From Leptolyngbya sp. FACHB-321 (GTDB lineage: Bacteria; Cyanobacteriota; Cyanobacteriia; Leptolyngbyales; Leptolyngbyaceae): a DNA stretch of 64,000 nucleotides. The notes beneath the pieces were generated by a model. It was not told the DNA's origin. It did not search any database and worked only from the letters and a program-made list of their open reading frames with translations. The stretch lies in contig NZ_JACJPI010000064.1 in the NCBI RefSeq assembly GCF_014695975.1, forward strand, positions 124,001 through 188,000, given 5' to 3'. Both the position numbers and the translations under genes were made by a program. The first letter of the stretch is position 1; every line of letters begins with the position of its first letter. Below are positions 1-64,000 of the stretch, piece after piece.

Positions 1-2
1 GT

Positions 3-170
3 GAGGCTCTACTCTTTGTTAATGATAAATATATCAAGACTTTAGATGTTTCATCATTGACCGCTAATGGTGATGTTGGAGTTGCGGCTAATTTTAATGT
101 TGAGGGTATACAGGGTAAATCAACTCGTTATCTTGATCTAGTAGTTTACTCACTCAATGCTGTTGAATAG
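3..170 (+). CDS. C-terminal end of an unidentified protein (partial)
   Basis: The window opens inside a reading frame that is open from base 3 to a TAG stop at 168-170, about 55 residues. The peptide is rich in Val, Asn and small residues with alternating hydrophobic positions, as in a beta-sandwich domain, but I do not recognise the family. The 5' part lies outside the window. It ends about 180 bases before the next start. Confidence 0.45.
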   Translation, partial: EALLFVNDKYIKTLDVSSLTANGDVGVAANFNVEGIQGKSTRYLDLVVYSLNAVE

Positions 171-353
171 CAATTTCAAATTCCTAGTGAGTGGCACAAC
201 ATAACAAACCCAATGTATTCGACCGCCGAAAAGTTGTCTGTAAGCGTTCAGGGTTGTCTGCGGCAGGTAATTAGGAACGTTAGACCCTGCTTCCAATTAC
301 ACATTTTTCTTTCAGTCATATACTTTCCGTTCCCGAAAAAGAGGAGGCTAATT

Positions 354-1088
354 ATGACTACAGCTAAAAAGGTTCTTACCATTGCTGCGTCCCAGTTAGG
401 AATATCCGAGAGTCCAGTCGGTACGAACCGTGTTAAGTACAACGAATGGTATGGGATCAACGGTATTCCCTGGTGTGCGACCTTTGTCAGTTGGGTGCTT
501 GATAAAGCTGGATTAACCGAGCTTCGAGGGGTGCAAAACGAACGCGGTGCTGCCTATTGCCCCTATATTGAGAAGTATTATCGCCAGCAAGGGCGATGGC
601 AAAGTATGCCACAGGTTGGTGCAATCGTTTTGTTTGATTGGGATGGTGATGGGACATCCGATCACATTGGTTTTGTGGAACGCGTGATAAACCAAAGTGA
701 AGTAATTACTATCGAAGGCAATACCTCGGCTAGCAACAATAGCAATGGTGGGCAAGTTCAACTCCGATCACGCTATTCATATCAGATTCGCGGCTACGGA
801 ATACCTCTCTATCAAGGTGAGAATGGTCCATTGGATCTGAATGAGCTGTCTTATGAGGAACTTGGGGAGCCTCAACTTTATCTCACCTCACCGCTGATTA
901 ATGGAGTGATTGTCAAGCACGTTCAACAACGCTTGCTTCAGTTGGGTTATTCAGTTGGAGTAGATGGTCCCGACGGTTGGTATGGAAGTGATACTGAAGC
1001 CGCAGTGAAGCTTTTCCAAGAAGCGAAAGGGCTGGAAGCGGACGGTTGGGTTGGTCGGGATACATGGACGGCTCTCTTTAAGGTTTAG
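354..1088 (+). CDS. CHAP amidase/endopeptidase with C-terminal peptidoglycan-binding domain
   Basis: Likely cell-wall hydrolase of 244 residues. Residues 1-150 form a CHAP (NlpC/P60-like) domain with the catalytic Cys in PWCATFVSW (about C41) and His in SDHIGFV (about H104). Residues 185-243 are a PG_binding_1 domain (VQQRLLQLGY, DGWVGRDTWTALF). I start at the ATG at 354 because GAGGAGG sits 7 bases upstream; the frame stays open to 213 but the extra residues look non-native. No signal peptide is visible from this start, so export would need another route or the longer start. It could equally be a phage-derived endolysin: CHAP plus PG-binding is a common endolysin layout. Confidence 0.85.
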   Translation: MTTAKKVLTIAASQLGISESPVGTNRVKYNEWYGINGIPWCATFVSWVLDKAGLTELRGVQNERGAAYCPYIEKYYRQQGRWQSMPQVGAIVLFDWDGDGTSDHIGFVERVINQSEVITIEGNTSASNNSNGGQVQLRSRYSYQIRGYGIPLYQGENGPLDLNELSYEELGEPQLYLTSPLINGVIVKHVQQRLLQLGYSVGVDGPDGWYGSDTEAAVKLFQEAKGLEADGWVGRDTWTALFKV

Positions 1089-1446
1089 CCTATTACGACA
1101 TTGGAAGGGTGAAACCCACTAGTGAGGTTGCCAAAATCATCTGCCGCCGCTACATAATGCCGTTAGCCGGCCTTGGTCGAGCGCTCGAGCACTAAGTTGC
1201 CGTTAGTGTTTCAGCTCTACTGGATATCTAAGTTTTGGCTTGTTTTGTTCTAAACTTTGCTCGTATCATAGGTTTGAGCTATGAAGTTCGAGTGGGATGA
1301 GTGACAGATCGCGCTTAGAGCTTTACTCCTTCTGTACCATCACACTAATGTATGCCTTTGAAGCCAGGCGATCGCAGCAATAGTAAACCTTGCCAGGTTC
1401 TTAGCCATCAGCTTTCTGATCATCCTTAACTACTAATGGCTTGCTG
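1089..1446. other. Intergenic stretch without a supported gene
   Basis: About 360 bases between a gene on the plus strand and one on the minus strand (convergent). I see no convincing ORF, RNA or strong terminator hairpin here, only a HIP1-type GCGATCGC core near 1370. Confidence 0.5.
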
Positions 1447-2016
1447 CTAGAAGGTGCTAGAAAATAATTGTTTGCCCCACCGTCCCAGCGCTAAGCCCAC
1501 TAGGGAGACACTGCTGAGAATAAGAAAGGTGTTGGGCTTCCCAAACAGTTTGATTAGGTCATTTCTTGCACCCGCGATCGCTTCAGGTAAGGTCATTGCC
1601 AAAATGCCCGCGATCGCACCCATGCCTGCGCTACCTAAGATGCTGGACAGGCTCATTGTCTTTGCCCATAGGAACGCGGCTGCTACGCTGATGATGCTTG
1701 CGATCGCCAGGCTGGCAAACCCCGGCACCGTCCAAGCCAAAAAAACAACCATCGCAAATGCAGTTGCCAATTGCCCTTCTGGAATGCCAAACACGCTACC
1801 CACAAAGGCATTGGCAAGTCCTCCAGCTAAACCACTGCTAAGTGTCCACGTGATCACTGGAGGCAGCATCAAGAGCTTTGCCAAAGTGAGGGCAAAGGCA
1901 AACGGCAGCACGATCGCTTGTGCCCAAGACGGCGTGTAAGCGAGTAAAAAGCCAACTAGCAGATACCACAGAAAATTGAGCGCCAGCCAGCTAAACGGAA
2001 TCATAGTCGTTTTCAT
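1447..2016 (-). CDS. Polytopic membrane protein of unknown function
   Basis: A 189-residue, strongly hydrophobic protein starting MKTTMIPFSW. About five or six membrane segments are visible (for example WLALNFLWYLLVGFLLAYT and LATAFAMVVFLAWTVPGFASL), with Gly/Ala-rich helices between and a basic tail (LGRWGKQLF). I start at 2016 because the frame can be extended to 2142 but that would overlap the end of the WD40 gene and add a hydrophilic sequence that is its shadow. Family not recognised; a small permease or membrane sensor are possibilities. Confidence 0.6.
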   Translation of the reverse strand: MKTTMIPFSWLALNFLWYLLVGFLLAYTPSWAQAIVLPFAFALTLAKLLMLPPVITWTLSSGLAGGLANAFVGSVFGIPEGQLATAFAMVVFLAWTVPGFASLAIASIISVAAAFLWAKTMSLSSILGSAGMGAIAGILAMTLPEAIAGARNDLIKLFGKPNTFLILSSVSLVGLALGRWGKQLFSSTF

Positions 2017-2053
2017 GGTGTAGTCTTTAGCGCCCTGCGATCGTAGCAACTGC

Positions 2054-5000
2054 TTAACGCTCACAAAGATCCCGGTTTTTCGCCTGCCGATGGCTAGCAC
2101 GGTATTCTTGTAGCCAGTTGCAGCCTTGAGTGAGCAGTTCATCTAGATTAGCGAGGTGCCATTGCTGAATTTTGCCCGTTTCACCAACGGTAAAAAGTGC
2201 CTTACCATCTCGGCTAAACTCCACACCGCGCAGTTGCGTTTGACGGGTATCAAATTGTGCCAGTTGTCTACCAGACAGATCCCAGAGGCGGGCAGTGCCA
2301 TCTTCACCAGCGGTAGCAAGTTGATTACCGTCGGGGCTGAAGCTAATACTAGCAACACTGCCCCAGTGACCATTTAGTTGTGCTAATGGCTTGCCAGAAC
2401 GATCCCAAAGGCGAGCAGTACCATCTTCGCCAGCCGTAGCAACCTTTGTACCATCAGGGCTAAAGCTCACGTGCAGAATCCAACTGGAGTGCCCTTTAAG
2501 TTGGGCGATCGACTGTCCAGATAGATTCCAGAGGCGAGCAGTACCATCTTCGCCAGCAGTGGCGATCGTCTTACCGTCAGGGCTAAAGCTGGTGCTAACC
2601 AGCCAGCGATGCCGTCCACGCAGGTAGGCTATTTGCCGTCCCGACACATCCCACAGTTTAGCGGTGCCAGCAGAGCCATCCACGCCCACTGTCATTACAT
2701 GCTTGCCGTTGGGGCTAACGTCAACGCTCAAAAGCCTGCCCTGGTTGCTTTGCCATGTAGCAACCGCTTTACCAGATGCATCCCAAATTTGCACAGTGCC
2801 ATCATCCGCTGCGGTGACCAGTTGCTGGGCATTGGGGCTGAAGCTGATGCTTTTGAGCGTGTGCTTGGGACTCTGAAACTGCGCTAACCGTTCTCCAGCG
2901 ACATCCCAGATCTGGATAGAGCCATTTTCACCCGCGATCGCCACCTGCGAGCGGTCGGCACTAAAGCCTGCACTGCTGGGCACTGGCAGTCCACCAAAGG
3001 CTTTAGTTTCTCTCGCTTGCTGCCTTGACCAGTCCCAAAACCGAACGGAACCATCATCGCCAGCGGTCACTAGCATCTGTCCATTAGGGCTAAAATTCAC
3101 GCTGTTTACAGGTCCCCGATGTCGCCTGAGTACGGTAAGGGGCTGTCCCGTTAGTGTCCAAAGTCGAGTTGTACCATCTGCACCAGCCGTTGCAACATGC
3201 TGTCCATCAGGGCTGAAACTAACTTCTAACGCCCTGCCTTGATTAGTCTTCCACTGGCTTTTGCCCTGAATGCGGCTAGGATCAGACAAGTCCCAAAGCT
3301 GCACAGCATCATCTGAGCCTGCGGTTGCGAGATACTGACCCTCTGGGCTAAAGCTAAGGCTTAAAACTCTCCCTTTGTGCCCACCTAACTGCGCCAATTG
3401 TTTCCCCTGAAAGTCCCATAATCTCGTTGTGCTGTCCATGCCAGCGGTTGCCAGGTAAGGACCTTTGGGGCTGAAGCTGATGTCAAAAACCCAGCCAGCA
3501 TGACCCTTGAGTTGAGCCAGCGGCTTCCCGGCAATACTCCAGAGCTGAACGATGTTGTCTTCACCAGTGGTGGCAAGCACATTGCTATCGGGGCTAAAGC
3601 TTACGCCTAACACACGCCCGCGATGCCCCTTAAACTGTCGCAAGTAGTTGCCAGACAAATCCCAGAGGCGAGCCGTACCATCTTCGCTAGCAGTGGCGAT
3701 CGCCCGACCATTCGGGCTAAAGGCAAGGCTAAGAATGCGTCCGCTGTGCCCTTTGAATTGAGCCAACTGCTTGCCCTTCAGATCCCACAGACTAGCAGTG
3801 CCATCTTCACCTGCAGCGACAATCAGCGCGCCATCAGGGCTAAAGCTGACATCGGCAAGCCAACCCTGACCAAAGTCGATCTGGTTGCGTTCGTGAATGC
3901 CGCTCAAAATCGTTTGCAGGGCAAGCAGCGGGCTAGTAACGGGGTAGCTCTGCGAGGAGTGCTTGCTGCTGGCGATCGCCTTGCTGGCAGAGGTTTGGTT
4001 GGCGATCGTAGCCAGTTCTCGCCCCGTCTGCATTGCCGCTACAAGCGCCTCGATTTCGCCCATCTGGTTGGCTTGAAACCGTTGCAGGATATCTAGCGCT
4101 GTCGTTTCCAGACTCTTAATGTTAAGGCTAATGGTGGTTGCAGTCAAACGGGTTTGGGCACTGAGCGCCTGTTGCTGCGCCTGCTGCCGGATTTGTTCTG
4201 CACTCAGAGCTTTTGCCTCGGCAGTTTGAGCGTCATTCTGGGCAAAGGCAACCCGTTTGCGTGCCTCTAAAAGGTTGTTCTGCAACACTGCCAAGTCTGC
4301 CCGGGTAGCAATCATAGTCTGCCGGGTCTGCTGCTGCGACTGTTCTGCACTTTTGGCTTTAGCTTCGGCAGATCGCATGTTGTACGTAGTGACTTGCAGC
4401 TTTTTCTCTGCCTGCCGAAGCTCGGTCTGGGTTGCCAGCATTTTTTGGTTTGCTTTGGATGCCAGAAAGCCGGACGCGATCGCTAGTGTTAAAGTCCCAG
4501 CCAGAACAACAAAGCCTTTATGGATGGTTCGTCTAGCTTGCTTTTGGGCATCTGCCAGCAACCGTGTGACTTCCTTCTCTGCCTCCAGCGCAATTTGTTT
4601 ATCTAACGCCTGACTGGCAACCAAAAACTGGTAATCATCGTCGCTTAAGCTCTTGTCTACAGCCCACCGTTGCGCCTGTAGCAGCAATGGTCCGCGCAGC
4701 AGATGAGCTGCATCCTGACAGTTGGAACCCATCCAGGCATCCAGGGCATCCGCATAAGGGCGATGGCTAGAGAGGATTGCAGTGACCCAATCCTGGTTGA
4801 AAACAGAGGCATAGATACGGTTACAAAGGCTGAGGCTACCGTGCTGTTCGGTGACAATACCAGACAGCTTGAGTTCCATGCGTTCAACACTGTCGTCGGC
4901 TGACAGTGTTTGACGCTGCAAGATTTTTTGGTAGCAGCCTAGAATACGGTTGGTGCGCTGTGGATTTCGCAGCAGGCGATCGCGGATAGTCTTCAGGTGC

Positions 5001-5878
5001 GGTGGTTCGTCCTGCGATTCCCAGTTGTGAATGATATGGGTCTGCACCAGTTGCTCTAGCCACCGTGCCTCTTGCCCAGCACCAACGGCAGCCGGAGCAG
5101 CATGAATGAGCTTGCAGAGCTTTTGGGTCAAAAACGGTTGCCCACCCGTCCATGCCAGCACTGCTTGCAGCATGGCTTGAGGATTGTTGGCAGTTGACCG
5201 CAAGCCTTCGAGCAAGGGCTGTGCTTCGTCAAGCTGAAAGCCACTAAGGGGAATAGCTTTGCCGATGTTGAAGGGGGTACGGCTTTTGTCTTGAATCAGG
5301 TCTGAAGGAGTCGCTACACCCAGCAGGGCAAACGTTAGGCGCTGGTAGTCGGGACGATCGGCACGCTTGTTGTAGCAAGTGCGAATCAGCGCGAAGAAAT
5401 CGTCAATCAAAAAGTCGAGGCTGAGTACGCTGTCAATTTCGTCAATAAAAATGGCGATCGCTCGATCACTGTCTGCCAGCACCACATCTTCTAAAAACGT
5501 GCCCAAGCGCTGCACAGGCGGCAGAAAGCTGTGTTCTCGCCACCACAGCCGTAAATCAACAGGATGAACCAGATCCAGGCTGCTTTCCAGCGAGTAGGCA
5601 ACCCCAGCGTACCATTGCTCTGGGCTGACGTTTCGGTTGCCAATGCCAGACACATCGATCGCGGCACAGACAACACCTTCAGCTTGCAGTCGCCGCATCG
5701 TTTGCACACGCAGGCTGGATTTGCCTAGCTGCCGGGAATTAAGCACATAGCAAAATTCGCCTGCTTTTAAGCCTTCATACAGGTCACGATCGGCTTGGCG
5801 GGTGACATAGCTGGGCGCATCGAGCGGTAAACTGCCACCAACCTGATATTCATAGCTCAACTCTGCTGTTGCAACCAT
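2054..5878 (-). CDS. STAND-type AAA ATPase with coiled coil and 14 WD40 repeats
   Basis: A 1274-residue signalling ATPase. Residues 1-350 form the cyanobacterial AAA-like (AAA_35) domain, with the P-loop variant NSRQLGKSS (about 47-55) and Walker B FIDEIDSV. One hydrophobic helix ([19 protein letters not shown], about 455-475) could anchor it in a membrane. Ala/Gln-rich coiled coil runs from about 478 to 600. The rest carries 14 WD40 units ending LWD/IWD/FWD, enough for two seven-bladed propellers. In the family, propellers sense a ligand and the ATPase acts as an oligomerising switch; the partner is unknown here. Near-identical units ([12 protein letters not shown]) point to recent repeat homogenisation. 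Confidence 0.9.
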
Positions 5879-5960
5879 TACCGCATCTCGATCGTGATAC
5901 CCTCACCCTGCTTTTACAGCCGCCTCCACCCTTCACTCTTTCACTTCTTCACCCACGTAC

Positions 5961-7796
5961 CTAGTTCTTCAACGTCAGCGAGTTTTGGAGCACTTCTACC
6001 GTACCATCTGGACTAAGTGTAAGCGTGACTTCAAATCTTGGCACTGTGCGTTTTGCAGTCGGCTCGGCTGCTGGCATTAGATTAAGGTCAGTTAAATATG
6101 TAGCGGCGACTTGCCCGAGCGGCACCACTTGCTGAATCGCACCCTTCGTATCTAACAACAGTCGATAGTGCAACTGAGAAGCTAGCTGCGGCTGTGGTTG
6201 CCAGCGCTTTTGCACTTGCTTTTTAATTGCTGCCAGTCGGCGTGATCGTGCCGATGCCTGGTTCATGTCGTCGATCGCGTCCTCCGACAATTTTTCTTCT
6301 GGCTCACTCAATAGTAAGAATGGCTTCATTGAGGCAGCGGCACTGGCTTGAGCCGAACCTGCCTGGGTGGAGCTTGCTTGTATCAAATTTGCCTGAGTCG
6401 AACGTGCCTGATTCAAGCTGGTTGGTACAGGACTTGCCTGACTTGTCGTCGTTTGAGTTGGATACTGCGGTAGGGCTTTGGGCAAGACGATGCTGTTAGT
6501 TTGATCGCCAGTGGCTGGAAAGACCACGATCGGCGTGGAAGAGTTATTGTCGTTCGGCTTCAATGGCATAGGGCACGCAACCCCACAATCAGGGGTAAGG
6601 CTGCTGGGAAGGGGTGCAGGCAGAGGCGGCAACGCCACATTAGGCGGCGCAGAGGGCGTAGAGACGGCGGGAGCATTAGATACAGAGGGCAAAGCAACCA
6701 AAGGTACTGATGCAGGGGAGGGACGGTCAGGCGTAAATAACGTACCATTTTGTGGCACTGGACTCACAGTAGGAGGCAACGCCCGATCGGGGGGAGCAAG
6801 CGAACGTACGCGATCAGCAGGCGACGGACCTGGAGTAGCAGGTACTGGCGGAAACGCATTAGTCAGCACGTTGCCACGTAGCAGCGTTCCACCAGGAGCA
6901 GCAATTGCCTCTCGTACTGCCACATTTCTGGGCGAAATTTGCACACCTGATCCTGTCAACACAACTTGCCCTGATGGATTAACGGTGAGACCAGTCGCGT
7001 TGGTGGCACTCCCGCCTGTAAGCAATTGAGGCAAGGAAAGCACCGACAGCGTCCAAGCTTCGGCGCGCTCAGTCGGCGTTGGGCGCTGCACGTCTAAACT
7101 CAGCATGGCTCCGGGCTGGCTGAGGCGCACCACACTTTGCCCCGGCACTGCTGCCACAATAATCTGTCCCTGTGGAGCAAACAAGCTGCCAGTACTGACA
7201 ACGGTGCCCCCAAGTAAGGTCAACTGTTGCCCTACGCCGACTGCCAGCCTGCCAGCATTGATAATGGAACCCGGCTGCGCCACGGCAAAAGCATAGCTGC
7301 TGGGATTACCGCCTAACGCTTCGTAATTATTGCTACCAGAGGCGTTAAACCAGTTAGCACCGAAACCAATGCCAGTCGCTGTTGTCGCAGCAAAGGAGCC
7401 AGCAACGTTCAGGGAGGCATTTGTACCAAACACAATCCCGGCTGGATTCATCAAAAAGAGATTGGCACTGCTGCCACTAACCTGAATTAATCCATCCAGA
7501 TGCGAGGCATCGCCCCCAGTCACCCGCACCAGAATGTTGCGATTAGCGGGATTGGCAAGAAAGTTTGCCACCTGAGCCTGGGTTAAACCGAACTGAGACA
7601 GGCTGTGAAACAAGTTTGTGCCATCTCCCGAAAGAGTGCCGCCACTAATATCAAAGCGGTTGTCAACGGGAGTCACGATCGTGCCTGCATCACCTGGATT
7701 CGGCACAATCTGCGCGTGCAGAGGCTCAGCGCCGATCGCGCTACCAACAGCAACCGCTGCCAGCAATGTTGTAATTTTTCTAGCGATTGGTCTCAT
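5961..7796 (-). CDS. Secreted FhaB-type protein with two-partner-secretion (TPS) domain
   Basis: 611 residues. A signal peptide (about 1-28, ending AEPLHAQ) is followed by the filamentous haemagglutinin N-terminal/TPS domain at about 30-200, with the hallmark motifs NIL (NPANRNILVRVTGG) and NPAGIVFG (residues about 117-124). Family members are exported through an Omp85-like TpsB pore; none is present in the window. The protein lacks the long repetitive exoprotein body: after the TPS domain come Pro-rich and Ser/Gln/Ala-rich segments and a short C-terminal domain (FEVTLTLSPDGTVEV). It lies 82 bases upstream of, and on the same strand as, the WD40 STAND gene. Confidence 0.8.
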   Translation of the reverse strand: MRPIARKITTLLAAVAVGSAIGAEPLHAQIVPNPGDAGTIVTPVDNRFDISGGTLSGDGTNLFHSLSQFGLTQAQVANFLANPANRNILVRVTGGDASHLDGLIQVSGSSANLFLMNPAGIVFGTNASLNVAGSFAATTATGIGFGANWFNASGSNNYEALGGNPSSYAFAVAQPGSIINAGRLAVGVGQQLTLLGGTVVSTGSLFAPQGQIIVAAVPGQSVVRLSQPGAMLSLDVQRPTPTERAEAWTLSVLSLPQLLTGGSATNATGLTVNPSGQVVLTGSGVQISPRNVAVREAIAAPGGTLLRGNVLTNAFPPVPATPGPSPADRVRSLAPPDRALPPTVSPVPQNGTLFTPDRPSPASVPLVALPSVSNAPAVSTPSAPPNVALPPLPAPLPSSLTPDCGVACPMPLKPNDNNSSTPIVVFPATGDQTNSIVLPKALPQYPTQTTTSQASPVPTSLNQARSTQANLIQASSTQAGSAQASAAASMKPFLLLSEPEEKLSEDAIDDMNQASARSRRLAAIKKQVQKRWQPQPQLASQLHYRLLLDTKGAIQQVVPLGQVAATYLTDLNLMPAAEPTAKRTVPRFEVTLTLSPDGTVEVLQNSLTLKN

Positions 7797-8220
7797 GATC
7801 TCATCTCGTAGAACTTACATCCCGTAGAACTTAGAAGCAGTACTGTCTAAACGTCGATCGCCTCTAGCCAACCTTGATGTAGATGCTCTTGCCCTAGACT
7901 ACCAACGCTAGCGTATGGACTGGCAGTGCCTCAAGCCAGGTTCACACAAACTTCAAGCATTTTGTGCTGATTTATACTGAGCTAGCCTGTTGAACAGCTA
8001 TTAAAACGGCTCAATGAGCGGCAAGCCTTAGCCGCGATCGACCCACTGCTGTATCTTTCACTCAACCCCTTACTAAACCTCTACAGAGCTTAGGCAACAA
8101 ATAACTATTGCCATCACCACTTGGCTTTATGCCATCTTCACCTAACGGTTTAGGAAAGAAAACTAACGGTATCCCTAATGTTCGGCACCTTGTATGAGCA
8201 GGCGTTAGGAGTGGCGAACG
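7797..8220. other. Intergenic stretch without a supported gene
   Basis: About 420 bases between two minus-strand genes. It must hold the promoter of the TPS-domain gene; I cannot single out a clear sigma-70 box or terminator. HIP1 cores occur near 7855 and 8035. Confidence 0.45.
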
Positions 8221-10209
8221 TTAGGCAGCTAGCAGGCGATCGCGAAAATATTGACGATACAGCTCGTAGCGCAGAGTCACGTTATTTCCATTGAGGTGTA
8301 CCAGTCCCATGCTATGGAGCTTAAACGCCTGAGATGCTTCCAGACGGACTGGCTCTATAGTGGCAACCGCTTTTGCCAAAGCAGCGGCTAAAGCCGGGTA
8401 CTGCTCCAGGTTCCACAGGTGTCGCCGCAGGTGGTCGCTGTAGGGTCCAGCTTCGGTCGGCGCAGTGTGGAGCAACTGCTCTAGCGTCATATCCTGCTTA
8501 GCAATGTGGTAGAGAGCAACCCGCACTAGATAGGGATGCCCGCCTACTAAAGTCATCAACTGTTGAATGTGCGACGATCGCCAAGATAACCCGTGGCGTG
8601 TTGCTAGATCATGCACGTGCTCAGGGCTAAACTCTGGCAGTTCGATCGGCAATCCTACGTTAAACGGCGACTGATTGCTATCTAGCGGTACGTAGACTTC
8701 AGTTGAATGGACAACGACCAGACGCAGCTTTTGCCAGACAGCACGGTTTTTTGCCTCTTCGTGCCATGCACGCAGTAAGCCAAAAAAGTCTTCGGCAATA
8801 TGGCGATGCTCAAACACGCGATCGACTTCATCTAGCCCTAGCACCAGTGGGCAATCCATTTCGCGCAACAGATATTGCTCAAAGTAGGCTTTGCAATTAA
8901 CCTTGCTGCCAAAGATGTCATCCCAGTAGTCTTTCAGCTTGTTGGGCAACTGTAGCCCTAACCCCACGCTGGCACAAAACCAACGCAGAAACTTGTCTAG
9001 ATCGGCAAAAACAGCGCGATCGGCAAGCTGAAAACTCAGCGGCAACGTCACATAGTTTTGCTGCTCTCCATGATAGAGAATGCGCGACATCAGCGAGGTT
9101 TTGCCCATTTGTCGGGGCGCTTTGATGCGAATTAAGGCTCCCGGTTTAACGATCGTTTCATAGCAGCGTGCCTCGATCGGTGATCGCTCTACATAAAAGG
9201 CTGACACCAGATTGACTTGCCCCCAGGGTAGCTCTGGCTCTGCCACAGGTAAGGGCGGTGCATCGGGGTCTTCTACTGCTGTAAAGGACGTGGGTAGTGC
9301 CTGAGTCGTCGTCTTGGCAGACAAGGGTTGCGCCTCTGCCAACAGCGTGAGCAGCGTTTGCACCAGCATGGGTGTGTCAAGGGGCGATCGCCATTCCCAC
9401 TGTTGAAACCCATGCAGATAACCGCGCAAGTTATGGTTTAACGGCAACGCCAGCGAAAAGCCAACCCGCACAGGCAACAGCATTGGCTTGTGGTTAGGAT
9501 GAGCATCATACGCTTCTCGCGCACGTCGCACTGCCTCTGTTACCATCTCGCTGGCAGCAGACTGAGGAGCTAGCAACAGCACAAAGTAATCGCACTGCTC
9601 CAGTACCGCATCCAGATGAGGCAACCAGTCGGGCGATCGATGGCTCTCCTCTAAAATCGAGACGTGGTGCCCCACCGCTTGCAGTCTGTCGTGCAACTGT
9701 TGAGCAAACCCCAGACTCCCTTCCTGGTTGCCGTGACTGATTACCACTCTGGAACGCTCACGCAAAGCAGGAGACTGCTTGGAACCACTAGGTTGTTGAG
9801 TGGCAGATTGCTGCATCCCAACTGTCTGAGTGTCAGCAGAAAGCTGCGTCCGAGCGGGCAGTGGAGGCGGGGCAACAGGGCTACCAGAACGTGCTAGTTT
9901 GTACCCCGCTTCCTCCAAGGTATGAATCACCGTTCTAGAGTTGATTTTGCCTTCTGGCAAGTCTCCGAGCGCTTCTAGATAGCGGTAGAGGCTGCATAGT
10001 GCCACCCGTACACCACCGACCCCTTTGCATAGTTCCTTGGCAATCTCTTTAGGACCCAGCCCCAACAGCAACCCACGCAGGTGCTCTTTTTCTGTTGGAG
10101 TAAGCTTTTCGCGCTTGGCAGATGCCAGATCCGCATAAAGTCGTCCCAGATCCCAAAGGGTCTCAGCGCGTGCAAAGGTCTCTCCGGTCTGGCTTGGGGC
10201 AGGTGTCAT
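8221..10209 (-). CDS. TIR-domain STAND ATPase with N-terminal winged-helix-like region
   Basis: 662 residues in three blocks. Residues 1-110 are helical with a helix-turn-helix-like segment (LTPTEKEHLRGLLLGL), as in the vWHTH region in front of many cyanobacterial AAA-like proteins. Residues about 150-300 are a TIR fold: VVISHGNQEGS, a serine-rich loop, and CDYFVLLLAPQSAASEMV with a Glu at the place expected for the NADase catalytic residue. Residues about 330-660 are the AAA-like domain with P-loop APRQMGKTSL and Walker B LGLDEVDRVF. The architecture fits an NLR-like sensor whose TIR domain is effector or signal transducer. NAD cleavage is inferred from the family, not shown. Confidence 0.8.
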   Translation of the reverse strand: MTPAPSQTGETFARAETLWDLGRLYADLASAKREKLTPTEKEHLRGLLLGLGPKEIAKELCKGVGGVRVALCSLYRYLEALGDLPEGKINSRTVIHTLEEAGYKLARSGSPVAPPPLPARTQLSADTQTVGMQQSATQQPSGSKQSPALRERSRVVISHGNQEGSLGFAQQLHDRLQAVGHHVSILEESHRSPDWLPHLDAVLEQCDYFVLLLAPQSAASEMVTEAVRRAREAYDAHPNHKPMLLPVRVGFSLALPLNHNLRGYLHGFQQWEWRSPLDTPMLVQTLLTLLAEAQPLSAKTTTQALPTSFTAVEDPDAPPLPVAEPELPWGQVNLVSAFYVERSPIEARCYETIVKPGALIRIKAPRQMGKTSLMSRILYHGEQQNYVTLPLSFQLADRAVFADLDKFLRWFCASVGLGLQLPNKLKDYWDDIFGSKVNCKAYFEQYLLREMDCPLVLGLDEVDRVFEHRHIAEDFFGLLRAWHEEAKNRAVWQKLRLVVVHSTEVYVPLDSNQSPFNVGLPIELPEFSPEHVHDLATRHGLSWRSSHIQQLMTLVGGHPYLVRVALYHIAKQDMTLEQLLHTAPTEAGPYSDHLRRHLWNLEQYPALAAALAKAVATIEPVRLEASQAFKLHSMGLVHLNGNNVTLRYELYRQYFRDRLLAA

Positions 10210-10429
10210 GAGGGCTTATGAGACTTCTAACGTAATGCCTAACGATCTGACTAATGGTTCCTAATGGTCGTTAGTTCAATGTAGCGTAGCCTTTCGCTTA
10301 TTCTTTCTATCTAGAAGAGCAATGACAACAATGCGTCCCCCCGCCATCTGCAATATCGGATGAAGCTGTTCGTCAACGCTACTTTACCCATTGCCACATG
10401 TGCAACTGTCTTCTTGGAGGTGTCTAACC

Positions 10430-10636
10430 ATGAATTCCATTCACGAAATTGTGCAGCAGGTCCTGACCACAGGTTATTTATCAGTCAGTGCTGAAGAGCA
10501 GCTACGGCGACTTTTGACCAGAGAATACGGTCGGGAAGATTTTTATGCCTTTATGAAACTGCAACAAGCAGCAATGACAGGGCGTGTCAAGCAAGAGTCT
10601 CGCGAGATGAGATGCCTGAGCGCATCGAGAGCTTAA
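10430..10636 (+). CDS. Small conserved-looking protein of unknown function
   Basis: 68 residues starting MNSIHEIVQQVL. The start is fixed by TGGAGG 9 bases upstream of the ATG at 10430. The protein is helical and charged (EEQLRRLLTREYGREDFYAFM) with no signal or membrane segment. Its place just ahead of a LuxR-type regulator suggests co-expression, but the function is unknown. Confidence 0.55.
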   Translation: MNSIHEIVQQVLTTGYLSVSAEEQLRRLLTREYGREDFYAFMKLQQAAMTGRVKQESREMRCLSASRA

Positions 10637-10718
10637 GCGCCGCTAGAAGGGACGATCGATGAGCAGCGGTGTATGAGCCATGCGATTGAACCAACCTACC
10701 CCGTTGTCTGGAGAAGCT

Positions 10719-11384
10719 ATGCTAACCCATAATTGCAAATCTGATCGCCGCCCCTATAGTCTGCCCACCTACGCCAGAGACGTTAGCCCAGCTGCGGGTT
10801 TTATCACTGCACCAGCGATCGGCTTCACTGATCTACCGTCTTCAATGTTGTTGAGTGTACTTGTAGATACCATCCCCAAAGGGTTGCTTGTACTCTCAAT
10901 TGATCGAACCATTGTCTACTGGAACCAAACTGCGAAGCGGCTCTGTCAAACGCTGCCCAGTAGCCAAAGGTATCAAACGACGTTACCAACCGTTATAGCT
11001 GAGTTGTGGAAACAGGTCGTAGAGGCGGAGTCAGCTACGGAACCAGTCGTGCTGGAGTATCAGACATCGGACGATCGCTCGTTTCGATTGACGGCGTGTT
11101 GGCTCACAACTAGCGCAGGCGATCACCTGATCGCAGGCTTTAGCAATCAAACGTACATCCTCGTCACGCTAGAAGATCGGGATGAAGTGTTGCAGCAGGA
11201 CATACAGGCAGAGCAAAAAAAGTTTCACCTCACTAATCGAGAAGCAGAAGTGTGGCTCTTGCTAAAACGAGAATATAGCTACCAGGCGATCGCTACAACG
11301 CTCCACATCAGCCTCAACACGGTTAAAACCCACATTCGCAACATTCACGCTAAACGCCACCCTTATCAATCGTTGCCAGCTTAG
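10719..11384 (+). CDS. LuxR-type transcriptional regulator with PAS-like sensor region
   Basis: About 221 residues. The C-terminus (about 165-215) is a LuxR/GerE helix-turn-helix: LTNREAEVWLLLKREYSYQA followed by LHISLNTVKTHIRNI. Upstream, VPKGLLVLSIDRTIVYWNQTA-like sequence (residues about 55-75) resembles a PAS fold, so a small-molecule or redox sensor is likely. No receiver domain with phospho-acceptor Asp is visible. I choose the ATG at 10719 because GGAG lies 5 bases upstream; an in-frame ATG at 10680 has no Shine-Dalgarno. Target genes are unknown; the guanidine genes begin about 430 bases downstream. Confidence 0.75.
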   Translation: MLTHNCKSDRRPYSLPTYARDVSPAAGFITAPAIGFTDLPSSMLLSVLVDTIPKGLLVLSIDRTIVYWNQTAKRLCQTLPSSQRYQTTLPTVIAELWKQVVEAESATEPVVLEYQTSDDRSFRLTACWLTTSAGDHLIAGFSNQTYILVTLEDRDEVLQQDIQAEQKKFHLTNREAEVWLLLKREYSYQAIATTLHISLNTVKTHIRNIHAKRHPYQSLPA

Positions 11385-11625
11385 GACGATCGCCTTCAAG
11401 TTGCTTTCAGGTGTTGCCTCGCTTTATGAAACTTGCCCATAAATATGGTGTCGATCGAATCACACCGTTCTGGCTTGTAGTAGTGGCTATTCGCACCAGA
11501 GCGATCGAGCAGTGTTATCTGGATTTAATGACTTTGGCGAGAAAGCCTTGGTTAGAGATGCTAAGATTTGAGCGATTGCAATCGAAGGCGATGAACGCCT
11601 AATGCGATCGCCCACAACAAACTAT

Positions 11626-11740
11626 TCGCTTCTAGGGTTCCGGTCTTGCGCGAGTGAGATGACTGGTCCGAGAGAAGCAACCGCGTAGACCTGCAAGCAG
11701 GTAAAGCGGTCACACGGCGGGAAAAAAGCCCGGGAGAGCC
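11626..11740 (+). ncRNA. Guanidine-I (ykkC-yxkD) riboswitch aptamer
   Basis: The conserved blocks of the ykkC aptamer are present in order: CTAGGGTTCCG (11632-11642), ACTGGTCCGAGAG (11662-11674), and ACACGGCGGGA-AAAAA-GCCCGGGAGA (11712-11736). It lies immediately upstream of two genes of carboxyguanidine metabolism, the expected context. Guanidine binding should switch on the downstream genes. Confidence 0.9.
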
Positions 11741-11778
11741 AAGCAACAGAGATTACTGTTGGCGGCTTCCTGGGCTTT
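11725..11778 (+). terminator. Riboswitch expression platform: overlapping terminator hairpin
   Basis: AAAGCCC at 11725-11731 pairs with GGGCTTT at 11772-11778, and inner bases (GGA/TCC, GCC/GGC, CAACAG/CTGTTG) extend the stem, followed by a T-rich run. The 5' arm reuses the last strand of the aptamer (GCCCGGG), so aptamer folding and terminator formation exclude each other: an ON switch by anti-termination. Confidence 0.7.
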
Positions 11779-11813
11779 GTCGTTTCAGTCGTTTGTTTCA
11801 CAAGGAGTACATC

Positions 11814-12533
11814 ATGTCTACCGAACCACACTCGATCGATCCAGCCTTGATTACCTGGGATGAAGTCATTCCCGGTGGTGCCTATTGGTCGCGCATCATC
11901 AAGCGTGGCACGACGCTTCGCCTTGTTGCGCCAGAAGGTTCCAGGGGCGTTGCGTTTCTTTGCTACAACGCCGACAACACGATCGAACGGTACAATGCTG
12001 CCGATACTGCCAAGATTCAGTTCAACGCCTTTTTAAAGAAAGGAATGTTGCTCTACTCCGATATGGGTCGCGTCTTGTTTTCCATCACAGAAGACACGTG
12101 TGGGTTGCACGACACATTAGGCGGTTGCAGCAACTTGGCGACTAATTCTAAGTACGGTGAGGGTGATTACAAAAATTCGCGGGATAATTTCTTGCTAGCG
12201 CTGATCAAACGCAACCTGGGCAAGAAAGACATTATGCCGAACCTGAACTTGTTTACACGCATTGCAGTTGATCCAAACGGCAATCTCTCCTGGGCAGAGA
12301 AAACCGCGCAACCAGGGGATTTTATTGATTTGCGAGCAGAGATGAATGTGTTAGCGGTGCTGTCAAACTGCCCTCATCCCCTTGACCCCAGCCCCACGTA
12401 TGAGGCAAAGCCAATTCGGGCGATCGTCTGGAACTCTCCCGCCTCCACTGCCGATGATCCCCTTCGGACAAGCAACCCAGAAGCAGTACGTGGGTTTCAA
12501 AATACCGATGCATATTTGGGGCAGTTGGTTTAG
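11814..12533 (+). CDS. Urea-amidolyase-associated protein 1 (carboxyguanidine deiminase subunit family)
   Basis: 239 residues of the UAAP1/DUF1989 family. Motifs include GAYWSRIIKRGTTLRL near the N-terminus, ERYNAADTAKIQ, and the metal/active-site-like DTCGLHDTLGGCSN (about 100-115). In bacteria with guanidine riboswitches, UAAP1 and UAAP2 form the carboxyguanidine deiminase CgdAB, which with guanidine carboxylase and allophanate hydrolase breaks guanidine down to ammonia and CO2. The start is the ATG at 11814, with AAGGAG 7 bases upstream. It is controlled by the riboswitch just upstream. No carboxylase gene follows in the window. Confidence 0.85.
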   Translation: MSTEPHSIDPALITWDEVIPGGAYWSRIIKRGTTLRLVAPEGSRGVAFLCYNADNTIERYNAADTAKIQFNAFLKKGMLLYSDMGRVLFSITEDTCGLHDTLGGCSNLATNSKYGEGDYKNSRDNFLLALIKRNLGKKDIMPNLNLFTRIAVDPNGNLSWAEKTAQPGDFIDLRAEMNVLAVLSNCPHPLDPSPTYEAKPIRAIVWNSPASTADDPLRTSNPEAVRGFQNTDAYLGQLV

Positions 12534-12642
12534 GGAAGGCAGAAGGCAGAAAAGTTGTTAGAAAAAAGCTGACGGCTGACGGCTGCCCACTAAATCAACT
12601 CACAATTCAAATTTAGTAGTTCTTCATTTTGAGGATTAAACG
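12534..12642 (+). repeat. Short heptamer repeats between the two UAAP genes
   Basis: The spacer contains GGCAGAAGGCAGAA and GACGGCTGACGGCTG, i.e. 7-bp units repeated two or more times, of the kind called short tandemly repeated repetitive sequences in filamentous cyanobacteria. No gene fits here. The downstream gene has GAGG 8 bases before its ATG. Confidence 0.5.
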
Positions 12643-13281
12643 ATGGTAGCGACAGCAGTTGAACTTGACCCCAAAACTGCGATTTACAATGAGGTATTGC
12701 CTGCTCGCAAACCCTGGGCGAAAGTGCTAACGAAAGGACAAGTGCTGCGGATTGTGGATTTAGGCGGCAATCAGGCAGTCGATTTTTTGGTTTATAACGC
12801 GGATGATCCGAGTGAGCGGTACAGTGCCCCAGATACAATTCGGGCACAGGGCAACATTTTTATCACCACCGGCACAAAGCTATATTCCAATGATGGCAAT
12901 GTGCTGATGACGGTGCTGAACGATACCTGTGGACGGCATGATACGTCGGGTGGTGCATGTAGCTGCGAGAGTAATTCGGTGCGCTTTGGCCTGGATAAGA
13001 AATGGCAGCACGCTTGTGTAGAGAACTTTCTCTACGCCATCAAAGATTACGGCTTGGGCAAACAAGATATGACGAGCAACATCAACTTTTTTATGAATGT
13101 GCCTATCAGCGAAGACGGCACCCTCGAAATTGTGGATGGTATTTCTGATCCTGGCAGCACAGTCGAGCTACGGGCGGAGATGAATACACTGGTGGCAATT
13201 TCCAACTGTCCGCAGATGAACAACCCTTGCAATGGCTACAATCCCACCCCGATTCAGTTAATCATTTGGGATGCGGTGTGA
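12643..13281 (+). CDS. Urea-amidolyase-associated protein 2 (carboxyguanidine deiminase subunit family)
   Basis: 212 residues, paralogous to the preceding gene: VLRIVDLGGNQAVDFLVYNA, ERYSAPDTIRAQGN and DTCGRHDTSGGACS align with the same blocks of UAAP1. It is expected to be the second subunit of the deiminase that acts on carboxyguanidine in the cytoplasm. The gene lies 109 bases after UAAP1 on the same strand and should share the riboswitch-controlled transcript. The partner guanidine carboxylase and allophanate hydrolase are not next to it; the following gene is gatA in the opposite direction. Confidence 0.85.
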   Translation: MVATAVELDPKTAIYNEVLPARKPWAKVLTKGQVLRIVDLGGNQAVDFLVYNADDPSERYSAPDTIRAQGNIFITTGTKLYSNDGNVLMTVLNDTCGRHDTSGGACSCESNSVRFGLDKKWQHACVENFLYAIKDYGLGKQDMTSNINFFMNVPISEDGTLEIVDGISDPGSTVELRAEMNTLVAISNCPQMNNPCNGYNPTPIQLIIWDAV

Positions 13282-13374
13282 GGCTGTGAAGCTACAGCAA
13301 CGATGAACAGCCTCACCCAGAATGAGCATGGTTTTGCTTGTAACCTCACGCTTGCGTTTTAAGCGTGGACTGTT

Positions 13375-13660
13375 CTTGCTCGCAACCAGAAAATTCCTGT
13401 TTTGAGCGAGACAATTCCTGCTGAAAACTGAAGCACTGCTGTTCTAAGCTAGATGATTTCTGCTAGAAACAAGAACGTTCTTGTTTTGGAGCTGACAAAT
13501 TCTATCTGAGATAATAACATTCCTCTTTGCAACCAGAACACTTCTGTTTTGAGGCAGGCGATTCCTATTTGAAATGAGAAAAACTTATCTCTGAATGAGA
13601 ACGTTCTTGTTCAAAGTAGGAATTGTCTCACTGAAAACCGCAACGATCGCCCTTGAGATA
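13375..13660. repeat. Degenerate 21-22 bp tandem repeat array
   Basis: About 12 imperfect units of 21-22 bp, each starting near ATTCCTGTTTTGA and ending near AANCAGAAC, fill the spacer between UAAP2 and gatA. Examples: ATTCCTGTTTTGAGCGAGAC, ACTTCTGTTTTGAGGCAGGC, ATTCCTATTTGAAATGAGAA, TTCTTGTTTTGGAGCTGACA. No open frame runs through it. It could be a decayed minisatellite or protein-binding array. Confidence 0.6.
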
Positions 13661-13680
13661 AGAAAATTGCGACTTCAAAC

Positions 13681-13713
13681 TGAAAGGCTCTAAGTTTTTC
13701 TTAGAGCCTTTCA
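13681..13713. terminator. Bidirectional intrinsic terminator between convergent genes
   Basis: TGAAAGGCTCTAAG (13681-13694) and CTTAGAGCCTTTCA (13700-13713) form a perfect 14-bp stem with a five-T loop. It sits between UAAP2 (plus) and gatA (minus), where one hairpin can end both transcripts, though the T-tract after the stem is weak. Confidence 0.7.
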
Positions 13714-13788
13714 CATTTACGGTGGAACATTGCTGTTTCAGATAAGCAAACTGGATGCTTATGTTTCACGGTTGCTGTTGGCGATCGC

Positions 13789-15255
13789 TCACTTCACCGT
13801 CGGCGTTTGCTTATGCCACTCAGTTGCTTGTTCGTAAGCATATGCAACTTGCAAAACCTGGTCTTCGCGCAGGACATTACCAACAATTTGCAGACCGATC
13901 GGCAAACCTTGGCTGTCAAACCCACAGGGCACGCTGATGCCGGGAAGCCCTGCCAGGTTAACCGGAATCGTCATCAAGTCAATCAGATACATACTGAGCG
14001 GGTCAGTTGTTTTGTCGCCTGCTTTAAACGCAGTCGATGGTGCGGTCGGACTTACCAACACATCAACCTGACCAAACGCCTCTTCAAAGTCTTGCTTGAT
14101 GAGCGTTCGCACTTTTTGTGCTTTGAGATAATACGCATCGTAGTAGCCAGCCGACAGCGCGTAAGTGCCAATCATGATGCGGCGTTTGACCTCTGCACCA
14201 AACCCTTCGGCACGAGTGCGAGTGTACATCTCCATTAAGTCTTCAGCATTGGGAACGCGGCTACCGTACTTGACACCATCGTAGCGGGCAAGGTTTGCCG
14301 AAGCTTCGGAAGGCGCAATGATGTAGTAAGCGGCAATGCCGTAGCGAAAACGGGGACAGGAGATTTCTTTAACCTCAGCGCCTAGACTTTTAAGCTGGTC
14401 GATCGCCCCGTTCACTGCTTTCTCCACATCTGGATCAAGCCCCTCGCCAAACGTTTCTTTAATCACGCCCACTTTCTTACCCTTAAGGTCAGGCGTAAGG
14501 TATTGCGTATAGTCAGGTATTTCAACCTTGAGGCTCGTCGAGTCTTGGGGATCATAGCCTGCGATCGCGCCCAGCAAAATGGCAGCATCTTCAACCGACT
14601 GGGCAAAGGGACCGATTTGATCAAGCGAAGACGCGAACGCCACCAAGCCATACCGCGACACCAAGCCATAGGTCGGCTTCATGCCCACAATGCCGCAGAA
14701 TGACGCAGGCTGACGGATCGAGCCACCTGTATCAGAACCAAGAGACACCGTACACTCTCCGGCTGCGACTGCGGCTGCCGAGCCACCCGACGAGCCACCG
14801 GGCACTCGTGTGGTATCCCATGGGTTTGCCGTCAGTTGAAACGCCGATGTCTCTGTCGAGCCGCCCATCGCAAACTCATCCAGATTTGTTTTGCCAACGG
14901 TCACGGCTCCAGCATCCGCCAGCTTTTGCGTCACTGTCGATTCGTAGGGCGGCACAAAGTTTTCGAGAATGCGTGAGGCACACGTTGTAGGGATGCCTTT
15001 GGTGCAGAGGTTGTCTTTAATGCCGATCGGAATCCCCGCCAGCAGCCCGATATCTTCACCGGCTGCAATCTTGGCATCAACCTGTTGCGCCTGTGCTAAC
15101 GCATGATCTGCTGTGACATGCAAGAAGCTATGCAGCGTTGGCTCCACTGCCTGAATCTGATCGAGTGCCTGTTGAGCCATTTCAACCGCCGATCGCTCTT
15201 TGCTGATGAGTTGCTGGTGCAATTCGCGGATCGAAAACCTGCGAATGGATGCCAT
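13789..15255 (-). CDS. gatA: Aspartyl/glutamyl-tRNA(Asn/Gln) amidotransferase subunit A
   Basis: 488 residues, full length for GatA. It is the glutaminase subunit of GatCAB, which converts mischarged Glu-tRNA(Gln) to Gln-tRNA(Gln). The amidase-signature triad is intact: Lys in GIKDNL (K80), cis-Ser in [11 protein letters not shown] (S155) and nucleophile Ser in [16 protein letters not shown] (S179). gatB and gatC are not adjacent, as is normal in cyanobacteria. The gene faces UAAP2 tail to tail. It could be mistaken for the allophanate hydrolase of guanidine breakdown, but the [12 protein letters not shown] and [13 protein letters not shown] blocks are those of GatA. Confidence 0.95.
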
Positions 15256-15541
15256 GCCTTAACCTCGTTCTGACTCTATGTGCAAACTACAGTATACGGT
15301 TCAGCGCAAACGCGATCGCGGGGTCGCACTGTGATCGCCTCTTCGATCGCGGTATCTCTTAGCGTGAAGCTAAGCATTTCTGTTTTAGGGACAGATATCG
15401 TGTTGACTCTCGCCCGGTGCCTCATAATGAAACGCGCTAATGAGCCGACTGCTTGCATGACTAAGCGCACGATCAAGCGATCGCTAACAGACGGAAAAAG
15501 AAGCGGTAAGCCTAAACGATTTGCCGCAGCACTAAGCCATA

Positions 15542-16036
15542 ATGTTGACGGGTTTCAATCCTGTCACCTCATCCACTGCCTTCATGAATTACTGTTCGAT
15601 CGCCAGCTTTCATCTTGCGCTCTTCATTCCCTTCACGCTGCTTGCAGTCAGCATGAATACGGCTATAGCTAATGCCCAAGCGTCCTTTTACAAACCAATG
15701 CCGATCGTTTCTGGCAAGACCCTTACAGATAAGCTGACGAACAAAGATCTTCCCACTGGACAAGGTGGGTTTGCACGTGACTATGTGCTGCCGCTGAAAG
15801 AGGGCGATCAAGTGTCGATCGACCTGACCTCCGAAAATTTTGACACGCTCGTCACCCTTATTGGTAACGATGGTTCCACCGTTGCCGAGAATGATGACGG
15901 TCCTGACGGCAGCACTAACTCACTGCTTTTTACCCGCATTACCAAAACAGGTAACTACTTCATTCGCGTTCGCGCTTTTGGTGAATTGGCTGGCGGCAAT
16001 TTCAAGCTCAAGGTAACGCAACTCAAACCGTTATAG
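15542..16036 (+). CDS. Secreted protein with bacterial pre-peptidase C-terminal (PPC) domain
   Basis: 164 residues. A hydrophobic N-terminal segment (FHLALFIPFTLLAVSMNTAI) followed by NAQA looks like a signal peptide. The mature part is a single PPC-type beta-sandwich: DYVLPLKEGDQVSIDLTS, FDTLVTLIGNDG, and NYFIRVRAFGELAGGNFKLKV at the end. Such domains usually trail secreted peptidases; here it stands alone. The exact start (15542 or the internal ATG at 15584) is uncertain. It is the last chromosomal gene before the tRNA-integrated element. Confidence 0.7.
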   Translation: MLTGFNPVTSSTAFMNYCSIASFHLALFIPFTLLAVSMNTAIANAQASFYKPMPIVSGKTLTDKLTNKDLPTGQGGFARDYVLPLKEGDQVSIDLTSENFDTLVTLIGNDGSTVAENDDGPDGSTNSLLFTRITKTGNYFIRVRAFGELAGGNFKLKVTQLKPL

Positions 16037-16109
16037 CCCCTTTGCATTCCCACCTAGCCCAGCTCACCATCGCCGTGGCTAATCTCTGCTGCTATAATCC
16101 CTTTTATCT

Positions 16110-16183
16110 GGGGCTGTAGCTCAGCAGGATAGAGCGACCGCCTCCTAAGCGGTAGGTCGAGGGTTCGAATCCCGCCAGTCCCG
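16110..16183 (+). tRNA. tRNA-Arg (anticodon CCU)
   Basis: The cloverleaf folds: acceptor GGGGCTG/CAGTCCC, D stem GCTC/GAGC, anticodon stem ACCGC/GCGGT around loop CTCCTAA (anticodon CCT), T loop TTCGAAT with stem GAGGG/CCCGC, discriminator G. No CCA is encoded. The T stem has an A-G mismatch at positions 50-64. An integrase gene begins 186 bases downstream, so the 3' half probably served as the attachment site. Confidence 0.93.
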
Positions 16184-16307
16184 TCAGTCTAAATAGAGTC
16201 AAAACCCCTTCTGAAAGGCGTTCTGAAAACAGCTTTGCGAAATAGATCAGCGATTCCTCTAGTATCGATGATCTATTTTTTTGTCAAGATCGGACTTAAT
16301 TAGACGT

Positions 16308-16341
16308 TTTTGGGCATAATTTGGGCGTAAGATGGGCATAA
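16308..16341 (+). promoter_or_regulatory. Three TTTGGGCATA-like repeats phased at 11 bp, upstream of integrase
   Basis: TTTGGGCATA (16309-16318), TTTGGGCGTA (16320-16329) and GATGGGCATA (16331-16340) are spaced exactly 11 bp, one helical turn. They end 28 bases before the integrase ATG. Such phased boxes fit integrase arm sites or an excisionase/operator array. A related array lies at 55957-56020. Confidence 0.6.
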
Positions 16342-16368
16342 TACATTTGTATCAACGAGGTGTGTGCC

Positions 16369-17565
16369 ATGTACTCGGAAGAGGCTCGGAAAAAAGCTTC
16401 GAAAGGTTCCGTTCAGATCACGGTGAGCCACAGTCGGTTGCAGCTACGGTTTCGTGTTCAAGGAATTAGTAAGCGGTTTAATCTCTCAATGGGTTTATCG
16501 GACACTCCGACAAACCGGAAAGCTGCGGAGCAACGAGCACGACAAATTGAGTTAGACATTGCTTCCGGAAATTTTGATCCGACACTCGCAAAGTACAAGC
16601 CTGCGTACTCGCTCAGTATTGCCAGTCCCGACCTTACGCCCAAAACTACGCCTAAAGCGACGCTTGATACACTCTGGGAGAAGTTTGTTGAGTACAAGCG
16701 CCCTCAATGCAGCCCTTCCACGATGAGGTTGCAGTACAAGACTTTTACAAAGTACTTAAATGAACTCCCTACACATGATCTTGACGAAGCTTCAGTTATT
16801 CGTGATCACATACTCAAAAAGATTCCAATTGATTCTGCAAAACGTTTCATTATTCGACTTTCCGCGTGCTGCAACTGGGCAATGAAATCTGGTTGGATTA
16901 CTGAGAATCCGTTCCAAGGCATGGCCAGCGAGATCAAACTTCCTAAGGGAGAAGGTGGCGAGCTATTCGCGATCAATCCCTTTTCAACTGAAGAGCGGGA
17001 AGCGATCCTTGAGGCGCTCCTTGCTAATACTGCCTGTTCGAAGTTCTCTCGGGTAAAGCATTCCCACTACTATCCGTTTGTTTTCTTTCTCTTCAACACG
17101 GGTGCTCGCCCATCTGAAGTCATTGCACTTCAGTGGAAGCACATCTCAGATGACTTTCGCTCTATCAGCTTTGTGCAGGCAGTAGTCGAATCCGATGAAG
17201 GAGCGGTGTGCAAGCACGGATTGAAAACTCAAGAGCGGCGCAGGTTTCCTTGCAATGAAAAGATGCGGGGGTTTCTGAAAGTGCTTAAGCCAAAAGAGGC
17301 CACAGCAGAGACACTCGTTTTCCCAAGCCCTACTGGGAAATGGATTGATTCAAACAACTTTCGGAATCGTATCTGGACTCCTGTCTTAGATAAATTAGCC
17401 ATTGAGTACCGTAAGCTCTATCAGACAAGGCACACGTTCATTACCCTTGCGCTTGAGAACGGGTTAGATGCAAAGGATGTAGCACGGTTGGTCGGGAACT
17501 CACCGGAAATAATCTACCGTCATTATGCCGGGAATAAGCGTGACTTATGTGTTCCAGTCTTTTAG
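16369..17565 (+). CDS. int: Tyrosine recombinase (integrase)
   Basis: 398 residues. Residues 1-90 are an N-terminal arm-binding region, about 95-185 the SAM-like core-binding domain, and 205-398 the catalytic domain with Arg in NTGARPSEV (about R247), the box-II Arg/His in YQTRHTF (R354, H355) and nucleophile Tyr in IIYRHYAG (about Y386). The start at 16369 follows a GAGG; a GTG at 16360 is also possible. Its position just after tRNA-Arg shows it drives integration of the element that follows. Intact. Confidence 0.9.
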   Translation: MYSEEARKKASKGSVQITVSHSRLQLRFRVQGISKRFNLSMGLSDTPTNRKAAEQRARQIELDIASGNFDPTLAKYKPAYSLSIASPDLTPKTTPKATLDTLWEKFVEYKRPQCSPSTMRLQYKTFTKYLNELPTHDLDEASVIRDHILKKIPIDSAKRFIIRLSACCNWAMKSGWITENPFQGMASEIKLPKGEGGELFAINPFSTEEREAILEALLANTACSKFSRVKHSHYYPFVFFLFNTGARPSEVIALQWKHISDDFRSISFVQAVVESDEGAVCKHGLKTQERRRFPCNEKMRGFLKVLKPKEATAETLVFPSPTGKWIDSNNFRNRIWTPVLDKLAIEYRKLYQTRHTFITLALENGLDAKDVARLVGNSPEIIYRHYAGNKRDLCVPVF

Positions 17566-17732
17566 GCGACTAATCTTTTTGTTTTCTGAGCCAAAGAGCC
17601 CATTGCTCTGCCACTACAGAAGCTTACGGTGTAAGCACCTTATTCAAGATGTTGCCTGTCTTACAGGTTAGGAATTTCTAGCAATTTGTGCATTAGGAAT
17701 AGCAATTCTCTTATCAAAATACTAGGTCTCTT

Positions 17733-18476
17733 ATGAACAATAACTCCTTTCTACACCTTCCCAGTCCCTATTTGCTCGCTCCTACAAGTCGATCACAATT
17801 GCAGCCAACTTGGCGATCAAATTTTCAGCTGCTGATACAGGTGTTAGAACGCCTGTCAGACCCGGATCTTAACCGACCGCTCTTAGGAACAGATACTGAA
17901 AAGAGTTTGCTAATATACCAGCAACTTGTTGTTGGGCAGTTTTTTCGGCAAAACATCAACGCCAAATTCCCCTTTTACAAAGCATCTTCTAAAAGTTTTG
18001 AGGCATGGCTTCAACCTGAAGTTACTTTGTGGAAAAAGTTACTGCTAATGCTTGAGGAACTCTCTAGGAGGAAAAATTTTCATAGCGAAGCTCCTGCACT
18101 CATTTTCTACAAGCTTATAAAGGAGAGATTGTTGCTGCTGTTCATTGCTCCTCATGGCTACGAAGAGGGTATAGCAGTGAAAGATTTTTTTGCTCAATTA
18201 CAATCTCAAAACGCTCAGTTACGAAGCTGTGAAAATCCTTTCGATCGCGAGGCTGTCCCGACTACCTGGGAAGTAATCAATCAAGCTGTGAAAATAGCTG
18301 ATTTAGACGATGCATTTAGAAAAGAAATTTACAGGCCATATGTGCAAGCAAGGCAAAGCTTTGTAACTAGGCTAATCGATGAACGATCTAGGATTTACGT
18401 TGGCGACACGCTACAGCGACAGGGCAGAAGAAAGAAGAAGAAAGATAAACCTACCTCTAAAACGACTTCTCCATAA
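17733..18476 (+). CDS. Unknown protein of the integrative element
   Basis: 247 residues, not recognised. It is soluble and mostly helical, with Trp/Phe-rich segments in the middle (KSFEAWLQPEVTLWKKLLLML) and a very basic tail (RQGRRKKKKDK) that may bind nucleic acid. It lies between the integrase and the small DNA-binding protein, so a role in replication or regulation of the element is plausible. Its base composition is more AT-rich than the chromosomal genes upstream. Confidence 0.55.
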   Translation: MNNNSFLHLPSPYLLAPTSRSQLQPTWRSNFQLLIQVLERLSDPDLNRPLLGTDTEKSLLIYQQLVVGQFFRQNINAKFPFYKASSKSFEAWLQPEVTLWKKLLLMLEELSRRKNFHSEAPALIFYKLIKERLLLLFIAPHGYEEGIAVKDFFAQLQSQNAQLRSCENPFDREAVPTTWEVINQAVKIADLDDAFRKEIYRPYVQARQSFVTRLIDERSRIYVGDTLQRQGRRKKKKDKPTSKTTSP

Positions 18477-18503
18477 GCTTTTCAGAGGAAAAGTCGTTTT
18501 CAT
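18461..18503 (+). terminator. Hairpin overlapping the end of the preceding gene
   Basis: AAAACGACTTCTCC and GGAAAAGTCGTTTT pair in 13 of 14 positions and the second arm ends in TTTT. It covers the stop codon of the unknown gene at 18476 and probably ends the early transcript. Confidence 0.55.
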
Positions 18504-18559
18504 GTTGCTCAGACAAACAGCTCTTATCGTTGGGGTAGAAAAGACAACTACGTACTCCA

Positions 18560-18847
18560 ATGGTAAATTTCGTGAAAGGTCGGCGATTGTCAGAGTTAAC
18601 TGGAATTTCTGCTTCAACCTTTAAGCAATACCGTTTAGGAAGCAAGCAGAGAAATACTCAACCCATTTGGCAGGAAGGCATTCACTGGCAACGGGTTAAT
18701 CAACGGCTAACACTATATAACTTGCCCTTAATTCTCGACTGGATCGCCAATCGAGCAAACCCTCTGGAACACCAGCGAGCGATCGAAACTTACTTGACTT
18801 CGCTCCCCTCTAATCAACCCCAAAAGCGCGGTCGGAGGGTTAGCTGA
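18560..18847 (+). CDS. Small DNA-binding protein (excisionase-like)
   Basis: 95 residues. The first part, GRRLSELTGISASTFKQYR, reads as a MerR/Xis-type winged-helix start (helix-turn-helix then a wing), followed by IHWQRVNQRLTLYNLPLILDWI and a basic tail. It overlaps the primase gene by one base (TGATG), so the two are translationally coupled. A clear paralogue lies at 56232-56618. Likely an excisionase or replication regulator of the element; which one cannot be told from sequence. Confidence 0.65.
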   Translation: MVNFVKGRRLSELTGISASTFKQYRLGSKQRNTQPIWQEGIHWQRVNQRLTLYNLPLILDWIANRANPLEHQRAIETYLTSLPSNQPQKRGRRVS

Positions 18848-21519
18848 TGAATTCAAAAAGCGAAAGCGATCGCGGGGTGGACTCTCACGATCGCTCAGTT
18901 CATCATGAATCGATTCAATCTCATTGTACTCAGCCCTCTGCCAAATCGCTAACGCAAGCCCACTGTAAAGAGTTAGAAGCCAGTGGACTTAGTGAAGAGC
19001 AGATCAAAAAAGTAGGTCATTTCTCAGTCGACGCAACGACTGCTAAAAAGCTAATGGGAATCGCCCTGCCAGGGTTAATCTTTCCGTACAATGACCCATT
19101 CAATAGACCCTATCTTAAGAAGGATGGCCAACCCTATTACCGATTTAAACCGAACTGGGGAACGCGTAAAACTGAGGAAAGTCCCAAATATCTGAGTCCT
19201 ACACGTGAGGGTTGCCGTCCTTATTTTTCTCCCCTGTATCCCAACTGGGCGAAAGTGCTCAATTCAACCAAAACTGACCTCTGGGAAACCGAGGGAGAGA
19301 AAAAAGCAGACTGTGGCTGTGCTAATGGTTTGCCTGTAATCGCCTTTGCCGGTGTTGACGCTTGGGTTGATCGGTACGATCGCGAAACAGGCCACAAGCT
19401 AGACACCTCTCGTTTATTGCCTGAACTAACAGTTATCAACTGGGCAACGCGGCGAGTGAACCAGTGTTTTGATTCAGACATTATCGAGAAAATACCTGTT
19501 CAGTTAGCTTTAGCGAAACGAGCTAGAGTACTCAAGCAAGATGGAGCTATCCCTTATCTCATTCTGTTACCAAATGAGGTAGATGGGTCCAAAAACGGGT
19601 TGGATGATTTTGTCATCAGACATGGCATTGAGGCACTCAAGGTTTTAGCAAAAGCGGCAAAGCCTACGCCAGTAAAAATAGAAGAACACGAGGTTAAGGA
19701 TGCACAGGGCAACAAGCAAAAGAAATATTCTTGCTCTCTCACTTTAGAAGAACCGCAAAGCCATCTAAAAGCATTGGTGGCGTGGGCAGTCCTGAAAGAA
19801 CGGTGGGCGCTTCGACCGGGTATCGGTTGGTACGAATGGCAAGGAACGCACTGGAAAGTAGGGCTATCCGATGAGTTTGAGGCAGACTTGACCCGCTTTA
19901 TGGATGCTCAGCACTGGCAGAAACGGAGTTCTGGTCTGATGACTTCTGTCGTGAGAGAACTGCGATCGCGACTTCTGGTGCGTGACCAAGATTGGAGTTC
20001 CTCCAGCAAAGTCGCCTTTCAAAATGGGACGTTAGAGCTTGATTCGGAGAAATTTATCCCAACGCACAACCCACTTGATCGGCTCACCCGCCTACGTCCT
20101 TATGCGTTTGATGCCTTGGCGCAATGTCCAACCTGGCTCAGCTTCCTTGCTGAAGCAATGGAGAGTGATGAGGAACGGGTGCAACTAATCCGGGCGATCT
20201 TCCGTTATGCCGTCTTGCCCAGAGCCCGCGATCGTAAAGCTGAAATTGAGAAGTCCTTCGACTTTTTTGGACAGAAGGGGACGGGTAAGGGGACAACACT
20301 AGAGGTCTTAACGAGTCTTGTTGGCTCTGAAAATATTGGCCCTGCCAGCGTTGACACATTCAAAAACCCTGTGGGTCATGGGCAGTTAGTTGATAAGGAC
20401 GTAGCCATTGATTACGATGCGTCGGGGAGTCTAAGCAACACCGGTAACTACAACAAAGTGGTTAGTAATGAGCCTGTGGAAGTGAAAAAGCTGTTTCGAG
20501 ACACTTGCACAACTCGGTTAGGCGTGGTTGTGATCAGAGCCTATAACGCCTTTATCGAGGTTCCCGATGGTTCTGAAGGACTGGATCGGCGGCTAACGAT
20601 CATCCCGTTTCGAAAACAACCCAAGGTTATTGATACTGGACTATCCCAAAAGCTGGAGGCAGAATTACCAGGCATCTTTGCCTGGTGTTACTCGATGTCT
20701 GCCAGCGAGATGAAACAACGGCTCTTAACAGCGGGTACGATTCAGGCTGTGGCAGCCATGAATATCGAACGCTTTGAAGCCAATAACCCTGAATTTAGAT
20801 TTCTGTGTACTGTCTTCCCGGAAGGTAAAGCAAGGATCAAAGCGGGGGATGTCTACAGCAGTTATACACACTGGTGTAGAGAAAACCAGCATCAACCCAA
20901 AAGCTCAGTTAAATTTGCGCCCGCGATTCAGGCATTAGGGTGTACGCGGTCTAAAGGGAAGCGCCACGGGAATTATTACTACACCATTCCCGCAATGGCT
21001 GCTTTTGATGTTGAGGCTCATCTGGGGATAGTTCAGAGACGTTTAGGAGACAGTTGTCGAGACAGCTCAAACCCTTGTACAGAGAGGGAAGGGGATAGTT
21101 GGGGACAGTTTAAGCCTCAAAGTTTACAGAATCTTGGTGAAGCAAAATTGAAGGCTAATGGGAATGAGTATGAGCAAAAAGCAAGAATACCTCCCTTTCA
21201 AGTGTCCCCAACTATCCCCCAGCCTTGCTCAGAAGGGATTTCAACTGTCTCCCAACTGTCTAAAACTGTCTCTCAACTATCTCAAACTGTCTCAACTACT
21301 CCTCAATTGCTAACTACAAAAGCTATTGAAGAAACCACAACTGACGAGCCCGTTAACTGTTCTAGGCCCATAGCTGTGGGTGATCAGGTTCGAAAGCGTC
21401 ATAGGTATGGATGGGTTGGAACTGTTCAAGCCATCCAAGACACTGTAGCAGAGGTGTTGTGGGTTAATGACTCTCAGCCAACTTTAGTGGAATTATCAGA
21501 ATTGGAGGTCAAAAGATGA
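18847..21519 (+). CDS. Primase-helicase replication protein (DUF3854 plus SF3 helicase)
   Basis: 890 residues. The N-terminal half holds a DUF3854/TOPRIM-like region with WETEGEKKADCG (about 146-157) and an aspartate-containing AFAGVDAW. The C-terminal half is a D5/P4-type superfamily 3 helicase with Walker A FGQKGTGKGTT (about 474-484), an acidic Walker B-like VAIDYDASGS and the sensor segment EGLDRRLTIIPFRK. This is the replication initiator family of cyanobacterial plasmids and integrative elements. Residues about 790-830 are a low-complexity linker with repeated TVSQLS units. It overlaps the methylase downstream by 4 bases. Confidence 0.85.
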   Translation: MNSKSESDRGVDSHDRSVHHESIQSHCTQPSAKSLTQAHCKELEASGLSEEQIKKVGHFSVDATTAKKLMGIALPGLIFPYNDPFNRPYLKKDGQPYYRFKPNWGTRKTEESPKYLSPTREGCRPYFSPLYPNWAKVLNSTKTDLWETEGEKKADCGCANGLPVIAFAGVDAWVDRYDRETGHKLDTSRLLPELTVINWATRRVNQCFDSDIIEKIPVQLALAKRARVLKQDGAIPYLILLPNEVDGSKNGLDDFVIRHGIEALKVLAKAAKPTPVKIEEHEVKDAQGNKQKKYSCSLTLEEPQSHLKALVAWAVLKERWALRPGIGWYEWQGTHWKVGLSDEFEADLTRFMDAQHWQKRSSGLMTSVVRELRSRLLVRDQDWSSSSKVAFQNGTLELDSEKFIPTHNPLDRLTRLRPYAFDALAQCPTWLSFLAEAMESDEERVQLIRAIFRYAVLPRARDRKAEIEKSFDFFGQKGTGKGTTLEVLTSLVGSENIGPASVDTFKNPVGHGQLVDKDVAIDYDASGSLSNTGNYNKVVSNEPVEVKKLFRDTCTTRLGVVVIRAYNAFIEVPDGSEGLDRRLTIIPFRKQPKVIDTGLSQKLEAELPGIFAWCYSMSASEMKQRLLTAGTIQAVAAMNIERFEANNPEFRFLCTVFPEGKARIKAGDVYSSYTHWCRENQHQPKSSVKFAPAIQALGCTRSKGKRHGNYYYTIPAMAAFDVEAHLGIVQRRLGDSCRDSSNPCTEREGDSWGQFKPQSLQNLGEAKLKANGNEYEQKARIPPFQVSPTIPQPCSEGISTVSQLSKTVSQLSQTVSTTPQLLTTKAIEETTTDEPVNCSRPIAVGDQVRKRHRYGWVGTVQAIQDTVAEVLWVNDSQPTLVELSELEVKR

Positions 21520-22031
21520 CGCATGTCGACAGTATTCACAGCAGCAGCAGCCAAGAATGGTTCACTCCTGCAATCTATGTAGAGGCTGTTCGAAGAGTTT
21601 TAAAGAATATTGATTTCGATCCAGCAAGTTGCCCAAAAGCGCAGGCAACAATCAAGGCAGATCGATATAAGACTTTAACTGATAATGGGCTTGAACATCC
21701 TTGGGATGGGCGTGTATTCGTCAATCCACCTTATGGCAAAACTGGGTCACAAAGTAACCAGGCAATTTGGAGCCGTAAGATGGTTCAGGAATATGAGGCA
21801 GGCAACCTGACTGAAGGCATACTCCTTGTTAATGCTCAAACGGCTGAGAAATGGTTTCAACCTCTTTGGCATTACACTATCTGCTTTACTGATCATCGTA
21901 TTAAGTTTGTAAGCCCAGTCGGGGAGCCGAAGCAGCCAACTCACGGTAATGCCTTTGTCTATTTTGGTCCTCACACTGATCTGTTTGGTGAAATTTTTAG
22001 TCAGTTTGGAAGAATTGTGAAGCCGAAGTAG
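21516..22031 (+). CDS. dam: Phage-type DNA N6-adenine methyltransferase (Dam family)
   Basis: 171 residues, the usual length of the phage N-6-adenine-methyltransferase family (PF05869). The catalytic motif is NPPYGKTG (about 70-77), preceded by EWFTPAIYVEAV and FDPASCP, which form the AdoMet pocket. It overlaps the primase stop by 4 bases, so it belongs to the element's replication operon. In phages and satellites such enzymes methylate the element's own DNA, probably at GATC. No matching endonuclease is adjacent. Confidence 0.85.
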   Translation: MTHVDSIHSSSSQEWFTPAIYVEAVRRVLKNIDFDPASCPKAQATIKADRYKTLTDNGLEHPWDGRVFVNPPYGKTGSQSNQAIWSRKMVQEYEAGNLTEGILLVNAQTAEKWFQPLWHYTICFTDHRIKFVSPVGEPKQPTHGNAFVYFGPHTDLFGEIFSQFGRIVKPK

Positions 22032-22402
22032 GGTTCAGACTCATAATTAGCTTTTGCAGAATAAATTGTGCCTAAGAGCTATCCAACTGGGTTTGATAGT
22101 GTTCACCTGCCCTCATTTCGAGCCAGGTTCACTGGTTCAGGATGCCTTTCCATCAGGGGTTTCAAGCTATTATCGCCAAAAAGCCTCCGGTCTTACCTAA
22201 AAAGGCATTTTTTATAAAGTAGATCTGAGGCCTTGAACTTAGTTGAAAGGCAGTAACGAGCTAAAGTTTACAGTTCTAACAAATTCGGCTCGAGGGTCAA
22301 AGTTATGGATAGGCTAGTAAGCATCTAGGGAAAGCGGTAGGCTTTCCGTCTGCGGTAGCGTACTTGCATAAGGGAGAGAGAAGAAACCCATATCTAAGGG
22401 CA
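22032..22402. other. Intergenic stretch at the end of the integrative element
   Basis: About 370 bases between the Dam gene and the convergent WYL gene. It holds a weak hairpin candidate near 22180-22216 (AAAAAGCC with GGCATTTTTT). I see no ORF and no copy of the tRNA 3' end here that would mark a right attachment site. Confidence 0.4.
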
Positions 22403-23257
22403 TCAATCTTGGTAATGCTTATAGAGCGATCGCACTTCTTCTCTAAAGCGATCGCGCACTTCTGGCGGCGCTACAATGACACAATTTTTGCCATAGGGTA
22501 AAAGCTCTCGGAAAAACCAGAAGGTATTGCTGATGCGCCTTACAACACGACGAACTTGGGGAGCATCTTCCAACCACTCAATCACTTGGTCTTCAGGGCG
22601 TGGCTGATAGGCAAAAGCCAATCCGCCGAAGAGGTGAATTTCGACTTCGAGTTCATCTAATTGATCGCGCCACTTGGCACGAGTGGTACTGAGTGCGGCA
22701 TTGGGAATATGGTCTAAGCGCAAAGTCCAGTTGTGTTGTAAGAACGAAATGTCGCGGTTACTATCCGTTTCTTCGCACCAACATTCTAAATACTGCCGTT
22801 TCTCATAAAAGGTGATGCGGGCAAAACTAATATTGAAGGTCAAAAGGCGAGCGGCGGCATCCTGGTAGGTCAGTTGAAAGGGGATCTGGCGACGGATATA
22901 TTGGTCAATCTCAGTGCGCCAAGGGGCTATGGGCGTGTCCAGAAAACGTTCAATCTCGTTGCGTAACGGCATAGCTAGTTCACTGCGCTCTAAAAGCAAA
23001 CTAGCCACAAGCTGAGCCGCGTCGGTTTGACCTGTATCAGTTAACGAGCGGATGGCTTGCTGGAGGGCGCGGATACGCATTTCTGACCAGTCGTTGTTGT
23101 GACCAATCAATAACTCTCGACGGGCGATCGCTTCCATTAAACGGGAAATATTAGGGCGATCGCCCCATAGCATTCCTTGCTCACGAGCAATTGCTTCTAA
23201 CTGAGCTTTGTCTTGCTCTGACACCGAAAGCGTCATCGACTGCCCTTTTCGTCCCAT
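22403..23257 (-). CDS. WYL-domain transcriptional regulator
   Basis: About 284 residues. The N-terminus (MTLSVSEQDKAQLEAIAREQ) resembles a ribbon-helix-helix or winged-helix DNA-binding part; the middle carries a WYL-like Sm fold (FQLTYQDAAARLLTFNISFA) and the C-terminus a WCX-like dimerisation part (QVRRVVRRISNTFWFFRELL). I start at 23257 because GGAG sits 6 bases upstream; the longer frame to 23329 runs through the operator candidates. WYL proteins commonly repress defence operons. It is divergent from drmD with 208 bases between, the arrangement expected for the local regulator of the DISARM locus. Confidence 0.75.
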   Translation of the reverse strand: MGRKGQSMTLSVSEQDKAQLEAIAREQGMLWGDRPNISRLMEAIARRELLIGHNNDWSEMRIRALQQAIRSLTDTGQTDAAQLVASLLLERSELAMPLRNEIERFLDTPIAPWRTEIDQYIRRQIPFQLTYQDAAARLLTFNISFARITFYEKRQYLECWCEETDSNRDISFLQHNWTLRLDHIPNAALSTTRAKWRDQLDELEVEIHLFGGLAFAYQPRPEDQVIEWLEDAPQVRRVVRRISNTFWFFRELLPYGKNCVIVAPPEVRDRFREEVRSLYKHYQD

Positions 23258-23268
23258 TATCACTCCAT

Positions 23269-23288
23269 TTGTACGTACACTTTGTACT
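23269..23288. promoter_or_regulatory. Candidate operator: TGTACGTACA palindrome
   Basis: TGTACGTACA (23270-23279) is a perfect 10-bp palindrome, followed by a second TTTGTAC at 23281. It lies 13 bases upstream of the WYL start codon on its non-coding side, a good position for autorepression. Confidence 0.45.
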
Positions 23289-23356
23289 TGCCAATCTCTA
23301 TTGTGACTGCCATCATGAGGATATGGCAATCTTTTGTTTTTTCTTGCGTAAAGGTG

Positions 23357-23375
23357 GGTTCTCTAAGTTAGAACC
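23357..23375. promoter_or_regulatory. Candidate operator: GGTTCT-N7-AGAACC inverted repeat
   Basis: Perfect 6-bp arms GGTTCT and AGAACC with a 7-bp spacer, about 90 bases before drmD in the divergent spacer. It may be the site that governs the DISARM promoter. Confidence 0.4.
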
Positions 23376-23465
23376 AGTCAAACTTTAGAAAAAGCATAAA
23401 AGGCTTGTCTTCCCTGTTTGAGACTGAATTTATTGGCGGTCGATTAGCTTGTATAGAGAAACAAC

Positions 23466-26400
23466 ATGCCACCAGTGCTACTCGAACCGGGGCAAATTAT
23501 TCGCGTGCGTTCACGCCAATACCTCGTTGAAGACGTAATCCCTTCTAATTTGTCAGCAGGTGACACCAGAGTTCGTCTAGCCTGTCTTGAGGATGATGCT
23601 CAAGGCGCTCCGCTAGAGGTCTTTTGGGAGCGGGAGATTGATGCGCAGGTCTTGGAATCCCCATCTTGGGAAGCGGTTGCCAGTCGCGGCTTTGATAATC
23701 CCCGTTACTTTTCGGCTTACCTGCACGCTCTCCAGTGGAATTGTGTCACTGCTACAGACCCGAAGCTGTTTCAGGCTCCCTACCGTGCTGGCATTGAGGT
23801 CAAGGCATACCAGCTAGAGCCTTTGCGGAAAGCGCTGAGAATGCCACGAGTGAATCTGTTTATAGCGGATGACGTGGGACTTGGCAAAACAATCGAAGCG
23901 GGTCTCATCCTACGCGAAATGCTGCTGCGGCAAAAGATTAAGCGTGTGGTCATTTCCTGTCCTCCGTCAGTAGTGCGGCAGTGGAAGGATGAAATGGAAA
24001 GTCGCTTTGGTCTCACGTTTATCGTTTACGATCGCGACTTTGTTGCGGCCAAGCGGCGAGAGCGGGGGTATGGCATCAATCCCTGGAAAGCCCATACACG
24101 CTTTATCATTTCCCATTCGCTCCTACGGGACGAAGTCTATGCGGCACCGTTGCGTGACTGGCTACAAGACTTTTCAGCAGGGTCAATGCTGATTTTGGAT
24201 GAAGCCCATAATGCCGCCCCAGCCAGTGCTTCTCGCTACGCGATCGATTCTCAATTGACCCGCACGATCCGTGATTTGGCACCTCGATTTGAACACAAGC
24301 TGTTCCTGTCTGCCACACCCCACAATGGTCACTCCAACAGCTTCGCCGCCCTTTTAGAAATTTTAGACCCACAACGGTTTTGCCGGGGCGTGCCCGTTCG
24401 TAGTAAAAAGCTGCTCGATGCAGTAATGGTGAGGCGGCTCAAGCAGGATTTGCGAGAAATTAATAGTGCTGACTTCCCTTTGCGGCAAGTCATTCCTGTC
24501 GTTATTCATGGCTTGCCGGATGATGCGCCTGAATTGAAGCTGGCTCGGTTGCTCCAGCAGTACCGTTCCTGCCGCGAAGAGCGGTTGAAGGATGCTCCCA
24601 GAGCAACCCAAACAACTGCCATGCTGGTGATGACTTCGCTCCAGAAGCGTCTTTTGTCTTCGATCGAAGCCTTTGCCCGCACGCTGAGAGTGCATCGGAA
24701 AGCAACTGAGCGGCAAGCAGAGCAGCACCCGCTTAATCAGGGAGGTTTCACACTGCTGCAAGAGTCTTCCGGTGCGGATGACGAGCGGGCAGACCTGGAT
24801 GAAGACGAAGTGCTGCATGAAGAAGCCTCTCAAATGGCAAAGGCTACGCAAGCCTCTGGTACAGCCATTTCGCCACAAGAGTTAGACCTGTTGGAGGCAA
24901 TGACCCAGATTGCTGAGCAAGCGCGTCACCAACCAGATAGCAAAGTTAAAAAGCTGGAGCAATGGCTACGCGAGCATCTTTGTCCTGACCTGGGCACACC
25001 GGGGGCAAAGTGGCTGAATCGGCGGGTGCTTATCTTCACTGAGTACACCGATACCAAGCGCTACCTGGAGCAGCAGCTTGGAAGCCTCCTTGCTAACTCG
25101 CACCGAGAGCACGACCGCATTGACACGTTCCACGGCGGCATGGGGGAAGAGCGTCGGGAATACATCAAACAGGCTTTTAATACTGACCCTGCTCAACATC
25201 CCTTAAGAATTCTGATTGCGACCGATGCGGCACGGGAAGGGGTCAATCTTCAGAATTACTGCGCGGACTTATTCCACTTCGATGTGCCCTGGAACCCTAG
25301 CCGGATGGAGCAGCGCAATGGGCGGATTGACCGCAAACTTCAACGGGAAGCAACTGTTCGCTGCCATTACTTCGTGTTGTCACAACGGGTAGAGGATCGG
25401 GTGCTCGATGTATTGGTGAAGAAGACTAAGCAGATCCAGGATGAGCTGGGAAGTTTGTCACCAGTCGTTGAGAAGCATGTGACCCAGCTACTGGACAAGG
25501 GCATCCGGCAGTCTGAGGTACAGAAGCTAACGGAAGCGATTAATGCAGCCGATCAAGCAGATGAGGAGTCCCAAAATAAGGGTGGTGCGATTAAGGAAGA
25601 GTTAGAAGCGATTCGACTACGGCAAGACAAATTACGGCAGCAGCAGGTGGAACTGGAAACCATGCTGAGGGATTCCAAACTCTGGCTAGGGCTGGACGAT
25701 CGTCATTTCCGCGATACCTTATCCGTTTCCTTAGAGCTAATTGGTGCTGAGCCACTGAAGCCTTTGCAGGCAGCAGCAGCAGTAGATGATGAGGAGCGTA
25801 GCCAGTGGTCTGTTCCAGCCTTAGACCAGCAAGCGGGAGCCGATCCAACCTGGGCAACAACACTGGACACGCTACGGGCACCCCGACAAAAGACGCAAAA
25901 GCTCTGGGATTGGCGTAAAGAAGCACCGATTCGTCCCGTGGTCTTCCGTGATCCTGGCTCCCTGGATGGCAAAGTCGTTCACCTGCACCTAGAGCATCGC
26001 ATCGTCCAACGGCTGTTGGGACGCTTTCTCTCTCAGGGATTCCTGCATGACGAGTTGACCCGTGCCTGTGTTTGCCGCACCGATGACCCCATTCCACGGG
26101 TGATTATTCTGGGCAGACTGTCACTATATGGCGATCGCGCCGCTCGACTCCATGACGAGATTATCTCGGTGGCGGCGGACTGGATTGATCCAGAAGCGAG
26201 AGGGCGAGGGCGGCTGCGTCCCCTAAGTGAAGGTGAGAAAAAAGATGTGCTGCAAATTCTGGAAGATTCGCTGGCCCATCCTCGTTTAAGGGAAGTGCCT
26301 CCTGCATTAGTCGATAAGCTCAAAGCCCATACTGCCCGCGATGTCGAGGATTTGTTGTCTCACCTGGAGCGCCGTGCTACAGAACTGACCGATCGCGCTA

Positions 26401-26696
26401 AACGCAAGCTGGAGCAGCGGGGTGAAAAGGAAGCGGCAGAAATGAAGACGCTGCTGGAGGAGCAACGCGATCGCATTTTGAAGCAGGTCAAACAATACGA
26501 AACCCAACAGTTATCCCTCTTCAATGCGGATGAAATGCGGCAAATCAATGCCGATCGCCAACATTGGGAGAAGCGGGTGAGTGAGCTAGGAACAGAGATA
26601 TTACGTGAACCAGAACGCATTCAGCAGACGTATCAAGTCAAGGCTGAACGCATTGAACCAGTGGGAATTGTGTACTTGTGGCCAGTATCGAATTAG
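23466..26696 (+). CDS. drmD: DISARM SNF2-like helicase DrmD
   Basis: 1076 residues. SF2/SNF2 helicase core with Walker A DDVGLGKTIEAG (about 135-146), DEAH box ILDEAHNA (245-248), motif III LFLSATPHNGH, and the C-terminal lobe ATDAAREGVNLQ with motif VI QRNGRIDRKLQ. A long charged coiled region (RDKLRQQQVELETML and later repeats) follows. DrmD is the marker of class 1 DISARM, a multi-gene anti-phage system that restricts incoming DNA and methylates self DNA. First gene of the plus-strand run; the next gene starts 9 bases on. Confidence 0.88.
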   Translation: MPPVLLEPGQIIRVRSRQYLVEDVIPSNLSAGDTRVRLACLEDDAQGAPLEVFWEREIDAQVLESPSWEAVASRGFDNPRYFSAYLHALQWNCVTATDPKLFQAPYRAGIEVKAYQLEPLRKALRMPRVNLFIADDVGLGKTIEAGLILREMLLRQKIKRVVISCPPSVVRQWKDEMESRFGLTFIVYDRDFVAAKRRERGYGINPWKAHTRFIISHSLLRDEVYAAPLRDWLQDFSAGSMLILDEAHNAAPASASRYAIDSQLTRTIRDLAPRFEHKLFLSATPHNGHSNSFAALLEILDPQRFCRGVPVRSKKLLDAVMVRRLKQDLREINSADFPLRQVIPVVIHGLPDDAPELKLARLLQQYRSCREERLKDAPRATQTTAMLVMTSLQKRLLSSIEAFARTLRVHRKATERQAEQHPLNQGGFTLLQESSGADDERADLDEDEVLHEEASQMAKATQASGTAISPQELDLLEAMTQIAEQARHQPDSKVKKLEQWLREHLCPDLGTPGAKWLNRRVLIFTEYTDTKRYLEQQLGSLLANSHREHDRIDTFHGGMGEERREYIKQAFNTDPAQHPLRILIATDAAREGVNLQNYCADLFHFDVPWNPSRMEQRNGRIDRKLQREATVRCHYFVLSQRVEDRVLDVLVKKTKQIQDELGSLSPVVEKHVTQLLDKGIRQSEVQKLTEAINAADQADEESQNKGGAIKEELEAIRLRQDKLRQQQVELETMLRDSKLWLGLDDRHFRDTLSVSLELIGAEPLKPLQAAAAVDDEERSQWSVPALDQQAGADPTWATTLDTLRAPRQKTQKLWDWRKEAPIRPVVFRDPGSLDGKVVHLHLEHRIVQRLLGRFLSQGFLHDELTRACVCRTDDPIPRVIILGRLSLYGDRAARLHDEIISVAADWIDPEARGRGRLRPLSEGEKKDVLQILEDSLAHPRLREVPPALVDKLKAHTARDVEDLLSHLERRATELTDRAKRKLEQRGEKEAAEMKTLLEEQRDRILKQVKQYETQQLSLFNADEMRQINADRQHWEKRVSELGTEILREPERIQQTYQVKAERIEPVGIVYLWPVSN

Positions 26697-26705
26697 GGGA
26701 AAGCT

Positions 26706-28388
26706 ATGGAAGACATGCAGCTGAGGGACTATAAGAAAGCGTTGTGTGCCCACTTTGAGGCCAATTCCTCTTTTGAACTGCGCCGGAGCGAGAAGTGGCA
26801 GCAGTTTGCCCAGGAGAATGAAATCCATGAACTAGGGAGGCTCAATGATTGGAAACGAGCTTACGAAGCAGTTTTTCTCGCAAATTCCAGTTCAGAAACA
26901 GATACTATCTCTGAAGGTGAAGCCTCATCTGAAGACGTGGCTATAGAAGTTGTCAGCTATCGCCGTTGGGATATTGAAGCCTCCCAAGCCGTCCCAGAGG
27001 ATTTGGCTTCGTTCACTGAGCTACAGAACCAGGAAGGCCAGTCGGTGGGTGCCCTTTTGCAGTACTCGCCGATACAAAGCCAGGCTCTTATTGACCATTT
27101 CCGAAGCTTGAGCCTGCACTCATCAAAACCTTGGCATCAAGGCCAACTTAGCTCTGCGATCGTGGATCAGCTTGGTGCTACTTCATCTCTAGTAGCGACT
27201 GGGTTGCAAGCTGGTCAGCTCATGAGGGTGATAGGGCCACCGGAGCTAGTTGCTGGCCTTGCTAACGGCGCTTACAAGATGGTTCAAACGGCGACGGGTT
27301 CTATTGGAACGGTTAGTGCCACAGGGGGTAAGTTCGTTGGTCAGCTCCGGTTTGCTCAAGCTTCTACCTTGCCTATTCTGGCTCCAGTTCTAGCATTCCA
27401 AGTCCTGCACATGATTGTGGGCACTCAGCAGCTTAACCAAATCAACCAGCGCCTTGCTAATATGGAGCGCACACTACAGGCACTTCATATCAGGCAAGAA
27501 GCTCAGATTCTAGGCGAAATACACTACGCCATCAATGTCCTGGATGATATTTTGGAAGAGCGAGTGCAAACAGGCGTTTTTACCGCCGATGCCAGCAATC
27601 GCTTGGCTCTCGTTGAAAAAAGTATTCTTTCCATACTAGAGCGAAATCGGCTGCTGGTAGAAAGTTTTAGGGAAAAGGCCAAGCAAGCCAAATCTCGAAA
27701 TGGCAAAAAGGGTGCACGTAATGCGGCTGAATTACTGAAGTCTGATGGCTCTCAGGCAATTCACGATATGCAGTGCTTAGTGGGTCTCATCGCCGCTGAT
27801 CTTAAGCTTGAGCAAGCTCTGATCCTCTTGGCTATGCAGAATAATCCGGCCGATGTTGCCCGTCGGCAGGAGCGCATTAGCAGCAAGATGCAAAGCCACC
27901 AGCAAGCGATCGCGAATCTTCCCTCGATCGAGGAGATTAAACGTCATGCGCAAGTTTGTCTGCAGTCAATGAAGTGGTGGGAGAAAATTATTGATTTCGG
28001 ACAAACCTCTGGAGAAGTTCAAAACCCTGAACTTTTAAAACTGCAAGATGTTAAACCCCAGTTTGCAGCCCTTCAGCCGAGTTTGAAAGGGTATGTCTTT
28101 TGGAAAGACGAGGAAGGTACCCACGTCTTTGCCATGTCTGGGGATGATCTGCAAATCCAGCCGACTGGTGCCAATGGAAAAGCTCAGAAGGCTTTAGAGG
28201 CCAAGATTAAGGACTATATCAGCCCCGGTAAGAGTTATAGATTACTACTGCCTGAGTCAGATATCTCAGTTAGGGTCTCGGTTGAGAGAGAAGTAGAACC
28301 GGGCCTGTGGTTCGGCCGGCACCCTAGCCAGATAGGAGAGACAAACTTTCTCCTCCGTCATGTGGATTACGCCACAGTAAATGCCTGA
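26706..28388 (+). CDS. Unknown DISARM-associated protein with hydrophobic core helix
   Basis: 560 residues, not recognised. It sits between drmD (9 bases) and drmMI (8-base overlap), so it is co-translated with DISARM subunits. Residues 1-60 are a charged helical domain (KKALCAHFEANSSFELRR). The middle (about 150-250) is Gly/Ala-rich and amphipathic, ending in one clear hydrophobic helix (STLPILAPVLAFQVLHMIVG). Then come helices (about 250-430) of coiled-coil type and a C-terminal beta-rich part (SLKGYVFWKDEEGTHVF). The pattern resembles helical proteins that insert into membranes on activation; that is inference. An accessory DISARM factor or an abortive effector are both possible. Confidence 0.7.
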   Translation: MEDMQLRDYKKALCAHFEANSSFELRRSEKWQQFAQENEIHELGRLNDWKRAYEAVFLANSSSETDTISEGEASSEDVAIEVVSYRRWDIEASQAVPEDLASFTELQNQEGQSVGALLQYSPIQSQALIDHFRSLSLHSSKPWHQGQLSSAIVDQLGATSSLVATGLQAGQLMRVIGPPELVAGLANGAYKMVQTATGSIGTVSATGGKFVGQLRFAQASTLPILAPVLAFQVLHMIVGTQQLNQINQRLANMERTLQALHIRQEAQILGEIHYAINVLDDILEERVQTGVFTADASNRLALVEKSILSILERNRLLVESFREKAKQAKSRNGKKGARNAAELLKSDGSQAIHDMQCLVGLIAADLKLEQALILLAMQNNPADVARRQERISSKMQSHQQAIANLPSIEEIKRHAQVCLQSMKWWEKIIDFGQTSGEVQNPELLKLQDVKPQFAALQPSLKGYVFWKDEEGTHVFAMSGDDLQIQPTGANGKAQKALEAKIKDYISPGKSYRLLLPESDISVRVSVEREVEPGLWFGRHPSQIGETNFLLRHVDYATVNA

Positions 28389-31300
28389 GAGAGCAGAAGT
28401 GAAAATGGCAACTGATCTTGATATCCTCCGACACAAAGAATGGCTTGGGCTGCTTCAACCAGTGGGTCTGGTCGTTTCGCCGCCAGCGCTGATTAAGGCG
28501 CAGGCGGTGATCGATCGCGGCAAACTGGTCGATTTACAAGAGCGCTTGCAAACAGTTGTTTCAATAGCTCCGATCGCTCGTCATAAAGATGAACCCATTG
28601 CCTGGATTGAAAACGTTTCAGCGTTTACTCAGAAAGTTTTAGGTTGGCGCGATCGGGACCTGGTGGGTACGTCTGGGCAGGAGTCTTTACCAGAGGAGCT
28701 AGCGGTCGCGTTGCCTAGTTATGGAGAGACGCTCAGACCGACTTATGCCGTGCGCGACCCAGATAGTGAGCAATGGGTTTTGCTGATTCGGGAACTTGCA
28801 CCTGGGTTGTCTTTTGATGAGGATGATCCGGCGACCGCTACCGGACAGGGTTGGCAAGCCAGTATTCAAGCGAAGTTTGAGCGGTTGCTGCGGGAAACGG
28901 GCGTCTATGCCGGGCTGCTAGTAAATGGCACGGAAATCCGGTTGGTCTATGCGCCGAAGGGTGAGTCGTCTGGGCATCTGACTTTCCCGGTGCAGGCAAT
29001 GACTGAGGTGCCAGGTCGATTGATTTTAGGCGCACTTGATCTGCTGCTCGGCGAAGATCGACTGTTCAATGTACCGGAGAATCAACGCTTGAGCCGACTG
29101 TTGGAGGATAGTCGCAGCTATCAGGCGGAGGTCTCTACCAAACTTTCGGGGCAGGTCTTAGATGCGCTGTGGGAACTGTTGCGAGGATTCCAAGCGGCTG
29201 ATGCAGCAGCTAATGGCAGACTGCTCAGTGTGTTAGCTGAAACTGACCCGCAACATATCTACGGTGGGCTGATTGCTACCTTGATGCGATTGGTTTTTCT
29301 GCTGTATGCCGAGGACGAAGGGCTGATGCCTGACGATGAGGTTTATCAGCGCCACTATGCGGTGTCTGGACTTTATGAAAAGCTGCGAGAGGATGCAGGC
29401 AACTATCCCGACACGATGGATCAACGATATGGTGCCTGGGCTGCACTGCTGAGTTTGTTTCGATTGGTCTATGACGGCGGTGGAGCCACAGAAGAGTACC
29501 TCCCAGCGCGGCACGGGCAATTGTTTGACCCTGATGCCTATCCCTATCTCGAAGGTCGTCTGATCGATTCCAAGTTTGCGACCTACGGCAGACTGGAAGC
29601 ACCTCGCATCGCGGATGGGGTGGTTTACCGGATGCTGGACAAACTGCTGCTGTTGGATGGCGAGCGGCTGTCGTACCGGGCGCTGGATGTGGAGCAGATT
29701 GGCTCGGTGTATGAGGCAATCATGGGCTATGAGGTGCAGATTGCCCACGGTCGATCGCTTGCTGTTCGCCCGAAAGATGTGGTGGTGGATGTGGATAAGC
29801 TTCTGGCAGCGAAGCCAACCGATCGCATCACGATACTGAAAAACGCGGAGTGTGACCTGAAAGGGGCAGCCCTGAAGGAGTTAAAGGACGCCACCACCGC
29901 AGAAGCTATCGTCGCAGCGATCGATCGTCGGGTGTCGCCCAGAACCCCAAATTTGTTGGCAACTGGCAGTCTGTTTCTGCAACCGGGAGAAGAACGGCGG
30001 CGATCGGGGTCTCACTACACGCCTCGGAAGTTGACGCAGCCGATCGTGGAGAAGACGCTGGAGCCTGTGCTGAAGAATTTAGGCGAGCATCCCACACCAG
30101 AGCAGTTGTTGGATCTGAAGGTGTGCGATCTGGCGATGGGTTCTGCGGCGTTTTTGGTGGAAGCCTGTCGGCAGTTGGCAGACAAGCTGGTGGAAGCCTG
30201 GAACTATCACGGCAAGCCTGCGGATCTGCCAGAGACGGTGGAAGATGTGGTGGTAGCGCGGCGATTGGTGGCGCAGCGGTGTTTGTATGGGGTGGATAAG
30301 AACCCGTTTGCGGTGAACCTGGCGCGGTTGTCGCTGTGGTTGGTGACACTGGCAAAAGACTTGCCGTTTACGTTTTTGGATCATGCGCTCAAGTGTGGTG
30401 ATTCGTTGGTGGGACTGACCAGAGCGGAGATTGGTAGCTTTGGGGCAAGTGCAGCCTATGAGCCAACGTTTTTTGAAGACCACAAGCGGTTGATGAAGCA
30501 GTCGGCAACGAAGGCTCTGGTGTACCGACAGCAGATTCAAACGTCGGATACGAGGTCGGATGGAGATGCAGAGGCGAAACAGGCGTTATTGCAAGATGTT
30601 GATCGCGCTTTAGAACCAGCTCGGTTAACTGCAAAGATTGCCGTTGCCTCTTTCTTTGCGGGTGACAATGCCAAACAACGGCAGAAACATCGTGAGGAAT
30701 TTGGCGGTAAGTTAATTGGTTATGAGAAGGGATTGGTGGATGAATCCGAGATTCAATTCATTGCTGCTAAGTTAACAACGGGAACCAAAGCAATACAGCC
30801 ATTTAACTGGGAATTAGAATTTCCTGAAGTGTTTGAGCGAGAAAATCCAGGGTTTGATGCGATCGTGGGAAACCCACCTTTCCTAGGAGGAAAAAGAATT
30901 TCAACTTCCTATGGTGATGAGTATGTAAGCTGGCTCTCTAACCAATACGTAGAGTCAAAAGGTAGCCCAGATTTAGTCGCTTACTTCTTCCGGAAAGCAT
31001 TTAACTTACTACGTTTGAATGGAGCTTTTGGGTTAATCTCCACAAACACCATTGCTCAAGGGGGCACTCGCAACGCAGGCTTGAAGTTCATTTGCAATAG
31101 CGGTGGAACTATCTACAATGCTCAAAAGCGAGTAAAGTGGCCAGGACTCGCTGCGGTAGTAGTTAGTGTCTTGAATGTGTTTAAAGGAACTTATTATGAG
31201 GAGAAGACACTTAATGGACGAGTAACAAAATTAATTTCCTCCTTCTTGTTTCACGCTGGCAATAATGATGATCCTGAAGTGTTGAAAACGAACCAAGGGA

Positions 31301-32376
31301 AAAGTTTTCAAGGCAGCATTGTTTTAGGTATGGGCTTTACTTTTGATGATACAAGCTCTGATGCAACAAGTATTTCGGAAATGCATCGTTTGATTGAGAA
31401 GAATCCTCGCAATGCCGAACGTATTTTTCCTTATATAGGTGGTTCTGAAGTCAATAGTAGTCCCACTCAAAGTCATCAACGATATGTTATCAACTTTGGT
31501 GAAATGTCGGAAGATGAAGCAAGAAATTGGCCGGATTTAATGGAGATTTTAGAAGAAAAGGTCAAACCTCAAAGAGATGAAATTATTAGAAGAGGTAAAC
31601 AAATTCATGAATATGATTATTGGAAGTTTTGGGATAAAAGAACAGAAGAGTATCAAGCAATTGCACAACAAGATCGAGTGCTATCTATTTCGAGGGTTGG
31701 TAATGCCTTCGCGTTTGCTTTTTTGCCCACTGGGATGGTTTACAACGAAAAGCTAGTTATTTTTTCCTTTGACAAAAATTCTCCTTTTTGTATTTTGCAA
31801 TCTCGAACTCATGAAGTCTGGACAAGATTCTTTAGTTCAACCCTGAAGGACGATCTGCAATATACTCCCTCAAAATGCTTTGAAACCTTCCCTTTTCCTC
31901 CCAACTGGGAAACCAACCCCACCCTCGAATCCGCAGGCAAAACCTACTACGAGTTCCGTGCCGATCTAATGGTGCGCCACAACGAAGGACTCACCACCAC
32001 CTACAACCGTTTCCACGACCCCGATGAGACAAATCCTGACATCCTCAAACTGCGCGAACTTCATGCCCAGATGGATCGCGCCGTCCTCGATGCCTACGGT
32101 TGGACAGACATCCCTACCGGCTGCGAATTCCTGCTCGACTACGACGACGACGACGACGAAGGCACCAGCAAACGCAAGAAACCCTGGCGCTACCGCTGGC
32201 CCGAAGAAGTTCATGATGAAGTTCTCGCTCGCCTGCTAAAACTCAACCAGGAACGGGCAGACGAAGAAAAACTAGGTCGCACCCCCCGGCGTAAAGTTGC
32301 CGCTAAAAATTCAAAGACTACAAGCGGTGCGGCTGCCTATGATGATTTGCCCTTATTCAACAGTGCAGAGAGCTAA
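28381..32376 (+). CDS. drmMI: DISARM class 1 N6-adenine DNA methyltransferase DrmMI
   Basis: 1331 residues of the Eco57I/MmeI-type gamma methyltransferase family. AdoMet motif I is VCDLAMGSAAFL (about 581-592) and catalytic motif IV is VGNPPFLGG (about 829-837). A target-recognition part follows (about 900-1200), and the tail has an acidic run DYDDDDDE before a basic stretch. It marks host DNA so that DISARM spares it. No PD-(D/E)XK nuclease motif is obvious at the N-terminus. It overlaps the preceding stop by 8 bases; an internal ATG at 28405 is an alternative start. Bases 31,200-31,900 are more AT-rich than the rest, as expected for a swapped recognition domain. Confidence 0.87.
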   Translation: MPERAEVKMATDLDILRHKEWLGLLQPVGLVVSPPALIKAQAVIDRGKLVDLQERLQTVVSIAPIARHKDEPIAWIENVSAFTQKVLGWRDRDLVGTSGQESLPEELAVALPSYGETLRPTYAVRDPDSEQWVLLIRELAPGLSFDEDDPATATGQGWQASIQAKFERLLRETGVYAGLLVNGTEIRLVYAPKGESSGHLTFPVQAMTEVPGRLILGALDLLLGEDRLFNVPENQRLSRLLEDSRSYQAEVSTKLSGQVLDALWELLRGFQAADAAANGRLLSVLAETDPQHIYGGLIATLMRLVFLLYAEDEGLMPDDEVYQRHYAVSGLYEKLREDAGNYPDTMDQRYGAWAALLSLFRLVYDGGGATEEYLPARHGQLFDPDAYPYLEGRLIDSKFATYGRLEAPRIADGVVYRMLDKLLLLDGERLSYRALDVEQIGSVYEAIMGYEVQIAHGRSLAVRPKDVVVDVDKLLAAKPTDRITILKNAECDLKGAALKELKDATTAEAIVAAIDRRVSPRTPNLLATGSLFLQPGEERRRSGSHYTPRKLTQPIVEKTLEPVLKNLGEHPTPEQLLDLKVCDLAMGSAAFLVEACRQLADKLVEAWNYHGKPADLPETVEDVVVARRLVAQRCLYGVDKNPFAVNLARLSLWLVTLAKDLPFTFLDHALKCGDSLVGLTRAEIGSFGASAAYEPTFFEDHKRLMKQSATKALVYRQQIQTSDTRSDGDAEAKQALLQDVDRALEPARLTAKIAVASFFAGDNAKQRQKHREEFGGKLIGYEKGLVDESEIQFIAAKLTTGTKAIQPFNWELEFPEVFERENPGFDAIVGNPPFLGGKRISTSYGDEYVSWLSNQYVESKGSPDLVAYFFRKAFNLLRLNGAFGLISTNTIAQGGTRNAGLKFICNSGGTIYNAQKRVKWPGLAAVVVSVLNVFKGTYYEEKTLNGRVTKLISSFLFHAGNNDDPEVLKTNQGKSFQGSIVLGMGFTFDDTSSDATSISEMHRLIEKNPRNAERIFPYIGGSEVNSSPTQSHQRYVINFGEMSEDEARNWPDLMEILEEKVKPQRDEIIRRGKQIHEYDYWKFWDKRTEEYQAIAQQDRVLSISRVGNAFAFAFLPTGMVYNEKLVIFSFDKNSPFCILQSRTHEVWTRFFSSTLKDDLQYTPSKCFETFPFPPNWETNPTLESAGKTYYEFRADLMVRHNEGLTTTYNRFHDPDETNPDILKLRELHAQMDRAVLDAYGWTDIPTGCEFLLDYDDDDDEGTSKRKKPWRYRWPEEVHDEVLARLLKLNQERADEEKLGRTPRRKVAAKNSKTTSGAAAYDDLPLFNSAES

Positions 32377-32412
32377 TCCTCTTGATTAGGAACAATTTCA
32401 TTCAAAATTCTG

Positions 32413-33033
32413 GTGTCAATTCGGGGCAATAGTGGGAAGTCTAAGAAGGCGTGGCAATGTTCTCTGTTCGCTCATTTGTTGTTTCCATCAGTTTCGTTTC
32501 AAGATCTTTCCGATCAACTCCTACTTATGCAAATACCTAATGAGCCTGCTTGGCTTGGCTTCCTTAAACACAACGCAGCAAAGCTTCTCAGTACAACGCT
32601 ACTGATCTGTTTGGCATCACTCTTGACTACGCATACGATCCTTCTTCAGAACTCGTGTACACCACTCCTGGAATGGACAACTATTTCTAAAGAATGTTTG
32701 GCCGCGAAACCAGGCCCTTCAAAGAAAAGGCCTGATAACACCCCACCCGCTAAACCACCAGATGGGAGACAAACTAAACCAGGAAAAGTCCCTAATCCTG
32801 TAGATAAAAAGACTACCGGAGGAAATGAAGGAGTTTCAGACCTAAACAGGAAGGAGAACAAAGGTCGCAAGACTGATGGTTCTAAAAAAGTAGGCAAAGA
32901 GGTAATAGGAGTTGCTGCTGGATCAGCAGCAGTTGTAGGTCTTGCAGTCATAGAAGCACCTGTTATCGTGGCAGCGGGCGTAGGCTTTGCCGTATGGATC
33001 GCTGCTAGAACTCTCCTGTCATTAGGCAATTAA
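32413..33033 (+). CDS. Small two-helix membrane protein with Pro/Lys-rich linker
   Basis: 206 residues as an open frame, but the likelier start is the ATG at 32527 (MQIPNEPAW, about 168 residues). A hydrophobic helix (LLSTTLLICLASLLTTHTI) is followed by a Pro/Lys-rich linker and a long Gly/Ala/Val-rich hydrophobic C-terminus (GVAAGSAAVVGLAVIEAPVI and on). Not recognised. It begins the cargo block inside DISARM and pairs with the next small membrane protein. Confidence 0.5.
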   Translation: MSIRGNSGKSKKAWQCSLFAHLLFPSVSFQDLSDQLLLMQIPNEPAWLGFLKHNAAKLLSTTLLICLASLLTTHTILLQNSCTPLLEWTTISKECLAAKPGPSKKRPDNTPPAKPPDGRQTKPGKVPNPVDKKTTGGNEGVSDLNRKENKGRKTDGSKKVGKEVIGVAAGSAAVVGLAVIEAPVIVAAGVGFAVWIAARTLLSLGN

Positions 33034-33074
33034 GTACTAGAACGAAGAGTCACACTTGAATAACTTAGAGAATC

Positions 33075-33389
33075 ATGATGGATAACCCATTGAGCAATAG
33101 TCAAGAATCTACCCTAGAGAAATCAGAGAATCGGCAGGTTAGCTTTCCCACATTCGCAAGCCGGACACTAAAAGCAGGGTTTGCCTTGCTAGTTTTTGGA
33201 GCCATCTTCATCGTATTGATCAAATTTAACGCTGGGGGACCTGAAATTCTGCTATTTCCCCCTGATCCAATTCCCTTTGCAGGCGGAGCAATTGTACTCG
33301 TTGCGCTGACTCTGCTAGGGGTACCCCTAATACCTGCTGCCACGGCTGGAGTGGCTATTTGGTGGTTGATTCAAGATTTCTTCTTCTAA
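33075..33389 (+). CDS. Small two-helix membrane protein
   Basis: 104 residues. A hydrophilic N-terminus of about 30 residues precedes two membrane helices (AGFALLVFGAIFIVLI and GGAIVLVALTLLGVPLIPAA) and a third shorter one near the end. It ends 24 bases before the ABC transporter gene, so the pair is probably co-transcribed. Unknown; it could be a transported peptide's immunity partner or a channel subunit. Confidence 0.55.
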   Translation: MMDNPLSNSQESTLEKSENRQVSFPTFASRTLKAGFALLVFGAIFIVLIKFNAGGPEILLFPPDPIPFAGGAIVLVALTLLGVPLIPAATAGVAIWWLIQDFFF

Positions 33390-33413
33390 CGAAACCAATT
33401 TAGGCACGTAATC

Positions 33414-34853
33414 ATGGATCTCATCGAGATAAAAGGTCTTAGCAAAGGATTTCAAGAGGGGTTATTTCGTAAACAAACGATTCTCCAGAATATTGACCTG
33501 ACGGTGCGTCAAGGTGATTTTGTTGTCCTGCGTGGTGCAAACGGTGCAGGAAAAAGCACCTTAATCAAAATCATCCTTGGCTTGCAAGACCCCGATAGCG
33601 GCAGTGTTCAGCTCTTTGGTGCATCACCACACTCTCCAGAATCTAAGTTGCAGATCGGCACTGTCTTTCAGGAAGTTACGCCACCGAACAGCTTGAAAGT
33701 CAGAGAACTGATTGAACTTGTCAGAAGCTACTATCCTAATCCGCTCTCTACCAAGGACGTTCTTGAGACCGTTGGATTGACTGATAAGCAAAATGCCTTT
33801 CCCAGCGATTTAGCAGGTGGACAAAAACAGCGACTTTATTTTGCAATAGCACTCGTTGGCAATCCTAAACTGCTGATCTTAGACGAGCCAACCAAAAATT
33901 TGGATGTGGAAGGTCAGAAGGTATTTTGGGGTCAGGTTGAACGTTGCAGGAGTAACGGTGTAACCGTCCTTATGGTCACTCATATCCAATCGGAGCAAGA
34001 TAGGTTACAGGATCTTGCTACCCATATCATCACTCTCGTAGATGGAAAGCTGAATTTCGATAAACAACCCACACAAGCAGCGCCAACAGAGGGTCAAACA
34101 AGTGCTCTGTCCCCTTCTCTATCCGCCAATCCTTTTCAGATGCTAATAAAGCAATCTTGGGCAGAAATTCTACAGCTTTTCAGAACTCCGACCTACCTTG
34201 CAGGTGTCTTCCTATTTTCAAGTTTGGCTGCGATATTGCCATTTGAGAAAGACATGTCAATGATCCAAAAGGGGCTAATTTTCTTTAGTGCGATTAGCCT
34301 CCTCATCTTTTCAGTTGAGCGGTTGGGAAAACGCATTGCCATTGAACGTGTTGAGGGATGGTTAAAGCTTCTTAGGGTGACACCATTACCGCCAAGCATC
34401 TACCTTGCTGCCAAACTTGTTATGACAATGCTGGTTCTAATAGCAAGTCTCTCTATTATTTTTGCGATTGGCATCTTCAAGTTTGGCTTACATCAGTCCC
34501 TTACCCAATGGCTGGCCCTGAGCGCTGGGCTACTACTCGGAATCATTCCCTTCGCAATTATCGGCATCACTTTAGGTTATGTCATACCCCCTAAAGCCCT
34601 TGACTCGATCGCTGGGATTTTAATTCCATTTGGAATTTTCTCTTGTGGTCTAGTTCCTATCCAAGAGCCAAGCTATGTGAAGGATTTAATTGTTTTATCT
34701 CCATTCTTTCACTATAGGCAGATTATTCAGTATGGTGCAGGAATGGCTTATGACAAGCATCTTTTGCTTCACGTGCTGTGGCTTATTTTCTATGCCGTTG
34801 TTGCAGGATTAATCGCCAAACTCGCGTATCAACGAGATAACGTTGCTCAATGA
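33414..34853 (+). CDS. ABC transporter with fused ATPase and ABC-2 permease
   Basis: 479 residues. Residues 1-215 are the ATPase: Walker A GANGAGKST (about 42-50), Q loop in TVFQEVTPP, signature LAGGQKQR and Walker B LLILDEPTKNLD. Residues about 255-475 carry six membrane helices of the ABC-2 type (for example FGIFSCGLVPIQ near the periplasmic hairpin). One-gene half-transporters like this export drugs, lipids or peptides and work as homodimers. Its presence between drmMI and drmA is unusual. The two small membrane proteins just upstream may be its substrate or partners; that is inferred from position only. Confidence 0.85.
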   Translation: MDLIEIKGLSKGFQEGLFRKQTILQNIDLTVRQGDFVVLRGANGAGKSTLIKIILGLQDPDSGSVQLFGASPHSPESKLQIGTVFQEVTPPNSLKVRELIELVRSYYPNPLSTKDVLETVGLTDKQNAFPSDLAGGQKQRLYFAIALVGNPKLLILDEPTKNLDVEGQKVFWGQVERCRSNGVTVLMVTHIQSEQDRLQDLATHIITLVDGKLNFDKQPTQAAPTEGQTSALSPSLSANPFQMLIKQSWAEILQLFRTPTYLAGVFLFSSLAAILPFEKDMSMIQKGLIFFSAISLLIFSVERLGKRIAIERVEGWLKLLRVTPLPPSIYLAAKLVMTMLVLIASLSIIFAIGIFKFGLHQSLTQWLALSAGLLLGIIPFAIIGITLGYVIPPKALDSIAGILIPFGIFSCGLVPIQEPSYVKDLIVLSPFFHYRQIIQYGAGMAYDKHLLLHVLWLIFYAVVAGLIAKLAYQRDNVAQ

Positions 34854-35033
34854 GATAAAGCTCTCAACATTGCCTAACCGTGGAAAAGTGTTGAGAGCAC
34901 TCAAGTTTATGCCTACTAAGTGTAAAAACGGCTAAGTGTAAAGACGATTCAGCTCCGTCCGGTTAAGCCGTTATTTTGCCAGTTGAATCAAAAATAGTTC
35001 TCTTAGCCAAACAACTTCTCCTAAACACCTACC
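34854..35033 (+). repeat. Spacer with duplicated CTAAGTGTAAA motif
   Basis: The spacer before the DUF262 gene contains CTAAGTGTAAAAACGG at 34916 and CTAAGTGTAAAGACG at 34933, a direct repeat about 17 bp apart. It may be part of the promoter or operator of the downstream genes. Confidence 0.35.
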
Positions 35034-36755
35034 ATGCCAACCAAAATCCACGGTGCCGAATATCCCATCGAGAAAATCTTCTGTGATGACTTTGTATTCT
35101 CAATTCCCCTATATCAGCGCCCTTACGCCTGGGAAATTGAGCAGGCAGAAGCTCTACTCGATGATCTGCTGGATTTTTTGGGAGACAGCAACATTCCTAT
35201 CGATCAACTCAGCCCCTACTTTCTAGGCAGTATTGTTCTCATCAAGTCAAACGATTCTACTAAAGCCGAGGTTGTCGATGGACAGCAGCGCCTGACAACC
35301 CTCACCATTCTCCTGTCCGTTTTGCGAGAAGCTGTTCCAGAAGAAGTTGCCAAGGCCTTAACTGCTTATCTGTACGAGAAAGGCAACGTTATTAGAGCAA
35401 CCCCAAACCGCTATCGGCTGACTCTACGAGATCGAGACGCACAATTTTTTCGTGAGCACATCCAGGACGAGGGAGGGCTTAGCAAATTAGCCAAACTGAA
35501 GGATGCTATTCTCCCCGATAGTCAAGCTCGCATCCGCGATAACGCCCTGCATTTACTCAAGCTCTTACAGAAGCTGCCAGAGCATCAGTGTATCCGGTTA
35601 ACTCAATTCGTTATTACAGGCTGCCTGCTAGTTGTCGTCTCTACCCCCGATATGGACTCGGCCTATCGCATCTTCTCCGTTCTCAATGATCGCGGTTTAG
35701 ACCTGTCCCATTCTGACATCCTTAAATCCGAAATTATCGGCAGGATCCCCAAAGATCAGCAAGAGCAGTACAACAGGCGTTGGGAAGACACTGAAGTTAT
35801 GCTAGGGCGCAATAATTTTCAAGGCTTGTTCTCCCACATTCGGATGATTCATCTCAAAGCCAAGCAAAAAGATTCAGTCCTCAAAGAAGTGCGGGACCGC
35901 GTTAAGCCCAGTGAAAACCCGATCCACTTTATCGATGCAGTACTGTGCCCAGCAGCCGAAGCTTATGCCGATATTCAAGACTGTTGCTACGAAGGCCACC
36001 AGCACGCCGAAGCCATCAACATCTACTTCAAGTACCTGAACCGCATCGATAATGCTGATTGGTTGCCGCCTGCGATCGCCTACCTGTCTAAATATCGCCA
36101 CCAGCCAGCGCAACTGCTCACGTTTTTCAAAGATCTAGATCGCCTAGCCGCTGGCCTCATGATCCAACGATCCGACATCAACGAGCGGATACGGCGCTAC
36201 AGTACCCTTCTAGAGTGGATTGAGCACGACCAAGACTTAAGTAGTCCTGATTCGCCCTTAAATCTAGCAGCAGAAGAATGCAAGGCAATTATTCAGCGGT
36301 TGAATGGTCCCCTATATCTAGATACTAAGATTCGCCTTTACGTACTCCTTCGCCTCGACACCTACCTTTCTGGTGGCGAAGCCGTTTACACCCTTCCTCG
36401 TATTACCGTTGAGCACATTCTTCCTCAGAATCCACCAAAGGACAGTCAGTGGCTAGGCTGGTTCCCTGACAAAGAAGCTCGACAGAACTATGTTCATCGT
36501 CTTGGTAACTTAGCGCTTCTATCGGGCTCCAAAAACAGCAGCGCCCAAAACTACGATTTCGACAAAAAGAAAAGCAAATATTTCACCGGCGCAGGGGGCG
36601 TTTCTCCCTTTGCTATAACCACTCAGGTGCTGCACACAACAGACTGGACTCCTGCAGTAATTGAACAGCGTCAGACTGAACTCGTAGGCCGATTAAAACA
36701 ACTCTGGCGATTGGACGAACCCGCCTCCGTGCCTCTGCCTGCGATCGTTGCCTAG
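35034..36755 (+). CDS. DUF262-DUF1524 nuclease (GmrSD/SspE-like type IV restriction protein)
   Basis: 573 residues. The N-terminal DUF262 (ParB/Srx-like NTPase) has the hallmark VVDGQQRLTTLTIL (about 80-93). The C-terminal DUF1524 is an HNH nuclease with ITVEHILPQNP (about 457-467) and NYVHRLGNLALLSGSKN. GmrSD cuts glucosylated hydroxymethylcytosine DNA, and SspE uses the same two domains to sense phosphorothioate marks and nick DNA. Here it is a second, modification-directed layer inside DISARM. Which modification it reads cannot be told from sequence. Confidence 0.85.
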   Translation: MPTKIHGAEYPIEKIFCDDFVFSIPLYQRPYAWEIEQAEALLDDLLDFLGDSNIPIDQLSPYFLGSIVLIKSNDSTKAEVVDGQQRLTTLTILLSVLREAVPEEVAKALTAYLYEKGNVIRATPNRYRLTLRDRDAQFFREHIQDEGGLSKLAKLKDAILPDSQARIRDNALHLLKLLQKLPEHQCIRLTQFVITGCLLVVVSTPDMDSAYRIFSVLNDRGLDLSHSDILKSEIIGRIPKDQQEQYNRRWEDTEVMLGRNNFQGLFSHIRMIHLKAKQKDSVLKEVRDRVKPSENPIHFIDAVLCPAAEAYADIQDCCYEGHQHAEAINIYFKYLNRIDNADWLPPAIAYLSKYRHQPAQLLTFFKDLDRLAAGLMIQRSDINERIRRYSTLLEWIEHDQDLSSPDSPLNLAAEECKAIIQRLNGPLYLDTKIRLYVLLRLDTYLSGGEAVYTLPRITVEHILPQNPPKDSQWLGWFPDKEARQNYVHRLGNLALLSGSKNSSAQNYDFDKKKSKYFTGAGGVSPFAITTQVLHTTDWTPAVIEQRQTELVGRLKQLWRLDEPASVPLPAIVA

Positions 36756-36851
36756 TCGCTGTTGTGCCTCACCTCTTTCAACTGCCCCCAACCCGTATCT
36801 GCCCCCAACCCATAACTCATAACTCCTCAATGCAGAAAAGGCAGAACATCC

Positions 36852-39500
36852 ATGGTTGCCAATCCTACCCCTCGCAGCGCTACATTCAAAAGCTATCAGC
36901 AAGACTTCCACAAAGCCCTTGAAGACGAAATCAAGGCTTTGCGGAGTGCTGGTGGATCGATGACTCCCATTACCGATGGCCACTATCTTGGCAGGCGCAA
37001 TAGTGAACACCTCTATTCGTTCACTACTGACACCGAAATTCGCTTCCCTGAAGATGCGCCCATCGACGTGCATTATCAGAAGACCAAGTACCCAGGCACC
37101 CTAGTCTCTGTGGAGGGCTTTGACCTGCTTGTGGCCTTAGAAGATGACATCGGCGATGACATCAAAAAAGCCAAGCTCAACACTGAACCCTGGTTTTTGC
37201 TCAAAGCCCTGCAAGAACGACTTGCAACCGCTAACGTCAGCACTATAGCGAACCGTCACCTAGCCGAGTCCCTGCTGATTGCCAGCCCCAAGGCTGCCCG
37301 CACTAGCAATGAACAGTTCAGTCAGTTTGCCCCCCGCATTCAGTCAGAAACCGGACTAAATCTTCACTACAACATCCATCAGGCAGCGGCTGTCACCCAT
37401 ATTCTCCAGCATCCAGTGAGCTTTATCTGGGGACCGCCGGGTACGGGTAAAACCAGCACGCTGGGCCTAGCAGTCGCGTCTCTAGTTCACTCGGGTCAGT
37501 CCGTTCTCGTCTTGGCCCACAGCAACGCCGCCGTCGATACTGCGATGAAGAGCGTGGCCAAGTATCTATGCCAGTCCAGCTACTATCGAGAAGGGATGGT
37601 GCTACGCTTCGGTATCCCTTCCCCTGACATCTATCGGCAATACCCGATGCTGAATGCTCGCGGCATTGTCAGACAGCAGCACCCCCAACTGATTGAGCAA
37701 ATCGAAACGCTGGAGAAACAGCGCGAACACCTTACGAAAGAATCCCGTGCCTCTGGTTTAAGCACCCTTATCAAAAACCAGCTTAAAGATCAGCTCGCCC
37801 AGATTCGCAAGCAGCTACAGCCTCTCAAAAAGCAGTTACGTGAGTACCAATCGGTTCTCGTTGCGAAGGGCATGGTGGTAGGTTGCACGTTATCGAAGGC
37901 AACGATCGCCAAAGAGATCTTCGAGCGCCAGTTTGATGCCGTCATCATTGATGAAGCCAGTATGGCCTACATTCCTCACTGTACTTACGGCGCGACCCTG
38001 GCCAAAAAACGTATTGCTATCTTTGGCGATTTTCGTCAGCTTGCCCCTGTCTCTCAAGCTAAAACCAGCAATGCCGAAGAGTTTCTCCAGCGCGACATTT
38101 TTGACGAAGCGGGCATTATCGATAGCGTTAGCCGTGGCACTCCAGATGACCGTTTGGTACTGCTTAAGACCCAGTACCGGATGCATCCTTCCATTTCTGC
38201 CATCCCCAATGAACTGTTTTATAAAAATCAGTTAGAGGATGGAGAAGGGGTGAGAGAACGGACTGAGGCGATCGTTCATGCTGCTCCTAACCTGGGTCAA
38301 TCCATCGTCTTTTATGACCTCAGCCGCGCCTCAGCGTTTTGTTTTAGTGAAGATCACCGCAGCCGCTTCAATCTGATTTCGGCCCTCATCGCCGCAGACA
38401 TCACATACCAGGCTCAAATTGCTGGCACTCAAAGTATTGGCCTTATTACCCCATACAGCGCTCAGGCCCGCCTAATACACCGCATCCTCAGAGAAACTGG
38501 TCAAAAAAACGTCAAAGCCGCGACGGTTCATCGCTTTCAGGGTTCTGAGCAAAATGTGATTGTCTTCGACGCCGTTGACAGCCATCAGATGAAAAAAGCA
38601 AGCAAGCTGTTGGTCGGTGGTTCCCAGAGTACCGCCGCACGTCTTGCCAACGTAGCCATCAGTCGAGCAGAGGGTAAGTTCATTGGTCTTTTTAATGACG
38701 ATTTTCTGAAAGTTAAGCTTGACTCATTCAACATCTTCCGCAAATTTATTGACCGACTACGTAGCCGAGCCGAAGTCCGTCCCTTGAGCTTTACGGGCGC
38801 TCCCAATACAGAGCTTTGGACTTTTACACTACCAAATGTCAAAGTTTACCCCAATGCTAAGGCAGCCCAAGCAGATATCCATGCCGACCTCAAGGCTGCT
38901 GCAAAATCAGTTGCTATTGACTGGCCGATACAGCTCAAGCCCAGCCAACACTTTTACTTAAACGTCGATCGAGGTTTACAAGTATTTGCTCGTGGCCCGG
39001 AAGCAGAAGCAATCACAGGGAAAATCTCAAACAGACGGGTGTGGCGCAACGACTCTTTTAGCGACATGGGTATCGTTGGTCTTGACGGGCAGGTTTTGTG
39101 GGTTTATACCAACCCTAGAGCAGAAGCACCTGTTTTCAAGGTGGCTTTACCCGAAACGGTTACACTTTTGTACGACTTCCTAGAACTTGTTCCAGACGGT
39201 GCTGGCCCTGCTCCTAAACCCATTGAGGACACATTTGGTTCTTGTGAGCTTTGTAACTCGCCTCTATGGCCTCAAATAAATGACTATGGACAGCCTCGTA
39301 TTATCTGTCCAAAACATCCTTACCAAGGTAGAAACTTCAATACCACAGACGCCACTCAATATGCTCAGATGATGAACCGTGTTTGCAACATTTGCCGTTC
39401 TGCTTTCAAAGGGGTACGTAGTGCCTCAAACGGCAGCATTTTCCTAGCCTGTAGCGCCGCTGGTTGTAAGGGGAAAGCCAGCCTCAGGGACTTGATTTGA
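36852..39500 (+). CDS. Superfamily 1 helicase (Upf1/DNA2-like) with zinc fingers
   Basis: 882 residues. N-terminal beta-barrel-like region, then an SF1B core: Walker A WGPPGTGKTSTLG (about 192-204), DEAS box VIIDEASMAY (about 364-373), motif III GDFRQLAPV, motif IV/V TPYSAQARLI, TVHRFQGSEQNVIVFD and motif VI VAISRAEGKFIGLF. The C-terminus has two CxxC-type clusters (CELCNSPLW with CPKHP, and CNICRSAF with CSAAGC), likely zinc-binding. It follows the DUF262 nuclease by 96 bases, so the two may form a nuclease-helicase pair. Not a core DISARM gene. Confidence 0.8.
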   Translation: MVANPTPRSATFKSYQQDFHKALEDEIKALRSAGGSMTPITDGHYLGRRNSEHLYSFTTDTEIRFPEDAPIDVHYQKTKYPGTLVSVEGFDLLVALEDDIGDDIKKAKLNTEPWFLLKALQERLATANVSTIANRHLAESLLIASPKAARTSNEQFSQFAPRIQSETGLNLHYNIHQAAAVTHILQHPVSFIWGPPGTGKTSTLGLAVASLVHSGQSVLVLAHSNAAVDTAMKSVAKYLCQSSYYREGMVLRFGIPSPDIYRQYPMLNARGIVRQQHPQLIEQIETLEKQREHLTKESRASGLSTLIKNQLKDQLAQIRKQLQPLKKQLREYQSVLVAKGMVVGCTLSKATIAKEIFERQFDAVIIDEASMAYIPHCTYGATLAKKRIAIFGDFRQLAPVSQAKTSNAEEFLQRDIFDEAGIIDSVSRGTPDDRLVLLKTQYRMHPSISAIPNELFYKNQLEDGEGVRERTEAIVHAAPNLGQSIVFYDLSRASAFCFSEDHRSRFNLISALIAADITYQAQIAGTQSIGLITPYSAQARLIHRILRETGQKNVKAATVHRFQGSEQNVIVFDAVDSHQMKKASKLLVGGSQSTAARLANVAISRAEGKFIGLFNDDFLKVKLDSFNIFRKFIDRLRSRAEVRPLSFTGAPNTELWTFTLPNVKVYPNAKAAQADIHADLKAAAKSVAIDWPIQLKPSQHFYLNVDRGLQVFARGPEAEAITGKISNRRVWRNDSFSDMGIVGLDGQVLWVYTNPRAEAPVFKVALPETVTLLYDFLELVPDGAGPAPKPIEDTFGSCELCNSPLWPQINDYGQPRIICPKHPYQGRNFNTTDATQYAQMMNRVCNICRSAFKGVRSASNGSIFLACSAAGCKGKASLRDLI

Positions 39501-39613
39501 TCAGTCCATACCTAAAGCGGTTACTATCCCGTGCCCCTAAACCTTCTAAAACAAACTCATAACTCGATTCGTTAGGGCTATGAAAAGATCACTGTTATTG
39601 AGGAAAGCACCCC

Positions 39614-40051
39614 GTGAACACATCTGCCAAAATTCGCTCTACTCTGGTTGATGCCCTTCAATCCAACCTGATTGAACCCACTGATCAAAACCTTCAGCGT
39701 TATCAGCGTGAAACCAATGGCATAAGCTACTGGCACACCGCCGATTTCTTCTATTACGACAAAGCTTTAGAAGTATGTCTTTCAGATTTATTTGATACCT
39801 ACACAGATCTGCTTTTTGAGTCAGATGATGTCGATGAGGATACGGTGCTTCGCAGAGTCAATTTCCAAATGGGTAGGCTTCTTATTCAAACAGCTAGAGA
39901 AAAAGGCATTGCCCCTCAAGCTTTGCGCAACCAGTTGAACAATTTTGCGACTGTCATCTGGACTCCCATTTGCATCTGGCATAAAAACCTATCCGGCGAA
40001 ATGAGCTATGCCCTTATGAGCAGTCTGCCAACCGCGCAAGCCGCTCTCTGA
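39614..40051 (+). CDS. Unknown protein sharing the DrmA N-terminal leader
   Basis: 145 residues from a GTG start with AGGAAA about 9 bases upstream. The first 20 residues (TSAKIRSTLVDALQSNLIEP) closely match the DrmA start encoded at 40795 (TTAAAIRATLVDALQIDLVG), and the DNA is similar as well. The rest (YYDKALEVCLSDLFDTYTDL) is acidic, helical and unlike DrmA. It may dock onto the same partner as DrmA or be a regulator. No known domain. Confidence 0.6.
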   Translation: MNTSAKIRSTLVDALQSNLIEPTDQNLQRYQRETNGISYWHTADFFYYDKALEVCLSDLFDTYTDLLFESDDVDEDTVLRRVNFQMGRLLIQTAREKGIAPQALRNQLNNFATVIWTPICIWHKNLSGEMSYALMSSLPTAQAAL

Positions 40052-40112
40052 CTTTGCTTGCCATCCCTCTGGCATACACTAGACGCAGGTGAACCTTAGC
40101 CAGGAGCCAGTT

Positions 40113-40700
40113 ATGACTACCACCACCCAAAAGCTCAGCTTCGAGGACTACCTTGCTTACAGCGACGGCACTGACACCCGCTACGAACTCATCGACGGAG
40201 CACTCGTCCCTATGAGCTTAGGTACTGGCAAGCATGGAGCCATCATTAGCTTCCTGACACGGCAGTTTGAGGACACCATTACCCAAACTGAGCAGCCCTG
40301 GGTGGCGTTACCCGCTTTGGTGGGCATTCGCTCCCCACGCGGTAGACGTTGGGATACCTCCCGCATTCCTGACGTAACGGTTCTGCCTTTGGCGCAGTGG
40401 GAAGCGATGGAAAACCGAGAAGCCGTGATTGACTTCAATGAGCCGCCACCGCTTCTGGTGGTTGAAGTCATTAGCCCTTCAACCCAAGCCGATGACTATC
40501 GCTCCAAACGCTCCGAATATGGACTCTTGGAAATCCCTGAATATTGGATTGTCGATCCCCTGGAAAACAAAGTAGCCATTTGCCTCCTCGATCACGAGTT
40601 TTATGACCTGAGTGAATTTCATGGCGAAACTTTGATTCAGTCTCCTACTTTGCCAGTCTTGAAGCTAACTGCCGCTCAAATTTTGGCAGGCAAACTATAA
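40113..40700 (+). CDS. Uma2-family PD-(D/E)XK endonuclease
   Basis: 195 residues, typical for Uma2 (DUF820), a family expanded in cyanobacteria. Nuclease-fold motifs: YELIDGALVPM near the N-terminus, PDVTVLPL in the middle, and LLVVEVISPSTQADDY (E in VEVIS, about 118) then WIVDPLENKV. The start at 40113 has AGGAG 9 bases upstream. The function of the family is unsettled; many copies lie near mobile DNA. It stands between the leader protein and drmA with short gaps. Confidence 0.85.
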   Translation: MTTTTQKLSFEDYLAYSDGTDTRYELIDGALVPMSLGTGKHGAIISFLTRQFEDTITQTEQPWVALPALVGIRSPRGRRWDTSRIPDVTVLPLAQWEAMENREAVIDFNEPPPLLVVEVISPSTQADDYRSKRSEYGLLEIPEYWIVDPLENKVAICLLDHEFYDLSEFHGETLIQSPTLPVLKLTAAQILAGKL

Positions 40701-40794
40701 CCGGCACGTCCACTTATCCTCTCTTGCCTCACCTTCAGCTTTGTTGAGACGACATCTTACCGCGTTAGCCTACCCCATAACTAAGGTTGCTCCT

Positions 40795-43700
40795 GTGCCC
40801 ACAACCGCCGCTGCCATTCGCGCCACTCTGGTCGATGCCCTACAAATTGACCTCGTGGGACCCACACCAACAGACTCAGAACATGCTGAGGAAGTGTTAA
40901 CCCAGGCTCCCTCTAAGTGGTATCTCACCGGGTTTCTGGCTCCTTTCGGTGCGAAACCAGACGATCGCTCGGATGATGAAGGTGATGCTGGCTTGGAGGA
41001 AGTCGGCGAAAGTGAAACTGGTGAAGATAGCCAGACCCCAGAAAAAGCGCCGGCTCGGAAGGCTTTATTCCCCGCGTCAATGGGGCTGAGCTTTCTCATC
41101 ACTCCACGAACAAAAGAGCTAAAAGCCACTGTTAGTTGGGGCGACTATATTCCCATTGCACTGGAGGAAGAAAGCCCGGACGTCCAGGAATCAGACGACA
41201 AGAAGAAACAAAAGTCGATCAGCTGGCAGCGGATTCCCCAAGCTACCGCTTTCAGCGTCCCAATTGAACCGACCGCAGATGCTTTTGAAATCGATATCCC
41301 TGGTGGAAGTGGGTTAACCCTCGTCGTCAATTGTCGTCCGGTTCATGACCACCGGTTTGAGGCTGGTACGCTTTCAGTGTCTACCTTTCTGGTGAACTAT
41401 CGCCAGATGCAATTTAGCGAGAAAGATACGACCTTTGCTTTTCAAACCTGCCTGACGGTGCACTGTAAAGAAGGCTTTGTGCCACGTTCAGATCTTCGGG
41501 GGGTGGATAGCGATGATTGGGATGAAGCAGTTGCCAGCCTCCAGTATCGTCATGACTATGAGTTTGCGGTCGGTCATAACGTTTCAGCAATTGCTCACGT
41601 AGATGCAGATAATAGCCAGGGCGCAAAGCCATCGCTTTGCACTCAGGTGTGTACGACCTGGATTCCCACTGCCAGCGTACCCAGGGTGATTGCAGCAACC
41701 ATTCAAGATGTAAAGCTGGGTATGGAAGCCTTAGCTACGGCAGCAAGTGCTGATGCCATGCGACAGATGCTTAACCCAATGGTGACAGCATATCGCACCT
41801 GGATCGCGGCGCAACTCAACACTCCAATTGACCCGCCTGAGGCGGGTAGAGTAGCCCAAGATTTGCTGAACCGTGCCAATCGCGCCTGCACTCGTATCGA
41901 AGCAGGACTTCAAGCCCTGGATGACCCGCAGGTGTTAGAAGCCTTTCAGATCGCCAATCGAGTAGTAGCGATCGCCCGACGGCGACAGCTCAGTCAGGAT
42001 CAAGGTCAACCACCCGCTAGCTTCAAACCACCCGAGTGGCGTCCCTTCCAACTAGCCTTTATACTGCTCAACCTGGTGAGTATCGCTCAGCCTGACCATC
42101 CGGAGCGAAACATTGTTGATCTGCTGTTCTTTCCCACGGGCGGCGGGAAGACAGAGGCATACCTGGGGCTGGCAGCCTTTACGTTAGTCCTGCGCCGACT
42201 TAAAGATCCGAGCCTCCAATCGGCTGGAATGAGTGTGCTAATGCGCTATACCCTGCGCTTACTCACACTGGACCAGCTAGAGCGAGCCTCCCGCCTAATT
42301 TGTGCCCTGGAGTTAGAACGGCAGCAAAACCCAACAAAGTTAGGCCAGTGGCCCTTTGAGATTGGTCTTTGGGTCGGACAAAGCGCTACTCCTAACCGAA
42401 TGGGTAAACGGGGTGATAAAGATGAATACTCTGCCCGTGAACGCACCATTGCCTTCAAGCGGGATAGCAACAGCAAACCGTCCCCCATCCCTTTAGAACG
42501 TTGTCCCTGGTGTGGAGAAAAGTTTTCCACGAATTCTTTTCAACTTCATCCGACAGAAGAAGCTCCGAAAAAGTTAACGGTGGTCTGTGTCAATCGAGAC
42601 TGTGACTTCCGCAGTCGCAATCCGCTACCGATCCTAGCTGTTGATGAGACGATCTATCGGCGTTTACCCTGCTTCATGATTGCAACGGTCGACAAGTTTG
42701 CAGCCTTACCTTGGGTGGGACAAACCGGAGCGCTCTTTGGGCGCGTCACTCACTATAACGACGGTGAAGGATTTTACAGTGCTGGTGACGCCACGATCGC
42801 AGGCAGACCCTTAGCAGGCTACTTGCCACCACCTGATCTGGTCATACAGGATGAATTGCACCTTATTTCCGGCCCACTGGGTACGATGGTCGGGCTGTAT
42901 GAAACGGCGATCGATACACTTTGCTCCCATTCCCATACCGGCAAACTGATTCGTCCCAAAATTATTGCGTCAACCGCAACAGTGCGCCGAGCCAGCCGTC
43001 AGATTCAAGCGCTTTTTGGGCGTAGCCATGTCGATATTTTTCCACCCCCCAGTGCTGATCGACATGATTCCTTCTTTGCTAAAACGGCTTTTGATGTGCC
43101 TGGACGGCTCTATCTCGGTGTCGCAGCCCAGGGGCGCAGTCTGAAAGTTGTTCTCCTCAGAACTTACCTAGCCTTGCTAGCAGCAGCTTACAAGCAATAT
43201 GAAGCGCAGGGCAGCACACGCAACGCAAACAATCCGGCTGACCCCTATATGACACTATTAGGGTACTTCAACTCCTTGCGTGAACTGGGAGGAAGCCGTC
43301 GTATTGTCGAGGATGAAGTCAGTTCCCGCCTGGCTAAGTACAGCGATCGCTTGCGACAGGGAGAGTTAAGCGGCCCCTTCTTGAGCCGTAAGATCGACGA
43401 TGAGCCAGAAGAACTGACGTCGCGGGTCAGTACTAATAAGGTGGCAAACACGAAACGTCGGTTAGCACTGCCGTTTCATGAGAAAGAACGGGTCGATGTC
43501 GCTCTCGCAACCAACATGATTTCAGTCGGTTTAGACATTGTGCGTCTCGGCTTGATGGTTGTCTTGGGGCAGCCAAAGACGGCAGCTGAGTACATTCAGG
43601 CAACGAGCCGCGTTGGTCGAGAGGCTGAGAAGCCCGGTTTAGTGGTCACGTTACTTAATGTTCATCGTCCCCGCGATCGCTCTCACTACGAACGCTTTCA

Positions 43701-44217
43701 AAGCTGGCATAACAGCTTTTACCGGGCTGTTGAAGCAACGAGTGTGACGCCCTTTTCACCACGAGCACTCGATCGAGGCTTAGCAGGCATCACCGTGGCT
43801 TTAGCTCGCTTAATCATTCCTGAAATGACACCTGCCTTGGGCGCTTCGCACGTCGGTAGCCAACGCCAAGCCCTCAATGCCGTAGTAGAAACGATTGCGT
43901 GCCGAGCCGAAGCCCACAGCCCTGACCTAGATGCAACTGCATCCAGTGCTCTTCGGCAACAAGTAAGAGCACAAGTGCTTGACTTATTTGATACCTGGCA
44001 GCGGCTGGCTGACCGGGACAAGCGGTTGCAATACCAGAAGGAAACGGATCTGGCACCGCCGTTGTTACTGGATGCACTGAGTCCAGATGCTGCTAAGGAG
44101 CCGCTGGAACGGCAAAAATTTAAGGCTTACCGCAGTTTGCGCGATGTAGAAGCAACCGTCAATCTCTGGATTCGAGACCCTTACAGCATGGACAACGTGG
44201 AGGACGAAGGCACATGA
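40795..44217 (+). CDS. drmA: DISARM helicase DrmA
   Basis: About 1140 residues from GTG 40795 (an in-frame TTG at 40741 is possible; I prefer GTG by analogy with the leader protein's start). SF2 helicase: Walker A FFPTGGGKTEAYLG (about 445-458), a DELH box IQDELHLISGPLG (about 683-695), STATVRRA as motif III and motif VI EYIQATSRVGREAEK (about 930-945). A CxxC pair (CPWCGEKF and CVNRDC, about 568-605) forms a zinc ribbon between lobes. DrmA and DrmB make the core DISARM complex that loads on DNA with 5' overhangs. The stop overlaps drmB by 4 bases. Confidence 0.9.
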   Translation: MPTTAAAIRATLVDALQIDLVGPTPTDSEHAEEVLTQAPSKWYLTGFLAPFGAKPDDRSDDEGDAGLEEVGESETGEDSQTPEKAPARKALFPASMGLSFLITPRTKELKATVSWGDYIPIALEEESPDVQESDDKKKQKSISWQRIPQATAFSVPIEPTADAFEIDIPGGSGLTLVVNCRPVHDHRFEAGTLSVSTFLVNYRQMQFSEKDTTFAFQTCLTVHCKEGFVPRSDLRGVDSDDWDEAVASLQYRHDYEFAVGHNVSAIAHVDADNSQGAKPSLCTQVCTTWIPTASVPRVIAATIQDVKLGMEALATAASADAMRQMLNPMVTAYRTWIAAQLNTPIDPPEAGRVAQDLLNRANRACTRIEAGLQALDDPQVLEAFQIANRVVAIARRRQLSQDQGQPPASFKPPEWRPFQLAFILLNLVSIAQPDHPERNIVDLLFFPTGGGKTEAYLGLAAFTLVLRRLKDPSLQSAGMSVLMRYTLRLLTLDQLERASRLICALELERQQNPTKLGQWPFEIGLWVGQSATPNRMGKRGDKDEYSARERTIAFKRDSNSKPSPIPLERCPWCGEKFSTNSFQLHPTEEAPKKLTVVCVNRDCDFRSRNPLPILAVDETIYRRLPCFMIATVDKFAALPWVGQTGALFGRVTHYNDGEGFYSAGDATIAGRPLAGYLPPPDLVIQDELHLISGPLGTMVGLYETAIDTLCSHSHTGKLIRPKIIASTATVRRASRQIQALFGRSHVDIFPPPSADRHDSFFAKTAFDVPGRLYLGVAAQGRSLKVVLLRTYLALLAAAYKQYEAQGSTRNANNPADPYMTLLGYFNSLRELGGSRRIVEDEVSSRLAKYSDRLRQGELSGPFLSRKIDDEPEELTSRVSTNKVANTKRRLALPFHEKERVDVALATNMISVGLDIVRLGLMVVLGQPKTAAEYIQATSRVGREAEKPGLVVTLLNVHRPRDRSHYERFQSWHNSFYRAVEATSVTPFSPRALDRGLAGITVALARLIIPEMTPALGASHVGSQRQALNAVVETIACRAEAHSPDLDATASSALRQQVRAQVLDLFDTWQRLADRDKRLQYQKETDLAPPLLLDALSPDAAKEPLERQKFKAYRSLRDVEATVNLWIRDPYSMDNVEDEGT

Positions 44218-46115
44218 ATGGCAAGAAACGCAAAGCCAAACCGAGCGGTGAGTTACGGCAGAGTCAGGTGCTAACAACCTTTGGTCCCGGTTCTATGGTT
44301 GATCTACCAGCACGCTCAGTGATTATTTCGGGGTTAACCTACTGGAAAGGCGACCGCCAGTTTATTCGGGAAGACCGGCTGCGGTATAAGGTTTCAAAAA
44401 GCTTGCAGCTGCCAGATGGTCATGATATTCAGCTCTATACCCCGCCCCAACAATCTAATGACCCACAGGTGGCTATCACTGGCATTGATGCCTTCGTTTT
44501 TCCGACTTGGTTTCTGGCCCAAGTAGACAAGACCTTTGAAAGTAACGGGAAAGTCTACCGCACTCGTCCCTTAGTGACTTGGAGTGCTGTTAAGGGGGGC
44601 TTAAAATTTGAAGGGAAGTCAGTGCAATCAGTGCCAGTCCGGTTTGTGCAGGCCTGTACAAATGGACATCTGAGTGATATCAATTGGTACGCCTTCGTCC
44701 ACGAGGACTTCAATACGACTCACCGTGGGCAACTCTGGTTAGATGAAGGTGGCTCCGGCAATGACTTTGAAGAAATTTTCGTGCGCTGTGAGCAGACTGG
44801 TAAGCGCCGTCCGCTTGCTCAGGCGAAACAAAACGAATCCAAAGTGCTTGGTCTCTGCGAAGGCTATCGTCCCTGGCTTGGTTCACGCGGCAAGGAAAAT
44901 TGTAGGGGTCACAAAATTAACAAGGCTGGTGAGATTGTTGCTACCGACCAACCGGAGTACAGTCGCTTGCTGGTGCGATCAGCTAGCAACGCCTACTTCA
45001 CGCAAATCCTCAGCGTCATTTCGATGCCCGACCAAGATGCTGAACTCAAACAAGCGGTTGATCGCTTTTATGAAGAGGATTTACAGTACGCCGATGATTT
45101 GTCCGATATCCAGAAAGAACTCAAAAAGCCAAAATTTGCCGAGCTGGCAGGGTTTGGAGCCGATGTCGTTTGGGCAGAAATCCAGCGTCGTAAGAGTGGG
45201 CTAACAGCTCCTGAAAAGAGCATTAAGCAGGTAGAGTTAGAAGCTTTACTGACCTGTCCTGAGGAAAGGGGCAAAGAAGCACCTGCTGACGACAAAGTGT
45301 TTCAAGGCTATACGCGTCGGCTCGATACCCTTGAGCCAAAATGGCAATCAACCATTGACCGCATTGTGCTCGTGCACCGCTTACGAGAGGTTGTGGCACT
45401 CATCGGTTTTACTCGTTTTGAAGCCGCCATGCCCAACATTGAAGGGGAAATTGATGACCTGGCTATCAACATTCGCAGGGCAGACCTCGACTTTGAACCG
45501 CAATGGGTTCCAGCAGTGGAGAATTTGGGGGAAGGGGTTTTTATTAGTATCAAGAAAGACGCCATTGAGCAATGGCTCAAGCGTCCCGAGGTGCAAGTTC
45601 GGGCTGAGCATTTAGAACAGGGGTTCTATAAGTGGCTAGATAGTAGAGGTATCCCTCGTGATAAAGCACGCTTTCCCGGTGCCGCCTATATCATGCTACA
45701 TTCTCTTTCCCATTTGTTGATTACCGCAGTGTCACTCGATTGTGGTTATGCATCTAGTGCCATTCGTGAACGGATCTATGCCTTTGATGATATCGGTTAC
45801 GGCATTTTGCTGCACACAGGCACCTCTGGTTCCGAAGGTACCTTAGGTGGATTGGTCGAGGTTGGCAGACACATTGAGTATCATCTGAGCAAAGCCCTAG
45901 AATATGGGCGGTTATGCTCCAACGATCCGGTTTGCGCTCAACATCGACCAGATGATCAACAGGAAGATCGCTTCTTACATGGTGCAGCCTGTCACGGGTG
46001 CTTATTGATTGCAGAGACATCTTGCGAACGCCGTAATGAAATGTTAGATCGGGCGTTAGTGGTCAACACAGTTGCAGGACTAGGGGCGGCATTCTTCCCT
46101 GAGGCATTGCAATGA
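44214..46115 (+). CDS. drmB: DISARM protein DrmB (DUF1998)
   Basis: 633 residues. N-terminus RQSQVLTTFGPGSMVDLPA is typical of DrmB. The C-terminal DUF1998 domain has HSLSHLLITAVSLDCGY, GILLHTGTSGSEGTLGGLV and cysteines in CSNDPVC and CHGCLLIAETSC (about 590-605) that probably bind zinc. DrmB partners DrmA in the DNA-binding core complex. It overlaps drmA (ATGA) and drmC (4 bases), so the three are translationally coupled. Confidence 0.9.
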   Translation: MNGKKRKAKPSGELRQSQVLTTFGPGSMVDLPARSVIISGLTYWKGDRQFIREDRLRYKVSKSLQLPDGHDIQLYTPPQQSNDPQVAITGIDAFVFPTWFLAQVDKTFESNGKVYRTRPLVTWSAVKGGLKFEGKSVQSVPVRFVQACTNGHLSDINWYAFVHEDFNTTHRGQLWLDEGGSGNDFEEIFVRCEQTGKRRPLAQAKQNESKVLGLCEGYRPWLGSRGKENCRGHKINKAGEIVATDQPEYSRLLVRSASNAYFTQILSVISMPDQDAELKQAVDRFYEEDLQYADDLSDIQKELKKPKFAELAGFGADVVWAEIQRRKSGLTAPEKSIKQVELEALLTCPEERGKEAPADDKVFQGYTRRLDTLEPKWQSTIDRIVLVHRLREVVALIGFTRFEAAMPNIEGEIDDLAINIRRADLDFEPQWVPAVENLGEGVFISIKKDAIEQWLKRPEVQVRAEHLEQGFYKWLDSRGIPRDKARFPGAAYIMLHSLSHLLITAVSLDCGYASSAIRERIYAFDDIGYGILLHTGTSGSEGTLGGLVEVGRHIEYHLSKALEYGRLCSNDPVCAQHRPDDQQEDRFLHGAACHGCLLIAETSCERRNEMLDRALVVNTVAGLGAAFFPEALQ

Positions 46116-46915
46116 TGTCTCCTTTTCAAAGTTTGAGCCGTCCGGCTCTAAGGGATCTGGCTGACGCTTTTGCGCTAGAGCGGCTTAGCTTTCCGGTTTA
46201 TCCCTTTACTCTAGCTGGCTATGTTTCAGAAGATCTGGGACCTGTATTAGCTGTAGAGCTGAACAAGCTACGGCAGCAGGGCATGAGTTCAGCCCATATC
46301 GCTTATATGCTGAAACTGCTTGCCCATGAACGGACTATCGCGCAGCAAAAACAAGAACAGACAGATTTGGTTTGGACAGGACCGGAAGTACTGGGTGCTG
46401 AAAGCAGAGATACGGCTATTGTGGTCCGAGAGTTGTTTAAGAGTGCTCGCCACAGTGTGCTGCTTTCTAGTTTTGCAATCGATCAAGGTTCTAAAGGGCA
46501 TGAACTCTTTCACCCACTGGTAGACCAGATGGCAGCCAACCCTGAATTGAGTGTACGGATGTTTCTAAACGTCAAACGCCATTACAACGATCGAACTCCA
46601 GCCTCTACTTTATTGCGACAATTTTCAGAAAATTTCCGCAGATACGTTTGGCCTGGACAACGGCTGCCAGAAGTTTTTCATGATCCAAGGGCACTCGAAC
46701 TATCTACCCATAGCAATGCTTGCTTACACGCTAAATGTGTCGTTGTCGATGAGGAGCGCGTCTTCATTACCTCAGCCAATTTCACAGAAGCGGCTCATCA
46801 ACGCAACATTGAAGCAGGCGTCCTCCTTTCTAATCGAGTTACGGCAAGAGCCATTCGTTCTCAGTTTGAAATGTTGGTCACTCAAAAGATTCTTCAAAGA
46901 GTACCAGGGCTTTAA
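46112..46915 (+). CDS. drmC: DISARM phospholipase D-like protein DrmC
   Basis: 267 residues with one PLD motif, HAKCVVVDEERVFITSANFT (HxK-x4-D at about 206-213). One motif means it would act as a homodimer, like Nuc/BfiI. DrmC is the auxiliary PLD protein of DISARM, reported as dispensable for protection. It ends the drmABC run; the next 580 bases hold only a pseudogene. Confidence 0.88.
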   Translation: MMSPFQSLSRPALRDLADAFALERLSFPVYPFTLAGYVSEDLGPVLAVELNKLRQQGMSSAHIAYMLKLLAHERTIAQQKQEQTDLVWTGPEVLGAESRDTAIVVRELFKSARHSVLLSSFAIDQGSKGHELFHPLVDQMAANPELSVRMFLNVKRHYNDRTPASTLLRQFSENFRRYVWPGQRLPEVFHDPRALELSTHSNACLHAKCVVVDEERVFITSANFTEAAHQRNIEAGVLLSNRVTARAIRSQFEMLVTQKILQRVPGL

Positions 46916-46989
46916 GCTTCAGCTACGTTTCGCAACAGCTTCAACCCAATGAGTATTTGCTTATCCTGCCGAACAAGGCTGTAGGTCTA

Positions 46990-47297
46990 AAGACGCTCAA
47001 CACTGGCTTCAGTCTTGGGGTTGGGGCATAGGCTGTGGAACACCACTGAGCATTGTTTATTGGCCGTTAAGGGCAAGATTGCGAGTTTTTCGTACCAAGG
47101 TCTTCACCAATTAACCTACTATTCTGCAAGTACCACGGCGTGAACATTCTCGTAAGCCCGACGAATTCTATGAGCTGGTTGAGCACCTCTGCCCCGGCCC
47201 GAAGCTGGAACTTTTTACACGAGGGTCTCGACCGATCTGGGAGAGTTGGGGTAACCAGGGTAACCTCTTTGATCGCGTTCCTACTATGAGTGCTTAA
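46990..47297 (+). pseudogene. Remnant of an MT-A70-family adenine methyltransferase
   Basis: No long ORF, but conceptual translation gives a C-terminal MT-A70 half in three pieces: DAQHWLQSWGWGIG, then TTEHCLLAVKGKIASF in another frame, then RREHSRKPDEFYELVEHLCP and GPKLELFTRGSRPIWESWGN in a third. TEH-LL-V-GK, REHSRKPDEFY and PGPKLELF are signature blocks of this family. Frame shifts and the missing DPPW half show that it is dead. It may be a former methylase of a neighbouring defence or phage module. Confidence 0.75.
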
Positions 47298-47497
47298 CCA
47301 TACTTCCATTAAAGGTTAAGCTTAGACCGCCAGTTAGCCAAAGCTTGCCCTATCTAGCTTTGAACAGTTTCATCGTCAGTGCCCTTGTCATTGTTGACAG
47401 AGCCGAGGCAGCCTGGAGAAAACGCAAAATTCTGGAATCAGAGAATTAGTGCATGTAGGCTGGAGAAAAGCTATCCTTTCATCGATGAAATGACACT

Positions 47498-47887
47498 ATG
47501 CCCGAACAACCCTACCAACCGATCGGTCTTGCTGAGTTAATTCAACAGGTCAAGCAGGAACTACTTTCAACTGTGCCTGGAAAAGCGAAAGAGGCTCCCA
47601 TTCTCTTTGTGAGCGGGGTAGAAGTGGAGGCTCAGGTAACCGTTAAGCGAGAGGGCAAAGCCGGTATCAAAATTGATGTCCTCTCGGTAGGCGGCGGCGA
47701 GCTAGGTGGCGGCATCAGTCGGGATGATGTCCATAAGGTGAAAGTCACCTTGTCTCCCTTATTTGACAAGGAGCGGCTGCTGGAGTTTTACCAGGCTTTA
47801 CAGCCTGATCAGGTGCCTGTGGCAGTGAAGCAGAGTTTAGAGGCACTCCTCAAAGGTGAAGAAGGCGAACTGGCAGACCAGTTTTAA
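47498..47887 (+). CDS. Trypco2-like (trypsin-co-occurring domain) small protein
   Basis: 129 residues. IGLAELIQQVKQELLS at the start and EAQVTVKREGKAGIKIDVLS followed by VHKVKVTLSPLFD match the Trypco2 domain, a small alpha+beta domain found next to trypsin-like or CHAT/caspase-like effectors in NTP-dependent conflict systems. The C-terminus is an acidic helix. First gene of the CHAT operon, 28 bases before the CHAT gene. Family role is unproven; it probably acts as an adaptor or signal receptor. Confidence 0.7.
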   Translation: MPEQPYQPIGLAELIQQVKQELLSTVPGKAKEAPILFVSGVEVEAQVTVKREGKAGIKIDVLSVGGGELGGGISRDDVHKVKVTLSPLFDKERLLEFYQALQPDQVPVAVKQSLEALLKGEEGELADQF

Positions 47888-47915
47888 CCGTCCTCAATAG
47901 ACAGAGAGGAACGAC

Positions 47916-49421
47916 ATGGAACTGCTAGAGCTTTATCTCTCTCCGCTAGATGCCCAACGCTTTCAGGCGATCGCAACCCGTTTACCCATTGGGATTGGTG
48001 ATGCTGCAACCGAGTGTGTCTTACCATTCTGGGTCGGTGAGCAAGACTGGCGAAGAACCATTATCAAGGTGCTGGAGAGTAGCCAGGGCTTTCGTGCAGA
48101 ACACTACCCTGAACCTGATGAGCAGGCTTGGCTGAAGCAGGAGGAGTTGCTGTTACCCGATCGCCAAAGCTTTCATGCTGCCTATCTAGAACGAATTGGA
48201 CAGTCCCTTTACCACTCGCTGTTTCCGCCAGATAGCGAGATCAAGCAAGCCTTCCTACACTCCTTACGATTAGCCGAGCAGCACAACACCGATTTGCATT
48301 TGCGACTGAAGTTTGCAGCGGATTCTGTCCAGCGATCGCGCTTGGCAGACTATCCTTGGGAACTGATCCATGATGGTCAGCGGTTTTTACAGCCTCGTCA
48401 GGTTATCGTGTCTCGTTACATTGCCTATGAAGCTTTACCACCTGCGCTTCTGCCCCAGAAACAGTTGCGAGTTTTATTGATCGCGCCTCGGGTTGAAGAT
48501 GCCACTCAGAAATTAGCAAAGCTTTCGGATACTGAACAACAAGCTATTCATCTCGGTCTGAGCAAGGCAAAGGCAGAGGGTTTAGCTGTGCTGGAGTCTC
48601 TATCAAAGGCAACCCTCAAGGCACTGAGTGCTGACCTGTCTCAACGGACTGAAACTCAGATGCCACAGGTGCTGCATTTTGATGGTCATGGACTATTCGG
48701 TAAGCGATGTGTCAACTCACAGTGTGGGCAAATCCATGCTGGTATCAAGGTCGATCGCTGTCGAAACTGTGGTCAATTACTTACAGAACCGACGGGATTT
48801 CTCCTCTTTGAAGATGAGCAGGGTGGACCCGATTACGTCAGTGCTGCGTCACTGGTAGCTTTTCTACCCAAGGGAGTGGCGCTGGTAGTGCTTAGTGCCT
48901 GCCAGTCGGGGATGGCAGTTGCTGGGGATTCGGTGTTTAACGGGACGGCACAACAACTGATCGATGCCAGGGTTCCGGCAGTGGTGGCGATGCAATATGG
49001 GGTGAGAGTGGATGCAGTCAGTCGGTTTGCGGAGCAGTTTTACCGCATACTAGGGCAGAAGAAGCCCCTGGTAACGGCTCTCAATGAAGGGCGAAAATGG
49101 ATGGGAGTGGAGGGAAATCAATGGTACCGTCCTGTTCTGTATCTACGTTGGTTGGATAATCAGGGGGGGCAATTGTTTGCCGAGACAGCAACGGTAGAGC
49201 CGCTTCAAGTCAAGCTAAGCCGTTTTCAAAGATTCGAAATAGAGCGACTGCAAGTGGAATTGGAGGATCTGGATCAAGACTATGAGAGCGTCAAGGCGCA
49301 GTTGCGGGTAGAGCTAGACGCTCCGACGCAAAATAAGTTAGAACGCCAAATTGAGCAGATTGGGCGACAGATGGATACCAAAGAGCAACAGTTATTTCGG
49401 CTAAAGCAACAGGATGAGTAA
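47916..49421 (+). CDS. CHAT-domain caspase-like protease with zinc-ribbon insert and coiled-coil tail
   Basis: 501 residues. The CHAT domain has its catalytic His in LHFDGHGLFG (about H257) and Cys in VVLSACQSGMA (about C328). Between them, CVNSQC and CRNC (about 264-284) form a zinc-ribbon-like insert. The last 60 residues are a charged coiled coil (ELEDLDQDYESVKAQLR) that reappears at the start of the next protein. CHAT proteases are effectors of bacterial cell-death and defence systems. It overlaps the next gene by 8 bases. Intact catalytic pair, so probably active. Confidence 0.85.
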   Translation: MELLELYLSPLDAQRFQAIATRLPIGIGDAATECVLPFWVGEQDWRRTIIKVLESSQGFRAEHYPEPDEQAWLKQEELLLPDRQSFHAAYLERIGQSLYHSLFPPDSEIKQAFLHSLRLAEQHNTDLHLRLKFAADSVQRSRLADYPWELIHDGQRFLQPRQVIVSRYIAYEALPPALLPQKQLRVLLIAPRVEDATQKLAKLSDTEQQAIHLGLSKAKAEGLAVLESLSKATLKALSADLSQRTETQMPQVLHFDGHGLFGKRCVNSQCGQIHAGIKVDRCRNCGQLLTEPTGFLLFEDEQGGPDYVSAASLVAFLPKGVALVVLSACQSGMAVAGDSVFNGTAQQLIDARVPAVVAMQYGVRVDAVSRFAEQFYRILGQKKPLVTALNEGRKWMGVEGNQWYRPVLYLRWLDNQGGQLFAETATVEPLQVKLSRFQRFEIERLQVELEDLDQDYESVKAQLRVELDAPTQNKLERQIEQIGRQMDTKEQQLFRLKQQDE

Positions 49422-50826
49422 CGACCCTCTGCTCGACTTTTATCAAACCGAATTGGATGACCTGGAGCAAGACTACACGAAAGTCAAGGAGCAGCTACGG
49501 GTTGAGCAAGATGGTCCGACGCAAAATAAGTTAGAACGCCAAATTGAGCAGATTGGGCGACAGATGGATGAATGTCAACAGAAAATTGATCAACGTCAAG
49601 CTGATCGCCAACGCCAGGTAGCCCAGATTGCTCTAGACACATTGATCAGTATTCTTAAAAGCGATGAAGCTCAGCTTGAGTTAATAATCCAGGCGTATCA
49701 AAAAACTGTTAGCCATTGGCCCGTTCCAGTGCGCTTGGAGGCAAATACAGTCGAGACCATCATCAACGAGTTGGAAAGAATAGCCCGAGGTCAATCATCC
49801 TATACCGCTCGGGACGAATTTATCGCGCACGTTGTCCATCAGACTTCAGCCCCATTCCTGTCTAATGCCCTTAATCAATGGAGTGTTCAATATCGAGCAG
49901 GGGTTGACTGGCTCCAACTCCATACACAAATCCAAGCGGCTCAAGACAAGCGCTTAGAGACTGCTGAACCCGCTATCTTAATGTCTATCACCCGCTGTGA
50001 TGAAGTCTCTACTCAGACTCAAGAGGATGCAACCTATTATCAAATCAATGCGTGGCTGATCGAAGATATTGAGACGTACCGATCGCGAAAAACGGGTTAT
50101 CACTCTCTGCTGGCTACCAATTCTCTAGAGTCTGCACCCTACCTGTTGGAGGAACTGCTGCCCAAAATAACTCATCTACTGAATCACTTTTTAGCTGAAC
50201 AGAGGCGTCTCTGCGATTTCTGTGAAAACTATCCCCAGATCCATGTCTTTCTGCCACTGGAACTGATGCACCTGGGTGTCGATCTATGGCCACACTTAAA
50301 TCCAGAAAACACTAGCCGTCGAGAATATTTAGGACACGACCACATAGTCGTTATTCGTTGCGCCAATCGCTACGATCGCAATTACAGAAAAAGTCCAAGC
50401 TGGCTGAAGTTGTGGAAACGACACCAGGGCTTATTGCAAGAGTCTGCCAAGGATGTTTTTGTACTGGGTCATGATCATGACCTGGATGAACTCATGGATG
50501 TTCTGGATGCGGCTGTGCAGCCAGCCAGCAACGTTGTAGGATTGCATGTTACTCAGGTACCCCTGAATACAGAGGATCTGTTTTATGAACTTTTAGACTC
50601 GGGCTTACCACTCGCGATCTGGCCGCGCCGTAATTTGACAGACAATGCCTATGAAACCGCAATGGCAGATTTGCTAGCGACTTGTTGTTTAGAGAGGTTA
50701 CCCCATACAGTGAAAGACAAACGATATGAAACTCGTAGACGACAGAATGCCCCAGACTGCCACATCGGACATCATTTGTCCCTCTTGTGGGATGACCCCT
50801 ATTTAGTGCCTCCTAAATCCGCCTGA
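49414..50826 (+). CDS. VMAP-like protein (vWA-MoxR-associated) with adaptor coiled coil
   Basis: 470 residues. Residues 5-70 are the coiled coil shared with the CHAT protein. A helical effector-associated-like region follows (about 72-150, DTLISILKSDEAQLELIIQA). The C-terminal part fits VMAP-C: VFLPLELMHLGVDLWP (about 277-292), HDHIVVIRCANRYDRNY and LPLAIWPRRNLTD. In ternary systems described for NTP-dependent conflict, VMAP links the MoxR/vWA switch to an effector by shared adaptor domains. Here that effector would be the CHAT protein. 12 bases separate it from moxR. Confidence 0.75.
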   Translation: MSNDPLLDFYQTELDDLEQDYTKVKEQLRVEQDGPTQNKLERQIEQIGRQMDECQQKIDQRQADRQRQVAQIALDTLISILKSDEAQLELIIQAYQKTVSHWPVPVRLEANTVETIINELERIARGQSSYTARDEFIAHVVHQTSAPFLSNALNQWSVQYRAGVDWLQLHTQIQAAQDKRLETAEPAILMSITRCDEVSTQTQEDATYYQINAWLIEDIETYRSRKTGYHSLLATNSLESAPYLLEELLPKITHLLNHFLAEQRRLCDFCENYPQIHVFLPLELMHLGVDLWPHLNPENTSRREYLGHDHIVVIRCANRYDRNYRKSPSWLKLWKRHQGLLQESAKDVFVLGHDHDLDELMDVLDAAVQPASNVVGLHVTQVPLNTEDLFYELLDSGLPLAIWPRRNLTDNAYETAMADLLATCCLERLPHTVKDKRYETRRRQNAPDCHIGHHLSLLWDDPYLVPPKSA

Positions 50827-50838
50827 GTTCAGAGCCGC

Positions 50839-51936
50839 ATGAGTAACCTACCCGAAGACTGGAAGCTGTTTCAGGGGGATAACCGAGCACCCCATGACGC
50901 GATCGGCACCTTGCCCGATGCCCCACCCTGGCGACCCTTTGGCAAAGACCCAAACCCTGGTGTTAGTCGCCGTAAACGTCGGGGTGAAACCTTTCAGTCG
51001 CAGTCAGAAGAGGTTGCTATGGTCAATGCGGCACTGTACTTGCGGCGGCCACTGCTGATTACGGGCAAACCGGGTACGGGTAAGTCGTCACTGGCGTATG
51101 CCGTGGCTCATGAGCTAAAGCTGGGGGAGGTGCTCTACTGGCCAATTACGACCCGCACCACCCTTAAAGATGGGCTTTATACCTACGATGCTATTGGTCG
51201 TTTACAAGAGGTCAAGCAATCGGAAACGAGAGGGGACTATACCGAAGACCCGCAAAAAATCGCGGATTACATTACTCTGGGGCCGCTGGGAACGGCCCTA
51301 TTGGAGTCATCGCGTCCCCGCGTGCTGATTATTGATGAAATCGACAAAAGTGATATTGACCTGCCCAACGATCTGCTGACGATTTTTGAAGAAGGTCGGT
51401 TTGAAATTCCGGAGCTGGGGCGACTAGAAAAAGAGAGTGACGACCCGGAGCAGAAATCAGTCTCCATCACGGTTAAGGTTCGCACGGACTATACGGATGA
51501 GACCGAACATACTTACGCTGAGAAGAAGGTCACAATTAAGGGAGGACGAATTACCTGTCAAGAGTTTCCCCTAGTGATCCTTACTAGCAACGGGGAACGC
51601 GATTTCCCCCCGGCTTTCTTGCGCCGGTGCTTGCGTCTGAATATGCGCGACCCCGATCGCGTCCAATTAGAACGCATCATTCAAGCCCATCTCGAACATT
51701 GCAATCTGTCAGAAAGCCAAGTGAGCGATTTAATTGACCGTTTTCTGAAAAGTCGCGATAAGAGCCGGGAGCAGCTTTCGACCGATCAACTGCTAAATGC
51801 CCTATTCATGATTGTCCGCCAGCGCGACTGGGTGGGTGACGAAAAAGAGAGCTTGCTGGATTATCTGTTAGCACCGTTGGATCGCCCCCTAGAGGTTAAA
51901 TCCAAAGATCGTTCACCTAAGTCTCCAGCCCAATGA
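50839..51936 (+). CDS. MoxR-family AAA+ ATPase
   Basis: 365 residues. Walker A TGKPGTGKSSLAYA (about 75-88), Walker B VLIIDEIDKSDIDLPNDLL (about 161-179), sensor 1 VILTSNGERDFPPAF and arginine-finger region LRRCLRLNMR. MoxR ATPases act as chaperone-like switches with vWA proteins, which matches the next gene. It overlaps that gene by 4 bases. The insert FEIPELGRLEKESDDPEQKS between Walker B and sensor 1 is longer than usual. Confidence 0.88.
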   Translation: MSNLPEDWKLFQGDNRAPHDAIGTLPDAPPWRPFGKDPNPGVSRRKRRGETFQSQSEEVAMVNAALYLRRPLLITGKPGTGKSSLAYAVAHELKLGEVLYWPITTRTTLKDGLYTYDAIGRLQEVKQSETRGDYTEDPQKIADYITLGPLGTALLESSRPRVLIIDEIDKSDIDLPNDLLTIFEEGRFEIPELGRLEKESDDPEQKSVSITVKVRTDYTDETEHTYAEKKVTIKGGRITCQEFPLVILTSNGERDFPPAFLRRCLRLNMRDPDRVQLERIIQAHLEHCNLSESQVSDLIDRFLKSRDKSREQLSTDQLLNALFMIVRQRDWVGDEKESLLDYLLAPLDRPLEVKSKDRSPKSPAQ

Positions 51937-53297
51937 TTAGTCGCCTGATCACCATCCTGCAGGAATCAGAGTTGCTGCTGAGCGATCAGGAGATTGAGTC
52001 TTTTAGTGAGGTGCAACCTTTACTGAACGACGAAGACATTGCAGATGCGCTCTGGTTAGCGTCTAAGATTGGCAGTGCCTATAAGGTCAGCGAGCCAGCC
52101 GCTATCAAAGCGGTCAGCGAATCAGATGATGCGATCGCGATTGAGGTGATTGATGATAACACCGTTGTAGTCGCGCCCTCACCCATGGTCTCTGCTTATA
52201 TGCCCCCGGCGGCGAAGTCTGACAATGGATCGATGGAAACTCCAGAATTGGGCTTACCCATCCAAGTCCAAGCGGCTCCAGCTCTGGCTCATCCTCGTGA
52301 GATTAGTCGATCGCTGCGTCCTTTGCTGCGGAAGGTGCCGTCGTTGACGCGATCGGAGCTAGATGAAAGCGCCACTGTGAATCGCATTGCTGAACGAGGC
52401 ATCTGGTTACCCATTCTTAAGCCTTCACCTGAGCGCTGGTTTGACCTGGAGCTGGTGATTGAGGCTTCCAAGTTTAGCTTTATTTGGCAGGAAACCCTGG
52501 ATGAATTTCAACAGTTACTGGAAGGACAGGGAGCTTTCCGCAATGTACGCACCTGGACTGTCAAAGAGGCGGCTACGGGGCAACCGCAGTTAGTAGCCAA
52601 GCGACAGCAGGGCACAGGTATAGAGCAAGACCAGCCATTACGGAGTCCTAAAGAACTGGTCGATGCCTCTGGACGGCGATTAGTGTTGTTCTTGAGTGAT
52701 TGTCGTTCTCGCCTGTGGCAGCAGGGGCAAATCCATGACTGGTTGACCCTTTGGAGCCAGCATGGGCCAGCCGCGATCGTGCAACTGCTGCCCGAACGAT
52801 TGTGGAGCCAAAGCGAACTGGATGTCGGGTTTGCGGTACAGGTGGGCTCCTTGATGCCAGGTGCACCAAATTCAAAGCTGCAAATCAGAGAATTGCCTGC
52901 TCGTACCGAAATTGCGCCTGCGGATACGTTAACAGTGCCGCTCGTCACTCTGACTGCAGAGGCGTTGAAGCAGTGGGCGCTAGTGGTTGCGGCGGCCGGG
53001 CGGCAGCGATCGCCAGCACGCTTGTTTGACTTGTCCTGGGTCAGCGATCCAGAACGCGATCAAGCGATGGCTGTTATCCAACCGCAATCTGCTAAGGAAC
53101 GGGTAGAACTTTTTATGGCGACGGCCTCTCTGCTGGCCCAACGGCTAGCCTGCATGATGGCAGCCGTACCCGTAGAACTACCCGTGGTGCATCTAATTCA
53201 GCAAGAACTTTTGCCAGAGGTGCAGTCGGTTCATATTGCTGAAGTCTATACCAGTAGTCTGTTAGAAGAAGTTAGGCCAAACCGCGGACGGCTCTAA
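51933..53297 (+). CDS. SAV_2336 N-terminal-related protein (vWA-like partner of MoxR)
   Basis: 454 residues. A variable first third is followed by SLRPLLRKVPSLTRSELDES and a vWA-like Rossmann region with RRLVLFLSDCRSRLW (about 248-262), which stands where a MIDAS motif would be but is degenerate. Then WLTLWSQHGPAAIVQLLPE and VVLNL-like strands. This is the arrangement of SAV_2336-type proteins that accompany MoxR ATPases. Metal binding is doubtful because DxSxS is not conserved. It overlaps its neighbours by 4 bases and 1 base. Confidence 0.7.
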   Translation: MISRLITILQESELLLSDQEIESFSEVQPLLNDEDIADALWLASKIGSAYKVSEPAAIKAVSESDDAIAIEVIDDNTVVVAPSPMVSAYMPPAAKSDNGSMETPELGLPIQVQAAPALAHPREISRSLRPLLRKVPSLTRSELDESATVNRIAERGIWLPILKPSPERWFDLELVIEASKFSFIWQETLDEFQQLLEGQGAFRNVRTWTVKEAATGQPQLVAKRQQGTGIEQDQPLRSPKELVDASGRRLVLFLSDCRSRLWQQGQIHDWLTLWSQHGPAAIVQLLPERLWSQSELDVGFAVQVGSLMPGAPNSKLQIRELPARTEIAPADTLTVPLVTLTAEALKQWALVVAAAGRQRSPARLFDLSWVSDPERDQAMAVIQPQSAKERVELFMATASLLAQRLACMMAAVPVELPVVHLIQQELLPEVQSVHIAEVYTSSLLEEVRPNRGRL

Positions 53298-54352
53298 TGG
53301 GATATAACCTGCAAGCCAAAATTGAGGGTAAACGCCTGACTCCGAATGCAGCAATCGTCCGCTTCAAAGGCTCAGACAACCTGAAGTTGGATGATATCGA
53401 GAAGAAGCGATCGCAACTCCTGACCACTCACTCTCTGAACGTTATTAGCGTTTATGGTCAACCTGGTGAAATCGTTGTCACCGTTGCCCGTCCCCAGCGC
53501 CAAACGATTTCTCTACGCGAAGTGTGGGCAAAACGAAAAATCAATCGATCGCCTTCTGGCATCAACCTCAGTTTTGTGATTGGCGTTAAGGAAATCGATG
53601 GCGAACTGCTCTACCTCAATCTAAGCAGTAGTTTTGAGAACTTGGAACAGCACGCTCCTCACACGCTGATCGCTGGTGCCACGGGCAGCGGAAAGTCCGT
53701 TCTACTGCAAAACCTCCTTCTTGATATTTGTGCTACTAACTCTCCCAAGCTGGCAAGCATCTATTTAATCGATCCCAAAATGGGCGTTGATTACGCCAAC
53801 ATCAGTGACCTACCCCATCTCAAAGAAGGCATCATTATTGAGCAAGAGCGTGCGATTGAGGTTTTGGAGTTTCTCGTTGAGGAGATGGATAACCGATACC
53901 GGAAGTTTCTGCCTCACAAAGCAAAATCTTTGCAGGACTACAACTGTAAGGTGCCTGAGCAGGACAGGCTCCCAGTATTGTGGCTAGTACATGATGAGTT
54001 TGCTGAATGGATGCTAATCGATGAATATAAAGCTGCTGTCTCCTCTGCCGTGCAGCGCTTAGGTGTGAAGGCAAGAGCAGCAGGAATTTATCTTATCTTT
54101 GCAGCACAGCGTCCTGATGCAAACGTTCTTCCAGTACAGCTTAGGGATAATTTAGGCAATCGCCTGATCCTCAGAGTCGAAAGCATTGGCACTTCAGAAA
54201 TCTCACTTGGACAAAAAGGCGCGGAACACCTTTTAGGCAAAGGACATTTAGCGGCTCGACTCACCAATCAATCTACTCTCATTTATGCTCAAGTCCCATT
54301 TCTTTCGGATGAAGACATGACTGCCGTAGCAGAAATCATCAAACAGCAGTGA
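53297..54352 (+). CDS. Short FtsK/SpoIIIE-type DNA translocase
   Basis: 351 residues. The N-terminus is a small beta domain; the RecA-like motor has Walker A IAGATGSGKSVLLQ (about 124-137), IYLIDPKMGVDYANI, Walker B LPVLWLVHDEFAEWM and LIFAAQRPDANVLP. There are no membrane helices and no C-terminal gamma (KOPS-reading) winged helix, so it is not chromosomal FtsK. It is closer to the HerA/FtsK motors of defence systems such as DptH. It overlaps the vWA-like gene by one base, so it belongs to the operon. Confidence 0.85.
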   Translation: MGYNLQAKIEGKRLTPNAAIVRFKGSDNLKLDDIEKKRSQLLTTHSLNVISVYGQPGEIVVTVARPQRQTISLREVWAKRKINRSPSGINLSFVIGVKEIDGELLYLNLSSSFENLEQHAPHTLIAGATGSGKSVLLQNLLLDICATNSPKLASIYLIDPKMGVDYANISDLPHLKEGIIIEQERAIEVLEFLVEEMDNRYRKFLPHKAKSLQDYNCKVPEQDRLPVLWLVHDEFAEWMLIDEYKAAVSSAVQRLGVKARAAGIYLIFAAQRPDANVLPVQLRDNLGNRLILRVESIGTSEISLGQKGAEHLLGKGHLAARLTNQSTLIYAQVPFLSDEDMTAVAEIIKQQ

Positions 54353-54390
54353 TCAAGCCCCGAAATCTTTACTGACTTATAATTTTGGGC

Positions 54391-55578
54391 ATGAGCAGGC
54401 AAGAAAACGTTTCTCCCCAAAAGTCTATTTACCTGGACTATCACGCGACTACACCCACAGATCCACGAGTTGCCAGTTTAATGCTGCGCTACATGATCGA
54501 AGAATTCGGCAATGCCAGTAGCGTAGATCATGAGTGGGGAGATCGCGCTGAAGATGCAATTAAACAAGCCGCTAAAAATGTTGCTGCTTTGATTGGAGCC
54601 TCACCTAGGGAAATCATTTGGACTTCTGGCGCGACTGAAAGCATCAACCTGGCAATTCAAGGTAGTCTTCCCTCCAACCCTGAAAAGCCTCACCGAATCG
54701 CATTGTTACCGCTCGAACACAAAGCGGTTCTTGACACCTGCCAAGCGTTTGAAAAGCGAGGCTGGGCAGAACTGATCTATATTCAAGTCGATTCCAAAGG
54801 CAGACTCGACCTTAATCATCTAGAGCAAGTCTGTATGGAGGGGGTGTCCCTGCTCTGCGTCATGGCTGCCAACAATGAAATTGGCAATGTCTATCCCATC
54901 CAAAAGATCGGACAGATTGCTCAGCGCTGTGGTATTCCTTTCCTCTGCGATGGCTCTCAGGCAGTGGGCAAAATTCCCATCCAATTTGAGGAGTGGGGCA
55001 TCACTTATCTAGCTCTTTCCGCCCATAAGCTCTACGGACCCAAAGGAGTTGGAGCCTTGGTTGTTCGCAAGGGTCACTATCTCGAACCTTTGCTGTTTGG
55101 CGGTGGTCATCAGCAGGGAATGCGATCGGGCACCTTCAATATTCCTGGCATTGTCGGGTTGGGAGAGGCTTGTCGTTTACGATCGCTGGAGATGGAGGAA
55201 GATGAGCGGGCAATAGCTACTAAACGAGACAGGCTCCAGGCTCTCTTATTAGAAAGAACTCCTGAATTAGTGGTGAATGGCGACACTACCCATCGATTAG
55301 CTGGTAATCTCCATATCTCTGTTCCTGGTATTCCTAACAGCGCTGTTGTTGCGAGAGTACGCCATCGTCTTGCGATCTCAACAGGTTCAGCATGTTCATC
55401 TGGCGTTGAATCACCTTCTCATGTTCTTCAGACACTTCGCTTGCCAGAGGTTATCGTAGATGGAGCACTCCGAATTGGGCTAGGAAAGTTTACTACAGAA
55501 GAAGAAATGAATGGTGCTGCTGTAATTCTCTCTGAAGCTGTTGCCCAGATTCAGCAGGTTCTCTACGCCATGTCTTAG
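54391..55578 (+). CDS. DndA/IscS-type cysteine desulfurase
   Basis: 395 residues. PLP enzyme that moves sulfur from cysteine to an active-site Cys: YLDYHATTPTDPRV at the N-terminus, PLP Lys in LSAHKLYGPKGVG (about K213), catalytic Cys in STGSACSSGVESPS (about C335). In phosphorothioation systems the DndA/SspA desulfurase supplies sulfur to DndC/SspB-D; no such acceptor lies in this window. It sits 38 bases after the FtsK gene on the same strand. The ATG at 54391 is preferred over an upstream TTG. It could also be a housekeeping-type enzyme captured by the operon. Confidence 0.85.
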   Translation: MSRQENVSPQKSIYLDYHATTPTDPRVASLMLRYMIEEFGNASSVDHEWGDRAEDAIKQAAKNVAALIGASPREIIWTSGATESINLAIQGSLPSNPEKPHRIALLPLEHKAVLDTCQAFEKRGWAELIYIQVDSKGRLDLNHLEQVCMEGVSLLCVMAANNEIGNVYPIQKIGQIAQRCGIPFLCDGSQAVGKIPIQFEEWGITYLALSAHKLYGPKGVGALVVRKGHYLEPLLFGGGHQQGMRSGTFNIPGIVGLGEACRLRSLEMEEDERAIATKRDRLQALLLERTPELVVNGDTTHRLAGNLHISVPGIPNSAVVARVRHRLAISTGSACSSGVESPSHVLQTLRLPEVIVDGALRIGLGKFTTEEEMNGAAVILSEAVAQIQQVLYAMS

Positions 55579-55685
55579 ATTTTGTTAGTTGTGAGTTCAG
55601 TTGCTGTGAACCATTCAACTTTTAGGAAGCCTTGCAAGCCGAATTTCCTAAATTCGAGATTTCATTCGCTTTCAGTTACATCCAG

Positions 55686-55896
55686 CCTAGAAGCATAATC
55701 AACAATGGCAATCGACTGAAATCTTAATAAAAATTAAGATAAAGTGGCGGAATTGTTATGCTTCCAATTTGTGATTACGGAAAAGTTATGCTTCTAAAGG
55801 GATCAAAAGCGTTGCGATCGCCTACTGAGGCAATCGAGGTTTCAAAGCTTTTGACGGAAAAGTTATGGTTCTAGGTACGGAAAAGTTATCGTCCTA
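55686..55896. repeat. Array of five ACGGAAAAGTTATGCTTCTA-type repeats
   Basis: Direct copies: GCGGAATTGTTATGCTTCCA (55747), ACGGAAAAGTTATGCTTCTA (55777), ACGGAAAAGTTATGGTTCTA (55854), ACGGAAAAGTTATCGTCCTA (55877); a partial inverted copy, CCTAGAAGCATAATC, is at 55686. Spacing is irregular (30, 77, 23). No gene covers it. The design resembles multi-site transposon ends (Tn7-like) or replication iterons. Confidence 0.6.
55721..55740. terminator. Perfect AT-rich hairpin after the desulfurase gene
   Basis: ATCTTAAT and ATTAAGAT pair perfectly around AAAA. It lies 140 bases past the stop of the desulfurase and may help to end the transcript, although there is no T-tract. It falls inside the repeat array above. 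Confidence 0.3.
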
Positions 55897-55956
55897 CCGA
55901 CAGCGAAGATCATTAGCGCTTTCGCATACTGGCTTTTAAAGTTCTATGTTGATTGG

Positions 55957-56020
55957 ATTGGGGTAAAAATTAGGTATTTTTGGGGTAGCTTAGGTCGGAA
56001 ATTGGGGTAGGATTGGGGTA
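55957..56020 (+). promoter_or_regulatory. Four ATTGGGGTA repeats phased at 22, 22 and 11 bp
   Basis: ATTGGGGTA at 55957, TTTGGGGTA at 55979, ATTGGGGTA at 56001 and again at 56012. All steps are multiples of 11 bp, so all lie on one face of the helix. They stand 212 bases before the second small DNA-binding protein and mirror the TTTGGGCATA array near the first integrase. Confidence 0.6.
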
Positions 56021-56231
56021 GAGTTATAGTACAAACGCTCTTTACCCTAGTTGCTGCCCATGTTTCATGCCTGAGTTTTAACATTTTTAGGAGCATGTTT
56101 GATTTAGTTATTATTGGGTACTTTAAAGTCAGGTCAGCCTGCGCCTTATAAAGCAGAAAGCCTTGAGTAAGCTCTGTTTAACAACTGAGTAAAAAGAGGA
56201 AGCCTATCCACCACTCACTTGGAAAGGCTCC

Positions 56232-56618
56232 ATGAGCAATTTCGACTTGCCAGCTAGGGCAAAGGCTAAAGACGCAAGATTTTCAGCGACAACTCAAAAT
56301 GGCACGAGACCAAGAGTAAAGAGGCGATCGAAGCCGATTCGGCGCAAGTACGATTTAGATTTTCAGCAAACTGCTGAGTTTGTTGATAAGTGGGGTGCTG
56401 CACAGCTAACTGGGCCCAGTCCTGAAACTCTCAAAAAGTACAGGCTTAGTGGTCTGTTAATTGAGGATATTTACTGGGTTCGAATTAACTCCAAAGCCCT
56501 ACGCTATAACGCAAAGCTTCTAGTCGATTGGCTCCGAAACCATGGGAATCCCCGAGCCCACGAGCAAATAGTTGAACTTTATCTAGCAGCTAGCCCAGCA
56601 AACGGACGGAAGACCTAA
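56232..56618 (+). CDS. Second small DNA-binding protein, paralogue of the one at 18560
   Basis: 128 residues with a basic N-terminus (RPRVKRRSKPIRRKYDLDF). The rest aligns with the protein at 18560: TGPSPETLKKYRLSG against TGISASTFKQYRLGS, IYWVRINSKALRYNAKLLVD against IHWQRVNQRLTLYNLPLILD, and GNPRAHEQIVELYLA against ANPLEHQRAIETYLT. It is thus another excisionase-like or element-regulator protein. It faces the broken integrase, so it belonged to a second, related element. Confidence 0.65.
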   Translation: MSNFDLPARAKAKDARFSATTQNGTRPRVKRRSKPIRRKYDLDFQQTAEFVDKWGAAQLTGPSPETLKKYRLSGLLIEDIYWVRINSKALRYNAKLLVDWLRNHGNPRAHEQIVELYLAASPANGRKT

Positions 56619-56625
56619 ATCTGCG

Positions 56626-56660
56626 ACTAGCCTCCTCAATGATTGGGGAGGCTAGTTTTT
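56626..56660 (+). terminator. Intrinsic terminator after the second small DNA-binding gene
   Basis: ACTAGCCTCC and GGAGGCTAGT form a 10-bp stem with a 10-base loop, followed by TTTTT. It lies 8 bases past the stop codon and between convergent genes. Confidence 0.75.
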
Positions 56661-57155
56661 CAAGTAAGCAGTTTTGAGAAAGATTTTTCAAACACTGCTT
56701 ACCGAGGTTGAGTATTGTGTTTCCAACCAGTTGACTGCTTTATCAGTCTTTTCTCGGCTTGTTAGCTGGCTGTAAGTGCGATCGGACTCTCTAACTGAAT
56801 GCCCAATCATTTCAGCCAGAGCTTCGTCCTGCTCACGATTGCCATATTTAAGCTGCCATGTGATTGCTATTCGTCGGAAATCATGGGGAGAAGTCCGTTT
56901 GGGTTCGCCAAATAGGTGACCTGTGGCTGTGTACATTGTCCGAACGACGACATCTCCCAACCTAGATCCTTCGTAGGGTTCACCAAAGTTTTCAATCGTG
57001 CGGAGATTGAGCCTGAGGAAAACCCGCTTGTGATTAAGTTTCACCTTTGGTCGCCAAGTATTCAACCATTCATCTAAATCGTCGGTCAGTATTGGGGGAA
57101 GACGGAATTCTCTTTCCCTCCCTGTTTTGCGTCCTGTCTTGTGATCTTCTGGTTT

Positions 57156-57361
57156 AACGTGAGTTCGGGTTAAGCCGAAGGCTAAAACCCCTACTATGAA
57201 TAGCTTGAGTTAAGTAGCCAGCCAGTCACCCTTTCTCAATAAGACCTGCTACTGCAAGTATTTGCAACTGTGAGACTTATTGACAAGAACTTGACCGAGA
57301 GCGTGGTGGCAAGCCGCAGAAAATCAGGGCTTCTAGCGATTCCTTATCCCGAACTCACGTT
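57156..57361. mobile_element. 206-bp MITE-like element with 14-bp terminal inverted repeats
   Basis: Begins AACGTGAGTTCGGG and ends with its exact reverse complement. Flanked by GGTTT on both sides (57151-57155 and 57362-57366) as target duplication. It has no ORF. Excising it together with one GGTTT rejoins the integrase codons ...KLK-PEDHK in frame, which proves insertion. The parental transposase family is not certain. Confidence 0.8.
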
Positions 57362-57407
57362 GGTTTAAGTTTCATGACATAGCCATCGGGTTCCCTAAAT
57401 AAAGTTC

Positions 57408-57448
57408 GGTCCACTTCTAACTCAGAGAGTTAGAAGTGGACCGAACAG
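57408..57448. repeat. Perfect 41-bp palindromic hairpin (19-bp arms)
   Basis: TTCGGTCCACTTCTAACTC, loop AGA, then GAGTTAGAAGTGGACCGAA. The second arm (read on the plus strand) is genuine integrase sequence in neither orientation outside this spot except the arm next to 57408; the other looks like an inverted copy of it made during a deletion. It could also act as a terminator. Confidence 0.55.
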
Positions 57449-58152
57449 GGCAATAAGTCAGAATTGCGATCAGCAAATATCGCTGCCAGTTCTGCATTAT
57501 GGCTGTTTCAAGACGTTTTGGCCCTGCAATAGATCTACTGTTACCTACCCTCTTCTAGGAGCACAACACCGCCTTAAGTAGCGGGTAACCTTAATACACT
57601 GTTCTAAAGTTATGAGCTTCTCTTCAAGTGCCTCTTTTGAAGTTGTCCGTCGAGGCTCTTTTCTATGCTTCTGTGAGAGTTCATTCAGTAGCGATCGAAT
57701 GACTTCAACCTCCTTAATGTTCTTGTATTTAGTGGTCTGAGATCTTCGGTAATGCTGCCATTTCGCAACGTTGAGAGCAGTTGCACCAAATAAGATTGCC
57801 CAACCATAACTGTTACCTCGATCGTTTATGCCCCAAGCGATGAATTCATCTAGCCACTCACGATCTGCAATCAGTTCAATCTTTAGCTCATCAAATGGCC
57901 AATCTTCAACATGGTGTAACCATCCTAAGAAACAGAGGATGTGGTACCTATAGGGTTTTGCAGTACTTTCTCGAACAGGTGAATCCTGCCGCTTAGGAAT
58001 TTCGAGAGCAGTCAAGAATCGATAGAATTTATCCAATTGCTCGCGCAAGCTGGGAGTCAAATCTGATTCTTTAAGGGCATAGGGTTTGGCAGAATATTGC
58101 CTTCGACCTTTTCTCTGTTTCGTAAGGTCAAAGCCTAGGTTCTGTTGACATT

Positions 58153-58745
58153 TCAGCGAAGTTCAATCAGCAAGGCAGCCAGATAAACAAAGCTGAGAAA
58201 ATTCTTCGCTTTCTTCTCAAAGCGAGAAAAGACGCGGCGAAAGTGCTTGAGCTTGTTGAACCAGCATTCGATTAAATGCCGCTCCTTGTATAAGTGAGTA
58301 TCCAGTTCACGGGGTTGCTTGCGATTTGAGCGCGATGGAATCACGGCAATTGCCCCACGTTGCTCAATCATGGCGACCATCCCATTGGGATCGTAGCCTT
58401 TGTCGGCAATCACGTGCGTCTCGTGCCAGTCTTTGAGCAAGGTGAGGGCCTAGGTGATGTCGTTGACCTCGCCTCCTGTGAGCACAAACGATAACGGTGT
58501 TCCTATTCCATCCACCAGCGCATGGAGTTTGGTGCTAAGGCCCCCTCGGCTCCGCCCTAGCGCTTCGCGTTGCTGCCCCCTTTTGCTCTAGCAGCACAAG
58601 CATGGGCGCGGAAAATCGTGCTATCCATCAGCAGACTCTGCTTCATTGCCAATATAAATGTTGGGTTGGTAACCTAAAAGCTCAAGCAGTTTGTCCCAGA
58701 GAGCGTTGCTCAGTAAAGTTGGGGTTGACATCACGGTTTCGCTTA
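58153..58745 (-). pseudogene. Decayed IS5-family transposase
   Basis: The C-terminal 95 residues are open (58440 to 58153) with DDE motifs HVIADKGYDPNG and LIECWFNKLKHFRRVFSRFE. Upstream the frame continues as QREALGRSRGGLSTKLHALV and TPLSFVLTGGEVNDIT, then an in-frame TAG interrupts it before ALTLLKDW; farther upstream another shift or stop separates the AHACAARAKGG block. So the transposase is inactive. One of at least two IS5-type copies here. Confidence 0.75.
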
Positions 58746-58793
58746 GTCAACCCAACTTCATACAATAATCAACACAACCGAGGGCGTGTTGCT

Positions 58794-58830
58794 ACTTTTC
58801 AAATATCCTCTAAGAGGATGTTTGAAAAGT
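58794..58830. repeat. Near-perfect 37-bp palindrome at an IS junction
   Basis: ACTTTTCAAATATCCTCT and AGAGGATGTTTGAAAAGT pair in 17 of 18 positions around a single A. The right arm is the left terminal repeat of the IS5 remnant that follows (its other end carries ACATCCTCT near 59891). The left arm looks like an inverted end of another copy. Confidence 0.6.
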
Positions 58831-59900
58831 GAGAGATTATGCTAGCCGCCTAAGCATCAAGCGAATCATCGCCACATAGATGAAGGTTTCTGAGGTGGCT
58901 GGCATAATCTCGTAATCTTTCACGACCATATATATGTAACTTGAACCCGAAGAACCATAGGGCTTCGCCCCACCGAAGGTATTCGACTAAGGTCTTGCCG
59001 CAGTTAGCAAAGACTTGATATTGTTTGATGTGGCGATTGTGACAGATCTTGAGGCTAGTGGAGTCGATAAAGCTGATATGACCCTACGAACACACCTCAG
59101 GACGTTGCTTAAAGGCGGCATCAACACAATTGCGAAAGTTATCAAACTCATCCCACCGTTGCCGCATCCAATTTTTGAGCACAAACTACCAGTGCTCGAC
59201 CTTATTCAAGTCAGGCGAATCGGGGGAAATACCAAAGTTCACCCCCCTACGGCTTAAAAGTCTGACAAAAGTCATCGACGGTGCAGAAAAGTTCTTCTAA
59301 GCTGAACGTAGAGCGGGGAAGGCTGATTGATTTGGCAATTTCAGCATACCTGCCCCACCTTTTCTTATCCAGGACTCTCATTATCTAGCACAGGTGGCGC
59401 TTGCGCCCTTTGATTTTCCTACCCCCATCAAATCCAATTTCAAGTGCCGCAGGAGTTGCACTTTCAACCGACTGAGAATCTCAACTGTCGGCACTTGATG
59501 CTGCTTGATGCCCTTCCATCACCCGTTTCCATTGCACCAGGTGGGTATAAACTCTCTCCCAGGTACCGTCTAATCACCACGCTCGAAAGTAGTGATAGAC
59601 CGTCTTCCACTTGAGCACGTCCTTCGGTAGCATTCGCCAGGCATAGCCCGCAGCAATGATGTAAAAAATGAAATTAACGATGGCTCTGGTGTCCACGCTG
59701 CAAGGTCGTCCGGCTGGTTTAGCACAAGGTAGCAACGGCCGTAGGCGTTCCCATTGTTCATCACTTGGATCTGTTAAATAAGACAATTTCATTGCTCTCA
59801 TACCCCTGTCGGTCATTCTTTCTTCTGGCAGCCTACGGGGTGAGAGCTTCTTGTTGCTCCTACGCTATATCTGTGCCTCTCAGACATCCTCTCACTTTGA
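58812..59900 (-). mobile_element. IS5-family element remnant with an IS982 remnant nested in it
   Basis: Reading on the minus strand: an IS5 transposase N-terminus (59816 to 59574, SDEQWERLRPLLPCAKPAGR, AAGYAWRMLPKDVLKWKTVY, HYFRAW, then TGA, then LDGTWERVYTHL), a KIKGRKRHLC piece near 59400, then foreign IS982 sequence, and finally the IS5 C-terminus DYEIMPATSETFIYVAMIRL and MLRRLA ending at 58837. Terminal AGAGGATGTYTGA repeats lie at both ends. Several stops show that it is dead. Confidence 0.7.
58926..59310 (-). pseudogene. IS982-family transposase remnant
   Basis: Pieces in order: SLEELFCTVDDFCQTFKP (59304 to 59250) followed by a stop, GHISFIDSTSLKICHNRHIK (around 59080-59020), CGKTLVEYLRWGEALWFFGF and KLHIY (ending near 58927). 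These match the N-terminus and the middle DDE segment of IS982 transposases. Frame shifts and stops throughout. Confidence 0.7.
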
Positions 59901-59969
59901 TAGCCGTCTTGACTAGGCGATCGTATAGATATGCTCCAGAATTGGTGTGAAGCTAGCTGCTCGGCAATG

Positions 59970-61796
59970 CTACAAGTTAGGTAGCCTTGCGGAACTCAAT
60001 TCAAATCCTCCTCTTAACCCTACGGTGGCATTGCGAAAGCGAAGATTTTGTCGAGGAGTGGGGGCGCAAGGCAAGCCAGCATTCCAACATTTAACCGTCC
60101 AATCAGCCGGGTAGGCATAGATTACATCGTTCGTTTTAGCAGCAATTAAACTAGGCTGTAGCAAGGTTGGTGGTACCAGCCCATTGCTGACAACGACATC
60201 AAGGTTAATAGCTATCAGCGTGGCTAGAAAGCCTAGCAGAATAAGCGTCAGTGATCGATCAAATCGGTCAGTAGAGAACCCGCTAGAGTGCGGGTGTGAC
60301 TTCTCATCTAATTGGCTTTGGCAACCTGAGGCATCAAAATGAGACTGAGGAATATCCAGCTTCTCTCGGCCTCTATCGTTAACTCTAGCGAATAGTAGAA
60401 GAGACCGCGATTTTGCAGGACGATTTAACCAATGCTCATATAAAAAAGTAGCGATGAAATAGGTGGGTATCAGCAGCAAAACACCGCCACCAAATCGAAA
60501 GATCACGTATTTATTCACTAAGAAAATATATAAACTACCCAGAATGGCCGTCGCGAAAATCCACATCTCTCCGCGTGGTTTATCCGCTTTCTGAAATACC
60601 CGCCAAATGAGTAGACCGAAGACGATCGTAATGAGTAAAGCTCCGGCCATGACTTTCGGATTCTGGATCAGAGATTCCGTTAAGAAGGAGAAGAATCCAC
60701 CCGCCACAATCGGCTTTAACTCTGAAGCAATAAGCTGAGATGGAACTCGCCAAGGCAGTTCTACACAAAAGGCCTGAGCAGGGTATAGAAAACAACCAGA
60801 GGTTATCAATTGAGCGCTAGCTAACGGCAAAATCAACAAAAGACTCATGCCAGAGCCAATCAGCCATCGTCGCCAGTGCCAATTCCTAGAGACATAAAAT
60901 AAAAAGGCAATGGGGACGAGAAATAAGCCTGTCAGTTTCAAACTCAGAATACTCAGTGACAAAACCAATGGCAGAATTGTCAGGTCAAGGCTAAAGGCGC
61001 GATCGTTGGGTACTTGTTCTTGTTTAGAACAAATCAATAAGGACCAGGCAAAAATACCTGTCATAAAGTTGACTGGCAAATCGTTAGAAAACGATAACAG
61101 TGCTGGCTCGTTAGCCATCCATGAAGCTAAATAGAAGACGATTAAGCTAGTTAAAAAAATTGCCAGAAATGTTTCTTCAAATGAAAGGCCTTTTCCCTGT
61201 CTTCTGTAGGCGTAAATCAGCAAACAAGTACAGCTACTCAGAACTAGCAAAAATCCATTACTGACAGCTCCAATATGATTTCCTAAAAAATTAGGAATGA
61301 GAGGCGCTGAAAAAGCAAACCAAGAGGAAATAAAGCCGAATTTCTCATTAACTAGAGCTAACCCAGGCACGAACCCATAATGAGCAAGCCATTTAATAGC
61401 GCCTAGATGGTACAGCCCTGTATCAAACCAACCGATAGGTTTTGAGAGCACAATAGACCAAGCAAGTTCACATAAGAGAAGCGGCAGCCCAATAGTTTTC
61501 ACCACGCTAACAACAGCACTGGCAGACGATGAAGTTTGTTTTCTAGAGTCAGTAATAATTAATCCTATTAATGCCGTCAGCCCAATGCCTAACAGCACAA
61601 CTAAGATTGGACCTACCGGGATAAATAACCCAATTGTCAAACAGGCAAGACACTGAAGAACTAGCCCTAACCAGAGAGCAAGAATAATTTGCTGAAGCGG
61701 TTGCAGAGAACTCGGCTTAAAAAGTTTCAAGTTATAAAGGCCAATTACCGCAACAGTAATTAAGAGACTATTCCAACTGATTAAGAAATAAGCCAT
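59970..61796 (-). CDS. Polytopic membrane protein, LIC_10190/GT-C-like
   Basis: 608 residues with about 12-14 membrane helices from end to end. Segments such as GWFDTGLYHLGAIKWLAHYG (about 118-137) and LALVNEKFGFISSWFAFSAP match the LIC_10190 type of integral membrane protein, which resembles GT-C glycosyltransferases in layout (acidic residues in the first outer loop). A hydrophilic loop (about 470-530) interrupts the C-terminal helices. The likely role is assembly or modification of a surface polysaccharide, in line with the next two genes on the same strand. The family's activity is not established. Confidence 0.75.
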   Translation of the reverse strand: MAYFLISWNSLLITVAVIGLYNLKLFKPSSLQPLQQIILALWLGLVLQCLACLTIGLFIPVGPILVVLLGIGLTALIGLIITDSRKQTSSSASAVVSVVKTIGLPLLLCELAWSIVLSKPIGWFDTGLYHLGAIKWLAHYGFVPGLALVNEKFGFISSWFAFSAPLIPNFLGNHIGAVSNGFLLVLSSCTCLLIYAYRRQGKGLSFEETFLAIFLTSLIVFYLASWMANEPALLSFSNDLPVNFMTGIFAWSLLICSKQEQVPNDRAFSLDLTILPLVLSLSILSLKLTGLFLVPIAFLFYVSRNWHWRRWLIGSGMSLLLILPLASAQLITSGCFLYPAQAFCVELPWRVPSQLIASELKPIVAGGFFSFLTESLIQNPKVMAGALLITIVFGLLIWRVFQKADKPRGEMWIFATAILGSLYIFLVNKYVIFRFGGGVLLLIPTYFIATFLYEHWLNRPAKSRSLLLFARVNDRGREKLDIPQSHFDASGCQSQLDEKSHPHSSGFSTDRFDRSLTLILLGFLATLIAINLDVVVSNGLVPPTLLQPSLIAAKTNDVIYAYPADWTVKCWNAGLPCAPTPRQNLRFRNATVGLRGGFELSSARLPNL

Positions 61797-61995
61797 GGAT
61801 GAATGTAAGGACTAAGTATGTCAACTTGAATCAACGCAGAATACTATCCAAGTACAGCAGATCGTTCACACTATCTATTTTTCACTTTATATTAAATTGT
61901 GCCACTGAATTTAATGTGGCTAATTGCAGGGCTGTCAAGCTGACTCATTTGCTACAACACGGGAGAAGAAACGTTGTGGCTAACTGACAGCTAAG

Positions 61996-63438
61996 CTATG
62001 TGTTTGAAGTGAGTTGCAGCAGATACGCAGACTGGGCAGAACTGCTAAAAGATGCCTTCCCTTCGTTCAATTGAGGATGAGCGACTACTACATCATGGGC
62101 AGATTTGCTAAATTCCCATAGGGTGTACTCAGGTGACAGATTGAGTTGAGAGACATCAATGGTAATTTGATGGGGTGAGTTTTGGTCATTGACTAACAAG
62201 ACATAGACGTTACCAGTCTCATCTCTCGTTGTGATGGTGAGCGTATCTGAGCTAGTAGGAGTACTGAGGAGAACTGTTCTGCCGCCCTGAAGCGCTCTAG
62301 TTGCCATGCGAAAGGCGTAGTAGCTTAAACGACGACGACCATCTGCATCGATTAGACCTTCAAAATCAGAGTTGCGTCCCCAGCCGTAGAGCGAAAAAAT
62401 ATGACTGCCATAAACATAGGTATCTCCTGGTTGTGAGGCCCGAATCATATTTTTGATCAGATTGAGGGAGAAGTTCAGGCTGTTATACCCACCTGTGTAA
62501 GTGCCCCATTCTCCCAGCCACAACGGCGATCGCGCATGAACCGTGCCTCGCATCCAAGTCCTGACTCGGCGCACGTATAATGAAATGTCGCGGTCATAAT
62601 TGTGTACGTTAATCGTGTCGAAATAAGCGGGTACGGTCTTCAACGTATCAGCAGGCCACTGGCTGCCACCAATTGTTTTGGGTGCGTGAATGTGAAATTG
62701 ACGTTCGGGTAAGTAAGTGCGATAGACATATGTGATCGCATCAGCGGCTACTCGCACCAACTCAAAGTAATCAGCCTGATTTCCACCCCATCCCTGTTGT
62801 CGATTATCTGGTTCGTTGTGAATCTCAAAGTCATCAACGTGATAATCATTCCGTACATTGAGCCAGTATGCTGTTGCAAATACGTGCTCCCACCACTCGT
62901 TCCAGTCGTCCTTGGTGCGCGGTGGGTTCAGTTGTAGTGCCCAATTTGGGCCCCAGCCCGGATCGCTATTGCGAATGGTCAGTACAGGACGAATATGATT
63001 TTGCTTAAGCGTTTCAAAAATGGTTCTGGCACTGCCCTGCCATAGCTCTGCCGGTGTACCAGAAAAGGCATAATCCGAGCCGCCCACGGGGTTTGTCATC
63101 ACTGCATCCCACTGTTCCCAAGGAATCACATCAGGATTGGCCTTGATTTGAGCGATCGTAGGGAGTCCGTAGGCTCCATCATCGTCCTCTCTTTCCCAGC
63201 GGGACATGCCGCCATAAAGCCGATACGTGTTGATTCCCAAATCCGCGATGTCTGCTCTATCGAAATTGAGGTTACCTTCGCAGGCCCCAATGTAACGGGT
63301 GCTAACTCCAGTCACTGTGTTGTAGATTGTGATTCCTGCTTTAAAGCTCGGTGAAAATGCTTGACCCGTGGAACTTAAGCCGATGCTAATCCAGCATCCC
63401 AAAACTAGACTGAATGCGAATTTTAGTAAACGGTTCAT
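61996..63438 (-). CDS. Secreted glycoside hydrolase (TIM barrel, GH39/GH5-like)
   Basis: 480 residues. Signal peptide about 1-28 (FAFSLVLGCWISIGLSSTGQA). A TIM-barrel core follows with acid/base Glu in FEIHNEPDNRQQG (about E206) and probable nucleophile Glu in SPLWLGEWGTYTGGYN (about E305), plus INVHNYDRD on a barrel strand. The last 80 residues are a beta-sandwich (LTITTRDETGNVYVLLVNDQ). Substrate unknown; the neighbours suggest a polysaccharide made or trimmed at the cell surface. Its ATG overlaps the stop of the upstream ABC gene (ATGA), so the two are coupled. Confidence 0.8.
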   Translation of the reverse strand: MNRLLKFAFSLVLGCWISIGLSSTGQAFSPSFKAGITIYNTVTGVSTRYIGACEGNLNFDRADIADLGINTYRLYGGMSRWEREDDDGAYGLPTIAQIKANPDVIPWEQWDAVMTNPVGGSDYAFSGTPAELWQGSARTIFETLKQNHIRPVLTIRNSDPGWGPNWALQLNPPRTKDDWNEWWEHVFATAYWLNVRNDYHVDDFEIHNEPDNRQQGWGGNQADYFELVRVAADAITYVYRTYLPERQFHIHAPKTIGGSQWPADTLKTVPAYFDTINVHNYDRDISLYVRRVRTWMRGTVHARSPLWLGEWGTYTGGYNSLNFSLNLIKNMIRASQPGDTYVYGSHIFSLYGWGRNSDFEGLIDADGRRRLSYYAFRMATRALQGGRTVLLSTPTSSDTLTITTRDETGNVYVLLVNDQNSPHQITIDVSQLNLSPEYTLWEFSKSAHDVVVAHPQLNEGKASFSSSAQSAYLLQLTSNT

Positions 63439-64000
63439 ACAGGCTTAAGCCGTTGGGCATCAGCGAGTTGATCAGCGTGACTACATAAAGTGCGCCAGCG
63501 CATCGGAGGGTTCAGCATCCCGGTTTGAGGTGCATCAGCGGAAATGGTCAGAGGATAACGGTGCCAATGAAAATCGTAAATTTGTTGCCAGTCGGGGCTA
63601 AAAATACCGGGGTTGATAAAATAATGGCCTTGAATTAGATCTAAGCGATCGATCTGCAATTGAAGACGATGTGGACCTTTCTGAGCATCAGGTAATATAT
63701 CCATTGCAACGTGAGTATCTAGATAAATATCGCCTGATGCGTTGCTCAGACTGAGATTGAAAATAGCCGCTTTTACCGGAGACTCAAGCTGATACTCCAA
63801 TTCTAGAGTGATTCCTTCACCACTATGAATTTCAGCAACCGGGAGACAAGTAAGATTTAGGATCTTGATCAACTGTGAGGGGTTATTCTCAGAAGCAATT
63901 GATTCTGCTTCGGAGACGGAGGATTGCTCTACACAGCGATTGAGGTAAATTTGAGGATGCACCAGGCTTTGGTTTGACCAAGTCGATCGCAGTGCTAGCT
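63435..64000 (-). CDS. Wzt-like polysaccharide ABC transporter ATPase, C-terminal domain (partial)
   Basis: The frame is open to the edge of the window (the GTG at 63962 is only an internal codon), so the gene continues beyond base 64000. The visible 188 residues contain a Wzt C-terminal substrate-binding fold: ITLELEYQLESPVKAAIFNL, GPHRLQLQIDRLDLIQGHYF and SPDWQQIYDFHWHRYPLTIS. In the family this domain binds the polysaccharide's end group before export; the ATPase half lies outside. The 4-base overlap with the hydrolase supports one operon. Confidence 0.8.
   Translation of the reverse strand, partial: LALRSTWSNQSLVHPQIYLNRCVEQSSVSEAESIASENNPSQLIKILNLTCLPVAEIHSGEGITLELEYQLESPVKAAIFNLSLSNASGDIYLDTHVAMDILPDAQKGPHRLQLQIDRLDLIQGHYFINPGIFSPDWQQIYDFHWHRYPLTISADAPQTGMLNPPMRWRTLCSHADQLADAQRLKPV

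What the first reader, a model, noticed from the sequence alone, without database searches (positions are those of the whole stretch)
53297..55578. Cysteine desulfurase paired with an FtsK-type ATPase but without DndC/SspB partners
DNA phosphorothioation needs a desulfurase plus a PAPS-reductase-like activator (DndC) or the Ssp nickases. None is in the window. The desulfurase could serve a new sulfur acceptor (DNA, tRNA or one of the operon proteins), or rely on DndC elsewhere. The DUF262-DUF1524 protein 18 kb upstream belongs to the family of SspE, which reads phosphorothioate, so a functional link is conceivable.
Basis: inference. Interest (0 to 1): 0.6.

Follow-up and report, generated by a model that had tools for sequence, protein, structure and literature searches.

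The report
Orphaned tail of a phosphorothioation locus
The odd pairing of a DNA-pump ATPase with a sulfur-mobilising enzyme is not a new sulfur pathway but the surviving 3' end of a known DNA-phosphorothioate defence locus (sspBCD-sspFGH-sspA), joined by recombination to an unrelated defence operon whose own effector it cut off; no machinery for adding sulfur to DNA was found in this genome.

Summary
In detail: an FtsK-type ATPase (53297-54352) and a cysteine desulfurase (54385-55578) with no DndC/SspBCD partner, neither in the window nor found elsewhere in the 97%-complete genome. The new-sulfur-acceptor interpretation is not supported. The FtsK protein is the last 351 residues of SspH (about 1,780 aa). 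In six other cyanobacterial genomes the same domain (67-93% identical) ends a full-length SspH, with this same desulfurase (SspA) downstream. A maximum-likelihood tree puts the desulfurase with phosphorothioation-locus enzymes, apart from the host's housekeeping IscS-like paralogues. Homology to the ssp parent starts at 53279. Homology to the other parent, a VMAP-MoxR-SAV_2336 conflict operon in two congeners, stops at 53283, inside the SAV_2336 gene. That gene has lost the 465-655 residues carrying its effector. The desulfurase is also a mosaic: its first ~60 codons are ssp-like, the rest resembles the desulfurase of a type-4 BREX locus. So this is a chimeric relic of defence-island turnover. 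Both ORFs are intact, and a window-specific T-to-A change creates an overlapping stop/start (TAATG), so reuse of FtsK as a replacement effector remains possible (about 0.3). Interest is modest.

The parts
53297..54352 (+). FtsK-type ATPase ORF, the C-terminal 351 aa of SspH now read as a separate protein from an ATG that overlaps the preceding stop (TAATG)
   Evidence: PADLOC SspH PDLC02806 positions 1419-1766, 1e-197; 92-93% aa identity to the last 351 residues of full-length SspH in G012 and G319; dN/dS 0.03-0.06
54385..55578 (+). SspA-type cysteine desulfurase, intact; mosaic: about the first 60 codons ssp-like, remainder closest to the desulfurase of the G035 type-4 BREX locus
   Evidence: Pfam/NCBIfam; tree; sliding identity and informative-site run
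53279..53283 (.). Recombination junction: last bases shared with the SAV_2336 operon parent and first bases shared with the sspH parent (AAAC microhomology)
   Evidence: blastn ends at 53283 against L073 and L074 and begins at 53279 against L021 and L023
51933..53297 (+). SAV_2336-type component of a VMAP-MoxR ternary conflict operon, truncated: 454 aa against 917-1105 aa in congeners, C-terminal effector part lost
   Evidence: NCBIfam NF041121; alignment with G036 and G034 proteins
50839..51936 (+). MoxR-type AAA+ ATPase of the ternary operon
   Evidence: AAA_5; 90-93% identical to G034 and G036 MoxR
49414..50826 (+). VMAP protein with N-terminal EAD9
   Evidence: VMAP-C 1.6e-33, VMAP-M1, EAD9
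47916..49421 (+). CHAT peptidase with C-terminal EAD9
   Evidence: CHAT 6e-22, EAD9 1e-9
47498..47887 (+). Trypco2 protein, first gene of the ternary operon
   Evidence: Trypco2 2.5e-17

Best explanation
The FtsK ATPase and the desulfurase are the 3' end (SspH C-terminal domain plus SspA) of a DNA-phosphorothioation defence locus of the type sspBCD-sspFGH-sspA. An illegitimate recombination at 53279-53283 joined this 3' end, out of frame, to the SAV_2336 gene of a trypco2-CHAT-VMAP-MoxR-SAV_2336 conflict operon, deleting that gene's C-terminal effector half and all of ssp upstream of the FtsK domain. Shown by sequence: both parents, the junction, the losses, the intact ORFs, and the failure to find SspC, SspD, DndC or BrxL in the genome. 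Inferred: the desulfurase can still make a protein persulfide but has no SspD/DndC to accept sulfur for DNA, so no phosphorothioate is made. The FtsK domain can still bind ATP but lacks SspF, SspG and the first ~1,430 residues of SspH, so SspFGH-type restriction does not occur. Most likely the pair is a recent relic of defence-island turnover, with the desulfurase at most a redundant cellular desulfurase.
For: FtsK = SspH C-terminus. The close homologue is the end of a 1774-1815-codon open frame in all five intact genomes found by search (G012, G319, G334, G159, G045), and of an intact SspH in Phormidium tenue L067. SspA lies downstream of SspH in every one of these. In P. tenue and MS004 (MS004 and G334 appear to be one genome) the alignment to the window runs through FtsK, the short gap and the desulfurase without interruption (2151 and 2218 columns). 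G003 holds an intermediate decay state: sspF 3' end, sspG 5' end, deletion, then the FtsK domain and desulfurase. Congeners G036 and G034 stay alignable with each other beyond the junction point while the window switches to sspH. No SspD, SspC, DndC-like or BrxL match in the genome, with positive controls. Tree places the desulfurase in the PT/BREX-4 clade at 100/100, apart from both housekeeping clades of the same genera.
Against: Both ORFs are open and show no excess of amino-acid change (FtsK 8 unique residues, against 7 and 8 in two intact SspH), so decay cannot be seen directly. The TAATG overlap looks like usable translational coupling. The genome is 97% complete in 91 contigs, so a partner in a gap cannot be fully excluded; assembly error at the junction cannot be tested without reads.
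Confidence: 0.85

Rival explanations
1. Effector capture: the FtsK domain was recruited as the replacement effector of the VMAP-MoxR-SAV_2336 operon, translated by stop-start coupling right after the truncated SAV_2336 protein, and now acts on DNA when the ternary switch fires; the desulfurase came along as a passenger.
For: The junction falls where the effector part begins in relatives. Effectors of this component are repeatedly displaced, and FtsK domains are on the list of C-terminal effectors in these systems (PMC7159879). A T-to-A change unique to the window turns the SspH leucine codon (TTG/TTA) into ATG and at the same time closes the SAV_2336 frame with TAA. FtsK stays under the same constraint as intact SspH.
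Against: Single genome. FtsK is not fused in frame, as effectors of these systems are. Described FtsK effectors are predicted inactive, whereas this one keeps its Walker motifs. The coupling argument is post hoc, and most of the measured constraint predates the junction.
Confidence: 0.3
2. New sulfur system: the desulfurase hands sulfur to a new acceptor (DNA through another activator, tRNA, or a protein of the operon).
For: Intact catalytic motifs; PT-type rather than housekeeping phylogeny; PT-type desulfurases of this clade also sit on plasmids (Cyanobacterium HL-69, Synechocystis pSYSM).
Against: No SspD, DndC or BrxL match in the genome. The FtsK link is fully explained by SspH-SspA gene order. 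The operon upstream was joined by recombination and comes from loci without a desulfurase.
Confidence: 0.05
3. Assembly chimera: the junction at 53279-53283 is an artefact of joining two unrelated contigs.
For: The junction is unique to this genome and has only about 4-5 bp of shared sequence.
Against: It lies inside a 334 kb contig. Neither parent occurs elsewhere in the assembly (one SAV_2336 match, one FtsK match), so no long repeat could have misled the assembler. A similar truncation to the FtsK domain and desulfurase occurs independently in G003.
Confidence: 0.04

Closest known systems
SspABCD-SspFGH phosphorothioation defence (Vibrio anguillarum FF-93, PMC8092258)
   Same: SspH C-terminal FtsK domain and SspA-type desulfurase in conserved order; FtsK domain 67-93% identical to that of intact cyanobacterial loci
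   Different: SspB, C, D, F, G and about 1,430 residues of SspH are missing; nothing left to sulfurate DNA
VMAP-MoxR-vWA ternary conflict systems (PMC7159879)
   Same: Trypco2, CHAT-EAD9, EAD9-VMAP, MoxR and SAV_2336 component in one operon; MoxR 90-93% and SAV_2336 79-87% identical to congeners
   Different: The C-terminal effector part (trypsin and/or FGE-sulfatase in congeners) is deleted and replaced by a separate FtsK ORF
Type-4 BREX with cysteine desulfurase (PMC12839542)
   Same: Most of the desulfurase is closest (88%) to the last gene of an sspBCD-like/PglZ/BrxL locus in congener G035
   Different: No BrxL, PAPS reductase or SspC/BrxC-type match in this genome
HerA/FtsK capture systems (PMC10853773)
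   Same: An FtsK translocase domain shuffled between defence modules
   Different: Here the source (SspH) and junction are visible; the Orc/CDC6-plus-REase partners of those systems were not seen in the operon

Membership tests
SspABCD-SspFGH | SspD (PAPS-reductase-like sulfurtransferase) present | tested here: not met
   PDLC02782: no match in G000, match in all 5 control relatives; only PAPS_reduct protein is CysH
SspABCD-SspFGH | SspC and SspB present | tested here: not met
   SspC model absent in G000, found in G012, G034, G035; DNA of the whole locus (including sspB) matches G000 only at the FtsK domain; sspB protein model itself not searched genome-wide
SspABCD-SspFGH | SspF, SspG and full-length SspH present (each of the three genes needed for protection) | tested here: not met
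   Only 351 of about 1,780 SspH residues remain; no sspF or sspG DNA in the genome
SspABCD-SspFGH | Desulfurase of the PT-locus clade | tested here: met
   17-row clade with SspA/BREX-4-locus desulfurases, 100/100, excluding housekeeping paralogues
DNA phosphorothioation (any type) | Phosphorothioate in genomic DNA | not testable with these tools
   Needs LC-MS/MS or iodine cleavage
VMAP-MoxR ternary conflict system | VMAP-C, MoxR and vWA/SAV_2336 component in one operon | tested here: met
   that SAV_2336_NTERM is the vWA component is inferred from context, no vWA Pfam match
VMAP-MoxR ternary conflict system | Variable effector fused to the C-terminus of that component | tested here: not met
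   Protein ends at residue 454; congeners 917-1105 aa with FGE-sulfatase/trypsin
SspE (GmrSD at 35034-36755) | Best match to SspE models over full length | tested here: not met
   Orf5 686 bits; SspE 82 bits over residues 22-108 only
DndA equivalog (TIGR03235) | Score above 480 bits | tested here: not met
   329.8 bits; PADLOC DndA/SspA models are unspecific, scoring the host IscS-like protein 578 against 451

The most novel reading that the evidence does not exclude
An active DNA translocase domain from a phosphorothioation restriction complex has been captured as the new effector of a VMAP-MoxR conflict operon, caught shortly after the event, with a single base change providing both the stop of the old protein and the start of the new effector.
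Probability: 0.25. Interest if true: 0.55.

Novelty: new member of a known kind. Interest (0 to 1): 0.33.

Why it matters
It removes a tempting false lead (a desulfurase-FtsK pair as a new sulfur pathway). It also gives a base-resolved example of how defence islands recombine: two unrelated systems joined inside a gene at the boundary of the effector part, and a desulfurase gene that recombines between SspFGH and type-4 BREX loci. It warns that standalone SspH-like FtsK hits, and DndA/SspA labels from unspecific profiles, can be mistaken for working phosphorothioation systems.

Tried and rejected
DndC or SspD elsewhere in the genome: only CysH found. PADLOC DndA/SspA hit taken as proof of function: rejected, because the host housekeeping protein scores higher. 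A conserved standalone FtsK-desulfurase family: rejected, because every close FtsK outside the window and the decayed G003 locus is the end of a full-length SspH. TIGR03235 as a source of cyanobacterial DndA references: none of 386 genomes passes the cut-off, so an Agrobacterium DndA was used. The more distant FtsK proteins of the family (33-37%) show no SAV_2336, MoxR or desulfurase neighbours. Pure decay test by dN/dS: uninformative, because most divergence predates the junction.

Full report
What is there. Two adjacent plus-strand ORFs lie at the stated place: an FtsK/SpoIIIE ATPase of 351 aa (53297-54352) and a cysteine desulfurase of 397 aa (54385-55578). They follow an operon trypco2 (47498), CHAT-EAD9 (47916), EAD9-VMAP (49414), MoxR-type AAA+ (50839) and a SAV_2336-type protein (51933), which itself follows a DISARM cluster. 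The window is contig C61:124001-188000 of a 6.7 Mb cyanobacterial genome.

The FtsK protein is a piece of SspH. PADLOC's SspH model matches it over model positions 1419-1766 of 1766 (E 1e-197). In relatives the same domain, 92-93% identical, is the last 351 residues of a 1795- to 1799-codon open frame (G012, G319). G334, G159 and G045 likewise carry it in 1774- to 1815-codon frames (67-89% identical). In G012 that gene ends a complete sspB-sspC-sspD-(Uma2-like)-sspF-sspG-sspH run. Only the window and G003 lack the full gene. G003 is a decay intermediate: sspF 3' end, sspG 5' end, deletion, then FtsK and desulfurase.

The desulfurase is the SspA of that locus type. Every genome with full-length SspH has a close homologue of the window's desulfurase downstream of it. 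In Phormidium tenue FACHB-886 and cyanobacterium MS004 the window aligns without interruption through FtsK, the short intergenic gap and the desulfurase (2151 and 2218 columns). A maximum-likelihood tree of 41 desulfurases puts the window in a 17-member clade of SspFGH- and BREX-4-locus enzymes that includes an Agrobacterium SspA. That clade is separated at 100/100 from both housekeeping clades of the same genera, from E. coli IscS and from an Agrobacterium DndA (the DndA and Agrobacterium SspA branches are long, so their exact places are unsure). The profile label alone would not have shown it: PADLOC's DndA/SspA models score the host's IscS-like protein at 578 bits and the window's at 451.

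Both parents of the chimera are identified. Against G036 and G034, which carry the same MoxR-SAV_2336 genes, homology runs to 53283 and stops (86% and 79% DNA identity). Against sspH of G012 and G003, homology starts at 53279 (85% and 83%). G036 and G034 stay alignable with each other past this point. Their proteins are 1105 and 917 aa and end in FGE-sulfatase domains, in G036 preceded by a trypsin domain. The window protein is cut at 454 aa and ends in about four residues read from sspH DNA in the wrong frame. So the recombination removed the effector part of one system and everything but the tail of the other.

A second exchange. Within the desulfurase, the first ~60 codons resemble the ssp-locus genes and G034 (about 80-90% in the 60-base bins at 54440-54560, against 60-77% for G035). 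From about 54560 onward the gene is ~90% identical to the desulfurase that ends a type-4 BREX-like locus (sspBCD-like genes, PglZ, BrxL) in congener G035. A desulfurase in type-4 BREX is described in PMC12839542. The desulfurase thus appears to be shared, and recombined, between SspFGH and BREX-4 loci.

Partners are missing. The only PAPS_reduct protein of the genome is CysH; Pfam PF01507 does detect SspD. SspD and SspC models match the intact relatives and not this genome, the whole G012 ssp locus matches this genome only at the FtsK domain, and BrxL is absent. The genome is 97% complete in 91 contigs, so a gap is possible but unlikely to hide a linked locus of this size.

Mechanism. Shown: intact ORFs with conserved catalytic motifs, a 5-bp-scale junction, loss of partners. 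Inferred: the desulfurase can make a persulfide but has no DNA-sulfur acceptor, so no phosphorothioate is made. Deletion of any one of sspF, sspG or sspH abolishes protection in the Vibrio system (PMC8092258), so SspFGH-type restriction is not expected here. The most likely state is a relic. The main rival is effector capture: FtsK domains are among the variable effectors of VMAP ternary systems, in which effectors are repeatedly displaced (PMC7159879). One window-specific base change yields TAATG, stopping the SAV_2336 frame and starting FtsK. It is one of eight residues unique to the window among 351. Suggestive, but post hoc. dN/dS does not decide, because most divergence predates the junction.

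Verdict. The reading as a new sulfur system is not supported; the pair is a truncated member of a known kind, placed by recombination in a chimeric defence island.

Noticed in passing
L021/L022 (G012; 16846-17047, 18533-18649 and 20094 of the concatenation), L023 17706-17846 and 19475 (G003), L161 11102-11263 and 11998 (Synechocystis pSYSM): Duplicated 5' ends of the sspA gene (about codons 14-60) lie upstream of the full gene, separated by small cassettes (Uma2 genes, or a RelE/HigA pair), as if circular cassettes integrate by crossover in the sspA 5' end; the fragment ends lie close to the mosaic breakpoint of the window's desulfurase (~54550) and near a GCGATCGC-like site.
   Followed up: partly
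47498-53283: The ternary operon is itself mosaic: MoxR-SAV_2336 is 79-86% identical in DNA to congeners from 50761 on, but VMAP is only 34% identical in protein and carries EAD9 where congeners show none; CHAT and VMAP carry matching EAD9 domains.
   Followed up: partly
23466-46915: DISARM-type cluster: DrmD (23466), MmeI-like methylase (28381), DrmA (40741), DrmB (44214), DrmC (46112), with an ABC transporter, a GmrSD/Orf5 protein, an AAA_11/12 helicase and a Uma2 gene in between.
   Followed up: partly
16360-22031 and 56232-58060: Tyrosine integrase, DUF3854/D5_N protein and Dam methylase at the left and, on the minus strand at the right, ORFs that look like integrase fragments (no Pfam match): the island may sit in a mobile element.
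   Followed up: no
G034:C51 and G035:C3 (L077, L079, L093, L095): Cyanobacterial loci with sspBCD-like genes, a large 1827-aa protein (no Pfam or PADLOC match, G034), a 1588-aa protein that reads like NERD-kinase-PglZ, BrxL and a terminal desulfurase: type-4 BREX-like loci.
   Followed up: partly
PADLOC PDLC02657 and PDLC02759: The DndA and SspA models score housekeeping IscS-like proteins higher than a PT-locus desulfurase (578 against 451 bits), so a hit alone does not indicate a phosphorothioation enzyme.
   Followed up: yes

Follow-up and report, generated by a model that had tools for sequence, protein, structure and literature searches.

A gene-less repeat array in Leptolyngbya sp. FACHB-321 as a very probable orphan right end of a cyanobacterial Tn7-like transposon

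The closest described relatives of the feature analysed here are the cyanobacterial Tn7-like transposons in which TnsA and TnsB are fused. PMC11406308 traces the I-B2 and I-D CASTs to a subfamily that combines a TnsA-TnsB fusion with a tRNA-targeting TnsD. CyCAST, the type I-D CAST of Cyanothece sp. PCC 7425, has a fused TnsAB, and is described as homing around 30–33 nt downstream of a tRNA (PMC10293859), in this case tRNA-Leu. It carries I-D CRISPR-Cas, and its likeness to the present transposon group lies in the distance from the tRNA and in the fused TnsAB. No cas family was found among the subset of window ORFs that were run through Pfam and PADLOC, where the window denotes the whole stretch of 64 000 nucleotides that was analysed (contig NZ_JACJPI010000064.1, positions 124 001–188 000). 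The cargo of Tn7-like transposons includes Dnd genes, 14 such transposons being listed in one table of PMC8649781. A second system of relevance is the SspABCD–SspFGH phosphorothioate defence described in PMC8092258; the C-terminal part of an SspH and an SspA in the window match the PADLOC models, but the SspH is cut to 351 aa and stands behind a VMAP/MoxR operon. Of the papers listed by one full-text search, none combined Tn7-like transposons with both SspH and phosphorothioate.

The subject of this analysis is a repeat array that follows the SspA-type gene. It is very probably the stranded right end of a cyanobacterial Tn7-like transposon with fused TnsA-TnsB, the rest of which has been lost by later decay, and it now lies within a larger island that holds anti-phage genes. 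With the TnsAB-fusion elements it shares the layout of the right end, an ACA-type terminus, defence genes as cargo and a presumed insertion ~32 nt downstream of a tRNA, but it keeps only the right end and the nearest cargo. It belongs to a known group of transposons, as a decayed orphan member, and is not a new system or mechanism. The features are collected in Table 1.

Table 1. Features of the orphan right end and its surroundings, in window coordinates
Feature	Position	Strand	Basis or remark
tRNA-Arg (CCT), island attachment site	16109..16185	+	island target
SspH C-terminal fragment, 351 aa	53297..54352	+	positions 1419–1766 of the 1766-position SspH model
SspA/DndA-type cysteine desulfurase, next to the end	54385..55578	+	PADLOC models, homology
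Inner part of right end	55662..55746	.	gapped alignment; weak
TnsB-binding-site-like repeat 1, right end	55747..55766	+	direct copy, relatives' layout, matrix
TnsB-binding-site-like repeat 2	55777..55796	+	direct copy, relatives' layout, matrix
TnsB-binding-site-like repeat 3	55854..55873	+	direct copy, relatives' layout, matrix
TnsB-binding-site-like repeat 4, terminal	55877..55896	+	direct copy, relatives' layout, matrix
Transposon terminus CCGACA (outside-in TGTCGG)	55897..55902	+	hexamer shared with the right end of Nostoc pANSO36B
GCGAA, presumed 5-bp target-site copy, right flank; partner probably lost	55903..55907	.	G006 alignment
Left end of second tRNA-Arg island, B	55903..56063	+	G006 homology; TTGGGGTAR repeats at 55958–56021

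The repeat array and its counterparts in other genomes

The array contains four direct copies of a 20-nt sequence with the starts given in Table 1, spaced 30/77/23 and 80–100% identical to the reference copy. The first-pass annotation had described four direct copies and one partial inverted copy in a region free of genes, and this is borne out: the inverted copy is an exact 11-bp half-site, TTATGCTTCTA, on the minus strand at 55688–55698, the role of which is unexplained, and the window ORF list has no ORF of at least 80 aa between 55578 and 56232. Exact copies of the 13-mer ACGGAAAAGTTAT number three in the 6.7-Mb genome, all of them within the array. With up to three mismatches the degenerate 20-mer has 32 matches genome-wide, compared with 25 for the reversed control, and the array is their sole cluster, with no second one elsewhere in the genome. 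Among 97 genomes (the organism's own and 96 relatives) the 20-mer with one mismatch was found in its own genome only, and a search of a phage collection gave no match to the array. Scans of genomes and viral contigs returned three loci with one exact copy of the 20-mer each, and these were judged to be due to chance.

How general is this arrangement? A blastn search of plasmids with 55660–55910 gave three weak matches, with E values of 0.06, 0.8 and 0.8. The third (E 0.8) is from Burkholderia and lies under a korA gene. The other two have no annotated gene beneath them, and lie near genes annotated as TnsA-containing transposases in plasmids pANSO36B of Nostoc cf. commune SO-36 and pP742402 of Gloeothece citriformis PCC 7424; as these are weak by E value (0.06 and 0.8), they were counted only after comparison of the layouts. 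In Gloeothece there are four sites with a spacing of 30/77/23, identical to that of the window, and the array, which ends ..GATGACA, lies 2.7 kb upstream of the gene for a fused TnsAB. In Nostoc, sites 77/23 apart with a weaker site 30 bp before them lie next to tnsAB-tnsC-tniQ, and the array ends ..CCACCGACA, with the same terminus as the window, which reads ..CCTACCGACA at 55902. By Pfam, the fused protein of each plasmid has TnsA and rve domains, the Nostoc ATPase has TniB, and the third Nostoc gene has TniQ. Thus the right-end sites and spacing of both elements are as in the window, but unlike the window they retain tnsAB and an AAA ATPase gene, and in Nostoc also tniQ. A gapped alignment, which is weak, further places TGAAATCTTAA at 55717–55727 in common with the Nostoc stretch between tnsAB and the right end.

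Nearly the same layout occurs in two further genomes, designated G226 and G149, where a 31/78/23 array lies just upstream of tnsAB; G226 has a second array at 31/77/23. A seven-sequence alignment agrees with this. TnsAB matches were found in 32 genomes, and the scan covered 20 long loci and ten short ones (L109–L118). A right-end score above 24 was obtained in four of the 20 long loci, with weak values of 29.4 and 25.1 in two of these, and in none of the ten short loci; at L121, L122 and L125 two sites 30 bp apart lie upstream of tnsAB. The remaining loci may have a diverged right end, or one that lies beyond the stretch. The ACA terminus closes eight of nine arrays, the exception being a weak second cluster in Nostoc that ends GTCACG.

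This second cluster of Nostoc pANSO36B (L083 36490–36570; composite score 33.1) is ~10 kb from the first, and is perhaps another orphan end. In G226 (L123 1550–1758) two ends of the family, one right and one left, stand head to tail with 5 bp between them, followed by a tnsAB element. These are tandem insertions; the junction, ATCACA-CAATT-TGTGAT, fits a 5-bp spacing and is no proof of duplication. The relatives with both ends visible allow the flanking 5-mers to be compared: they differ in Nostoc and G226, and in a further genome, G027, they agree by eye at four of five positions.

The strength of the match can be judged with a site matrix trained only on the Gloeothece, Nostoc, G226 and G149 sites, and hence free of the window. 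At a strict 30/77/23 spacing it gives a score of 78.0 at 55747; the next-best places in the window, on both strands, score below 0, and 100 simulated 64-kb sequences (first-order Markov, single strand) reached no more than 9.6. The single sites of the array score 17.5–21.9 with this matrix and 26.6–32.0 with another one. Together with the layouts in Gloeothece, Nostoc, G226 and G149 this strongly supports the proposal in the first-pass annotation of a multi-site end of Tn7-like type. The TGT/ACA terminus for which it suggested a search is present as CCGACA directly after the last site, extending the functional feature to 55902, 6 bp past the end coordinate given before. TnsB would bind at the four sites.

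The missing left end and the Ssp cargo

The window feature is a right end without the rest of a complete Tn7-like transposon. With neither the matrix nor the terminal string could an inverted partner left end be located in the window or the 16 kb that follow, and the expected left flank of island B, as a marker of the left end, was likewise not found in the window. The neighbourhood of 47.3 kb and the region upstream of 16 kb had been put forward as places where the motif might recur, but they contain only background single matches, scoring at most 13.3 with one matrix (compared with 26.6–32.0 for the array sites) and at most 12.9 with the window-free one (compared with 17.5–21.9). Using the Gloeothece and Nostoc proteins, tblastn detected no tnsAB, tnsC or tniQ at 0.01 in the window and the following 16 kb. 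There is no TnsAB of the family in the organism's own genome at 1e-100, where only weak partial TnsAB matches occur, the best at 3e-13.

The genes next to the end are of Ssp type. The SspH fragment covers the last 348 positions of the model, and the SspA and DndA models of PADLOC fit the gene at 54385 almost equally well; its stop lies 168 bp from site 1. No other Ssp gene was found among the eight window proteins scanned with PADLOC. SspH-SspA recurs just inside a right end of this kind. G227 encodes a complete SspH of 1779 aa and an SspA; ~0.7 kb past the stop of the latter comes a right end spaced 77/23 that closes with GTCACA, and the contig itself opens with a tnsAB in two pieces, truncated by the contig start. 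In G027 the right end, 2.0 kb past SspA, is degraded, and so is the left end about 34 kb from it, which lies 30 nt beyond a tRNA-Ala; no relative of the Nostoc or Gloeothece Tns proteins was found in the 80 kb searched. The scan took in the sequence downstream of SspH in 12 of the 18 other SspH-matched genomes, leaving out G043, G159, G167, G173, G232 and G324. Such a right end follows SspH in three of 13 genomes including the window (two of the 12 others, G227 and G027), a count to be read with the stretches of G304, G188 and G358 in mind, which extend only 2.5–4 kb past SspH and could miss an end.

The first-pass annotation had also suggested that the array might mark the outer limit of the element with which the CHAT operon arrived. 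This holds in part. The SspH fragment and SspA are cargo inside the same type of right end in G227 and G027, but the stretches of these two genomes searched with the window proteins contain no relative of CHAT or VMAP, and therefore the CHAT/VMAP genes may have joined separately. In the window a conflict-system operon of Trypco2, CHAT-EAD9, EAD9-VMAP and MoxR-like genes (47498–53297) runs straight into the truncated SspH, and looks as if it had been substituted for the front of the Ssp operon. Gloeothece pP742402 has an annotated CHAT-domain gene (L082 38277–41498), which lies to the tnsAB side of the right end at a distance of ~37 kb. Further upstream in the window, at 23466–46915, there is a DISARM system, with DrmD, DrmMI, DrmA, DrmB and DrmC matching PADLOC models; ABC-transporter, GmrSD, MkoA-like helicase and Uma2 genes lie between the DISARM genes.

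Could the array instead end a smaller, non-autonomous element that lacked tns genes, moved as such, and has a left end mutated beyond recognition? We consider this unlikely. The closeness of SspA to the end, the inverted half-site at 55688 and the case of G027, with no recognisable tns gene between its degraded left end and its right end, are all compatible with it, but no left terminus of TGT type was found in the window, and in G227 a tnsAB and this same cargo stand together on one side of such an end. A miniature element of 200 bp was also entertained, and dropped as there is no TGT left terminus at 55688.

The boundary with the tRNA-Arg islands

The orphan end lies within a region organised around a tRNA-Arg(CCT) gene. 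An exact 43-bp copy of 16142–16184, the 3′ part of this tRNA, is found at contig position 201 492, equivalent to window coordinate 77 492 and thus outside the window, whence the whole island is about 61 kb in length. After the tRNA in the window comes an integrase with an arm-binding domain (island A, left). Repeats of the TTGGGCATAA type adjoin this integrase and are also found at the right end of a related element in G010. A repeat at the right end (77.5 kb), CTGGGGTAA, is like those of the left end of island B at 55958–56021, which are probably the arm-type sites of an integrase.

Island B is recognised by comparison with G006, a genome of the same genus in which the matching island left end directly follows tRNA-Arg(CCT). 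From 55911 the window DNA matches it at 89% over 153 bp, and relaxed scoring carries the match back to GCGAA at 55903, immediately past CCGACA, so that the boundary is certain to about 8 bp. In G006, 27 nt and the 5-bp GCGAG separate the tRNA from the corresponding cut, 32 nt in all. Compared with G006, ~1.2 kb with the integrase gene of B is missing at 56063/56064; the G006 copy of that gene has an in-frame stop. On the other side, the desulfurase gene of G002 is 88% identical to the window up to 55661 and diverges beyond. Homology to G002 therefore ceases before the array and that to G006 begins past the terminus, and the transposon end fills the gap between two independently conserved blocks. 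At the position of the array G002 has a pair of direct repeats, TTGTCCAAAATTC, 3′ of its close SspA-type desulfurase (L024 13180–13240), perhaps the end of another element. Within the window, tyrosine-recombinase-like pieces and IS4/5-type transposase fragments lie on the minus strand at 56688–58060, 58153–58440 and 59574–59816; the recombinase-like pieces were judged by eye from the translation and have no Pfam match.

These comparisons make it highly improbable that the array consists of arm-type (or Xis) sites belonging to the neighbouring island's tyrosine integrase and delimits that island itself. The array does abut the left end of island B, with the short arm-like TTGGGGTAR repeats just past it, but the G006 relative of B is without it, having only TTGGGGTA repeats between tRNA and integrase and no matrix score above 13.0 at the locus (L023), and matching sites, their spacing conserved, recur at TnsAB-element ends in other genomes. 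An assignment of the array as the end of the tRNA-Arg island was similarly dropped, given the attachment repeat at 77 492 and the absence of the array from G006. An operator role for the array, with a regulator controlling either the SspA operon or the small gene at 56232, would suit its intergenic location but is scarcely credible, since the same layout stands beside unrelated genes in Gloeothece and Nostoc and is closed by the ACA terminus in nearly all the arrays. Iterons, also named in the first-pass annotation, or a replication origin for the island's primase-helicase, are not supported and have negligible probability: short direct repeats with irregular spacing and no gene, together with a DUF3854/D5_N gene in the same island, would be in keeping with them, but that gene is 34 kb away, and like repeats end the Nostoc element, where no such primase is annotated.

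Probable homing to tRNA genes and a possible order of events

The preferred reading, that of a stranded TnsAB-type right end, can be set against the insertion sites of the family. A tRNA gene is present in eight of the 20 long TnsAB loci. In seven of these the left end, taken as an outward terminal site followed by inward sites, lies 30, 30, 31, 31, 32, 32 and 32 nt past the 3′ end of the tRNA, positions that come from a loose half-site pattern written after those sequences had been read. At L137 the pattern matched a second place as well (offset 18), which was set aside, and at the eighth locus, L138, no left end was seen. The seven tRNA-proximal left ends begin with TGT in three cases, and otherwise with TGA, TAC, TAC and TAT. 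In all seven the coordinates show tnsAB reading toward this left end, which puts the right end far from the tRNA, and cargo may sit between tnsAB and the right end; in Gloeothece four annotated genes do so.

For the window the G006 alignment places the insertion point 32 nt past the tRNA, with the boundary certain to about 8 bp, and the tRNA is no longer beside the end. The tRNAs beside the TnsAB loci examined are tRNA-Ala, -Leu and -Val, and tRNA-Asn without a left end; tRNA-Arg(CCT) was not seen as a neighbour among them, and the 49-kb stretches of Nostoc and Gloeothece contain no tRNA gene. A narrow pattern, requiring a left end 29–35 nt past a tRNA ending CAGTCCCG (tRNA-Arg(CCT)), was found in none of 388 genomes, but by reading its left-end part fits only two of the seven known left ends (L129 and L137).

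A scheme consistent with these data can be proposed. TnsAB would have bound the four direct sites up to CCGACA at 55902, paired the ends, cut and joined them, inserting the transposon ~32 nt downstream of tRNA-Arg(CCT) with its left end toward the tRNA. The point of insertion would then have been inside the left end of a tyrosine-integrase island occupying the same tRNA, and the transposon would have carried the Ssp operon next to its right end. The likely order begins with entry of island B into tRNA-Arg, followed by homing of the Tn7-like element into the left end of B, between the core and arm sites, and by entry of island A into the same tRNA. Lastly a rearrangement, presumably a deletion, would have taken the right end of A, the core copy that was B's left core site, the left end of the transposon and the tns genes, leaving an orphan end with its nearest cargo that should now be immobile.

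The interest of the feature lies in this contest of two kinds of mobile element for a tRNA, and in the Ssp cargo. We suggest, tentatively and as something short of an even chance, that two unrelated site-specific mobile systems compete for one tRNA, and that the Tn7-like element, homing to tRNA-Arg(CCT), splits the core and arm sites of an integrase island already present there. If so, the split could sever an island from its own attachment site and trap it, the Tn7-like element would deliver the Ssp defence operon, and stacked, locked elements would seed the defence island. Should the separation of core and arm be general, it would amount to a mechanism, open to experiment, by which one mobile element locks another in place at a common tRNA. 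The gene-less array is itself accounted for as the edge of a vanished transposon, and its signature, four sites at 30/77/23 with ACA, can be used to find orphan ends without any transposase gene. The analysis also points to the Ssp operon as a recurrent cargo at such right ends. Elsewhere in the window, a guanidine-I riboswitch is found at 11621–11738.
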